Source of the DNA: Strobilurus pachycystidiatus
Taxonomy: Eukaryota > Basidiomycota > Agaricomycetes > Agaricales > Physalacriaceae
Assembly (NCBI GenBank): GCA_019915135.1
Contig: JAHLMK010000001.1
Location: 6,407,965-6,471,964, forward strand
Reading direction: 5' to 3'
DNA: 64,000 bases
Positions 1-64,000 of this stretch are shown piece by piece; position 1 is the stretch's first letter, and the number at the start of each line of letters is the position of its first letter. The notes under the pieces were generated by a model. That model was not told where the DNA came from. It searched no databases and saw only the letters and a program-made list of their open reading frames with translations. A program made the translations under genes and the position numbers.

Positions 1-816
1 CAAAATACGCGCAAACGGCGGCGGGTTCCGTGTCCAGCCTGCTCTGCAGGTGAACAATCAAAACTACATGGTTATAGCGTTGTGCGCGGACCCCGAGCCG
101 CCGTATTTGAGGTCTGGGACCATTAGAGAGGTCCCGGATGGCAGGAATAGGCACGCCGTCAAAATACGCGCAAACGGCGGCGGGTTCCGTGTCCAGCCTG
201 CTCTGCATGTGAACAATCAAAACTACATGGTGATGCGTTTGTGCGCGAGCTTCGAGCCGCCGGATTCGAGGTCCTGGACACCTAGGGAGGTCCCGAATAG
301 CAGGAATAGCCGCGCAGTCAAAAGACGCGCAAACGGCAGCTGGGTCTGTGCCCAAGCTGATATGTGGCGCAAAATCCGAAACTACACCATGAAGCTCTTG
401 TGCGCGGGCTTCGAGCCGCCGTATTCGAAGTCTGAGTCCATCATAGAGGTCCCGAATGGCAGGAATAGCCGCGGCGTCAAAAGACGCGCAAACGGCGGCT
501 GGATCCGTGTCCAGCCTGCTCTGCAGGTCAACTATCAAAACTACATGATGATCCTCTCGTGCGCGGGCCTCGAGCCGCCGTATTCGAGGTCCTGGACACC
601 TAGGGAGGTCCCGAATAGCAGGAATAGCCGCGCAGTCAAAAGACGCGCAAACGGCAGCTGGGTCTGTGCCCAAGCTGATATGTGGCGCAAAATCCGAAAC
701 TACACCATGAAGCTCTTGTGCGCGGGCTTCGAGCCGCCGGACTCGAGGTCCTGGACACCTAGGGAGGTCCCGAATAGCAGGAATAGCCGCAGCGTCAAAA
801 GACGCGCAAATGGCGG
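1..816. repeat. 159-bp tandem minisatellite, about 5 copies
   Basis: The unit beginning CAAAA(T/G)ACGCGCAAACGG recurs at 1, 160, 319, 478, 637 and 796, exactly 159 bp apart, and decays after about 816. The array continues past the left window edge. Because 159 is 53 codons, one + strand frame stays open from 50 to 988 and would encode about five 53-residue repeats (NQNYM, EPP and RANG motifs recur). The copies differ by scattered substitutions. No domain is recognised and the frame has no convincing start context, so it is annotated as a repeat; a translated repeat protein remains possible. Confidence 0.9.
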
Positions 817-1753
817 CATGTGTTCCCCATCCCTCTGGTACTCTCACTACCCCGGGGTCCTGACCTCTGAGGGACTCCGGCATCTGTCCCAGGGTGCGCA
901 TGCATGTACACAACAACGTATAAGCGGGGATTTACATCTGCAGTCTTACCTCAAGTGCCAGACCCTTTTGATGGCTCCGGACCCTTAAATCGCGCCACCT
1001 TTTTGCTTCTACACTCATGTAGACTCAACGTCGGATCCTAGAACTTTGTACACATCATTGAGAAGGCCCAATACGCCTCTGGAGGACGTGTACGCCCGCT
1101 CCGCCCACTGTAGCAGCTTGAGAACGGGGAAATGAGCGATTTTCTTACATGTTTCTCAAAGATAATACATTATTTAATCGTCTGACGGTCGGATCGCATC
1201 GTAAACATCGTAGAAATGTTCGCCTCTATCGCCTGAGCAATAGAGCAAAAGGGATGAAGTCAATCGGACCTGATTTGGGTGTGCCAGAGCAGCTGCAATG
1301 TACGGGCGCGTTTTGGTGTACAGGGGCTCTCACGCCTCTTGAATTACCGTGTTTTGGCCGGGCTACCGGGCCGAATTTCCTACTACATGGGGGAACGATG
1401 AAAAGGGTGCGGGTGTACATTGACTATTGTTCATTCAATAACTAATGTTCATTGCAGCATAATGAGTAGTCGGATAACTCTTGTTTTTGAGTTGAAAGAC
1501 AGCAATAGCTGGATTAGTATGCTCACCAAGGGCTTGGAGGCCAAGTTGACTATAAACAATTGATGTGCATGCTACGTATGTGGGATTACTTGCCGGTAAA
1601 TTACTTGATTGAACCAAATCAACAATGGGCTAATGACGCATTCAATTCTGAACACGTCTGAGTTCTGGTTGATAGATAATAGTTCAAATCAAGTCAAGAA
1701 TAAGCTTTTAATCCACTTGCAATGCAGTATGTTATTATTGGCAGTCAATCTTT
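817..1753. other. Intergenic stretch with no gene seen
   Basis: No open frame with plausible coding character or splice pattern was found. A 98-codon frame at 1149-1445 is overlapped by an antisense frame over the same bases and has no recognisable domain, so it is probably chance. The stretch separates the 159-bp and 89-bp minisatellites. Confidence 0.5.
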
Positions 1754-2207
1754 GAGGGCAAGCGGTATCATCATGAGCCGTTTTTGGGTGCGTTTAAGAT
1801 TGTGTTGACGCGGTGTGCAATATCACTGCCGATATGCAATCCGAGGGCAAGCGGTATCATCATGAGCCGTTTTTGGGTGCGTTTAAGATTGTGTTGACGC
1901 GGTGTGCAATATCACTGCCGACATGCAATCCGAGGGCAGGCGGTATCATCATGAGCCGTTTTTGGGTGCGGTTAAGATTGTGTTGACGTGGTGTGCAATA
2001 TCACTATCGACATGCAATCCGAGGGCAAGCGGTATCATCATGAGCCGTTTTTGGGTGCGTTTAAGATTGTGTTGACGCGGTGTGCAATATCACTATCGAC
2101 ATGCAATCCGAGGGCAAGCGGTATCATCATGAGCCGTTTTTGGGTGCGGTTAAGATTGTGTTGACGCGGTGTGCAATATCACTACCCACATGCAATCCGA
2201 GGGCAAG
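1754..2207. repeat. 89-bp tandem minisatellite, about 5 copies
   Basis: The motif GAGGGCAAGCGGTATCATC starts at 1754, 1843, 1932, 2021 and 2110, with a partial sixth copy at 2199, exactly 89 bp apart. The copies differ at only a few positions, such as AAG/AGG and GCC/ATC variants. The unit length is not a codon multiple and no coding role is apparent. It lies about 0.4 kb upstream of the first gene. Confidence 0.92.
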
Positions 2208-2378
2208 CCGTAGTGAAATAGATGAGTTCGGTTGTATCGTTGCGGTCCAAAAGACTATGCGTTTCTTTTGGAATACATTTCTAACATAATTTCAGACTTC
2301 ACCACATTGCTATCACAACATCAGCCTATACGCAACTACTTGACTTTACTCAACTCTTGGTACGTTATATACAATTTG

Positions 2379-2408
2379 GTTCAAAGTGCTGTCATACTAA
2401 CTTTGAAC
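2379..2408. promoter_or_regulatory. Inverted repeat, GTTCAAAGT hairpin 1
   Basis: Perfect 9-bp arms, GTTCAAAGT at 2379-2387 and ACTTTGAAC at 2400-2408, are separated by 12 nt. It lies about 230 bp upstream of the first gene start. The same arm sequence recurs in hairpins throughout the window. The function is unknown. Confidence 0.6.
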
Positions 2409-2455
2409 TTTTATTCAGCTTGCAACTACTTCAACCCGTAAGTGATATAAACTTG

Positions 2456-2485
2456 GTTCAAAGTTGCTTATCAATAACTTTGAAC
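2456..2485. promoter_or_regulatory. Inverted repeat, GTTCAAAGTT hairpin 2
   Basis: Perfect 10-bp arms, GTTCAAAGTT at 2456-2465 and AACTTTGAAC at 2476-2485, flank a 10-nt loop. It is the second such hairpin upstream of the gene starting at 2623. It could be an operator-like or structural element; no function is shown. Confidence 0.62.
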
Positions 2486-2622
2486 TTACAAGTTTATAAT
2501 GGAATCTCAACAGCCTTTAATTACAAAGGTTTCACACAACAACCGGGCAAATTTGGCTAAGGTATGGATGGTACTTCATTCTAGTCAATGATCAATCTGA
2601 TATAGATCCACAGAAAAGCAAA

Positions 2623-5600
2623 ATGTCAAGAAAATCAGTATGTTGTTCTGGACTGTATAAGATAGTTACTTATTGCATATTAGCTGAACACCGTGCATCT
2701 GGATGATGCTGTCCCACTAGAGTTGGGCCAATACTTTTTGGGTTACACTATTGTGCAGGTGGCACACACACTTGATGGAGAGCATCCTCCCTTGATTCGT
2801 TGGAAGAATCTGCGTGATGCAGATGGCAAAATCACTCGCGTATTGGTGGATCGGTTTACGAATGGGGAGGGAAAATTCTCCCTTGTTCCCAACAATGCCA
2901 TTACTATTGGTGTTGAGGGTAAGGATAGCATTGAGCCTGATTCCCTCAACACTGATGCGCGGGGACCCTTTCTTCCTGCTAAATGGAAAGTGTTGCCAAA
3001 CAAGAAATTCCCCTCTAGTTTCTTGATTAATGGCTTGCATCGGAAATTGGCAACACGAGTACTATGCAAGGGTGCAATTGATGCATGGGAAGCAGCACAT
3101 GCTGCACCAAATGATCCACAATCGGCCAAGGTCAAAGCAGAGGCTGCTGCTACGATTCAAAGTCAGGGCACATTTTTGGCAGCGGTGTACGATATTGAGG
3201 CAATGAAAGCCAATGCCCAACAATACGCCATGTGCATGGCTTACTTGACCAGTAACAATTTTGCATCCCGGCCGGATAGCATGCATTTTCAATTGGTGGA
3301 TGCGGTCAAACGCTATGGATTGGCAAAGCTAGAGGGAACAGATGTTGATGCTGTCGTTAGCATGCTGCGGGGATCAAATGGCCAAGATTTGAACAAACTC
3401 TTTGCTCCTCAGCATCTTGAAGCGATACAAGATTTATATCTTATCTTCTGCTATCCTCATTTTGCAAATGGACTATCGTGGGATGTGAATACTATCATGG
3501 AAATGCGCAAAACCTTTTGGATGGTATGTTAACAATTGATTCTTCAATCAATATTTCAACTGATTCCTTCTATTAGTTTCTTGTCCAGATTCTGCAATCC
3601 TGTTCTGAACAGATGCAGTTTCTATTTGGCACAGATGATCAATTCTTGGGCGATCCAGAGCAGCATGACACAACAGACGCGCAAAAACGTTGTGACTACA
3701 ATCTGCTAGCAGGAAAAGGTGGCGAAGAGCCATATCCAAAACATTTGATTGTTCTTCGTGATCGATGGATGAATCTTGTCTTGGCGGAGCTTGACACAGT
3801 CTATGACATGACCCTGTCAAAAGAGTTCTCATTCTTTGGAGCTCCAATAGTTGAAACGAACAATCCTTGGGAGGACGGTCTAGTGTCCTATGCGAAAGGT
3901 TTTGAAAATGCACTACCTCGCATCACCAAAAGCTTTTGGGACCAGCTTCCGGATGGTCTTTCAAAGGATGACCAAATTTCCCTCCATAATCTCACACGTC
4001 GTACGGGTCCTCGAGTTGCATATTGGCTTGACACTATCCAACCTTTTGCTATCCCCGGTCTACCCATCATCACTTGCTCTTTTCTGGATGCATATGTTCG
4101 GGATATGAGCAAAATTGGTCCCGCTATTGATCTTGTTGCCGGATGGATCCTACCCGGACAAGACTTCTTTATCAAACGTCTTCCTCACAACGACAGCAAA
4201 AAAGACAAGGTCTTTCCATGGGCGGGATCCTCTAATGCAATTGCCCAAACCTTGGAATATTTCTGTGGTTATGACGATGTTGAAGATTGGCGCATAGGAT
4301 CCCCTGATGTGAACAATATGCCGGGGGCACCACAGGATATATTCAATCAAGTGGGTTAATATGTTGATTATATTGTGAATGATTTACTGATGCAACTTTA
4401 GTTTCATCGTTTCTTCCTGGAATACCGCACGACACTGCTTATGCCTCTATTGCCATTGATTCAGCAATATCTTGGTGTTCATCTGTACCCCAAGTCAGCC
4501 CGTGTCACTGCTTTTGGTGATCCTAGCACTGGGAAACAGCACCAAGAGGCATTTGTGAAGAGTGTAGCTGAAACTCTACGTGATTGGCGGTCAGGAGCAA
4601 TCAAATACGCAAACAAAACTCTTAGGGTGGATCCAAAGGCCACCGTAGAGACAGTGATACCTCGCGTTACTCCAACACTTGCATTAGCAGGGGTAGATGT
4701 AAAAGGATTTCCACCATATGGAGGACAGGTCGGCAAGCAGGAAGCAATAGAGATGCGCTCCACTGTCTTTCGTGCAATCTCACTCCTTCCCTACAATTGG
4801 ATGTCTGGCTTCTCCAAATCGTCTAAAGCTCCTGCCGACCTCATCACTCAAATACTTTGTCAATTGGAGCATATCAACTCTTCCGGTGCCGAGTTGTATG
4901 AAAATTGCGGCATTCTTGCATTACGCAAAGAGGTTCTGGACTTGATGAACTCGTGTATTGGTATGGGCTTCTGGGCATATTGGGATAACCAATTGTTAAA
5001 CTGTAAGTGTCATTATTTGCGTCAGTGTCACTGTCATTAAACATATGTATAGTGCGGGAGGTTGACTTGGAACATATTCTCGAAAACAAAACTCATCTGG
5101 GAATATTTGGTGATATGGGCTTCCATCTCAAAATTGTCTTGGATGATGCTATTGGGATCATTCACAAGTCGTTTGTGACACTCTCACGTGTGTTCATGGA
5201 TAAACACAAGCTCGGGATTCCATTAGACGCCAATGACCCCAAAACCGGTTATTATGCTCCTAGCTCAATTGAACAACCACTTTCGCAACTTTGGAGAGTA
5301 AGTGTTATTAATTGAGTTCAATGATGAGCTATGTTGACTTTGAACCATATCTAGGAGGCCATTACCACGCAACTGCATGTTGCTTTGACCAAAGAAGGTG
5401 TATCATCAAACAATCTGATCAACGATGAAATCATTGATTATTATGTTGATCATTATGATTTGCGTGTCGAGTACCATGACATCGAAACATCTCGCTCGTA
5501 CTTCAAACATCCGGACGACGGTGTAGAAGATCAGGACGAGGCAACTCCTACTCTTCCCAAAGGCAATGAGGAGAAAGAGGACAATGATGATGATGATGAT

Positions 5601-6330
5601 GATGAATATGAGCAAGGGGATTTGAGAGGGTTGACACAAGCAGTCAATCAAGAAATCAATTCAGGTGAGTGCAATACATCTATAGGGCTGCTTAATTTCT
5701 GATAGTTTTCAGATTTGCCTCCTTCGGACATTGATTCAGATTCGGACTCTGACTCTGACTCTGATGCAGACTCAAACATGATATGTTCAAAAGACAATGA
5801 TCCGTTGTTTGACTTGGAGGCTCAATACTCAGATTTGGGAGGAGAAAATGATGACAGTGATTTAGACTTGGAGAGTCGTAAATCGACAAGCCCTCGTAAG
5901 TCTTGATTCCGTAATTATGCATCTATTGATTAAATCCTCATAGTGATTATGATTCCAACAGAACCGGTAACACCACCTTCTGATGCACAAGAAAAGGAAG
6001 GAGCTTCTTCGGTACACCCAACTACACCTGTAGTTGAATCGGAGCATGAGCAAGTGATTCCTCCTTTACCAAAGCGTAGATTGATACGTAAACTCGGTAA
6101 GATTTTCAACCTTCTAACTTGACATCTATACTGATAATCTTGAAGTTAAATCCAGTGCTATGGTTATATCAGATAGTGATGACGACGTGGATCAAAAGGG
6201 TGGTGTCAGTGCTTGGATTGGCAATTACGGTGGTAATCGGAAAAGGCGGCGAGTGACAGATGGTGCTGTTTCACCATTGGCAATGAAAAGAGGAAAACGA
6301 CCGCGTCCCAACATGGTAGAATCTGACTGA
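2623..6330 (+). CDS. Unrecognised intron-rich gene; acidic-tailed protein with a ParB-like GLHR motif
   Basis: Nine exons keep one frame: 2623-2637, 2684-3523, 3589-4350, 4402-5002, 5053-5297, 5355-5664, 5713-5895, 5944-6096 and 6173-6330, giving 1088 aa. All introns are GT-AG and 46-76 nt. The 5-codon first exon starts at an ATG with A at -3. Residues about 119-127 read LINGLHRKL, reminiscent of the [LIV]xGxHR motif of ParB-like nuclease domains; this resemblance is weak and no other domain is recognised. The C-terminal third is strongly acidic (a D run near 5587, alternating SD near 5745-5770) and ends in a basic RKRRR patch, as in some chromatin or nuclear proteins. A donor at 6315 could instead splice to a short exon ending near 6396. 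It lies 160 bp upstream of, and parallel to, the OrsD/RecQ gene, so the pair may belong to one element; that is inference. Confidence 0.72.
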
Positions 6331-6490
6331 TATTTTGTGTAACGTATATTTGTATATCATTGTTTTATCCAGTTTGCCTCCGGGCCACAAAGTTGAGTAA
6401 TACGCTTTCAATAGGCGATAAATTTCTATTGTATGTGTCTCCTCAAATACTAACATTATAGCTTAGATTTCTAGTATCAATTGCTTCAAC

Positions 6491-9400
6491 ATGTCATCCA
6501 AACGCACTCATTCGAGTAAACAAGATACACAAAAGAAAAAACGCAAGTTATCTATAACTCCATTGCCAGTATGTCGTAGTTTCATCAATCGAAGTAAAAT
6601 CACTAATGACGCATGTAGCTTTCCATCAATCTGGTTCGAAGCCACCATGTACTGACTTTGAACACTTATTAATAACATTTTTAATAGGATATTAGCCAGA
6701 CACATGCATCATCAAAACCATCATCTCTAAAATCACAAGACAATGATTTTCCATTACCCGTAAGTAATGATAATTCAAGCCATTGTATTATAATGACAAT
6801 TATTCTAGGCTTCCTTCAATATTGAAGAGACCTCCAAAGTACGAAGATCATCCCTTGCGTCTTTGTACTTTATACTAATTATATTTGGAACAGATCCAAG
6901 CAATGAAATTCCCGACTGTTTGTATATATTGAGAATTTATATGCTTTGAAACTAATATACTTTGACAGGTTCTAGACACTGATATTGACTATCAGTGTGT
7001 CCCTTGGCAGAATAACTCTGATCTTCTGACCTGTGTTGCTTTGGAACATGTTGGGATTATCATCAATCAACAACTCAATATATTCATATGTATTGAATGC
7101 GAGTGTGCAGTTACATGTGGGAATCTGGGGGTACATTTATCCAGAAAGCATGGTCAAAGGAATTTGCAGAAGTGGATCGACGAGTTTATACTCAATCGCT
7201 TTGAAGTTGAAAAGACACTGCCAGTGATTGACCCTTCCATTGAACCACATGCTTTTATTCATGGATTGGTCAATCAACTTGGATTTGTCTGTAGCCATTG
7301 CGGATTTGCAACTTCTAAGGAAACGACAATGAAGCAACATGGAAGCAAGCTACATAAAGACATTCCAGCTGCGGAAAGAACAATTATCCCCAATGTTCAT
7401 ATCCAACGCCTATCAAATTGGCCAGAACATTCATTTTTTTATGTGACAACACCGTTCATAAAAGAACCAATTAAATTGGGTGATTCCAATGAATTAATTG
7501 GCGAGGTTGCTGCATTTGATTGGACCATATCAAAATTAGGCTCGGAAACTACGGATCCACGTTTGGTGAATCCTCTGCTTAATCGCACAAAATGGCATAA
7601 TCTTGTTAAAGACTTCAAACCTGAAGAGTTGAAACTCCAGCTGGCTTTTGCAGCAGAGCCGTTGCCACTATCTTCTTTGAAAGATGTCCTCTGGATGTAT
7701 TTCAATCAAGCGACAGATCAACTTGATCAAACGGATTTACTTACGTGTCAACGTTTGAATACACATGATCCTGATAAGACGTAAGTTGTTTATTATAATG
7801 GTATACACATTATCTAATTCACTTATATAGTGGCATCAACAATACCCCACTTCATCGTCACCATCAACATTCCACTACATTGCGCTCATATGTGATGCCT
7901 ATTACACATTTTCTCATGGGATTATTGGCTCAAGGCAGCAATGCTTATTTTGCTTTTCCTACTTCCCCAGCTCTCAGTGAAGCATTGTCTGAATTACGCA
8001 TAATTCACTTGACCAACTCTACATTGGCATGTGTAGTTATCCATAAAGTGTTCAAAGCACTATGGCATGCAGAGTGGGCTGGATCCGATTTCAAGGATCC
8101 CACATTGTGCTTTTTAGCAATGTTCAATCTCAAAGCAGACGGAAGCTTTAATTCTGCCAAGGATGTAACACCGGGAATTGCCCGAATTATCCGATGTATT
8201 CAACTATTCAACATAGTTGAACTGCATAATCTGATGTCACACCATGAAGCAAATGTTGATATTGATATTGCTTGGACACAGATTGCACCGTGGGTGCGGG
8301 ATAAGGAAAGAAGCACATTTGCTGCTTTGTGCAGCATTCAACAATATGCGTCCTCTTTGGCTTATTCATCGCTATCAATGCCCAGAGTCTTTTGGGTTGA
8401 CACTCAAACATTTCGGAAAATGCTGTATCAAGGTCAATCCTTTGATCTTGATCAGTATCAACAAATATGTCGCAATCTTCAGGATCACATTACAATCTTG
8501 TGGAAACAGGACATTTGCTTTGATCTGGACATTCATGTTCCATGGACCCAACTTTGCGATAATCTGGTCAATTCCCAACCAGGATACTCTCTTTTTGACG
8601 ATAACAACAATCCCTTTGCTGCGCATAAAAACGATCTTCCAAAAACATTCCTAACCCATCCTGAAATACAAAAATCCTTTGCCAAACTGCAGACTGATGG
8701 TTGGGTGTGGGATACGTTGAAATGTCGCAAGTGGTTGAACAGTCTGGCCAATTTGGAGAAAAGCATCATGATTGAGGTCCAGTTGACAAGTGGGGGACCA
8801 CCGCGTGGCACAGAGCTGGTGAATATGTTAGTTCGCAATGTCCAAACTCGTACACGGAATCTATACGGACTTAACAATCATTTGGGCGTCATTCGACAAT
8901 ACGATAAAACATCTAATAACCACCAACAAGACAAACTCATTCCAAATGGTCTTGATGCTTTCATATCCGACATCATAATTCAACTCCACACTCTGGCACG
9001 CCCTTTCGCTGCATTTCTTGCAACAAAGGTTTTTCCCAACGATACTTCGGTTGCTTGTCAATATGCAGAGATGTTATTTATGGACTTTGGGAAGCCATTT
9101 GACTCACAGACTCTGAGTCGTGGTATGGCCACTTGGTCACAATCAATCTTGGGATGGGAATTGACTTTGAATTCACACCGTCATTGTTATGTTGCTTGGC
9201 ATCGTCGACTGAGTCAAAGTCTTAATGCTTTGATTCAGGAAACCGAAGCAACTTCAACAGTTGCTACATTACAAACAGGTCATGCAAAATCAACGGAAGA
9301 TCGGATTTATGGGTTGACCAGAGAAGCAATGTTGGGTTCATCAAGCGAAATGATTCAGCTTTACCTTGACAATTCAGCCGAGTGGCAGCGCCAGCTTCGA

Positions 9401-12217
9401 CTTGTTCCTACTGGTTACATCAATTCTTTCCCCAATTCACATTGGACAAAGTTTGATGACTTGGTGGTGTCCAATAGTCTCAAGCTTGATGTTTCCAAAA
9501 CATACACCTGTGATTCACGTGGATTACTCCAAGAGATTCAGTTGTTTCAAAGTAATGCACACACATTACTTTTGAATAATCAAACTCAAGGATTTGATGG
9601 CATCTTGGGAAAGTTGGAAACATTGGAACATAAAATGGATACATTGATGAAGACAATAGAGCCTAACGGTTTTACTGTTGTGTCTATGAATAATGTTTCC
9701 CATAATGGTGCATGTCCAGAGACCGACAATTCAACATTTGTGGATGATGACATTACTCTTCGTCTATGTGATCCATCACCTCTTGATGTTGATTCCACCG
9801 CATCCACTTTTCTATCACCAAATGCTACGCTGGAACTATCCATCAGTTCAAAGTTAGCACAACCTCTTTCTGAACTAGCTGGTAAGATAATCTTTGATTT
9901 TTATAATACACTGTAGAGTGACTAATATTATCTTTTATAGATCAAAACAGTTCAAAGTCAAAACACTCTATCATTGAACGACCAATTCGTTTGGATCTCA
10001 GTATGTTATTTCTCTCTCATTTCTTAAAATATGCTGATATATTTCTATAGAAGCAATTGCCAAAGGGCGTACTCAATCTTCAAGACAGAAAAATCAATCT
10101 AAACAAACTCCGAGTATGAGATTTACAAATTTTATCAAACTTTAAGTCTCATAATTCTCCTCAGAACCAACTATATCATCATCACCACCACTATCAATCT
10201 CAGTTCCTATGGCCATCACATCCACGCTCTACACCGATCCAAATCAGATTTCAGTTGAAGATCCTCTCACTTATGTGCGATCTCTTTTGGGAAAGCCCAA
10301 CATTGTATGGTCTTGCAAAGAACAACGAGAGGCTATTCCCGTAGTCACTCGTTTGGATCAAGATGTCATTTTGGCTATGCGAACAGCATCTGGAAAAAGC
10401 ATGGTCATTATTGCTGCAACACGTTATGAAGATGGCATAACGGTTATTGTTGCTCCACTTGTTGCTCTGAAAGACGATTGGGGGAGACGGCTGAAGACAC
10501 TTGGTATTCCCTTTGAGACTTTTGAAACCCAAGTCAATGCACCTAATCAAAAGACACTCGTTGGGAATACCAAGTTTATTCTAGTATCGTCTGATGTTGC
10601 TGCCAATAATCGGTGGAAGCATGCTGTTGGGGATCTTGCACATCGAAAGACCATTATTCGATATGTATTTGATGAGTTTCACACATACTTTGTGGACTCC
10701 ACATATCGACAGGCTCTTGATCGTCCATATGCACTTCGCGCTCAACTTGCCTGTCAATATGTCTTACTGTCGGGTTCATTCCCACCATCAGTTCTTCCTT
10801 GGGCTCAGGATGCTTTTTTGTTGCACAATCCCATTGAGTTTCGCACACATACCAATAGGTTCAATATCAAATATGATATCCAACCAGCCTATCCAAATCT
10901 GAGGAACTCTGTGATAGCATTCAAGCAATATCTGCATAATGTCCAGAAGGATCCCAAATATCAGTTTGGTCCAAAAGGCAGATATTTGATATTTGTTCCT
11001 TTTGTTAATGATGGCAAATTGGTCGCAAAGCAGCTAGGCATTGAAATTTATCATGCAAATAGCAGGAAAAACCCTGTTAGTCAGGAAGAACTTGATGCAC
11101 GCTATATGCGGTGGATGAAAGGAACATATATTGGACTTGTTGCAAGTGGAGCATTATCTGCGGGAGTTGACTGTCCTAATGTTCGTTTGGTTGGTCATTT
11201 GGGAGACCCATATAATGCCATATCCTACATCCAAGAAAGTGGACGTGGTGGACGCGATGATGAACCAGCTATTGCAGCAATATTTCCATATGGAGCTCGG
11301 AAGTCATTCCAAACCAAAGAGCTTCAGAATGGAGATGCAGACATTCGAGGCATTAATGTCATTACAAATATGCTCTATCCCATGCAACCACGTATATGGC
11401 CTCAAAGCTGTATCCGTTACCAATTCACGGAATTTGCGGATGGCAAAGCGCATCATTGCTACGAGTTTGAATTGACAGAGCCTTGCAAGTTTTGTTGGGA
11501 TTGTGAGTACTGGATTATTTTTTGTTATTATTACTAACAAAAAATACAGATCATCACTTGCCACCAAGTGTCGATACATGGCATGGCATTCCATGTCTTT
11601 CAAATGGGAACCTTGATGATATTCTCAACGGATTGCCCCAAACCATAGTTGAACAACATGGAATTGCCAAAGCCAAGGAGATTCTACATACTGCATATAA
11701 TCCGATACAGCAACAATCAGCAGCTCGCTTGGGAAGCACAATGTCTGTGGAAGATCCGCAAATAGCAGGTTATGTTCAAATGTTGGAACTTGGGGGTGCA
11801 GGCTGTGGATGGTGCTTGGGTATGGGAGGGCAAATCTTATTGCATGATGCTGGAATTGAGGGAGCGTGTAGTGAAATCAAGCATGATTATCACACATATG
11901 TGGAGTTTAGACAAAGCATTCGCTTTGAAGGCGCGTGTTGTTGGAAATGCGGAGTCATTACAAAAGGGACAAACAAACTCCATGCAGAATATGTAAAGGG
12001 AAAGGAAACTAAATGCAAAGCACATAATTTTCTTTTTGCATTAGTTTACTACATTTTTAGACATAAAAAGAAGGAACTTACGTACAAGTTTTCCTGTGAT
12101 TTCAATGGCCTGGATGACTATATTGTTTGGGTGGGAGAGCCACATAGTATACATGGTACCAATTTTTTTGCAGTTGTATATTGGTATTGGACTACATACA
12201 TTATTATATCCAAGTAG
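6491..12217 (+). CDS. OrsD-like / tyrosine recombinase-like / RecQ-family helicase composite protein (telomere-linked helicase type)
   Basis: Eleven exons: 6491-6568, 6619-6648, 6688-6759, 6809-6838, 6894-6917, 6969-7780, 7831-9881, 9941-10000, 10051-10113, 10165-11502 and 11550-12217, giving 1741 aa in one frame. Two C2H2-like fingers sit at about residues 119-145 and 186-207 (CSHC...H-x4-H), as in OrsD-type proteins. A tyrosine-recombinase-like core follows: R674 in PPRGTEL, an HRH cluster at 798-800, and GH833 nine residues before Y842, the usual box II spacing. The helicase has TASGKS (K1151), DEFH (1243-1246), LLSGSF, and QESGRGGRD (1430-1438), the RecQ motif VI signature. Cysteine pairs (CGWC, CCWKC) lie near the C-terminus. 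The gene lies just inside the satellite, about 52 kb from the telomere. The helicase call is firm. The recombinase call rests on motifs, and whether it is catalytic is unknown. Confidence 0.85.
8804..9310 (+). other. Tyrosine recombinase-like catalytic core within the composite gene
   Basis: Within exon 7 the order R-G-T-E (R674), a lysine-bearing QYDKT segment, an HRHCYVAWHRR block (798-808) and QTGHA...IY (H833, Y842) matches the order R, K, HxxR-like, GH, Y of tyrosine recombinases. The H-to-Y interval of nine residues equals that of phage lambda integrase-type enzymes. The box II histidine before the arginine is not canonical (N-S-H-R or W-H-R-R), so assignment of the second arginine is uncertain. 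Confidence 0.55.
10371..11258 (+). other. RecQ-type SF2 helicase core within the composite gene
   Basis: The motifs are in order: Walker A TASGKS, motif II DEFH, motif III SGS, motif V GALSAGVDCPNVR, motif VI QESGRGGRD. Motif VI is the near-invariant RecQ form. Walker A lacks the usual TGxGKS glycine, and motif II is DEFH rather than DEAH/DEVH, as can happen in diverged telomere-linked RecQ relatives. Confidence 0.88.
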
Positions 12218-12333
12218 AGTACTTATAATTATATTGATCTTTTCTATTTACTCAATCATTAAATCCGTTCTAATTCAAGCTAAAGTAAGTTTGAACTTCA
12301 CAAATTATGTGTCTGAAGTTCACGTCAGGGTGC
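12218..12333. other. 3' flank of the helicase gene, junction to the satellite
   Basis: AT-rich flank of 116 bp with no gene seen. At about 12334 (ATTATGCTAAACG) it changes without a spacer into the first 1480-bp satellite unit. The sequence before this point differs from the end of a normal unit, so 12334 is the true array edge. Confidence 0.7.
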
Positions 12334-12410
12334 ATTATGCTAAACGTGCGTTCCGGCCGCGTTGTGATTTGATTCGGATAGTAAGTATCAGACGTGCGTT
12401 CAAGTGATGG

Positions 12411-12440
12411 GTTCAAAGATGTCTTGGATTATCTTTGAAC
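12411..12440. repeat. Perfect hairpin in the satellite (GTTCAAAGAT)
   Basis: Arms GTTCAAAGAT (12411-12420) and ATCTTTGAAC (12431-12440) are perfectly complementary around a 10-nt loop, and recur in each 1480-bp unit. Half B has an imperfect counterpart at 13155-13184. Confidence 0.75.
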
Positions 12441-13673
12441 TAACGCAGATGTTCAATTTATTTCGTTAGGTGTCAACAATGACTTCACGTTACGCTTCTT
12501 AATCGGAAACCTACTCGGTTGAAGAAAGCGAGCAATACGCTTGTTTTCGGATGTTCGGCATGACATGAACTTGAGTATATGTAAAATATGAAGAGAAAAC
12601 TCCAAGTGACGCGTGGCGGCATGTGCCGTGAGAGTCACAAATAACAGTTTGTTGGAACGGTGTATTGCGGGTGTTGCATTCAGTCAAGTTTGGTGTATCT
12701 GGGTTCGTAATCAAATTCCGAGTATGATGATGGCCCACGCGGACTGGGGTACTTGTATTTTGGGTACAGTCTATTTTTCGTATGCGGAAGTAATGTATTG
12801 GGCCGTAACGAGGAAACGAGATTAGGTAGACAGTTGATACTTCTGAATCAGTGAAGAGCATGAGGATACGCATCCAATGATGCATAATATTCATTCGAAA
12901 ACAGCTGTCTTGCGCTTGCGGACGGTTAGAGGTTGGTAACGCAGATCGAGGGATTCAGCCTAACGTAAAAAGCCCACCCGGCCTCGGATGTGTCTTTGGA
13001 AGGCCTATCCTTTCACTTTTAGTAGGTTAGGAGGTGAGGGCACATAGGCGACGTGCCACAAGAAGTTCAAACTCAGTTCAAGAAAGGGCGCGCGTACGAG
13101 GCCTCTGTCTCGGTGCGTATCGCAGTTCAAAGTAAGATGTGTATCACTAGACGAGTTCAAAGATGTCCTGAGTTGCTTTTGAACCGTTTACATTTTTTCT
13201 AACTTGTCAGATATGGCCTGTTAATGCGTCGTTTATTCGGAAGACTAGTCGGTCAAAGGAAGCAATCTATTCGCTCGTGCTCGGTTGTTCAAACTGTTAT
13301 AGATCTGAGCACATGTGACATATGAAGGGCAGAGTCAAGTCAGGTCTGACGGCGAGTGCCGCAGGAGCCGTAAACAACACACGTTCATGCTAAATACCGG
13401 GAATGGTCGCAGTCAAGTTCAGAAATGTCGTAGTCAGTCAAAGATGGGCAATTCAGAATCGTATTGACATTTCGAGCGTGATGATGGCCCACACGGGCTG
13501 TGCGACTTGCATTTTGACTATGGCCTCTTGTTTGCCTGTGGAAATAATGTCTTTGGCCGTAGTGCGGCAATGAGATTAGATGGGGAGTTGATACTGCCGT
13601 ATTCGAGAAGAGCACAAAGATACGGACAACACGTATAGTGTGAACAGATTGTGCACCTTATACGGGCTCACTC

Positions 13674-13712
13674 GGTTAGAAGGTTAGGTTCGGGTTAGAA
13701 GGTTTGGGGTTC
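13674..13712 (+). repeat. Degenerate telomere-like tract inside the satellite
   Basis: Successive GGTTAGAA, GGTTAGG, TTCGGGTTAGAA and GGTTTGGGG words resemble interrupted TTAGGG repeats, in the same orientation as the terminal telomere. The tract recurs every 1480 bp. Half A has a weaker counterpart, AGTAGGTTAGGAGGTGAGGG. Confidence 0.6.
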
Positions 13713-16700
13713 TCGGTGTTCTCGCCCGCGCAGCGGAAGAGAACGTTTAAGAAAGGGCCCGCGTGCGGGGCCTCTGTCTCGGTGTGTATTGGAGACGCAC
13801 CAAGATATGTGATATTATGCTAAACGTGCGTTCCGGCCGCGTTGTGATTTGATTCGGATAGTAAGTATCAGACGTGCGTTCAAGTGATGGGTTCAAAGAT
13901 GTCTTGGATTATCTTTGAACTAACGCAGATGTTCAATTTATTTCGTTAGGTGTCAACAATGACTTCACGTTACGCTTCTTAATCGGAAACCTACTCGGTT
14001 GAAGAAAGCGAGCAATACGCTTGTTTTCGGATGTTCGGCATGACATGAACTTGAGTATATGTAAAATATGAAGAGAAAACTCCAAGTGACGCGTGGCGGC
14101 ATGTGCCGTGAGAGTCACAAATAACAGTTTGTTGGAACGGTGTATTGCGGGTGTTGCATTCAGTCAAGTTTGGTGTATCTGGGTTCGTAATCAAATTCCG
14201 AGTATGATGATGGCCCACGCGGACTGGGGTACTTGTATTTTGGGTACAGTCTATTTTTCGTATGCGGAAGTAATGTATTGGGCCGTAACGAGGAAACGAG
14301 ATTAGGTAGACAGTTGATACTTCTGAATCAGTGAAGAGCATGAGGATACGCATCCAATGATGCATAATATTCATTCGAAAACAGCTGTCTTGCGCTTGCG
14401 GACGGTTAGAGGTTGGTAACGCAGATCGAGGGATTCAGCCTAACGTAAAAAGCCCACCCGGCCTCGGATGTGTCTTTGGAAGGCCTATCCTTTCACTTTT
14501 AGTAGGTTAGGAGGTGAGGGCACATAGGCGACGTGCCACAAGAAGTTCAAACTCAGTTCAAGAAAGGGCGCGCGTACGAGGCCTCTGTCTCGGTGCGTAT
14601 CGCAGTTCAAAGTAAGATGTGTATCACTAGACGAGTTCAAAGATGTCCTGAGTTGCTTTTGAACCGTTTACATTTTTTCTAACTTGTCAGATATGGCCTG
14701 TTAATGCGTCGTTTATTCGGAAGACTAGTCGGTCAAAGGAAGCAATCTATTCGCTCGTGCTCGGTTGTTCAAACTGTTATAGATCTGAGCACATGTGACA
14801 TATGAAGGGCAGAGTCAAGTCAGGTCTGACGGCGAGTGCCGCAGGAGCCGTAAACAACACACGTTCATGCTAAATACCGGGAATGGTCGCAGTCAAGTTC
14901 AGAAATGTCGTAGTCAGTCAAAGATGGGCAATTCAGAATCGTATTGACATTTCGAGCGTGATGATGGCCCACACGGGCTGTGCGACTTGCATTTTGACTA
15001 TGGCCTCTTGTTTGCCTGTGGAAATAATGTCTTTGGCCGTAGTGCGGCAATGAGATTAGATGGGGAGTTGATACTGCCGTATTCGAGAAGAGCACAAAGA
15101 TACGGACAACACGTATAGTGTGAACAGATTGTGCACCTTATACGGGCTCACTCGGTTAGAAGGTTAGGTTCGGGTTAGAAGGTTTGGGGTTCTCGGTGTT
15201 CTCGCCCGCGCAGCGGAAGAGAACGTTTAAGAAAGGGCCCGCGTGCGGGGCCTCTGTCTCGGTGTGTATTGGAGACGCACCAAGATATGTGATATTATGC
15301 TAAACGTGCGTTCCGGCCGCGTTGTGATTTGATTCGGATAGTAAGTATCAGACGTGCGTTCAAGTGATGGGTTCAAAGATGTCTTGGATTATCTTTGAAC
15401 TAACGCAGATGTTCAATTTATTTCGTTAGGTGTCAACAATGACTTCACGTTACGCTTCTTAATCGGAAACCTACTCGGTTGAAGAAAGCGAGCAATACGC
15501 TTGTTTTCGGATGTTCGGCATGACATGAACTTGAGTATATGTAAAATATGAAGAGAAAACTCCAAGTGACGCGTGGCGGCATGTGCCGTGAGAGTCACAA
15601 ATAACAGTTTGTTGGAACGGTGTATTGCGGGTGTTGCATTCAGTCAAGTTTGGTGTATCTGGGTTCGTAATCAAATTCCGAGTATGATGATGGCCCACGC
15701 GGACTGGGGTACTTGTATTTTGGGTACAGTCTATTTTTCGTATGCGGAAGTAATGTATTGGGCCGTAACGAGGAAACGAGATTAGGTAGACAGTTGATAC
15801 TTCTGAATCAGTGAAGAGCATGAGGATACGCATCCAATGATGCATAATATTCATTCGAAAACAGCTGTCTTGCGCTTGCGGACGGTTAGAGGTTGGTAAC
15901 GCAGATCGAGGGATTCAGCCTAACGTAAAAAGCCCACCCGGCCTCGGATGTGTCTTTGGAAGGCCTATCCTTTCACTTTTAGTAGGTTAGGAGGTGAGGG
16001 CACATAGGCGACGTGCCACAAGAAGTTCAAACTCAGTTCAAGAAAGGGCGCGCGTACGAGGCCTCTGTCTCGGTGCGTATCGCAGTTCAAAGTAAGATGT
16101 GTATCACTAGACGAGTTCAAAGATGTCCTGAGTTGCTTTTGAACCGTTTACATTTTTTCTAACTTGTCAGATATGGCCTGTTAATGCGTCGTTTATTCGG
16201 AAGACTAGTCGGTCAAAGGAAGCAATCTATTCGCTCGTGCTCGGTTGTTCAAACTGTTATAGATCTGAGCACATGTGACATATGAAGGGCAGAGTCAAGT
16301 CAGGTCTGACGGCGAGTGCCGCAGGAGCCGTAAACAACACACGTTCATGCTAAATACCGGGAATGGTCGCAGTCAAGTTCAGAAATGTCGTAGTCAGTCA
16401 AAGATGGGCAATTCAGAATCGTATTGACATTTCGAGCGTGATGATGGCCCACACGGGCTGTGCGACTTGCATTTTGACTATGGCCTCTTGTTTGCCTGTG
16501 GAAATAATGTCTTTGGCCGTAGTGCGGCAATGAGATTAGATGGGGAGTTGATACTGCCGTATTCGAGAAGAGCACAAAGATACGGACAACACGTATAGTG
16601 TGAACAGATTGTGCACCTTATACGGGCTCACTCGGTTAGAAGGTTAGGTTCGGGTTAGAAGGTTTGGGGTTCTCGGTGTTCTCGCCCGCGCAGCGGAAGA

Positions 16701-19700
16701 GAACGTTTAAGAAAGGGCCCGCGTGCGGGGCCTCTGTCTCGGTGTGTATTGGAGACGCACCAAGATATGTGATATTATGCTAAACGTGCGTTCCGGCCGC
16801 GTTGTGATTTGATTCGGATAGTAAGTATCAGACGTGCGTTCAAGTGATGGGTTCAAAGATGTCTTGGATTATCTTTGAACTAACGCAGATGTTCAATTTA
16901 TTTCGTTAGGTGTCAACAATGACTTCACGTTACGCTTCTTAATCGGAAACCTACTCGGTTGAAGAAAGCGAGCAATACGCTTGTTTTCGGATGTTCGGCA
17001 TGACATGAACTTGAGTATATGTAAAATATGAAGAGAAAACTCCAAGTGACGCGTGGCGGCATGTGCCGTGAGAGTCACAAATAACAGTTTGTTGGAACGG
17101 TGTATTGCGGGTGTTGCATTCAGTCAAGTTTGGTGTATCTGGGTTCGTAATCAAATTCCGAGTATGATGATGGCCCACGCGGACTGGGGTACTTGTATTT
17201 TGGGTACAGTCTATTTTTCGTATGCGGAAGTAATGTATTGGGCCGTAACGAGGAAACGAGATTAGGTAGACAGTTGATACTTCTGAATCAGTGAAGAGCA
17301 TGAGGATACGCATCCAATGATGCATAATATTCATTCGAAAACAGCTGTCTTGCGCTTGCGGACGGTTAGAGGTTGGTAACGCAGATCGAGGGATTCAGCC
17401 TAACGTAAAAAGCCCACCCGGCCTCGGATGTGTCTTTGGAAGGCCTATCCTTTCACTTTTAGTAGGTTAGGAGGTGAGGGCACATAGGCGACGTGCCACA
17501 AGAAGTTCAAACTCAGTTCAAGAAAGGGCGCGCGTACGAGGCCTCTGTCTCGGTGCGTATCGCAGTTCAAAGTAAGATGTGTATCACTAGACGAGTTCAA
17601 AGATGTCCTGAGTTGCTTTTGAACCGTTTACATTTTTTCTAACTTGTCAGATATGGCCTGTTAATGCGTCGTTTATTCGGAAGACTAGTCGGTCAAAGGA
17701 AGCAATCTATTCGCTCGTGCTCGGTTGTTCAAACTGTTATAGATCTGAGCACATGTGACATATGAAGGGCAGAGTCAAGTCAGGTCTGACGGCGAGTGCC
17801 GCAGGAGCCGTAAACAACACACGTTCATGCTAAATACCGGGAATGGTCGCAGTCAAGTTCAGAAATGTCGTAGTCAGTCAAAGATGGGCAATTCAGAATC
17901 GTATTGACATTTCGAGCGTGATGATGGCCCACACGGGCTGTGCGACTTGCATTTTGACTATGGCCTCTTGTTTGCCTGTGGAAATAATGTCTTTGGCCGT
18001 AGTGCGGCAATGAGATTAGATGGGGAGTTGATACTGCCGTATTCGAGAAGAGCACAAAGATACGGACAACACGTATAGTGTGAACAGATTGTGCACCTTA
18101 TACGGGCTCACTCGGTTAGAAGGTTAGGTTCGGGTTAGAAGGTTTGGGGTTCTCGGTGTTCTCGCCCGCGCAGCGGAAGAGAACGTTTAAGAAAGGGCCC
18201 GCGTGCGGGGCCTCTGTCTCGGTGTGTATTGGAGACGCACCAAGATATGTGATATTATGCTAAACGTGCGTTCCGGCCGCGTTGTGATTTGATTCGGATA
18301 GTAAGTATCAGACGTGCGTTCAAGTGATGGGTTCAAAGATGTCTTGGATTATCTTTGAACTAACGCAGATGTTCAATTTATTTCGTTAGGTGTCAACAAT
18401 GACTTCACGTTACGCTTCTTAATCGGAAACCTACTCGGTTGAAGAAAGCGAGCAATACGCTTGTTTTCGGATGTTCGGCATGACATGAACTTGAGTATAT
18501 GTAAAATATGAAGAGAAAACTCCAAGTGACGCGTGGCGGCATGTGCCGTGAGAGTCACAAATAACAGTTTGTTGGAACGGTGTATTGCGGGTGTTGCATT
18601 CAGTCAAGTTTGGTGTATCTGGGTTCGTAATCAAATTCCGAGTATGATGATGGCCCACGCGGACTGGGGTACTTGTATTTTGGGTACAGTCTATTTTTCG
18701 TATGCGGAAGTAATGTATTGGGCCGTAACGAGGAAACGAGATTAGGTAGACAGTTGATACTTCTGAATCAGTGAAGAGCATGAGGATACGCATCCAATGA
18801 TGCATAATATTCATTCGAAAACAGCTGTCTTGCGCTTGCGGACGGTTAGAGGTTGGTAACGCAGATCGAGGGATTCAGCCTAACGTAAAAAGCCCACCCG
18901 GCCTCGGATGTGTCTTTGGAAGGCCTATCCTTTCACTTTTAGTAGGTTAGGAGGTGAGGGCACATAGGCGACGTGCCACAAGAAGTTCAAACTCAGTTCA
19001 AGAAAGGGCGCGCGTACGAGGCCTCTGTCTCGGTGCGTATCGCAGTTCAAAGTAAGATGTGTATCACTAGACGAGTTCAAAGATGTCCTGAGTTGCTTTT
19101 GAACCGTTTACATTTTTTCTAACTTGTCAGATATGGCCTGTTAATGCGTCGTTTATTCGGAAGACTAGTCGGTCAAAGGAAGCAATCTATTCGCTCGTGC
19201 TCGGTTGTTCAAACTGTTATAGATCTGAGCACATGTGACATATGAAGGGCAGAGTCAAGTCAGGTCTGACGGCGAGTGCCGCAGGAGCCGTAAACAACAC
19301 ACGTTCATGCTAAATACCGGGAATGGTCGCAGTCAAGTTCAGAAATGTCGTAGTCAGTCAAAGATGGGCAATTCAGAATCGTATTGACATTTCGAGCGTG
19401 ATGATGGCCCACACGGGCTGTGCGACTTGCATTTTGACTATGGCCTCTTGTTTGCCTGTGGAAATAATGTCTTTGGCCGTAGTGCGGCAATGAGATTAGA
19501 TGGGGAGTTGATACTGCCGTATTCGAGAAGAGCACAAAGATACGGACAACACGTATAGTGTGAACAGATTGTGCACCTTATACGGGCTCACTCGGTTAGA
19601 AGGTTAGGTTCGGGTTAGAAGGTTTGGGGTTCTCGGTGTTCTCGCCCGCGCAGCGGAAGAGAACGTTTAAGAAAGGGCCCGCGTGCGGGGCCTCTGTCTC

Positions 19701-22700
19701 GGTGTGTATTGGAGACGCACCAAGATATGTGATATTATGCTAAACGTGCGTTCCGGCCGCGTTGTGATTTGATTCGGATAGTAAGTATCAGACGTGCGTT
19801 CAAGTGATGGGTTCAAAGATGTCTTGGATTATCTTTGAACTAACGCAGATGTTCAATTTATTTCGTTAGGTGTCAACAATGACTTCACGTTACGCTTCTT
19901 AATCGGAAACCTACTCGGTTGAAGAAAGCGAGCAATACGCTTGTTTTCGGATGTTCGGCATGACATGAACTTGAGTATATGTAAAATATGAAGAGAAAAC
20001 TCCAAGTGACGCGTGGCGGCATGTGCCGTGAGAGTCACAAATAACAGTTTGTTGGAACGGTGTATTGCGGGTGTTGCATTCAGTCAAGTTTGGTGTATCT
20101 GGGTTCGTAATCAAATTCCGAGTATGATGATGGCCCACGCGGACTGGGGTACTTGTATTTTGGGTACAGTCTATTTTTCGTATGCGGAAGTAATGTATTG
20201 GGCCGTAACGAGGAAACGAGATTAGGTAGACAGTTGATACTTCTGAATCAGTGAAGAGCATGAGGATACGCATCCAATGATGCATAATATTCATTCGAAA
20301 ACAGCTGTCTTGCGCTTGCGGACGGTTAGAGGTTGGTAACGCAGATCGAGGGATTCAGCCTAACGTAAAAAGCCCACCCGGCCTCGGATGTGTCTTTGGA
20401 AGGCCTATCCTTTCACTTTTAGTAGGTTAGGAGGTGAGGGCACATAGGCGACGTGCCACAAGAAGTTCAAACTCAGTTCAAGAAAGGGCGCGCGTACGAG
20501 GCCTCTGTCTCGGTGCGTATCGCAGTTCAAAGTAAGATGTGTATCACTAGACGAGTTCAAAGATGTCCTGAGTTGCTTTTGAACCGTTTACATTTTTTCT
20601 AACTTGTCAGATATGGCCTGTTAATGCGTCGTTTATTCGGAAGACTAGTCGGTCAAAGGAAGCAATCTATTCGCTCGTGCTCGGTTGTTCAAACTGTTAT
20701 AGATCTGAGCACATGTGACATATGAAGGGCAGAGTCAAGTCAGGTCTGACGGCGAGTGCCGCAGGAGCCGTAAACAACACACGTTCATGCTAAATACCGG
20801 GAATGGTCGCAGTCAAGTTCAGAAATGTCGTAGTCAGTCAAAGATGGGCAATTCAGAATCGTATTGACATTTCGAGCGTGATGATGGCCCACACGGGCTG
20901 TGCGACTTGCATTTTGACTATGGCCTCTTGTTTGCCTGTGGAAATAATGTCTTTGGCCGTAGTGCGGCAATGAGATTAGATGGGGAGTTGATACTGCCGT
21001 ATTCGAGAAGAGCACAAAGATACGGACAACACGTATAGTGTGAACAGATTGTGCACCTTATACGGGCTCACTCGGTTAGAAGGTTAGGTTCGGGTTAGAA
21101 GGTTTGGGGTTCTCGGTGTTCTCGCCCGCGCAGCGGAAGAGAACGTTTAAGAAAGGGCCCGCGTGCGGGGCCTCTGTCTCGGTGTGTATTGGAGACGCAC
21201 CAAGATATGTGATATTATGCTAAACGTGCGTTCCGGCCGCGTTGTGATTTGATTCGGATAGTAAGTATCAGACGTGCGTTCAAGTGATGGGTTCAAAGAT
21301 GTCTTGGATTATCTTTGAACTAACGCAGATGTTCAATTTATTTCGTTAGGTGTCAACAATGACTTCACGTTACGCTTCTTAATCGGAAACCTACTCGGTT
21401 GAAGAAAGCGAGCAATACGCTTGTTTTCGGATGTTCGGCATGACATGAACTTGAGTATATGTAAAATATGAAGAGAAAACTCCAAGTGACGCGTGGCGGC
21501 ATGTGCCGTGAGAGTCACAAATAACAGTTTGTTGGAACGGTGTATTGCGGGTGTTGCATTCAGTCAAGTTTGGTGTATCTGGGTTCGTAATCAAATTCCG
21601 AGTATGATGATGGCCCACGCGGACTGGGGTACTTGTATTTTGGGTACAGTCTATTTTTCGTATGCGGAAGTAATGTATTGGGCCGTAACGAGGAAACGAG
21701 ATTAGGTAGACAGTTGATACTTCTGAATCAGTGAAGAGCATGAGGATACGCATCCAATGATGCATAATATTCATTCGAAAACAGCTGTCTTGCGCTTGCG
21801 GACGGTTAGAGGTTGGTAACGCAGATCGAGGGATTCAGCCTAACGTAAAAAGCCCACCCGGCCTCGGATGTGTCTTTGGAAGGCCTATCCTTTCACTTTT
21901 AGTAGGTTAGGAGGTGAGGGCACATAGGCGACGTGCCACAAGAAGTTCAAACTCAGTTCAAGAAAGGGCGCGCGTACGAGGCCTCTGTCTCGGTGCGTAT
22001 CGCAGTTCAAAGTAAGATGTGTATCACTAGACGAGTTCAAAGATGTCCTGAGTTGCTTTTGAACCGTTTACATTTTTTCTAACTTGTCAGATATGGCCTG
22101 TTAATGCGTCGTTTATTCGGAAGACTAGTCGGTCAAAGGAAGCAATCTATTCGCTCGTGCTCGGTTGTTCAAACTGTTATAGATCTGAGCACATGTGACA
22201 TATGAAGGGCAGAGTCAAGTCAGGTCTGACGGCGAGTGCCGCAGGAGCCGTAAACAACACACGTTCATGCTAAATACCGGGAATGGTCGCAGTCAAGTTC
22301 AGAAATGTCGTAGTCAGTCAAAGATGGGCAATTCAGAATCGTATTGACATTTCGAGCGTGATGATGGCCCACACGGGCTGTGCGACTTGCATTTTGACTA
22401 TGGCCTCTTGTTTGCCTGTGGAAATAATGTCTTTGGCCGTAGTGCGGCAATGAGATTAGATGGGGAGTTGATACTGCCGTATTCGAGAAGAGCACAAAGA
22501 TACGGACAACACGTATAGTGTGAACAGATTGTGCACCTTATACGGGCTCACTCGGTTAGAAGGTTAGGTTCGGGTTAGAAGGTTTGGGGTTCTCGGTGTT
22601 CTCGCCCGCGCAGCGGAAGAGAACGTTTAAGAAAGGGCCCGCGTGCGGGGCCTCTGTCTCGGTGTGTATTGGAGACGCACCAAGATATGTGATATTATGC

Positions 22701-25700
22701 TAAACGTGCGTTCCGGCCGCGTTGTGATTTGATTCGGATAGTAAGTATCAGACGTGCGTTCAAGTGATGGGTTCAAAGATGTCTTGGATTATCTTTGAAC
22801 TAACGCAGATGTTCAATTTATTTCGTTAGGTGTCAACAATGACTTCACGTTACGCTTCTTAATCGGAAACCTACTCGGTTGAAGAAAGCGAGCAATACGC
22901 TTGTTTTCGGATGTTCGGCATGACATGAACTTGAGTATATGTAAAATATGAAGAGAAAACTCCAAGTGACGCGTGGCGGCATGTGCCGTGAGAGTCACAA
23001 ATAACAGTTTGTTGGAACGGTGTATTGCGGGTGTTGCATTCAGTCAAGTTTGGTGTATCTGGGTTCGTAATCAAATTCCGAGTATGATGATGGCCCACGC
23101 GGACTGGGGTACTTGTATTTTGGGTACAGTCTATTTTTCGTATGCGGAAGTAATGTATTGGGCCGTAACGAGGAAACGAGATTAGGTAGACAGTTGATAC
23201 TTCTGAATCAGTGAAGAGCATGAGGATACGCATCCAATGATGCATAATATTCATTCGAAAACAGCTGTCTTGCGCTTGCGGACGGTTAGAGGTTGGTAAC
23301 GCAGATCGAGGGATTCAGCCTAACGTAAAAAGCCCACCCGGCCTCGGATGTGTCTTTGGAAGGCCTATCCTTTCACTTTTAGTAGGTTAGGAGGTGAGGG
23401 CACATAGGCGACGTGCCACAAGAAGTTCAAACTCAGTTCAAGAAAGGGCGCGCGTACGAGGCCTCTGTCTCGGTGCGTATCGCAGTTCAAAGTAAGATGT
23501 GTATCACTAGACGAGTTCAAAGATGTCCTGAGTTGCTTTTGAACCGTTTACATTTTTTCTAACTTGTCAGATATGGCCTGTTAATGCGTCGTTTATTCGG
23601 AAGACTAGTCGGTCAAAGGAAGCAATCTATTCGCTCGTGCTCGGTTGTTCAAACTGTTATAGATCTGAGCACATGTGACATATGAAGGGCAGAGTCAAGT
23701 CAGGTCTGACGGCGAGTGCCGCAGGAGCCGTAAACAACACACGTTCATGCTAAATACCGGGAATGGTCGCAGTCAAGTTCAGAAATGTCGTAGTCAGTCA
23801 AAGATGGGCAATTCAGAATCGTATTGACATTTCGAGCGTGATGATGGCCCACACGGGCTGTGCGACTTGCATTTTGACTATGGCCTCTTGTTTGCCTGTG
23901 GAAATAATGTCTTTGGCCGTAGTGCGGCAATGAGATTAGATGGGGAGTTGATACTGCCGTATTCGAGAAGAGCACAAAGATACGGACAACACGTATAGTG
24001 TGAACAGATTGTGCACCTTATACGGGCTCACTCGGTTAGAAGGTTAGGTTCGGGTTAGAAGGTTTGGGGTTCTCGGTGTTCTCGCCCGCGCAGCGGAAGA
24101 GAACGTTTAAGAAAGGGCCCGCGTGCGGGGCCTCTGTCTCGGTGTGTATTGGAGACGCACCAAGATATGTGATATTATGCTAAACGTGCGTTCCGGCCGC
24201 GTTGTGATTTGATTCGGATAGTAAGTATCAGACGTGCGTTCAAGTGATGGGTTCAAAGATGTCTTGGATTATCTTTGAACTAACGCAGATGTTCAATTTA
24301 TTTCGTTAGGTGTCAACAATGACTTCACGTTACGCTTCTTAATCGGAAACCTACTCGGTTGAAGAAAGCGAGCAATACGCTTGTTTTCGGATGTTCGGCA
24401 TGACATGAACTTGAGTATATGTAAAATATGAAGAGAAAACTCCAAGTGACGCGTGGCGGCATGTGCCGTGAGAGTCACAAATAACAGTTTGTTGGAACGG
24501 TGTATTGCGGGTGTTGCATTCAGTCAAGTTTGGTGTATCTGGGTTCGTAATCAAATTCCGAGTATGATGATGGCCCACGCGGACTGGGGTACTTGTATTT
24601 TGGGTACAGTCTATTTTTCGTATGCGGAAGTAATGTATTGGGCCGTAACGAGGAAACGAGATTAGGTAGACAGTTGATACTTCTGAATCAGTGAAGAGCA
24701 TGAGGATACGCATCCAATGATGCATAATATTCATTCGAAAACAGCTGTCTTGCGCTTGCGGACGGTTAGAGGTTGGTAACGCAGATCGAGGGATTCAGCC
24801 TAACGTAAAAAGCCCACCCGGCCTCGGATGTGTCTTTGGAAGGCCTATCCTTTCACTTTTAGTAGGTTAGGAGGTGAGGGCACATAGGCGACGTGCCACA
24901 AGAAGTTCAAACTCAGTTCAAGAAAGGGCGCGCGTACGAGGCCTCTGTCTCGGTGCGTATCGCAGTTCAAAGTAAGATGTGTATCACTAGACGAGTTCAA
25001 AGATGTCCTGAGTTGCTTTTGAACCGTTTACATTTTTTCTAACTTGTCAGATATGGCCTGTTAATGCGTCGTTTATTCGGAAGACTAGTCGGTCAAAGGA
25101 AGCAATCTATTCGCTCGTGCTCGGTTGTTCAAACTGTTATAGATCTGAGCACATGTGACATATGAAGGGCAGAGTCAAGTCAGGTCTGACGGCGAGTGCC
25201 GCAGGAGCCGTAAACAACACACGTTCATGCTAAATACCGGGAATGGTCGCAGTCAAGTTCAGAAATGTCGTAGTCAGTCAAAGATGGGCAATTCAGAATC
25301 GTATTGACATTTCGAGCGTGATGATGGCCCACACGGGCTGTGCGACTTGCATTTTGACTATGGCCTCTTGTTTGCCTGTGGAAATAATGTCTTTGGCCGT
25401 AGTGCGGCAATGAGATTAGATGGGGAGTTGATACTGCCGTATTCGAGAAGAGCACAAAGATACGGACAACACGTATAGTGTGAACAGATTGTGCACCTTA
25501 TACGGGCTCACTCGGTTAGAAGGTTAGGTTCGGGTTAGAAGGTTTGGGGTTCTCGGTGTTCTCGCCCGCGCAGCGGAAGAGAACGTTTAAGAAAGGGCCC
25601 GCGTGCGGGGCCTCTGTCTCGGTGTGTATTGGAGACGCACCAAGATATGTGATATTATGCTAAACGTGCGTTCCGGCCGCGTTGTGATTTGATTCGGATA

Positions 25701-28700
25701 GTAAGTATCAGACGTGCGTTCAAGTGATGGGTTCAAAGATGTCTTGGATTATCTTTGAACTAACGCAGATGTTCAATTTATTTCGTTAGGTGTCAACAAT
25801 GACTTCACGTTACGCTTCTTAATCGGAAACCTACTCGGTTGAAGAAAGCGAGCAATACGCTTGTTTTCGGATGTTCGGCATGACATGAACTTGAGTATAT
25901 GTAAAATATGAAGAGAAAACTCCAAGTGACGCGTGGCGGCATGTGCCGTGAGAGTCACAAATAACAGTTTGTTGGAACGGTGTATTGCGGGTGTTGCATT
26001 CAGTCAAGTTTGGTGTATCTGGGTTCGTAATCAAATTCCGAGTATGATGATGGCCCACGCGGACTGGGGTACTTGTATTTTGGGTACAGTCTATTTTTCG
26101 TATGCGGAAGTAATGTATTGGGCCGTAACGAGGAAACGAGATTAGGTAGACAGTTGATACTTCTGAATCAGTGAAGAGCATGAGGATACGCATCCAATGA
26201 TGCATAATATTCATTCGAAAACAGCTGTCTTGCGCTTGCGGACGGTTAGAGGTTGGTAACGCAGATCGAGGGATTCAGCCTAACGTAAAAAGCCCACCCG
26301 GCCTCGGATGTGTCTTTGGAAGGCCTATCCTTTCACTTTTAGTAGGTTAGGAGGTGAGGGCACATAGGCGACGTGCCACAAGAAGTTCAAACTCAGTTCA
26401 AGAAAGGGCGCGCGTACGAGGCCTCTGTCTCGGTGCGTATCGCAGTTCAAAGTAAGATGTGTATCACTAGACGAGTTCAAAGATGTCCTGAGTTGCTTTT
26501 GAACCGTTTACATTTTTTCTAACTTGTCAGATATGGCCTGTTAATGCGTCGTTTATTCGGAAGACTAGTCGGTCAAAGGAAGCAATCTATTCGCTCGTGC
26601 TCGGTTGTTCAAACTGTTATAGATCTGAGCACATGTGACATATGAAGGGCAGAGTCAAGTCAGGTCTGACGGCGAGTGCCGCAGGAGCCGTAAACAACAC
26701 ACGTTCATGCTAAATACCGGGAATGGTCGCAGTCAAGTTCAGAAATGTCGTAGTCAGTCAAAGATGGGCAATTCAGAATCGTATTGACATTTCGAGCGTG
26801 ATGATGGCCCACACGGGCTGTGCGACTTGCATTTTGACTATGGCCTCTTGTTTGCCTGTGGAAATAATGTCTTTGGCCGTAGTGCGGCAATGAGATTAGA
26901 TGGGGAGTTGATACTGCCGTATTCGAGAAGAGCACAAAGATACGGACAACACGTATAGTGTGAACAGATTGTGCACCTTATACGGGCTCACTCGGTTAGA
27001 AGGTTAGGTTCGGGTTAGAAGGTTTGGGGTTCTCGGTGTTCTCGCCCGCGCAGCGGAAGAGAACGTTTAAGAAAGGGCCCGCGTGCGGGGCCTCTGTCTC
27101 GGTGTGTATTGGAGACGCACCAAGATATGTGATATTATGCTAAACGTGCGTTCCGGCCGCGTTGTGATTTGATTCGGATAGTAAGTATCAGACGTGCGTT
27201 CAAGTGATGGGTTCAAAGATGTCTTGGATTATCTTTGAACTAACGCAGATGTTCAATTTATTTCGTTAGGTGTCAACAATGACTTCACGTTACGCTTCTT
27301 AATCGGAAACCTACTCGGTTGAAGAAAGCGAGCAATACGCTTGTTTTCGGATGTTCGGCATGACATGAACTTGAGTATATGTAAAATATGAAGAGAAAAC
27401 TCCAAGTGACGCGTGGCGGCATGTGCCGTGAGAGTCACAAATAACAGTTTGTTGGAACGGTGTATTGCGGGTGTTGCATTCAGTCAAGTTTGGTGTATCT
27501 GGGTTCGTAATCAAATTCCGAGTATGATGATGGCCCACGCGGACTGGGGTACTTGTATTTTGGGTACAGTCTATTTTTCGTATGCGGAAGTAATGTATTG
27601 GGCCGTAACGAGGAAACGAGATTAGGTAGACAGTTGATACTTCTGAATCAGTGAAGAGCATGAGGATACGCATCCAATGATGCATAATATTCATTCGAAA
27701 ACAGCTGTCTTGCGCTTGCGGACGGTTAGAGGTTGGTAACGCAGATCGAGGGATTCAGCCTAACGTAAAAAGCCCACCCGGCCTCGGATGTGTCTTTGGA
27801 AGGCCTATCCTTTCACTTTTAGTAGGTTAGGAGGTGAGGGCACATAGGCGACGTGCCACAAGAAGTTCAAACTCAGTTCAAGAAAGGGCGCGCGTACGAG
27901 GCCTCTGTCTCGGTGCGTATCGCAGTTCAAAGTAAGATGTGTATCACTAGACGAGTTCAAAGATGTCCTGAGTTGCTTTTGAACCGTTTACATTTTTTCT
28001 AACTTGTCAGATATGGCCTGTTAATGCGTCGTTTATTCGGAAGACTAGTCGGTCAAAGGAAGCAATCTATTCGCTCGTGCTCGGTTGTTCAAACTGTTAT
28101 AGATCTGAGCACATGTGACATATGAAGGGCAGAGTCAAGTCAGGTCTGACGGCGAGTGCCGCAGGAGCCGTAAACAACACACGTTCATGCTAAATACCGG
28201 GAATGGTCGCAGTCAAGTTCAGAAATGTCGTAGTCAGTCAAAGATGGGCAATTCAGAATCGTATTGACATTTCGAGCGTGATGATGGCCCACACGGGCTG
28301 TGCGACTTGCATTTTGACTATGGCCTCTTGTTTGCCTGTGGAAATAATGTCTTTGGCCGTAGTGCGGCAATGAGATTAGATGGGGAGTTGATACTGCCGT
28401 ATTCGAGAAGAGCACAAAGATACGGACAACACGTATAGTGTGAACAGATTGTGCACCTTATACGGGCTCACTCGGTTAGAAGGTTAGGTTCGGGTTAGAA
28501 GGTTTGGGGTTCTCGGTGTTCTCGCCCGCGCAGCGGAAGAGAACGTTTAAGAAAGGGCCCGCGTGCGGGGCCTCTGTCTCGGTGTGTATTGGAGACGCAC
28601 CAAGATATGTGATATTATGCTAAACGTGCGTTCCGGCCGCGTTGTGATTTGATTCGGATAGTAAGTATCAGACGTGCGTTCAAGTGATGGGTTCAAAGAT

Positions 28701-31700
28701 GTCTTGGATTATCTTTGAACTAACGCAGATGTTCAATTTATTTCGTTAGGTGTCAACAATGACTTCACGTTACGCTTCTTAATCGGAAACCTACTCGGTT
28801 GAAGAAAGCGAGCAATACGCTTGTTTTCGGATGTTCGGCATGACATGAACTTGAGTATATGTAAAATATGAAGAGAAAACTCCAAGTGACGCGTGGCGGC
28901 ATGTGCCGTGAGAGTCACAAATAACAGTTTGTTGGAACGGTGTATTGCGGGTGTTGCATTCAGTCAAGTTTGGTGTATCTGGGTTCGTAATCAAATTCCG
29001 AGTATGATGATGGCCCACGCGGACTGGGGTACTTGTATTTTGGGTACAGTCTATTTTTCGTATGCGGAAGTAATGTATTGGGCCGTAACGAGGAAACGAG
29101 ATTAGGTAGACAGTTGATACTTCTGAATCAGTGAAGAGCATGAGGATACGCATCCAATGATGCATAATATTCATTCGAAAACAGCTGTCTTGCGCTTGCG
29201 GACGGTTAGAGGTTGGTAACGCAGATCGAGGGATTCAGCCTAACGTAAAAAGCCCACCCGGCCTCGGATGTGTCTTTGGAAGGCCTATCCTTTCACTTTT
29301 AGTAGGTTAGGAGGTGAGGGCACATAGGCGACGTGCCACAAGAAGTTCAAACTCAGTTCAAGAAAGGGCGCGCGTACGAGGCCTCTGTCTCGGTGCGTAT
29401 CGCAGTTCAAAGTAAGATGTGTATCACTAGACGAGTTCAAAGATGTCCTGAGTTGCTTTTGAACCGTTTACATTTTTTCTAACTTGTCAGATATGGCCTG
29501 TTAATGCGTCGTTTATTCGGAAGACTAGTCGGTCAAAGGAAGCAATCTATTCGCTCGTGCTCGGTTGTTCAAACTGTTATAGATCTGAGCACATGTGACA
29601 TATGAAGGGCAGAGTCAAGTCAGGTCTGACGGCGAGTGCCGCAGGAGCCGTAAACAACACACGTTCATGCTAAATACCGGGAATGGTCGCAGTCAAGTTC
29701 AGAAATGTCGTAGTCAGTCAAAGATGGGCAATTCAGAATCGTATTGACATTTCGAGCGTGATGATGGCCCACACGGGCTGTGCGACTTGCATTTTGACTA
29801 TGGCCTCTTGTTTGCCTGTGGAAATAATGTCTTTGGCCGTAGTGCGGCAATGAGATTAGATGGGGAGTTGATACTGCCGTATTCGAGAAGAGCACAAAGA
29901 TACGGACAACACGTATAGTGTGAACAGATTGTGCACCTTATACGGGCTCACTCGGTTAGAAGGTTAGGTTCGGGTTAGAAGGTTTGGGGTTCTCGGTGTT
30001 CTCGCCCGCGCAGCGGAAGAGAACGTTTAAGAAAGGGCCCGCGTGCGGGGCCTCTGTCTCGGTGTGTATTGGAGACGCACCAAGATATGTGATATTATGC
30101 TAAACGTGCGTTCCGGCCGCGTTGTGATTTGATTCGGATAGTAAGTATCAGACGTGCGTTCAAGTGATGGGTTCAAAGATGTCTTGGATTATCTTTGAAC
30201 TAACGCAGATGTTCAATTTATTTCGTTAGGTGTCAACAATGACTTCACGTTACGCTTCTTAATCGGAAACCTACTCGGTTGAAGAAAGCGAGCAATACGC
30301 TTGTTTTCGGATGTTCGGCATGACATGAACTTGAGTATATGTAAAATATGAAGAGAAAACTCCAAGTGACGCGTGGCGGCATGTGCCGTGAGAGTCACAA
30401 ATAACAGTTTGTTGGAACGGTGTATTGCGGGTGTTGCATTCAGTCAAGTTTGGTGTATCTGGGTTCGTAATCAAATTCCGAGTATGATGATGGCCCACGC
30501 GGACTGGGGTACTTGTATTTTGGGTACAGTCTATTTTTCGTATGCGGAAGTAATGTATTGGGCCGTAACGAGGAAACGAGATTAGGTAGACAGTTGATAC
30601 TTCTGAATCAGTGAAGAGCATGAGGATACGCATCCAATGATGCATAATATTCATTCGAAAACAGCTGTCTTGCGCTTGCGGACGGTTAGAGGTTGGTAAC
30701 GCAGATCGAGGGATTCAGCCTAACGTAAAAAGCCCACCCGGCCTCGGATGTGTCTTTGGAAGGCCTATCCTTTCACTTTTAGTAGGTTAGGAGGTGAGGG
30801 CACATAGGCGACGTGCCACAAGAAGTTCAAACTCAGTTCAAGAAAGGGCGCGCGTACGAGGCCTCTGTCTCGGTGCGTATCGCAGTTCAAAGTAAGATGT
30901 GTATCACTAGACGAGTTCAAAGATGTCCTGAGTTGCTTTTGAACCGTTTACATTTTTTCTAACTTGTCAGATATGGCCTGTTAATGCGTCGTTTATTCGG
31001 AAGACTAGTCGGTCAAAGGAAGCAATCTATTCGCTCGTGCTCGGTTGTTCAAACTGTTATAGATCTGAGCACATGTGACATATGAAGGGCAGAGTCAAGT
31101 CAGGTCTGACGGCGAGTGCCGCAGGAGCCGTAAACAACACACGTTCATGCTAAATACCGGGAATGGTCGCAGTCAAGTTCAGAAATGTCGTAGTCAGTCA
31201 AAGATGGGCAATTCAGAATCGTATTGACATTTCGAGCGTGATGATGGCCCACACGGGCTGTGCGACTTGCATTTTGACTATGGCCTCTTGTTTGCCTGTG
31301 GAAATAATGTCTTTGGCCGTAGTGCGGCAATGAGATTAGATGGGGAGTTGATACTGCCGTATTCGAGAAGAGCACAAAGATACGGACAACACGTATAGTG
31401 TGAACAGATTGTGCACCTTATACGGGCTCACTCGGTTAGAAGGTTAGGTTCGGGTTAGAAGGTTTGGGGTTCTCGGTGTTCTCGCCCGCGCAGCGGAAGA
31501 GAACGTTTAAGAAAGGGCCCGCGTGCGGGGCCTCTGTCTCGGTGTGTATTGGAGACGCACCAAGATATGTGATATTATGCTAAACGTGCGTTCCGGCCGC
31601 GTTGTGATTTGATTCGGATAGTAAGTATCAGACGTGCGTTCAAGTGATGGGTTCAAAGATGTCTTGGATTATCTTTGAACTAACGCAGATGTTCAATTTA

Positions 31701-34700
31701 TTTCGTTAGGTGTCAACAATGACTTCACGTTACGCTTCTTAATCGGAAACCTACTCGGTTGAAGAAAGCGAGCAATACGCTTGTTTTCGGATGTTCGGCA
31801 TGACATGAACTTGAGTATATGTAAAATATGAAGAGAAAACTCCAAGTGACGCGTGGCGGCATGTGCCGTGAGAGTCACAAATAACAGTTTGTTGGAACGG
31901 TGTATTGCGGGTGTTGCATTCAGTCAAGTTTGGTGTATCTGGGTTCGTAATCAAATTCCGAGTATGATGATGGCCCACGCGGACTGGGGTACTTGTATTT
32001 TGGGTACAGTCTATTTTTCGTATGCGGAAGTAATGTATTGGGCCGTAACGAGGAAACGAGATTAGGTAGACAGTTGATACTTCTGAATCAGTGAAGAGCA
32101 TGAGGATACGCATCCAATGATGCATAATATTCATTCGAAAACAGCTGTCTTGCGCTTGCGGACGGTTAGAGGTTGGTAACGCAGATCGAGGGATTCAGCC
32201 TAACGTAAAAAGCCCACCCGGCCTCGGATGTGTCTTTGGAAGGCCTATCCTTTCACTTTTAGTAGGTTAGGAGGTGAGGGCACATAGGCGACGTGCCACA
32301 AGAAGTTCAAACTCAGTTCAAGAAAGGGCGCGCGTACGAGGCCTCTGTCTCGGTGCGTATCGCAGTTCAAAGTAAGATGTGTATCACTAGACGAGTTCAA
32401 AGATGTCCTGAGTTGCTTTTGAACCGTTTACATTTTTTCTAACTTGTCAGATATGGCCTGTTAATGCGTCGTTTATTCGGAAGACTAGTCGGTCAAAGGA
32501 AGCAATCTATTCGCTCGTGCTCGGTTGTTCAAACTGTTATAGATCTGAGCACATGTGACATATGAAGGGCAGAGTCAAGTCAGGTCTGACGGCGAGTGCC
32601 GCAGGAGCCGTAAACAACACACGTTCATGCTAAATACCGGGAATGGTCGCAGTCAAGTTCAGAAATGTCGTAGTCAGTCAAAGATGGGCAATTCAGAATC
32701 GTATTGACATTTCGAGCGTGATGATGGCCCACACGGGCTGTGCGACTTGCATTTTGACTATGGCCTCTTGTTTGCCTGTGGAAATAATGTCTTTGGCCGT
32801 AGTGCGGCAATGAGATTAGATGGGGAGTTGATACTGCCGTATTCGAGAAGAGCACAAAGATACGGACAACACGTATAGTGTGAACAGATTGTGCACCTTA
32901 TACGGGCTCACTCGGTTAGAAGGTTAGGTTCGGGTTAGAAGGTTTGGGGTTCTCGGTGTTCTCGCCCGCGCAGCGGAAGAGAACGTTTAAGAAAGGGCCC
33001 GCGTGCGGGGCCTCTGTCTCGGTGTGTATTGGAGACGCACCAAGATATGTGATATTATGCTAAACGTGCGTTCCGGCCGCGTTGTGATTTGATTCGGATA
33101 GTAAGTATCAGACGTGCGTTCAAGTGATGGGTTCAAAGATGTCTTGGATTATCTTTGAACTAACGCAGATGTTCAATTTATTTCGTTAGGTGTCAACAAT
33201 GACTTCACGTTACGCTTCTTAATCGGAAACCTACTCGGTTGAAGAAAGCGAGCAATACGCTTGTTTTCGGATGTTCGGCATGACATGAACTTGAGTATAT
33301 GTAAAATATGAAGAGAAAACTCCAAGTGACGCGTGGCGGCATGTGCCGTGAGAGTCACAAATAACAGTTTGTTGGAACGGTGTATTGCGGGTGTTGCATT
33401 CAGTCAAGTTTGGTGTATCTGGGTTCGTAATCAAATTCCGAGTATGATGATGGCCCACGCGGACTGGGGTACTTGTATTTTGGGTACAGTCTATTTTTCG
33501 TATGCGGAAGTAATGTATTGGGCCGTAACGAGGAAACGAGATTAGGTAGACAGTTGATACTTCTGAATCAGTGAAGAGCATGAGGATACGCATCCAATGA
33601 TGCATAATATTCATTCGAAAACAGCTGTCTTGCGCTTGCGGACGGTTAGAGGTTGGTAACGCAGATCGAGGGATTCAGCCTAACGTAAAAAGCCCACCCG
33701 GCCTCGGATGTGTCTTTGGAAGGCCTATCCTTTCACTTTTAGTAGGTTAGGAGGTGAGGGCACATAGGCGACGTGCCACAAGAAGTTCAAACTCAGTTCA
33801 AGAAAGGGCGCGCGTACGAGGCCTCTGTCTCGGTGCGTATCGCAGTTCAAAGTAAGATGTGTATCACTAGACGAGTTCAAAGATGTCCTGAGTTGCTTTT
33901 GAACCGTTTACATTTTTTCTAACTTGTCAGATATGGCCTGTTAATGCGTCGTTTATTCGGAAGACTAGTCGGTCAAAGGAAGCAATCTATTCGCTCGTGC
34001 TCGGTTGTTCAAACTGTTATAGATCTGAGCACATGTGACATATGAAGGGCAGAGTCAAGTCAGGTCTGACGGCGAGTGCCGCAGGAGCCGTAAACAACAC
34101 ACGTTCATGCTAAATACCGGGAATGGTCGCAGTCAAGTTCAGAAATGTCGTAGTCAGTCAAAGATGGGCAATTCAGAATCGTATTGACATTTCGAGCGTG
34201 ATGATGGCCCACACGGGCTGTGCGACTTGCATTTTGACTATGGCCTCTTGTTTGCCTGTGGAAATAATGTCTTTGGCCGTAGTGCGGCAATGAGATTAGA
34301 TGGGGAGTTGATACTGCCGTATTCGAGAAGAGCACAAAGATACGGACAACACGTATAGTGTGAACAGATTGTGCACCTTATACGGGCTCACTCGGTTAGA
34401 AGGTTAGGTTCGGGTTAGAAGGTTTGGGGTTCTCGGTGTTCTCGCCCGCGCAGCGGAAGAGAACGTTTAAGAAAGGGCCCGCGTGCGGGGCCTCTGTCTC
34501 GGTGTGTATTGGAGACGCACCAAGATATGTGATATTATGCTAAACGTGCGTTCCGGCCGCGTTGTGATTTGATTCGGATAGTAAGTATCAGACGTGCGTT
34601 CAAGTGATGGGTTCAAAGATGTCTTGGATTATCTTTGAACTAACGCAGATGTTCAATTTATTTCGTTAGGTGTCAACAATGACTTCACGTTACGCTTCTT

Positions 34701-37700
34701 AATCGGAAACCTACTCGGTTGAAGAAAGCGAGCAATACGCTTGTTTTCGGATGTTCGGCATGACATGAACTTGAGTATATGTAAAATATGAAGAGAAAAC
34801 TCCAAGTGACGCGTGGCGGCATGTGCCGTGAGAGTCACAAATAACAGTTTGTTGGAACGGTGTATTGCGGGTGTTGCATTCAGTCAAGTTTGGTGTATCT
34901 GGGTTCGTAATCAAATTCCGAGTATGATGATGGCCCACGCGGACTGGGGTACTTGTATTTTGGGTACAGTCTATTTTTCGTATGCGGAAGTAATGTATTG
35001 GGCCGTAACGAGGAAACGAGATTAGGTAGACAGTTGATACTTCTGAATCAGTGAAGAGCATGAGGATACGCATCCAATGATGCATAATATTCATTCGAAA
35101 ACAGCTGTCTTGCGCTTGCGGACGGTTAGAGGTTGGTAACGCAGATCGAGGGATTCAGCCTAACGTAAAAAGCCCACCCGGCCTCGGATGTGTCTTTGGA
35201 AGGCCTATCCTTTCACTTTTAGTAGGTTAGGAGGTGAGGGCACATAGGCGACGTGCCACAAGAAGTTCAAACTCAGTTCAAGAAAGGGCGCGCGTACGAG
35301 GCCTCTGTCTCGGTGCGTATCGCAGTTCAAAGTAAGATGTGTATCACTAGACGAGTTCAAAGATGTCCTGAGTTGCTTTTGAACCGTTTACATTTTTTCT
35401 AACTTGTCAGATATGGCCTGTTAATGCGTCGTTTATTCGGAAGACTAGTCGGTCAAAGGAAGCAATCTATTCGCTCGTGCTCGGTTGTTCAAACTGTTAT
35501 AGATCTGAGCACATGTGACATATGAAGGGCAGAGTCAAGTCAGGTCTGACGGCGAGTGCCGCAGGAGCCGTAAACAACACACGTTCATGCTAAATACCGG
35601 GAATGGTCGCAGTCAAGTTCAGAAATGTCGTAGTCAGTCAAAGATGGGCAATTCAGAATCGTATTGACATTTCGAGCGTGATGATGGCCCACACGGGCTG
35701 TGCGACTTGCATTTTGACTATGGCCTCTTGTTTGCCTGTGGAAATAATGTCTTTGGCCGTAGTGCGGCAATGAGATTAGATGGGGAGTTGATACTGCCGT
35801 ATTCGAGAAGAGCACAAAGATACGGACAACACGTATAGTGTGAACAGATTGTGCACCTTATACGGGCTCACTCGGTTAGAAGGTTAGGTTCGGGTTAGAA
35901 GGTTTGGGGTTCTCGGTGTTCTCGCCCGCGCAGCGGAAGAGAACGTTTAAGAAAGGGCCCGCGTGCGGGGCCTCTGTCTCGGTGTGTATTGGAGACGCAC
36001 CAAGATATGTGATATTATGCTAAACGTGCGTTCCGGCCGCGTTGTGATTTGATTCGGATAGTAAGTATCAGACGTGCGTTCAAGTGATGGGTTCAAAGAT
36101 GTCTTGGATTATCTTTGAACTAACGCAGATGTTCAATTTATTTCGTTAGGTGTCAACAATGACTTCACGTTACGCTTCTTAATCGGAAACCTACTCGGTT
36201 GAAGAAAGCGAGCAATACGCTTGTTTTCGGATGTTCGGCATGACATGAACTTGAGTATATGTAAAATATGAAGAGAAAACTCCAAGTGACGCGTGGCGGC
36301 ATGTGCCGTGAGAGTCACAAATAACAGTTTGTTGGAACGGTGTATTGCGGGTGTTGCATTCAGTCAAGTTTGGTGTATCTGGGTTCGTAATCAAATTCCG
36401 AGTATGATGATGGCCCACGCGGACTGGGGTACTTGTATTTTGGGTACAGTCTATTTTTCGTATGCGGAAGTAATGTATTGGGCCGTAACGAGGAAACGAG
36501 ATTAGGTAGACAGTTGATACTTCTGAATCAGTGAAGAGCATGAGGATACGCATCCAATGATGCATAATATTCATTCGAAAACAGCTGTCTTGCGCTTGCG
36601 GACGGTTAGAGGTTGGTAACGCAGATCGAGGGATTCAGCCTAACGTAAAAAGCCCACCCGGCCTCGGATGTGTCTTTGGAAGGCCTATCCTTTCACTTTT
36701 AGTAGGTTAGGAGGTGAGGGCACATAGGCGACGTGCCACAAGAAGTTCAAACTCAGTTCAAGAAAGGGCGCGCGTACGAGGCCTCTGTCTCGGTGCGTAT
36801 CGCAGTTCAAAGTAAGATGTGTATCACTAGACGAGTTCAAAGATGTCCTGAGTTGCTTTTGAACCGTTTACATTTTTTCTAACTTGTCAGATATGGCCTG
36901 TTAATGCGTCGTTTATTCGGAAGACTAGTCGGTCAAAGGAAGCAATCTATTCGCTCGTGCTCGGTTGTTCAAACTGTTATAGATCTGAGCACATGTGACA
37001 TATGAAGGGCAGAGTCAAGTCAGGTCTGACGGCGAGTGCCGCAGGAGCCGTAAACAACACACGTTCATGCTAAATACCGGGAATGGTCGCAGTCAAGTTC
37101 AGAAATGTCGTAGTCAGTCAAAGATGGGCAATTCAGAATCGTATTGACATTTCGAGCGTGATGATGGCCCACACGGGCTGTGCGACTTGCATTTTGACTA
37201 TGGCCTCTTGTTTGCCTGTGGAAATAATGTCTTTGGCCGTAGTGCGGCAATGAGATTAGATGGGGAGTTGATACTGCCGTATTCGAGAAGAGCACAAAGA
37301 TACGGACAACACGTATAGTGTGAACAGATTGTGCACCTTATACGGGCTCACTCGGTTAGAAGGTTAGGTTCGGGTTAGAAGGTTTGGGGTTCTCGGTGTT
37401 CTCGCCCGCGCAGCGGAAGAGAACGTTTAAGAAAGGGCCCGCGTGCGGGGCCTCTGTCTCGGTGTGTATTGGAGACGCACCAAGATATGTGATATTATGC
37501 TAAACGTGCGTTCCGGCCGCGTTGTGATTTGATTCGGATAGTAAGTATCAGACGTGCGTTCAAGTGATGGGTTCAAAGATGTCTTGGATTATCTTTGAAC
37601 TAACGCAGATGTTCAATTTATTTCGTTAGGTGTCAACAATGACTTCACGTTACGCTTCTTAATCGGAAACCTACTCGGTTGAAGAAAGCGAGCAATACGC

Positions 37701-40700
37701 TTGTTTTCGGATGTTCGGCATGACATGAACTTGAGTATATGTAAAATATGAAGAGAAAACTCCAAGTGACGCGTGGCGGCATGTGCCGTGAGAGTCACAA
37801 ATAACAGTTTGTTGGAACGGTGTATTGCGGGTGTTGCATTCAGTCAAGTTTGGTGTATCTGGGTTCGTAATCAAATTCCGAGTATGATGATGGCCCACGC
37901 GGACTGGGGTACTTGTATTTTGGGTACAGTCTATTTTTCGTATGCGGAAGTAATGTATTGGGCCGTAACGAGGAAACGAGATTAGGTAGACAGTTGATAC
38001 TTCTGAATCAGTGAAGAGCATGAGGATACGCATCCAATGATGCATAATATTCATTCGAAAACAGCTGTCTTGCGCTTGCGGACGGTTAGAGGTTGGTAAC
38101 GCAGATCGAGGGATTCAGCCTAACGTAAAAAGCCCACCCGGCCTCGGATGTGTCTTTGGAAGGCCTATCCTTTCACTTTTAGTAGGTTAGGAGGTGAGGG
38201 CACATAGGCGACGTGCCACAAGAAGTTCAAACTCAGTTCAAGAAAGGGCGCGCGTACGAGGCCTCTGTCTCGGTGCGTATCGCAGTTCAAAGTAAGATGT
38301 GTATCACTAGACGAGTTCAAAGATGTCCTGAGTTGCTTTTGAACCGTTTACATTTTTTCTAACTTGTCAGATATGGCCTGTTAATGCGTCGTTTATTCGG
38401 AAGACTAGTCGGTCAAAGGAAGCAATCTATTCGCTCGTGCTCGGTTGTTCAAACTGTTATAGATCTGAGCACATGTGACATATGAAGGGCAGAGTCAAGT
38501 CAGGTCTGACGGCGAGTGCCGCAGGAGCCGTAAACAACACACGTTCATGCTAAATACCGGGAATGGTCGCAGTCAAGTTCAGAAATGTCGTAGTCAGTCA
38601 AAGATGGGCAATTCAGAATCGTATTGACATTTCGAGCGTGATGATGGCCCACACGGGCTGTGCGACTTGCATTTTGACTATGGCCTCTTGTTTGCCTGTG
38701 GAAATAATGTCTTTGGCCGTAGTGCGGCAATGAGATTAGATGGGGAGTTGATACTGCCGTATTCGAGAAGAGCACAAAGATACGGACAACACGTATAGTG
38801 TGAACAGATTGTGCACCTTATACGGGCTCACTCGGTTAGAAGGTTAGGTTCGGGTTAGAAGGTTTGGGGTTCTCGGTGTTCTCGCCCGCGCAGCGGAAGA
38901 GAACGTTTAAGAAAGGGCCCGCGTGCGGGGCCTCTGTCTCGGTGTGTATTGGAGACGCACCAAGATATGTGATATTATGCTAAACGTGCGTTCCGGCCGC
39001 GTTGTGATTTGATTCGGATAGTAAGTATCAGACGTGCGTTCAAGTGATGGGTTCAAAGATGTCTTGGATTATCTTTGAACTAACGCAGATGTTCAATTTA
39101 TTTCGTTAGGTGTCAACAATGACTTCACGTTACGCTTCTTAATCGGAAACCTACTCGGTTGAAGAAAGCGAGCAATACGCTTGTTTTCGGATGTTCGGCA
39201 TGACATGAACTTGAGTATATGTAAAATATGAAGAGAAAACTCCAAGTGACGCGTGGCGGCATGTGCCGTGAGAGTCACAAATAACAGTTTGTTGGAACGG
39301 TGTATTGCGGGTGTTGCATTCAGTCAAGTTTGGTGTATCTGGGTTCGTAATCAAATTCCGAGTATGATGATGGCCCACGCGGACTGGGGTACTTGTATTT
39401 TGGGTACAGTCTATTTTTCGTATGCGGAAGTAATGTATTGGGCCGTAACGAGGAAACGAGATTAGGTAGACAGTTGATACTTCTGAATCAGTGAAGAGCA
39501 TGAGGATACGCATCCAATGATGCATAATATTCATTCGAAAACAGCTGTCTTGCGCTTGCGGACGGTTAGAGGTTGGTAACGCAGATCGAGGGATTCAGCC
39601 TAACGTAAAAAGCCCACCCGGCCTCGGATGTGTCTTTGGAAGGCCTATCCTTTCACTTTTAGTAGGTTAGGAGGTGAGGGCACATAGGCGACGTGCCACA
39701 AGAAGTTCAAACTCAGTTCAAGAAAGGGCGCGCGTACGAGGCCTCTGTCTCGGTGCGTATCGCAGTTCAAAGTAAGATGTGTATCACTAGACGAGTTCAA
39801 AGATGTCCTGAGTTGCTTTTGAACCGTTTACATTTTTTCTAACTTGTCAGATATGGCCTGTTAATGCGTCGTTTATTCGGAAGACTAGTCGGTCAAAGGA
39901 AGCAATCTATTCGCTCGTGCTCGGTTGTTCAAACTGTTATAGATCTGAGCACATGTGACATATGAAGGGCAGAGTCAAGTCAGGTCTGACGGCGAGTGCC
40001 GCAGGAGCCGTAAACAACACACGTTCATGCTAAATACCGGGAATGGTCGCAGTCAAGTTCAGAAATGTCGTAGTCAGTCAAAGATGGGCAATTCAGAATC
40101 GTATTGACATTTCGAGCGTGATGATGGCCCACACGGGCTGTGCGACTTGCATTTTGACTATGGCCTCTTGTTTGCCTGTGGAAATAATGTCTTTGGCCGT
40201 AGTGCGGCAATGAGATTAGATGGGGAGTTGATACTGCCGTATTCGAGAAGAGCACAAAGATACGGACAACACGTATAGTGTGAACAGATTGTGCACCTTA
40301 TACGGGCTCACTCGGTTAGAAGGTTAGGTTCGGGTTAGAAGGTTTGGGGTTCTCGGTGTTCTCGCCCGCGCAGCGGAAGAGAACGTTTAAGAAAGGGCCC
40401 GCGTGCGGGGCCTCTGTCTCGGTGTGTATTGGAGACGCACCAAGATATGTGATATTATGCTAAACGTGCGTTCCGGCCGCGTTGTGATTTGATTCGGATA
40501 GTAAGTATCAGACGTGCGTTCAAGTGATGGGTTCAAAGATGTCTTGGATTATCTTTGAACTAACGCAGATGTTCAATTTATTTCGTTAGGTGTCAACAAT
40601 GACTTCACGTTACGCTTCTTAATCGGAAACCTACTCGGTTGAAGAAAGCGAGCAATACGCTTGTTTTCGGATGTTCGGCATGACATGAACTTGAGTATAT

Positions 40701-43700
40701 GTAAAATATGAAGAGAAAACTCCAAGTGACGCGTGGCGGCATGTGCCGTGAGAGTCACAAATAACAGTTTGTTGGAACGGTGTATTGCGGGTGTTGCATT
40801 CAGTCAAGTTTGGTGTATCTGGGTTCGTAATCAAATTCCGAGTATGATGATGGCCCACGCGGACTGGGGTACTTGTATTTTGGGTACAGTCTATTTTTCG
40901 TATGCGGAAGTAATGTATTGGGCCGTAACGAGGAAACGAGATTAGGTAGACAGTTGATACTTCTGAATCAGTGAAGAGCATGAGGATACGCATCCAATGA
41001 TGCATAATATTCATTCGAAAACAGCTGTCTTGCGCTTGCGGACGGTTAGAGGTTGGTAACGCAGATCGAGGGATTCAGCCTAACGTAAAAAGCCCACCCG
41101 GCCTCGGATGTGTCTTTGGAAGGCCTATCCTTTCACTTTTAGTAGGTTAGGAGGTGAGGGCACATAGGCGACGTGCCACAAGAAGTTCAAACTCAGTTCA
41201 AGAAAGGGCGCGCGTACGAGGCCTCTGTCTCGGTGCGTATCGCAGTTCAAAGTAAGATGTGTATCACTAGACGAGTTCAAAGATGTCCTGAGTTGCTTTT
41301 GAACCGTTTACATTTTTTCTAACTTGTCAGATATGGCCTGTTAATGCGTCGTTTATTCGGAAGACTAGTCGGTCAAAGGAAGCAATCTATTCGCTCGTGC
41401 TCGGTTGTTCAAACTGTTATAGATCTGAGCACATGTGACATATGAAGGGCAGAGTCAAGTCAGGTCTGACGGCGAGTGCCGCAGGAGCCGTAAACAACAC
41501 ACGTTCATGCTAAATACCGGGAATGGTCGCAGTCAAGTTCAGAAATGTCGTAGTCAGTCAAAGATGGGCAATTCAGAATCGTATTGACATTTCGAGCGTG
41601 ATGATGGCCCACACGGGCTGTGCGACTTGCATTTTGACTATGGCCTCTTGTTTGCCTGTGGAAATAATGTCTTTGGCCGTAGTGCGGCAATGAGATTAGA
41701 TGGGGAGTTGATACTGCCGTATTCGAGAAGAGCACAAAGATACGGACAACACGTATAGTGTGAACAGATTGTGCACCTTATACGGGCTCACTCGGTTAGA
41801 AGGTTAGGTTCGGGTTAGAAGGTTTGGGGTTCTCGGTGTTCTCGCCCGCGCAGCGGAAGAGAACGTTTAAGAAAGGGCCCGCGTGCGGGGCCTCTGTCTC
41901 GGTGTGTATTGGAGACGCACCAAGATATGTGATATTATGCTAAACGTGCGTTCCGGCCGCGTTGTGATTTGATTCGGATAGTAAGTATCAGACGTGCGTT
42001 CAAGTGATGGGTTCAAAGATGTCTTGGATTATCTTTGAACTAACGCAGATGTTCAATTTATTTCGTTAGGTGTCAACAATGACTTCACGTTACGCTTCTT
42101 AATCGGAAACCTACTCGGTTGAAGAAAGCGAGCAATACGCTTGTTTTCGGATGTTCGGCATGACATGAACTTGAGTATATGTAAAATATGAAGAGAAAAC
42201 TCCAAGTGACGCGTGGCGGCATGTGCCGTGAGAGTCACAAATAACAGTTTGTTGGAACGGTGTATTGCGGGTGTTGCATTCAGTCAAGTTTGGTGTATCT
42301 GGGTTCGTAATCAAATTCCGAGTATGATGATGGCCCACGCGGACTGGGGTACTTGTATTTTGGGTACAGTCTATTTTTCGTATGCGGAAGTAATGTATTG
42401 GGCCGTAACGAGGAAACGAGATTAGGTAGACAGTTGATACTTCTGAATCAGTGAAGAGCATGAGGATACGCATCCAATGATGCATAATATTCATTCGAAA
42501 ACAGCTGTCTTGCGCTTGCGGACGGTTAGAGGTTGGTAACGCAGATCGAGGGATTCAGCCTAACGTAAAAAGCCCACCCGGCCTCGGATGTGTCTTTGGA
42601 AGGCCTATCCTTTCACTTTTAGTAGGTTAGGAGGTGAGGGCACATAGGCGACGTGCCACAAGAAGTTCAAACTCAGTTCAAGAAAGGGCGCGCGTACGAG
42701 GCCTCTGTCTCGGTGCGTATCGCAGTTCAAAGTAAGATGTGTATCACTAGACGAGTTCAAAGATGTCCTGAGTTGCTTTTGAACCGTTTACATTTTTTCT
42801 AACTTGTCAGATATGGCCTGTTAATGCGTCGTTTATTCGGAAGACTAGTCGGTCAAAGGAAGCAATCTATTCGCTCGTGCTCGGTTGTTCAAACTGTTAT
42901 AGATCTGAGCACATGTGACATATGAAGGGCAGAGTCAAGTCAGGTCTGACGGCGAGTGCCGCAGGAGCCGTAAACAACACACGTTCATGCTAAATACCGG
43001 GAATGGTCGCAGTCAAGTTCAGAAATGTCGTAGTCAGTCAAAGATGGGCAATTCAGAATCGTATTGACATTTCGAGCGTGATGATGGCCCACACGGGCTG
43101 TGCGACTTGCATTTTGACTATGGCCTCTTGTTTGCCTGTGGAAATAATGTCTTTGGCCGTAGTGCGGCAATGAGATTAGATGGGGAGTTGATACTGCCGT
43201 ATTCGAGAAGAGCACAAAGATACGGACAACACGTATAGTGTGAACAGATTGTGCACCTTATACGGGCTCACTCGGTTAGAAGGTTAGGTTCGGGTTAGAA
43301 GGTTTGGGGTTCTCGGTGTTCTCGCCCGCGCAGCGGAAGAGAACGTTTAAGAAAGGGCCCGCGTGCGGGGCCTCTGTCTCGGTGTGTATTGGAGACGCAC
43401 CAAGATATGTGATATTATGCTAAACGTGTGTTCCGGCCGCGTTGTGATTTGATTCGGATAGTAAGTATCAGACGTGCGTTCAAGTGATGGGTTCAAAGAT
43501 GTCTTGGATTATCTTTGAACTAACGCAGATGTTCAATTTATTTCGTTAGGTGTCAACAATGACTTCACGTTACGCTTCTTAATCGGAAACCTACTCGGTT
43601 GAAGAAAGCGAGCAATACGCTTGTTTTCGGATGTTCGGCATGACATGAACTTGAGTATATGTAAAATATGAAGAGAAAACTCCAAGTGACGCGTGGCGGC

Positions 43701-44123
43701 ATGTGCCGTGAGAGTCACAAATAACAGTTTGTTGGAACGGTGTATTGCGGGTGTTGCATTCAGTCAAGTTTGGTGTATCTGGGTTCGTAATCAAATTCCG
43801 AGTATGATGATGGCCCACGCGGACTGGGGTACTTGTATTTTGGGTACAGTCTATTTTTTGTATGCGGAAGTAATGTATTGGGCCGTAACGAGGAAACGAG
43901 ATTAGGTAGACAGTTGATACTTCTGAATCAGTGAAGAGCATGAGGATACGCATCCAATGATGCATAATATTCATTCGAAAACAGCTGTCTTGCGCTTGCG
44001 GACGGTTAGAGGTTGGTAACGCAGATCGAGGGATTCAGCCTAACGTAAAAAGCCCACCCGGCCTCGGATGTGTCTTTGGAAGGCCTATCCTTTCACTTTT
44101 AGTAGGTTAGGAGGTGAGGGCAC

Positions 44124-44503
44124 TAACTATCTAATAGCTTTGTTGTTGCGTCAACAAAATTTCCTTTTATGGACAGGAAACCATCAACAAAATGTCACAA
44201 AACTGTCAACAAAGTGTGACAGAACCGTCAACAAATGTGACAAGACAGCTAACAAATAGGACGAAGTTGACTCACAATGACTTTGAACTCAGTCTCTTCA
44301 TGTGTCTCTCAGTCTATAATGCGTATGCGGAAGTAATGTATTTGGCCGTAACGAGGTAACGAGATTAGGTAGACAGTTGATACTTCTGAATCAGTGAAGA
44401 GCATGAGGATACGCATCCAATGATGCATAATATTCATTCGAAAACAGCTGTCTTGCGCTTGCGGACGGTTAGAGGTTGGTAACGCATATTGAGGGATTCA
44501 GCC
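44124..44503 (+). mobile_element. Element A copy 1 (A1)
   Basis: This 380-bp unit starts TAACTATCTAATAGC. Arms TTTGTTG and CAACAAA form a hairpin from about position 16, followed by AATTTCCTTTTATGGAC and three to four iterons. About 186 bp is unique; from about 44310 it runs into a diverged satellite segment that restarts at an upstream point of the unit. It is cut at 44503 by a B terminus. It carries no gene. Copies A2, A3 and A4 share the 5' end. Confidence 0.75.
44184..44260 (+). repeat. Iterons of element A (GTCAACAAAGTGTGAC type)
   Basis: TCAACAAAATGTCAC, GTCAACAAAGTGTGAC and GTCAACAAATGTGAC, then a degenerate GCTAACAAAT, are spaced 21-22 bp (cores at 44184, 44206, 44228 and 44249). Two-helical-turn spacing suggests a protein-binding array on one DNA face. 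The left half of the iteron repeats the hairpin arm. Confidence 0.65.
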
Positions 44504-44585
44504 TATCTATCTAATCCTCTTTTTTGCTAGCAAGAAAAATTTCTTTTTATGGACGTAAAACGGCTAGAAACGTGACTATATCAGC
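44504..44585 (+). mobile_element. Element B fragment B1 (82 bp)
   Basis: Begins TATCTATCTAATCC, contains the TTGCTAGCAA hairpin and the first iteron, and is cut after ATATCAGC by the next B terminus. The same 82-bp truncation recurs at 47834-47915 and 50751-50832, which implies that the nested structure was copied as a block. Confidence 0.75.
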
Positions 44586-44644
44586 TATCTATCTAATCCT
44601 CTTTTTTGCTAGCAAGAAAAATTTCCTTTTATGGACGTAAAACG

Positions 44645-44723
44645 GCTAGAAACGTGACTATATCAGCTAGAAACGTGACGGAAGAACAGCTAAAAACGTG
44701 ACCATATTAGCTAGAAACGTGAC
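44645..44723 (+). repeat. Iterons of element B (GCTAGAAACGTGAC), four copies
   Basis: GCTAGAAACGTGAC starts at 44645, 44666 and 44710, with GCTAAAAACGTGAC at 44689: spacings of 21, 23 and 21 bp. The GCTAG half repeats the centre of the terminal hairpin (GCTAGC). The array recurs in every full B leader. It is a likely binding array for an unknown protein. Confidence 0.72.
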
Positions 44724-44796
44724 ACAATCACCCACCAACTATTCATCACATGTTATAGTCAGCCACATTTATCCTTCCTTCTACGCTCAAGTCGCT

Positions 44797-44826
44797 GTTC
44801 AAAGTCATCTTACTATGACTTTGAAC
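44797..44826. repeat. 12-bp-arm hairpin in the B leader
   Basis: GTTCAAAGTCAT (44797-44808) and ATGACTTTGAAC (44815-44826) are perfect inverted repeats around six bases. The GTTCAAAG arm is shared with hairpins in the satellite and upstream of the first gene. Confidence 0.78.
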
Positions 44827-46638
44827 TCATTGTTCATTCATGTTTCAATCAAGATCAATGAAGACCTATACTTATGCATCTCATATTCAATTCCGAGTAT
44901 GATGATGGCCCACGCGGACTGGGGTACTTGTATTTTGGGTACAGTCTATTTTTCGTATGCGGAAGTAATGTATTGGGCCGTAACGAGGAAACGAGATTAG
45001 GTAGACAGTTGATACTTCTGAATCAGTGAAGAGCATGAGGATACGCATCCAATGATGCATAATATTCATTCGAAAACAGCTGTCTTGCGCTTGCGGACGG
45101 TTAGAGGTTGGTAACGCAGATCGAGGGATTCAGCCTAACGTAAAAAGCCCACCCGGCCTCGGATGTGTCTTTGGAAGGCCTATCCTTTCACTTTTAGTAG
45201 GTTAGGAGGTGAGGGCACATAGGCGACGTGCCACAAGAAGTTCAAACTCAGTTCAAGAAAGGGCGCGCGTACGAGGCCTCTGTCTCGGTGCGTATCGCGG
45301 TTCAAAGTAAGATGTGTATCACTAGACGAGTTCAAAGATGTCCTGAGTTGCTTTTGAACCGTTTACTTTTTTTCTAACTTGTCAGATATGGCCTGTTAAT
45401 GCGTCGTTTATTCGGAAGACTAGTCGGTCAAAGGAAGCAATCTATTCGCTCGTGCTCGGTTGTTCAAACTGTTATAGATCTGAGCACATGTGACATATGA
45501 AGGGCAGAGTCAAGTCAGGTCTGACGGCGAGTGCCGCAGGAGCCGTAAACAACACACGTTCATGCTAAATACCGGGAATGGTCGCAGTCAAGTTCAGAAA
45601 TGTCGTAGTCAGTCAAAGATGGGCAATTCAGAATCGTATTGACATTTCGAGCGTGATGATGGCCCACACGGGCTGTGCGACTTGCATTTTGACTATGGCC
45701 TCTTGTTTGCCTGTGGAAATAATGTCTTTGGCCGTAGTGCGGCAATGAGATTAGATGGGGAGTTGATACTGCCGTATTCGAGAAGAGCACAAAGATACGG
45801 ACAACACGTATAGTGTGAACAGATTGTGCACCTTATACGGGCTCACTCGGTTAGAAGGTTAGGTTCGGGTTAGAAGGTTTGGGGTTCTCGGTGTTCTCGC
45901 CCGCGCAGCGGAAGAGAACGTTTAAGAAAGGGCCCGCGTGCGGGGCCTCTGTCTCGGTGTGTATTGGAGACGCACCAAGATATGTGATATTATGCTAAAC
46001 GTGTGTTCCGGCCGCGTTGTGATTTGATTCGGATAGTAAGTATCAGACGTGCGTTCAAGTGATGGGTTCAAAGATGTCTTGGATTATCTTTGAACTAACG
46101 CAGATGTTCAATTTATTTCGTTAGGTGTCAACAATGACTTCACGTTACGCTTCTTAATCGGAAACCTACTCGGTTGAAGAAAGCGAGCAATACGCTTGTT
46201 TTCGGATGTTCGGCATGACATGAACTTGAGTATATGTAAAATATGAAGAGAAAACTCCAAGTGACGCGTGGCGGCATGTGCCGTGAGAGTCACAAATAAC
46301 AGTTTGTTGGAACGGTGTATTGCGGGTGCTGAATTCAGTCAAGTTTGGTGTATCTGGGTTCGTAATCAAATTCCGAGTATGATGATGGCCCACGCGGACT
46401 GGGGTACTTGTATTTTGGGTACAGTCTATTTTTTGTATGCGGAAGTAATGTATTGGGCCGTAACGAGGAAACGAGATTAGGTAGACAGTTGATACTTCTG
46501 AATCAGTGAAGAGCATGAGGATACGCATCCAATGATGCATAATATTCATTCGAAAACAGCTGTCTTGCGCTTGCGGACGGTTAGAGGTTGGTAACGCAGA
46601 TCGAGGGATTCAGCCTAACGTAAAAAGCCCACCCGGCC

Positions 46639-47429
46639 TATCTATCTAATCCTCTTTTTTGCTAGCAAGAAAAATTTCCTTTTATGGACGTAAAACGGCT
46701 AGAAACGTGACTATATCAGCTAGAAACGTGACGGAAGAACAGCTAAAAACGTGACCATATTAGCTAGAAACGTGACACAATCACCCACCAACTATTCATC
46801 ACATGTTATAGTCAGCCACATTTATCCTTCCTTCTACGCTCAAGTCGCTGTTCAAAGTCATCTTACTATGACTTTGAACTCATTGTTCATTCATGTTTCA
46901 ATCAAGATCAATGAAGACCTATACTTATGCATCTCATATTCAATTCCGAGTATGATGATGGCCCACGCGGACTGGGGTACTTGTATTTTGGGTACAGTCT
47001 ATTTTTCGTATGCGGAAGTAATGTATTGGGCCGTAACGAGGAAACGAGATTAGGTAGACAGTTGATACTTCTGAATCAGTGAAGAGCATGAGGATACGCA
47101 TCCAATGATGCATAATATTCATTCGAAAACAGCTGTCTTGCGCTTGCGGACGGTTAGAGGTTGGTAACGCAGATCGAGGGATTCAGCCTAACGTAAAAAG
47201 CCCACCCGGCCTCGGATGTGTCTTTGGAAGGCCTATCCTTTCACTTTTAGTAGGTTAGGAGGTGAGGGCACATAGGCGACGTGCCACAAGAAGTTCAAAC
47301 TCAGTTCAAGAAAGGGCGCGCGTACGAGGCCTCTGTCTCGGTGCGTATCGCGGTTCAAAGTAAGATGTGTATCACTAGACGAGTTCAAAGATGTCCTGAG
47401 TTGCTTTTGAACCGTTTACTTTTTTTCTA
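46639..47429 (+). mobile_element. Element B copy B3 (791 bp)
   Basis: Starts with the B terminus directly after CCCGGCC of a satellite unit, carries the full leader and part of a satellite unit, and is cut after TTTCTA by element A2. It is the first segment of the 2917-bp duplicated block. Confidence 0.72.
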
Positions 47430-47809
47430 TAACTATCTAATAGCTTTGTTGTTGCGTCAACAAAATTTCCTTTTATGGACAGGAAACCATCAACAAAATG
47501 TCACAAAACTGTCAACAAAGTGTGACAGAACCGTCAACAAATGTGACAAGACAGCTAACAAATAGGACGAAGTTGACTCACAATGACTTTGAACTCAGTC
47601 TCTTCATGTGTCTCTCAGTCTATAATGCGTATGCGGAAGTAATGTATTTGGCCGTAACGAGGTAACGAGATTAGGTAGACAGTTGATACTTCTGAATCAG
47701 TGAAGAGCATGAGGATACGCATCCAATGATGCATAATATTCATTCGAAAACAGCTGTCTTGCGCTTGCGGACGGTTAGAGGTTGGTAACGCATATTGAGG
47801 GATTCAGCC
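47430..47809 (+). mobile_element. Element A copy 2 (A2)
   Basis: A 380-bp copy starting TAACTATCTAATAGC after TTTCTA of a satellite segment, ending at the same internal point as A1 where a B terminus begins. By eye it matches A1, including the diverged satellite tail (TATTTGG, GGTAACG). Confidence 0.75.
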
Positions 47810-47915
47810 TATCTATCTAATCCTCTTTTTTGCTATCTATCTAATCCTCTTTTTTGCTAGCAAGAAAAATTTCCTTTTATGGACGTAAAACGGCTAGAAA
47901 CGTGACTATATCAGC
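47810..47915 (+). mobile_element. Nested element B fragments B4 (24 bp) and B5 (82 bp)
   Basis: B4, 47810-47833, contains only the terminus up to TTTTTTGC and is cut in the hairpin by B5 (47834-47915), itself cut after ATATCAGC by B6. Both cuts fall at C before an original TAG. Confidence 0.75.
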
Positions 47916-49555
47916 TATCTATCTAATCCTCTTTTTTGCTAGCAAGAAAAATTTCCTTTTATGGACGTAAAACGGCTAGAAACGTGACTATATCAGCTAG
48001 AAACGTGACGGAAGAACAGCTAAAAACGTGACCATATTAGCTAGAAACGTGACACAATCACCCACCAACTATTCATCACATGTTATAGTCAGCCACATTT
48101 ATCCTTCCTTCTACGCTCAAGTCGCTGTTCAAAGTCATCTTACTATGACTTTGAACTCATTGTTCATTCATGTTTCAATCAAGATCAATGAAGACCTATA
48201 CTTATGCATCTCATATTCAATTCCGAGTATGATGATGGCCCACGCGGACTGGGGTACTTGTATTTTGGGTACAGTCTATTTTTCGTATGCGGAAGTAATG
48301 TATTGGGCCGTAACGAGGAAACGAGATTAGGTAGACAGTTGATACTTCTGAATCAGTGAAGAGCATGAGGATACGCATCCAATGATGCATAATATTCATT
48401 CGAAAACAGCTGTCTTGCGCTTGCGGACGGTTAGAGGTTGGTAACGCAGATCGAGGGATTCAGCCTAACGTAAAAAGCCCACCCGGCCTCGGATGTGTCT
48501 TTGGAAGGCCTATCCTTTCACTTTTAGTAGGTTAGGAGGTGAGGGCACATAGGCGACGTGCCACAAGAAGTTCAAACTCAGTTCAAGAAAGGGCGCGCGT
48601 ACGAGGCCTCTGTCTCGGTGCGTATCGCGGTTCAAAGTAAGATGTGTATCACTAGACGAGTTCAAAGATGTCCTGAGTTGCTTTTGAACCGTTTACTTTT
48701 TTTCTAACTTGTCAGATATGGCCTGTTAATGCGTCGTTTATTCGGAAGACTAGTCGGTCAAAGGAAGCAATCTATTCGCTCGTGCTCGGTTGTTCAAACT
48801 GTTATAGATCTGAGCACATGTGACATATGAAGGGCAGAGTCAAGTCAGGTCTGACGGCGAGTGCCGCAGGAGCCGTAAACAACACACGTTCATGCTAAAT
48901 ACCGGGAATGGTCGCAGTCAAGTTCAGAAATGTCGTAGTCAGTCAAAGATGGGCAATTCAGAATCGTATTGACATTTCGAGCGTGATGATGGCCCACACG
49001 GGCTGTGCGACTTGCATTTTGACTATGGCCTCTTGTTTGCCTGTGGAAATAATGTCTTTGGCCGTAGTGCGGCAATGAGATTAGATGGGGAGTTGATACT
49101 GCCGTATTCGAGAAGAGCACAAAGATACGGACAACACGTATAGTGTGAACAGATTGTGCACCTTATACGGGCTCACTCGGTTAGAAGGTTAGGTTCGGGT
49201 TAGAAGGTTTGGGGTTCTCGGTGTTCTCGCCCGCGCAGCGGAAGAGAACGTTTAAGAAAGGGCCCGCGTGCGGGGCCTCTGTCTCGGTGTGTATTGGAGA
49301 CGCACCAAGATATGTGATATTATGCTAAACGTGTGTTCCGGCCGCGTTGTGATTTGATTCGGATAGTAAGTATCAGACGTGCGTTCAAGTGATGGGTTCA
49401 AAGATGTCTTGGATTATCTTTGAACTAACGCAGATGTTCAATTTATTTCGTTAGGTGTCAACAATGACTTCACGTTACGCTTCTTAATCGGAAACCTACT
49501 CGGTTGAAGAAAGCGAGCAATACGCTTGTTTTCGGATGTTCGGCATGACATGAAC
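47916..49555 (+). mobile_element. Element B copy B6 (1640 bp)
   Basis: Full B leader followed by satellite sequence including a complete half-B segment, cut after CATGAAC by B7. No gene is present. Confidence 0.72.
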
Positions 49556-50346
49556 TATCTATCTAATCCTCTTTTTTGCTAGCAAGAAAAATTTCCTTTT
49601 ATGGACGTAAAACGGCTAGAAACGTGACTATATCAGCTAGAAACGTGACGGAAGAACAGCTAAAAACGTGACCATATTAGCTAGAAACGTGACACAATCA
49701 CCCACCAACTATTCATCACATGTTATAGTCAGCCACATTTATCCTTCCTTCTACGCTCAAGTCGCTGTTCAAAGTCATCTTACTATGACTTTGAACTCAT
49801 TGTTCATTCATGTTTCAATCAAGATCAATGAAGACCTATACTTATGCATCTCATATTCAATTCCGAGTATGATGATGGCCCACGCGGACTGGGGTACTTG
49901 TATTTTGGGTACAGTCTATTTTTCGTATGCGGAAGTAATGTATTGGGCCGTAACGAGGAAACGAGATTAGGTAGACAGTTGATACTTCTGAATCAGTGAA
50001 GAGCATGAGGATACGCATCCAATGATGCATAATATTCATTCGAAAACAGCTGTCTTGCGCTTGCGGACGGTTAGAGGTTGGTAACGCAGATCGAGGGATT
50101 CAGCCTAACGTAAAAAGCCCACCCGGCCTCGGATGTGTCTTTGGAAGGCCTATCCTTTCACTTTTAGTAGGTTAGGAGGTGAGGGCACATAGGCGACGTG
50201 CCACAAGAAGTTCAAACTCAGTTCAAGAAAGGGCGCGCGTACGAGGCCTCTGTCTCGGTGCGTATCGCGGTTCAAAGTAAGATGTGTATCACTAGACGAG
50301 TTCAAAGATGTCCTGAGTTGCTTTTGAACCGTTTACTTTTTTTCTA
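49556..50346 (+). mobile_element. Element B copy B7 (791 bp)
   Basis: Repeats B3 at a 2917-bp offset: full leader, partial satellite, then cut by A3 at the same base. It starts the second composite block. Confidence 0.72.
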
Positions 50347-50726
50347 TAACTATCTAATAGCTTTGTTGTTGCGTCAACAAAATTTCCTTTTATGGACAGG
50401 AAACCATCAACAAAATGTCACAAAACTGTCAACAAAGTGTGACAGAACCGTCAACAAATGTGACAAGACAGCTAACAAATAGGACGAAGTTGACTCACAA
50501 TGACTTTGAACTCAGTCTCTTCATGTGTCTCTCAGTCTATAATGCGTATGCGGAAGTAATGTATTTGGCCGTAACGAGGTAACGAGATTAGGTAGACAGT
50601 TGATACTTCTGAATCAGTGAAGAGCATGAGGATACGCATCCAATGATGCATAATATTCATTCGAAAACAGCTGTCTTGCGCTTGCGGACGGTTAGAGGTT
50701 GGTAACGCATATTGAGGGATTCAGCC
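50347..50726 (+). mobile_element. Element A copy 3 (A3)
   Basis: A 380-bp copy of A2 at a 2917-bp offset, with the same left and right junctions. Confidence 0.75.
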
Positions 50727-50832
50727 TATCTATCTAATCCTCTTTTTTGCTATCTATCTAATCCTCTTTTTTGCTAGCAAGAAAAATTTCCTTTTATGGA
50801 CGTAAAACGGCTAGAAACGTGACTATATCAGC
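50727..50832 (+). mobile_element. Nested element B fragments B8 (24 bp) and B9 (82 bp)
   Basis: Same nested pair as at 47810-47915, repeated at a 2917-bp offset (50727-50750 and 50751-50832). Confidence 0.75.
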
Positions 50833-52945
50833 TATCTATCTAATCCTCTTTTTTGCTAGCAAGAAAAATTTCCTTTTATGGACGTAAAACGGCTAGAAAC
50901 GTGACTATATCAGCTAGAAACGTGACGGAAGAACAGCTAAAAACGTGACCATATTAGCTAGAAACGTGACACAATCACCCACCAACTATTCATCACATGT
51001 TATAGTCAGCCACATTTATCCTTCCTTCTACGCTCAAGTCGCTGTTCAAAGTCATCTTACTATGACTTTGAACTCATTGTTCATTCATGTTTCAATCAAG
51101 ATCAATGAAGACCTATACTTATGCATCTCATATTCAATTCCGAGTATGATGATGGCCCACGCGGACTGGGGTACTTGTATTTTGGGTACAGTCTATTTTT
51201 CGTATGCGGAAGTAATGTATTGGGCCGTAACGAGGAAACGAGATTAGGTAGACAGTTGATACTTCTGAATCAGTGAAGAGCATGAGGATACGCATCCAAT
51301 GATGCATAATATTCATTCGAAAACAGCTGTCTTGCGCTTGCGGACGGTTAGAGGTTGGTAACGCAGATCGAGGGATTCAGCCTAACGTAAAAAGCCCACC
51401 CGGCCTCGGATGTGTCTTTGGAAGGCCTATCCTTTCACTTTTAGTAGGTTAGGAGGTGAGGGCACATAGGCGACGTGCCACAAGAAGTTCAAACTCAGTT
51501 CAAGAAAGGGCGCGCGTACGAGGCCTCTGTCTCGGTGCGTATCGCGGTTCAAAGTAAGATGTGTATCACTAGACGAGTTCAAAGATGTCCTGAGTTGCTT
51601 TTGAACCGTTTACTTTTTTTCTAACTTGTCAGATATGGCCTGTTAATGCGTCGTTTATTCGGAAGACTAGTCGGTCAAAGGAAGCAATCTATTCGCTCGT
51701 GCTCGGTTGTTCAAACTGTTATAGATCTGAGCACATGTGACATATGAAGGGCAGAGTCAAGTCAGGTCTGACGGCGAGTGCCGCAGGAGCCGTAAACAAC
51801 ACACGTTCATGCTAAATACCGGGAATGGTCGCAGTCAAGTTCAGAAATGTCGTAGTCAGTCAAAGATGGGCAATTCAGAATCGTATTGACATTTCGAGCG
51901 TGATGATGGCCCACACGGGCTGTGCGACTTGCATTTTGACTATGGCCTCTTGTTTGCCTGTGGAAATAATGTCTTTGGCCGTAGTGCGGCAATGAGATTA
52001 GATGGGGAGTTGATACTGCCGTATTCGAGAAGAGCACAAAGATACGGACAACACGTATAGTGTGAACAGATTGTGCACCTTATACGGGCTCACTCGGTTA
52101 GAAGGTTAGGTTCGGGTTAGAAGGTTTGGGGTTCTCGGTGTTCTCGCCCGCGCAGCGGAAGAGAACGTTTAAGAAAGGGCCCGCGTGCGGGGCCTCTGTC
52201 TCGGTGTGTATTGGAGACGCACCAAGATATGTGATATTATGCTAAACGTGTGTTCCGGCCGCGTTGTGATTTGATTCGGATAGTAAGTATCAGACGTGCG
52301 TTCAAGTGATGGGTTCAAAGATGTCTTGGATTATCTTTGAACTAACGCAGATGTTCAATTTATTTCGTTAGGTGTCAACAATGACTTCACGTTACGCTTC
52401 TTAATCGGAAACCTACTCGGTTGAAGAAAGCGAGCAATACGCTTGTTTTCGGATGTTCGGCATGACATGAACTTGAGTATATGTAAAATATGAAGAGAAA
52501 ACTCCAAGTGACGCGTGGCGGCATGTGCCGTGAGAGTCACAAATAACAGTTTGTTGGAACGGTGTATTGCGGGTGCTGAATTCAGTCAAGTTTGGTGTAT
52601 CTGGGTTCGTAATCAAATTCCGAGTATGATGATGGCCCACGCGGACTGGGGTACTTGTATTTTGGGTACAGTCTATTTTTTGTATGCGGAAGTAATGTAT
52701 TGGGCCGTAACGAGGAAACGAGATTAGGTAGACAGTTGATACTTCTGAATCAGTGAAGAGCATGAGGATACGCATCCAATGATGCATAATATTCATTCGA
52801 AAACAGCTGTCTTGCGCTTGCGGACGGTTAGAGGTTGGTAACGCAGATCGAGGGATTCAGCCTAACGTAAAAAGCCCACCCGGCCTCGGATGTGTCTTTG
52901 GAAGGCCTATCCTTTCACTTTTAGTAGGTTAGGAGGTGAGGGCAC
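50833..52945 (+). mobile_element. Element B copy B10 (2113 bp), longest B body
   Basis: Full leader followed by satellite through one unit and into the next as far as GGTGAGGGCAC, the same base at which A1 interrupted the main array. It carries the variant TGCTGAATTC in place of TGTTGCATTC. Confidence 0.72.
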
Positions 52946-52986
52946 TAACTATCTAATAGCTTTGTTGTTGCGTCAACAAAATTTCC
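52946..52986 (+). mobile_element. Element A fragment A4 (41 bp)
   Basis: Contains the A terminus and hairpin up to AAAATTTCC, then is cut by the first TATACC terminus. The left junction is the same as A1, so A1 and A4 derive from one insertion event that was later copied. Confidence 0.75.
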
Positions 52987-53002
52987 TATACCTATAAGCC
53001 CT

Positions 53003-53023
53003 GTTAATTCGACTCGAATTAAC
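53003..53023. promoter_or_regulatory. Terminal hairpin of T1 (GTTAATTCG arms)
   Basis: Arms GTTAATTCG and CGAATTAAC flank the loop ACT, 16 bp inside the T1 terminus. It recurs at 57438-57458 and 61216-61236. The T2 element keeps a hairpin with the same TTCGACTCGAA centre but different outer arms. A recognition role in transposition or end joining is inferred. Confidence 0.72.
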
Positions 53024-53199
53024 TTTGCGTCCCCGTTTTGGTCGAAATTGTATTTGCAGGTCCCTTTAGGGTAGGGGACCACTGTCCCAAAACAGCTAGG
53101 CCGCAAATTCAAAACTCGGCCGGCTAGAGCGCGCTCTTTGATACCGCACCCGGGGCGGCCTGAATTCAGCTCAGCAACCGGCACTCCCCAGACCTCAAG

Positions 53200-54000
53200 A
53201 TTGTATTTGCAGGTCTTTTAGGGTTGGGTGAGGGTGGGGGGAGAGAGTTTGGGACCAGGCGACATCCGCGCGGCACCCCGTAGCTGCACCTTTATATACG
53301 CAGGTACCGCAAACGACGTGGTGGGCCCGGGACCGCTTCTCGGGTTTCGACACCAGTGAGGAATATGCTTATAATAGCTATATGAACGTCCTCAATGAGT
53401 CCCGGCACCGCAAAGTTGCCGCGTGGCTCCGAACTCCTATTTGACCAGGAGCACATCTGGCAGCGTGGGACCATAACATTCTCAGGACTTGATATTGTAT
53501 TTGCAGGTCCCTTTGGCATTCAGAAGACTGGGAAAGTCGGTTTCAAGACAATACACAATCCGTGCGGCTTCATGTAGCTGTACCTTCATTTACGCAGGAA
53601 CCGCAAACAACCTGGTGGGCTCGGGACCGCTTCTCGTGTCTTGACCCCAGTTGACAATATGCTTATAGTAGCTATGTGAACGTCCTCAATGAGTCCCGGC
53701 ACTGCAAAGTGGTCGTGTGGCTCCCAACTCCTGTTTGACCGGGTGCACATCTGGCAGCGCGAGAACCCAACATTCTCAGGACTTGATATTGTATTTGCAG
53801 GTCCCTTTGGCATCTAGATGACTGGGAAAAGTGGTTTCATGACAGTACACAATCCGTGCGGCTTCCCGTAGTTGTACCTTCATTTGCGCAGGTACCGCAA
53901 ACGACCTGGTGGGCCAGGGACCACTTTTCGTGTCTCGGCATCAGTTGGAAATATGCTTATAATAGCTATATTAACGTCTTCACTCAGTCCCGGTCCCGCA
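53200..54000. repeat. 294-bp tandem repeat in the T1a leader (about 2.7 copies)
   Basis: ATTGTATTTGCAGGTC starts at 53200, 53494 and 53788, and TAGCTGCACC-like words at 53281, 53575 and 53869, all 294 bp apart. The copies are moderately diverged. It recurs in T1b (57635-58435) and partly in T1c. T2 has an array of the same period with different sequence. Confidence 0.9.
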
Positions 54001-54159
54001 AATCCATTGCCTGACTTAAGACGGTGAAGAACAGCAAACGTGTCTGCAAGACAACAACAGTGCCCTTAAGCTTCGATTAGCAACTGTGGAATATCTAAAC
54101 AAGTGTCCTCGTCACTATGCTTCTGTTCTATAGTAGGAGAAAAGTACAAGAAAATTCAT

Positions 54160-54320
54160 CTTGAGGCCATGTGCATAGCCATCTGAAATTCTGGCAGAAA
54201 TCCAAGTGGCTGTGCAGTGGCTATGCAGTGGCCTCAAATTTCTGGCAGAAATCCATGTGGCTGTGCTGTGGCTATGCTCTGGCCTCAGATTTCAGGCAGA
54301 AATTTATGTGGCTGTGTTTT
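54160..54320. repeat. 51-bp tandem repeat in the T1a leader
   Basis: GGCAGAAAT words at 54193, 54244 and 54295 are 51 bp apart, within GTGGCTGTG-rich units. It recurs in T1b at 58595-58755. The rest of 54001-54461 holds no gene. Confidence 0.8.
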
Positions 54321-54358
54321 TCAAGTTGCCATTATTTTGCCATATACTAATATGGTAA

Positions 54359-54427
54359 TTGTGTCCCACTGGACCGAGGTAGTTTGCTCCTTGACCTCTT
54401 ACCACAACCTTCCTAATTGGGACACAA
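54359..54427 (+). promoter_or_regulatory. Upstream palindrome and conserved box of the T1 gene
   Basis: Perfect 10-bp inverted arms TTGTGTCCCA (54359-54368) and TGGGACACAA (54418-54427) lie just upstream of the gene. The box ACCTTCCTAATTGGGA within it is conserved in T2 (ACCTTCCCAATTGGGA) at about the same distance, 60 bp upstream of the split start. It is a likely promoter element; a copy lies at 58794-58862. Confidence 0.55.
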
Positions 54428-54461
54428 ATTGCAATTTCTTTCGCCATTGTCTGCTCTTCCA

Positions 54462-57421
54462 ATGTACGTCTTTAACTGTTTTTTTTAGTATTGCCTGACA
54501 CTTTACGCTATAGGGGAGGTAGTAAAGGTCGCAAAAATCCTTGTGATCATCCTGGCTGTGACTTTCGAGACCACCAGGAAAGTTTGGCTCGTCACTATCG
54601 GGCCTATCATGAAACTTCGTATCTGGTGTTTGTCGCCGACTCTACTGGTGCGTATTTACTGATTCTCTTATAATTCTGTCTCATCAGTTTTTTTAGGGTC
54701 AGGCAATCACCGCCTCATTGAACGTAACCCGGCCACTGCTCTCGTCACCTGTATCGACAATCTCTGCAACAATCACTTCGAATCTTTTGAAGCTTTCCGT
54801 CTGCACTTCCAGAATGTGCATGATGGAAAGCTTACCAAGTACACGGAAGACAAAAAACTCGAGTATCTAGCCAATCTGGACAAAGCCGCTTCTGATGATG
54901 ATGATGATGACAATGACGATTCCCACTCTGGCTCCCCATCGCCTCGTCACGGTAGTCTCTTCGGATCTTCCCCCACCCGTCCTTTTACACCCGGTGCCTT
55001 TGGTAAATTGCCCAGCCCTCTTCGTCCTCAGGCGAGTCCTGCCCGTCGCGGTCGAGTTCACTCTCCCGTTTCTCCGTCGATCAACCTGGCATCTCGTGCT
55101 TCCCACTCCCCCGGGGCCTCTCCGTCCATCCGTTCTAGGCGTGTCGCTTCTCGCAGCACTTCTCGTCATCATCCGTATCCCGAACCAAGCATTCTGTTCT
55201 CCACCCGGGAGTCCGTCGCAACACCTCCACCGGCAAGCTTGGAAACACCGTCCCCACTCCCTCCTAATCCTCTTAGACTTTTTGCTTTGCGGTCTGCGGC
55301 TGCAACTCCAGTAGTTGTAGCCCAGGACGTGTACTCTTTGAACTCGTCGCCGGAGCAATCCTCAGATGGTGATGATCCAATGTCTCCCACCAATGATGGT
55401 ATGGACGTGGACAGTGAGCCTGTTCCTCAGGCCACCACGACCGGTATTCGTCTTAATCCCGACACGGACTATCTGCGCCCTCTCGACTTCTTCCCCAACA
55501 TGTGTGTCCACACCGAGCTCCGACTTATCATCTGTTTGAAGTGTGGAATCTCTGTTCTGCCTTCCCGTGCATGGAAACACGCCAATGGACACCTTCGCGG
55601 TGAGACGCTTCCCAAGTGCAAGGCAGAGCTTGATGACTTGGTGGAGCGTTTGCACTTATGTCAGACGTCCTCGGATATTCCAGTTGTCGCTCTCGGTGGA
55701 CCACCAGTCCAAGGGCTTGCTCTTGAGCAAAAGGGATATCGGTGTTCTCAATGCGATCATGTTCAGGGGACCTTTGACTCATTCAAGGTTCATGTCACCA
55801 CACGTCATCCTGGCATAGGGATACCCGCTCGAGATCTTGTGATTGAGGTCGACCATTATCAAACTCTTCTTCCCCCGCCCCATGTTCGGTATTTCCCAGT
55901 CGATATCTTTCAAAAGCCTAGGGATCGGACAAAACTCTCAGAACTAGTCAATCGCCACATTGTCCGTCCCTCTGCCGATCACGACATCCTCCTTGCTCCA
56001 GACTCGCAACACGACACCCACATCTGGACCAACAACAATGCATGGTCGACTCTGTTTGTAGAAGAACGCAAGTCCCGGGACGCTGTGGCCAAGCTTAGGA
56101 AGCTCACTTGGATTCCGGGTTACCAAGACGAAGGTTCTCCGCTCCGCAACTTGCGCGATGTGGTCCTGAACTATCTGCGGCACACCGGATCGTTGGCCAA
56201 GAACACAGACATGGGTGTACGTCGTTTAATGGAACAGTGCCCTCCGTAAGTTGTTTATTAGTCCTTTTCTTCATAATCTAATCTTTGTCTCTTGAAGCCC
56301 TGATCAACACTCCAATGCCATGTATATTCTTTCGGATGACAAAGTTGGGGACTATGCATTGGATCTTACCCGTCTTGTTGCTCTGCTCGCACAGGATGTC
56401 GATGGTGTGGCACCCAGGCATTCCGATGATGTGAAGCATACCGAAGCCCTCCTCGCACTCTTAGATGTGGATCGGAAAGCGGTGAACATGCCCGCTGCCC
56501 GTGAAGCTTTGCATAACCTCATCTGGCCTATCCTCTGCCGTACGACTCCTAAGAACAAGTTCGACCATATCCTGGAGACGTACTATGCGTTAACCTGCTT
56601 ACGCGAGGATGGTAACTATAAGGAGCCCAAGAACACTACGGGGCTCTTTGCGCATATGAAGTATATCATGCGCCTGGCTTGGTGTTACCAAGGATTGAAG
56701 GAGGTGGCAGATTCTGATGAGCGTCTTTACGAGTACGTTCCAATAACTCATTCTAAATCCACTCTACTAATTGTGTTGTCAACAGTGTCATGTTACGCAT
56801 TGGCATGCCGATCTTTTCACCAAACAACTCGAGTTCGTGGAATTCGGTATGCGACTTACAGCGCTACTGTTCCTATCTGGCTCATGAGTCGATTCAACCT
56901 CCCACCACCCGGGTGTCCGATGATTGCAACTCGTTCACGCACAACGATAGCACTATCCACATTCCCACTCTACGCACCCGGTTCCGTGCTCTCCTTGATG
57001 GTATAAAGGCCGATATGGCTGCTCTTCTTCCCGATCCTGCCATGATGTTTACCAAGTTCCCTGAGAACACGGTGGACCAATGGGCAGAGGAGGAAGTGGG
57101 CTACTCTTTCCTTTCAGCCGGCGACGAAGTCTCTCCCACCTACGATCTATTTGACAAGTTGGTGGACGATCCCAATCAGCGCATGTTCTTCAATGCTCCC
57201 GGTGGTGCGCCCCATGTATCCCCTGCCGGTGTCGAGGAAGTCCACAACAAACTCAATGATATCGGTCAGCGTTTGGGCTTTGCAGCTGTCACGCTTGCTG
57301 GTCAGTTTGCTCGTGGTGGCCAATACCCTGATGTACGCATTCAAAACGCGACACGGGGTCGAGGCATCTTCCTTGGCTTTGCAGAGCTATGGATGGCTCT
57401 CCGTCGTGCTAAGACAGAGAC
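54462..57421 (+). pseudogene. 3'-truncated OrsD/RecQ-family gene in T1a (N-terminal part only)
   Basis: Exons: 54462-54463, 54514-54647, 54697-56245, 56298-56732, and 56786 to the cut at 57421, one frame of about 918 codons. The start codon is split, AT|G, across the first intron. Four C2H2-like fingers are visible: CDHPGC...H-x4-H, CIDNLC...H-x4-H, CLKC...H, and YRCSQC...H-x4-H. Between the second and third lie an acidic D run and a long S/P/R-rich disordered region. Exon 4 (LREDGNYKEPKNTTG) aligns with LKADGSFNSAKDVTP of the complete gene at 6491-12217, showing common ancestry. The tyrosine-recombinase GH...Y box and all helicase motifs are missing because the next element begins. Splice sites and frame are intact, so it decayed by truncation rather than mutation. 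Confidence 0.82.
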
Positions 57422-60400
57422 TATACCTATAAGCCCTGTTAATTCGACTCGAATTAACTTTGCGTCCCCGTTTTGGTCGAAATTGTATTTGCAGGTCCCT
57501 TTAGGGTAGGGGACCACTGTCCCAAAACAGCTAGGCCGCAAATTCAAAACTCGGCCGGCTAGAGCGCGCTCTTTGATACCGCACCCGGGGCGGCCTGAAT
57601 TCAGCTCAGCAACCGGCACTCCCCAGACCTCAAGATTGTATTTGCAGGTCTTTTAGGGTTGGGTGAGGGTGGGGGGAGAGAGTTTGGGACCAGGCGACAT
57701 CCGCGCGGCACCCCGTAGCTGCACCTTTATATACGCAGGTACCGCAAACGACGTGGTGGGCCCGGGACCGCTTCTCGGGTTTCGACACCAGTGAGGAATA
57801 TGCTTATAATAGCTATATGAACGTCCTCAATGAGTCCCGGCACCGCAAAGTTGCCGCGTGGCTCCGAACTCCTATTTGACCAGGAGCACATCTGGCAGCG
57901 TGGGACCATAACATTCTCAGGACTTGATATTGTATTTGCAGGTCCCTTTGGCATTCAGAAGACTGGGAAAGTCGGTTTCAAGACAATACACAATCCGTGC
58001 GGCTTCATGTAGCTGTACCTTCATTTACGCAGGAACCGCAAACAACCTGGTGGGCTCGGGACCGCTTCTCGTGTCTTGACCCCAGTTGACAATATGCTTA
58101 TAGTAGCTATGTGAACGTCCTCAATGAGTCCCGGCACTGCAAAGTGGTCGTGTGGCTCCCAACTCCTGTTTGACCGGGTGCACATCTGGCAGCGCGAGAA
58201 CCCAACATTCTCAGGACTTGATATTGTATTTGCAGGTCCCTTTGGCATCTAGATGACTGGGAAAAGTGGTTTCATGACAGTACACAATCCGTGCGGCTTC
58301 CCGTAGTTGTACCTTCATTTGCGCAGGTACCGCAAACGACCTGGTGGGCCAGGGACCACTTTTCGTGTCTCGGCATCAGTTGGAAATATGCTTATAATAG
58401 CTATATTAACGTCTTCACTCAGTCCCGGTCCCGCAAATCCATTGCCTGACTTAAGACGGTGAAGAACAGCAAACGTGTCTGCAAGACAACAACAGTGCCC
58501 TTAAGCTTCGATTAGCAACTGTGGAATATCTAAACAAGTGTCCTCGTCACTATGCTTCTGTTCTATAGTAGGAGAAAAGTACAAGAAAATTCATCTTGAG
58601 GCCATGTGCATAGCCATCTGAAATTCTGGCAGAAATCCAAGTGGCTGTGCAGTGGCTATGCAGTGGCCTCAAATTTCTGGCAGAAATCCATGTGGCTGTG
58701 CTGTGGCTATGCTCTGGCCTCAGATTTCAGGCAGAAATTTATGTGGCTGTGTTTTTCAAGTTGCCATTATTTTGCCATATACTAATATGGTAATTGTGTC
58801 CCACTGGACCGAGGTAGTTTGCTCCTTGACCTCTTACCACAACCTTCCTAATTGGGACACAAATTGCAATTTCTTTCGCCATTGTCTGCTCTTCCAATGT
58901 ACGTCTTTAACTGTTTTTTTTAGTATTGCCTGACACTTTACGCTATAGGGGAGGTAGTAAAGGTCGCAAAAATCCTTGTGATCATCCTGGCTGTGACTTT
59001 CGAGACCACCAGGAAAGTTTGGCTCGTCACTATCGGGCCTATCATGAAACTTCGTATCTGGTGTTTGTCGCCGACTCTACTGGTGCGTATTTACTGATTC
59101 TCTTATAATTCTGTCTCATCAGTTTTTTTAGGGTCAGGCAATCACCGCCTCATTGAACGTAACCCGGCCACTGCTCTCGTCACCTGTATCGACAATCTCT
59201 GCAACAATCACTTCGAATCTTTTGAAGCTTTCCGTCTGCACTTCCAGAATGTGCATGATGGAAAGCTTACCAAGTACACGGAAGACAAAAAACTCGAGTA
59301 TCTAGCCAATCTGGACAAAGCCGCTTCTGATGATGATGATGATGACAATGACGATTCCCACTCTGGCTCCCCATCGCCTCGTCACGGTAGTCTCTTCGGA
59401 TCTTCCCCCACCCGTCCTTTTACACCCGGTGCCTTTGGTAAATTGCCCAGCCCTCTTCGTCCTCAGGCGAGTCCTGCCCGTCGCGGTCGAGTTCACTCTC
59501 CCGTTTCTCCGTCGATCAACCTGGCATCTCGTGCTTCCCACTCCCCCGGGGCCTCTCCGTCCATCCGTTCTAGGCGTGTCGCTTCTCGCAGCACTTCTCG
59601 TCATCATCCGTATCCCGAACCAAGCATTCTGTTCTCCACCCGGGAGTCCGTCGCAACACCTCCACCGGCAAGCTTGGAAACACCGTCCCCACTCCCTCCT
59701 AATCCTCTTAGACTTTTTGCTTTGCGGTCTGCGGCTGCAACTCCAGTAGTTGTAGCCCAGGACGTGTACTCTTTGAACTCGTCGCCGGAGCAATCCTCAG
59801 ATGGTGATGATCCAATGTCTCCCACCAATGATGGTATGGACGTGGACAGTGAGCCTGTTCCTCAGGCCACCACGACCGGTATTCGTCTTAATCCCGACAC
59901 GGACTATCTGCGCCCTCTCGACTTCTTCCCCAACATGTGTGTCCACACCGAGCTCCGACTTATCATCTGTTTGAAGTGTGGAATCTCTGTTCTGCCTTCC
60001 CGTGCATGGAAACACGCCAATGGACACCTTCGCGGTGAGACGCTTCCCAAGTGCAAGGCAGAGCTTGATGACTTGGTGGAGCGTTTGCACTTATGTCAGA
60101 CGTCCTCGGATATTCCAGTTGTCGCTCTCGGTGGACCACCAGTCCAAGGGCTTGCTCTTGAGCAAAAGGGATATCGGTGTTCTCAATGCGATCATGTTCA
60201 GGGGACCTTTGACTCATTCAAGGTTCATGTCACCACACGTCATCCTGGCATAGGGATACCCGCTCGAGATCTTGTGATTGAGGTCGACCATTATCAAACT
60301 CTTCTTCCCCCGCCCCATGTTCGGTATTTCCCAGTCGATATCTTTCAAAAGCCTAGGGATCGGACAAAACTCTCAGAACTAGTCAATCGCCACATTGTCC

Positions 60401-61199
60401 GTCCCTCTGCCGATCACGACATCCTCCTTGCTCCAGACTCGCAACACGACACCCACATCTGGACCAACAACAATGCATGGTCGACTCTGTTTGTAGAAGA
60501 ACGCAAGTCCCGGGACGCTGTGGCCAAGCTTAGGAAGCTCACTTGGATTCCGGGTTACCAAGACGAAGGTTCTCCGCTCCGCAACTTGCGCGATGTGGTC
60601 CTGAACTATCTGCGGCACACCGGATCGTTGGCCAAGAACACAGACATGGGTGTACGTCGTTTAATGGAACAGTGCCCTCCGTAAGTTGTTTATTAGTCCT
60701 TTTCTTCATAATCTAATCTTTGTCTCTTGAAGCCCTGATCAACACTCCAATGCCATGTATATTCTTTCGGATGACAAAGTTGGGGACTATGCATTGGATC
60801 TTACCCGTCTTGTTGCTCTGCTCGCACAGGATGTCGATGGTGTGGCACCCAGGCATTCCGATGATGTGAAGCATACCGAAGCCCTCCTCGCACTCTTAGA
60901 TGTGGATCGGAAAGCGGTGAACATGCCCGCTGCCCGTGAAGCTTTGCATAACCTCATCTGGCCTATCCTCTGCCGTACGACTCCTAAGAACAAGTTCGAC
61001 CATATCCTGGAGACGTACTATGCGTTAACCTGCTTACGCGAGGATGGTAACTATAAGGAGCCCAAGAACACTACGGGGCTCTTTGCGCATATGAAGTATA
61101 TCATGCGCCTGGCTTGGTGTTACCAAGGATTGAAGGAGGTGGCAGATTCTGATGAGCGTCTTTACGAGTACGTTCCAATAACTCATTCTAAATCCACTC
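57422..61199 (+). mobile_element. Telomeric element T1b (3778 bp, 3' truncated)
   Basis: Direct repeat of T1a at an offset of 4435 bp with no difference noticed, cut at 61199 by T1c. The cut lies in the intron after exon 4 (CCACTC followed by TA in the intact copy). Leader, 294-bp repeats (57635-58435) and palindromes are all present. Confidence 0.88.
58897..61199 (+). pseudogene. 3'-truncated OrsD/RecQ-family gene in T1b
   Basis: Same gene as in T1a, 4435 bp further on: exons 58897-58898, 58949-59082, 59132-60680 and 60733-61167, then 32 nt of intron 4 before the cut. It encodes about 706 codons with the four fingers but no recombinase or helicase motifs. The split AT|G start and all splice sites are conserved. 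Because the donor at 61168 no longer has its acceptor, read-through would end in the next element. Confidence 0.82.
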
Positions 61200-61604
61200 T
61201 ATACCTATAAGCCCTGTTAATTCGACTCGAATTAACTTTGCGTCCCCGTTTTGGTCGAAATTGTATTTGCAGGTCCCTTTAGGGTAGGGGACCACTGTCC
61301 CAAAACAGCTAGGCCGCAAATTCAAAACTCGGCCGGCTAGAGCGCGCTCTTTGATACCGCACCCGGGGCGGCCTGAATTCAGCTCAGCAACCGGCACTCC
61401 CCAGACCTCAAGATTGTATTTGCAGGTCTTTTAGGGTTGGGTGAGGGTGGGGGGAGAGAGTTTGGGACCAGGCGACATCCGCGCGGCACCCCGTAGCTGC
61501 ACCTTTATATACGCAGGTACCGCAAACGACGTGGTGGGCCCGGGACCGCTTCTCGGGTTTCGACACCAGTGAGGAATATGCTTATAATAGCTATATGAAC
61601 GTCC
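61200..61604 (+). mobile_element. Telomeric element T1c (405 bp fragment)
   Basis: Repeats the first 405 bp of T1a (offset 8213), including terminus, hairpin and the start of the 294-bp array, then is cut after GAACGTCC by the T2 terminus. It contains no gene. Confidence 0.88.
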
Positions 61605-61619
61605 TATACCTATAAGCGG

Positions 61620-61642
61620 GCGTAGTTCGACTCGAAATACGC
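61620..61642. promoter_or_regulatory. Terminal hairpin of T2
   Basis: Arms GCGTAGTTCG and CGAAATACGC flank ACT with one mismatch, 15 bp inside the terminus. Compared with T1 the outer stem bases changed on both sides while the TTCGACTCGAA centre stayed, so pairing is conserved rather than sequence. Confidence 0.7.
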
Positions 61643-61699
61643 TTTCCGTCGCCGATTTCCTCCGTGCCGCTCGGGCGGGAGGGTCTTAGGGTCAGGATT

Positions 61700-62640
61700 C
61701 ATGTCCCAAAAAAGCTAAGCCGCCCGAGGCCCGTGCGGCCCGCCCGAGCGCCATCTTTACCGCGCCCGGATCGGGCCGCCGGGGCCGGCACCTCAACCCG
61801 ATGGCTCCGGGGGCTGAATTTTTTCGGGCGCATCCCCCTAGGGTTAGGAAGACTGGGAGGGAAGGTTTCGTGGTCATCGGGTCGCAGGTCGCCGTACACG
61901 AGCGCCATCTCTGATTACGCTCATACCGCGGCAGCTCGGGCGGGAGCAGTGCACGTCCTCGGGACTCAACCTGTATTGGAAAGATGTTTCTAATAGCTAT
62001 ATGAAGGTCCTCAGGTGGCACGAGCCCGGCCCCAATGCCGTACAGCCTGCGGCCGCTGTGCGACGAGGAGCACATGGGCCAACTTGCCAACTATATATAC
62101 TCGGGACCTGATTTTTGTTGGGCGCATCCCAGTATGATAAGGGAAAATAGGGAAAGAGGCGTTGCGGTCATTGGGTTCCCGGTCGCCGGATATGAGCGCC
62201 ATCTGTGATTACGCTCATACCGCGGCAGCTTGGGCGGGAGCAGTGCACGTCCTCGGGACTCAACATGTATGAGAAAAATGCTTGTAATAGTCATATAAAG
62301 GTCTCCAAGTGGCACGAGCCCGGCCCCAGCACCGTGTGGCTTGCGGCTCCTGTGTGACAAGGAGCACATGGGCCAACTTGCCAACTATATATACTCGGGA
62401 CCTGATTTTTGTTGGGCGCATCCTAGTATGATAAGGGAAAATAGGGAAAAGGGCTTCGCGGTCATTGGGTTCCCGGTCGCCGGATATGAGCGCCATCTGT
62501 CATTACGCTCATACCGCGGCAGCTCAGGCGGTTGCAGTGCACATCCTCGGGACTTGACCTATATGGGAAAGATGCTTCTAACAGTTATGTGAAGGTCTCC
62601 AAGTGGCACGAGCCCGGCCCCAGCACCGTAGGGCTCATAG
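61700..62640. repeat. 294-bp tandem repeat in the T2 leader (about 3 copies)
   Basis: AGCGCCATCT starts at 61901, 62195 and 62489, and CTCGGGACCTGA words at 62100 and 62394, again exactly 294 bp apart. The sequence is different from the T1 array except for short words such as TAATAGCTATATGAA(C/G)GTCCTCA. Confidence 0.88.
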
Positions 62641-63143
62641 CAGATGACCTGCGCACACAGTCACCAAAGTTTTTGGCAGAATGTTGAGATCTGATGGCAT
62701 AGTCCAGTATGCCCAAGTGGCTGATGTAAATAGGGTCAGGATAGTCTAGGAACATGGGTAAGTATGACTTATACTGCGGATCCAGTTGCGCATTGGTTAA
62801 ATGATACGTAGACGGTGGTACGACTACAAAGTCCATAACTTGACGTTTCTGATAGCTACGACTAAACTGACTATATGGCCGCGTAGAGACTGTTAACACT
62901 CAACAGAAATTTCTTTACCCTTGGATGGAAGTAGTACTGCTACCCAAAATTCTAGCCGAAATTTGTACCGAGGGATTTTCTGCCGGATATTTCTTTGGGT
63001 GTGCTATTAAATTTGGTCTTGTTGAATCAGATCCCCTATAACAACTCAAATTAGGGGATCCAGGTAATTTCCTCCTAAAACATACCACCACCTTCCCAAT
63101 TGGGAACATATTCTACGACTTTTGACTATCTTTAGCCCTCACA
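62641..63143. other. T2 leader between the repeats and the gene
   Basis: No gene is seen. It contains a perfect 9-bp-arm inverted repeat, GATCCCCTA (63030-63038) and TAGGGGATC (63052-63060), and the box ACCTTCCCAATTGGGA near 63088 shared with T1 upstream of the split start codon. Confidence 0.55.
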
Positions 63144-63874
63144 ATGTGCGTCTTTTAACATTTTTTTTCTTGCATTGTCTGTTCATCCAGCTACAGGGGA
63201 GGCGTTAGAGCTCGCAAGAAAAAATGCGAGATTTGCGATACCGCAGTGTATCAAGAGCGGCTTTCCCATCACATTACGGATGACCATGACTTGTCCTATC
63301 TCGTCTTTACTTCCGAACCCATCAGTGCGTATTCATTAGGCCTACATTTTTATACTGTTCTCTAAGCTTCTCCTATGAATTAGGGGACGGTGAGCATCGT
63401 ATCTTGGAACGCAACTCCCCTACCGGCCAAATCACCTGTCCCGACCTCCTGTGCAACGAACACTTTGTCTCTTTCCCTAAGCTCCGCAGTCACTTCAACA
63501 AGGAGCATGGTGGCCCTCTCACCAAGTATTCGGACACGCATCGAGAGCTATATCTTGAACGTCTGGCTAACCCTTCTGCTTCTTTGGATGATGAAGATGA
63601 TACCCCTTCCCACACTTCGTCTCCCGGTCTTCGCAGTCTCTTTGATGTTTCGCCCATCCGCCCTCACACCCCCGGTGCCTTTGGGACCATGCCTGGTCAT
63701 ATTGGCGCCAGGCTCAGTCCTGCTCGCCGAGGTCGTGCCAGTACACCGGTCTCGCCATCCAGGTCTCCCATTGCTCTGGTCGCACATGTTCCGCACACTC
63801 CTAGTGCTTCCCCGTCCATCCGCTCAAGTCGTGTCGCTTCTCGCAGTGCTTCTCGTCACCACCCGTATCCGTAG
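63144..63874 (+). pseudogene. Telomere-truncated OrsD-type gene in T2 (N-terminal part)
   Basis: Exons: 63144-63145 (AT), 63197-63324, and 63384 onward. The AT|G start is split by a 51-nt intron exactly as in T1. The protein begins MGGVRARKKK and has two C2H2-like fingers (CEIC...H-x5-H and CPDLLC...H-x4-H), a short acidic stretch and the start of the S/P/R-rich region, ending SRHHPYP. Coding stops where telomere repeats begin at about 63871, which happen to supply a TAG at 63872-63874. The same SRHHPYP stretch continues normally in T1. It lacks the OrsD core pair of fingers, recombinase and helicase. Confidence 0.82.
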
Positions 63875-64000
63875 GGTTAGGGGGTTAGGGTTAGGGTTAG
63901 GGTTAGGGGGTTAGGGTTAGGGGTTAGGGTAGGGGTTAGGGGTTAGGGTTAGGGTTAGGGGGTTAGGGTTAGGGTTAGGGTTAGGGTTAGGGTTAGGGGT
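63872..64000 (+). repeat. Terminal telomere repeat tract (TTAGGG)n
   Basis: About 129 bp of TTAGGG units with variants TTAGGGG, TTAGGGGG and one TAGGGG, running to the window edge. The G-rich strand runs 5' to 3' toward the end, as expected for a right chromosome end. No subtelomeric spacer separates it from the truncated T2 exon. Confidence 0.97.

Follow-up and report, generated by a model that had tools for sequence, protein, structure and literature searches.

Outward-facing units with a telomere-linked helicase gene and a constant 5′ terminus joined at CT suggest a mobile element of chromosome tips in Strobilurus pachycystidiatus

Telomere-linked helicases have been known in fungi since 1998, from Ustilago maydis (cited in PMC7473861, PMC10532341). 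These RecQ-like enzymes (UTASa and UTASb of U. maydis and those of Agaricus bisporus var. burnettii and M. graminicola) are encoded by subtelomeric genes present as intact and truncated copies, e.g., 19 gene models, about half of them truncated, in A. bisporus (PMC7473861) and 13 copies, 6 of them truncated, in M. graminicola (PMC4522978). An OrsD domain is described for UTASb (PMC10532341); the A. bisporus paper states that it found no domain besides the helicase core and, in 2020, regarded the role of these helicases as still open (PMC7473861). The gene considered below belongs to the same subtelomeric family. Unlike its described relatives, it is seen here with a tyrosine-recombinase-like domain, a hairpin-bearing constant 5′ terminus and a rule of joining at C|T.

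Among mobile elements, Cryptons, DIRS and Starships, moved by tyrosine recombinases, would be the closest in this respect; they possess two ends and insert at interior sites, whereas the units described here have one end, point outward and carry a helicase in the same gene. Helitrons insert at A|T. The HeT-A, TART and TAHRE elements of Drosophila have a fixed inner end and grow outward. The same arrangement at chromosome ends is described for Penelope-like telomeric elements (PMC4522978). The units have this geometry in common with both groups, but differ from them in that their scanned open reading frames (ORFs) lack a reverse transcriptase (RT), their genes are read outward and their predicted introns are kept. 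A precedent for one-sided transfer by a tyrosine-recombinase-like enzyme is provided by the relaxases MobK and TcpM which, according to PMC8152469, nick DNA site-specifically and transfer it one-sidedly; these differ in serving bacterial plasmid mobilisation, with no known telomere role. A literature search combining “telomere-linked” and “tyrosine recombinase” found no paper.

In the window, i.e., the whole 64,000-nucleotide stretch analysed, the exact motif TATACCTATAAGC occurs four times, always on the plus strand (Table 1); if one mismatch is tolerated, the chance expectation is 0.06 matches, and none of 100 shuffles reached four. Over the length they have in common, unit 1 shows no mismatch to unit 2 (3778 positions) or to unit 3 (405 positions). 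This bears out the original prediction of four outward units with a constant 5′ end and a variable 3′ end, the last of them telomere-capped and the first three products of recent events. Near-identical copies occur on different chromosome ends: unit 4, which represents another subfamily, and a unit on the right-hand end of contig C20 share 97.7% identity across 2278 bp. Unit 4 is capped by heterogeneous TTAGGG repeats reaching the window end, which is the end of contig C1. No Rfam family matched the whole window at the gathering threshold.

Table 1. Features of the window (position 1 is its first base).
Feature	Position	Strand	Basis
Complete-looking gene, other member of the same protein family	6966..12217	+	
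OrsD/zinc finger of this gene	6966-7784	+	
Recombinase-like part of this gene (RGTE, K, SHRH, TGH, Y)	7799-9916	+	
Helicase of this gene	10155-11537	+	
C-terminal part of this gene	11507-12217	+	
Region with units of a different, shorter family (5′ end TAACTATCTAATAGC); unit 1 cuts the last one	44124..52986	+	
CT junction of unit 1	52986..52987	+	target elsewhere reads atttcC|TTTTATGG
Unit 1 (4435 bp), truncated at C|T by unit 2	52987..57421	+	motif, unit comparison, junctions
Terminal hairpin, unit 1	53002..53024	+	columns 16-38 of covariation set
Unit 1 zinc-finger/OrsD frame of telomere-linked helicase gene	54663..56249	+	PF12013 E=1e-7
Unit 1 start of tyrosine-recombinase-like region, cut shortly after K motif	56757..57421	+	fold from C50 copy
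Unit 2 (3778 bp), without mismatch to unit 1, truncated at C|T in predicted intron	57422..61199	+	unit comparison, junctions
Terminal hairpin, unit 2	57437..57459	+	covariation set
Unit 2 zinc-finger/OrsD frame	59098..60684	+	ORF
Unit 3 (405 bp), without mismatch to unit 1, truncated at C|T by unit 4	61200..61604	+	unit comparison, junctions
Terminal hairpin, unit 3	61215..61237	+	covariation set
Unit 4, 2267 bp, other subfamily (GGGCGTAG), telomere-capped	61605..63871	+	sequence comparison
Terminal hairpin, unit 4	61620..61642	+	covariation set
5′ frame of the unit 4 helicase gene, truncated by telomere addition	63290..63871	+	ORF
Telomere repeats TTAGGG with extra G	63872..64000	+	repeat reading

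Judged from its sequence, the unit gene belongs to the telomere-linked RecQ-like helicases: an SF2 helicase core is present in the full C50 unit (PF00270, E=2.9e-8), PF00270 and PF00271 are both present in the C25 gene and in the complete-looking window gene, the location is subtelomeric, and an OrsD/zinc-finger part lies nearby (PF12013, E=1e-7, 3.5e-12 and 6.7e-10). Hence, the earlier remark that no named element behaves in this way was too strong as regards the gene, which is known from Ustilago, Agaricus and others. The R-K-xxxR-H-Y catalytic residues are invariant in all 15 aligned sequences, with a spacing of 9 from H to Y, and can be recognised in the window gene as well; the unit-type protein has RGGQ for the RGTE box. 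The predicted model of the C50 copy displays the fold of the tyrosine-recombinase catalytic domain, the confidence of the unit-type model being modest (mean pLDDT 65). Recombinases emerged with the slower aligner alone (VIA-align run on Foldseek candidates): Foldseek of the canonical model against the PDB yielded nothing at E<=0.001 (best E 0.75, unrelated proteins first), a PDB sequence search returned four weak matches, none relevant, and Pfam found no recombinase family in any of the 15 members. Neither an RT domain (seven unit ORFs scanned) nor an HUH domain (PF14214, in the unit ORFs scanned) was detected. Helitron Rep domains gave at least 40 matches in the genome; none of those listed lies at a listed unit, so a Helitron origin of the units was rejected.

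All results derive from one genome assembly. Copies of the unit-type gene, some of them partial, reside on C50, C29, C3, C6, C58 and C8, at distances of 1.3 kb to about 173 kb from the contig ends. A hand tally among the matches listed yielded 16 contig-end blocks (14 plus C44 and C61, added by hand), 15 of which have the motif oriented outward and 10 of which belong to contigs whose end there carries telomere repeats. Orientation on C50 and C58 was assigned by the telomere, although the motif is nearer the opposite contig end; four places on C2 and CTATACCCATAAGG at C6:416535, C14 and C19:901709 were omitted as presumed unrelated interior repeats, and motif variants on contigs after C44 were covered only among the matches listed. 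The sole inward block of the tally is the left one of C20, with its 1480-bp arrays running the same way. C61 starts exactly at the terminus; telomere repeats at its other end make it a chromosome end and ruled out a circular molecule. Its outer and inner copies align across 3743 bp without mismatch, with 2 gap bases, and include several joined units. Long near-identical segments are common to the subtelomeres of this genome. A short telomere-like stretch was seen inside C5.

The base preceding the motif is C at 45 of 45 distinct junctions read (loci L002-L005, L007 and L008 were dropped as duplicates of longer stretches, and one site with fewer than 24 nt upstream was left out). An uninterrupted target is known for 33 of them, 12 having no known target, and its best-matching copy reads C|T in every case (31 of 31, then two more), target copies beginning with the motif or with two near-variants being left out; the chance expectation for T after C is 0.23 per junction. 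Since the first base of the motif is common to the target, the join falls within the CT dinucleotide, unlike the A|T of Helitrons. At 6 of the 31 type-1 junctions, the T is missing from some target copies, a diverged minority. No base is preferred after the common T, for which reason extended microhomology was rejected. Thus, the internal 3′ ends are not random points of erosion, and the idea that units were cut wherever an eroding end stopped is not supported for them: something chooses CT, which points to an enzyme selecting the joining site. None of the five telomere-capped 3′ ends read is at CT; these look like the result of erosion or healing. The inner joins read C|TATACC and display neither poly(A) nor telomere repeats.

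The sequences joined have intact copies elsewhere in the genome, where the same sites occur both filled and empty. At the C8 site, empty copies were found by DNA search; for the frame cut there (740 aa), no homologue scored among 7999 candidates. As for interior copies with two fixed ends, which the original prediction had named as a counter-indication, motif copies do lie as far as 186 kb from a contig end, but the sequence read at the C6, C7, C8 and C20 sites, which covers both ends of the unit only at C6 and C20, showed no Crypton-type second end with the target resuming behind the unit. Two further constant-5′-end repeat families of the same genome obey the rule only in part: of their distinct junctions, 5 of 5 and 9 of 10 have C before the join, but the known targets carry T after it in just 1 of 3 and 4 of 9 cases. 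Two additional minisatellite junctions, read by eye, have one T and one G after the join.

A hairpin with compensatory changes lies 3′ of the motif (17 of 18 distinct termini in the covariation set; one terminus, that of a very short unit cut by another family, was excluded). This terminal palindrome is positioned 15 bp to one side of the join; in loxP and dif, the palindrome surrounds the join. Read in antisense, the terminus is a stem-loop followed by a short tandem hexamer in one or two copies.

The constant 5′ starts, the outward direction, the CT joins and the recombinase-type enzyme beside a helicase suggest a mobile element moving chromosome tips. On balance, the units probably represent a one-ended, outward tyrosine-recombinase element, which joins its 5′ end to CT and carries or copies everything out to the tip. 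The recombinase within the telomere-linked helicase gene would recognise the 5′ terminus of its own element (TATACC hexamer or hexamers, TATAAG and the hairpin) and cut the donor at CT|ATACC, as well as a CT in subtelomeric DNA elsewhere; the target ending in CT would then be joined to ATACC. As the element has no fixed second end, all the DNA from the terminus out to the donor telomere would go along, transferred or copied, and the old distal part of the target would be lost or kept in the other product. A sister-chromatid version of the reaction would generate head-to-tail, 3′-truncated identical units like those in the window, and free 3′ ends could be healed via telomere addition or microhomology joining. 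We infer that the tips move by strand exchange and not by another copying route, presumably assisted by the helicase. Several observations speak against this reading: the palindrome to one side of the join, RGGQ for RGTE and the modest model confidence in the unit-type protein, the Foldseek result, the partial rule in the two other repeat families, the target copies lacking T, the inward block of C20, the telomere-like stretch in C5, the 12 junctions with no known target and the single assembly.

A fixed inner end is also the geometry of end-extending retroelements, and an alternative, though an unlikely one, is that an antisense, unspliced RNA is reverse-transcribed at the chromosome ends. 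Its 3′ tail would comprise the hairpin and (TATAGG)n, and a CT-ended 3′ end would prime on the AG of the tail, similarly to LINE or Penelope-like tails. The stem-loop and hexamer of the antisense terminus suit this scheme, introns would survive in such RNA, and a telomeric element of broadly this kind has been described from M. graminicola (PMC4522978). The original prediction of a DNA rather than mRNA template holds as far as spliced sense mRNA is concerned, an improbable template given the predicted introns kept, with antisense unspliced RNA as a rival. The likeness it drew to HeT-A/TART is limited to geometry, no RT having been found in the seven unit ORFs scanned. Reverse transcription is further disfavoured by the recombinase-like domain encoded instead, by joins that fall inside sequences with intact copies elsewhere, and by copies that extend across several joined units, as on C61. 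Alternatively, a Rep-like enzyme of the HUH type, acting in trans, could nick CT|ATACC by the hairpin and pass the displaced strand to a CT-ended 3′ overhang, a failed stop leaving variable 3′ ends. The fixed 5′ end, variable 3′ end, adjoining hairpin and dinucleotide target are all compatible with this one-ended rolling circle, and Rep domains are abundant in the genome; still, with none of the 40 listed matches at a listed unit, no HUH domain in the unit ORFs scanned and a target differing from that of Helitrons, it appears quite improbable.

It is also unlikely that no dedicated enzyme is involved, i.e., that homologous or microhomology-mediated break repair follows erosion, the TATACC site being merely a break hot spot. 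The near-identical subtelomeric segments agree with such repair, as does the distal join of the C6 unit, with just a 2-bp AT microhomology to a copy of an upstream segment; the latter implies that repair of this kind acts on the other, distal end. CT at all known targets, followed by a base without preference, and the compensatory changes in the hairpin are left unexplained by it. An assembly artefact is very improbable: the ends are repeat-rich, C61 starts exactly at the terminus and the left block of C20 looks inverted or misjoined, yet the terminus recurs on 16 contig-end blocks, many of them telomere-bearing, and filled sites coexist with empty ones.

Extending the tyrosine-recombinase reading beyond this genome, we tentatively propose that basidiomycete telomere-linked helicases may be the transposases of an unrecognised class of mobile elements: recombinase–helicase fusions moving the whole tip by one-ended joining of the 5′ terminus to CT, spreading from end to end while remodelling and rescuing ends beside telomerase. 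If the unannotated middle of these proteins is a recombinase joining tips at CT, telomere-linked helicases would become mobile elements with a testable reaction. To the known eukaryotic modes of transposition, this would add one in which a single end is defined, and it would offer a mechanism for truncated copies and rapidly changing chromosome ends in mushrooms and smuts.

The joining of the units to their target DNA follows a rule. Among the DNA stretches examined, the base preceding the terminus (the constant 5′ end of the units) was C at all 45 distinct junctions. At 31 of these junctions, the target could be compared with an uninterrupted copy found in these stretches; scoring the best-matching copy gave T after this C in every case (31/31; expectation 0.23) and no bias at the base after the T. 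When all target copies were counted, only T occurred at 25/31 junctions, and T was still in the majority at the remaining six. The clearest case is the left end of contig C7, which is 99.9% identical to the right end of C50 over 5445 bp. Its change to unit sequence falls precisely at gctcccC|T, a point that C50 and three more copies run through without interruption. On C8, a repeated subtelomeric open frame is cut by a unit, and its four empty (uninterrupted) copies all read aatcc|TCAATTC; the empty copy for a C6 junction, located on C30, reads ggcc|TAACGAG. With these two added, C|T was found at 33/33 junctions with a known target, the other 12 of the 45 being those without one. Across the whole genome, a base other than C stands before the motif in only one interior tandem, at four places (C2:1310245-1324667; spacing of about 4.8 kb; containing GTATACCTATAAGG). 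Also on C8, a retrotransposon Gag-like frame with a zinc knuckle (L031:850-3302) is interrupted by a unit at CTCC|TATACC.

Directly 3′ of the terminus motif lies a hairpin, whose ten pairs are formed in 161/170 cells across 17 of the 18 distinct termini (highest value in 2000 shuffles, 144), several with two-sided changes. Most termini have a single TATACC hexamer, and those of C7 and C44 have two. The sequence TATACCTATAAGC has 56 exact matches genome-wide (14 forward, 42 reverse); CTATACCYATAAGS has 107, and most of the places listed belong to a single C44 array.

The genome (assembly of 51.8 Mb, 61 contigs) looks like that of an agaricomycete: the two protein matches that name an organism are from Hymenopellis and Suillus. 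The window, i.e., the right end of the 6.47-Mb contig C1, is arranged as tabulated.

Features of the window, from the interior toward the telomere
Feature	Position	Placement
Recombinase-helicase gene	6966-12217	Innermost in window
Repeat, 22 copies, exactly 1480-bp spacing	12714-44123	Next outward
Units of short repeat family	44.1-52.99 kb	Inside unit 1
Units 1-4, then telomere	Starts 52987, 57422, 61200, 61605	Outermost part

The window sequence bears out the starts, direction, and lengths (4435, 3778, 405, and 2267 bp) of the four units in the original prediction, as well as the match of units 1-3 over their shared length (mismatches 0/3778 and 0/405). The complete-looking gene immediately inside the 1480-bp array comprises OrsD/zinc finger, RGTE...K...SHRH...TGH...Y, DEAD, and Helicase_C parts; a search for a further DNA copy of it found none. 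A canonical gene region of this family is 99% identical over 8.6 kb between C25:476299-484899, at a telomere-capped end, and C1:6334073-6342676, about 130 kb inside. A Pif1-type helicase frame segment is 99-100% identical across subtelomeres of several contigs (C50, C41, C12, C37, C6, C1). A 300-bp comparison gave 100% identity among the window copies of the 1480-bp repeat, and the repeat also occurs near the ends of C4, C8, C15, C20, and C30.

The outward direction predicted for the units also holds at nearly all contig-end blocks seen to carry the motif: a hand tally gave 13/14 contig-end blocks, and the telomere-capped C44 and C61 bring it to 15/16, with telomere repeats at the same end in 10/16. 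The sole exception is the left end of C20 (L024, C20:1-10000, and C20:32-38 kb), where a block resembling a subtelomere faces the wrong way and the contig end lacks a telomere. Since the 1480-bp arrays there run in the same direction as the unit, an inversion, an old chromosome-end fusion, or a misjoin may have affected the block as a whole.

Resumption of the target behind the unit was sought at the C6, C7, C8, and C20 sites and was not seen within the stretches read, that of C7 being limited by the contig stopping 2.3 kb on. At its 3′ end, the C6 unit (7025 bp) is joined through AT microhomology to a copy of sequence lying 13.8 kb upstream, and the 3′ ends of the five telomere-capped units examined are not at CT. 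Interstitial runs of at least three telomere repeats were not found in the DNA stretches covered by this check; a short telomere-like stretch on C5 (TAGGTAGGGTTAGGGGGGG; L026 near 5430), behind a 31-bp short-family piece and about 4.4 kb inside the telomere, is perhaps an old tip.

Constant 5′ ends are also seen in a minisatellite family (TATCCCTCTTGAAACGG) and in the short family (TAACTATCTAATAGC). The preceding C was found at 5/5 and 9/10 distinct junctions and the target T in 1/3 and 4/9 known cases, respectively; reading by eye added two minisatellite cases, one with T and one with G. Either repair or related enzymes that follow a looser rule may account for the movement of these families. 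Sequence of the minisatellite family interrupts helicase units, as well as other unit DNA, at differing points (L029, L030, L014, L015, L012). The array at C44:1-40000 comprises dozens of short units, which are of several types and in some cases reach only 13-20 nt before the next terminus. Near C9:9492, in unit 2 of the left end, a helicase unit changes at gaaC|TA to a sequence beginning TAGCCTCCTACGC, perhaps a further family of this kind.

Several observations concern the copying of units. The units of C8 left and C9 right differ at 2/4409 positions, yet their inner flanks are unlike. On C61, a roughly 6.1-kb composite segment is followed by its own 3′-truncated copy, which extends from the terminus to the telomere and aligns over 3743 bases with 0 mismatches and 2 gap bases; therefore, copying begins at a terminus but continues through whatever lies beyond. 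The original prediction of a template other than mRNA agrees with our reading of the sequence, as the retention of predicted introns makes spliced sense mRNA an unlikely template. Rivals to a recombinase mechanism are reverse transcription of an antisense RNA, HUH transfer, and repair without a dedicated enzyme; of the three, such repair is the hardest to reconcile with 33/33 C|T.

Telomere-linked helicases have already been described in fungi, according to PMC7473861, PMC4522978, and PMC10532341; literature linking them with a tyrosine recombinase was not evident among the papers listed by a search covering subscription journals only partly. In the simplest reading, for which we infer that the enzyme acts on this terminus as well as the chemistry of the strands, a recombinase would join the terminus to CT and thereby move or copy the tip beyond the terminus. 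Unequal sister exchange would then yield the truncated, identical tandem units of the window, and exchange between chromosome ends would produce mosaics, e.g., unit 4, which belongs to another subfamily.
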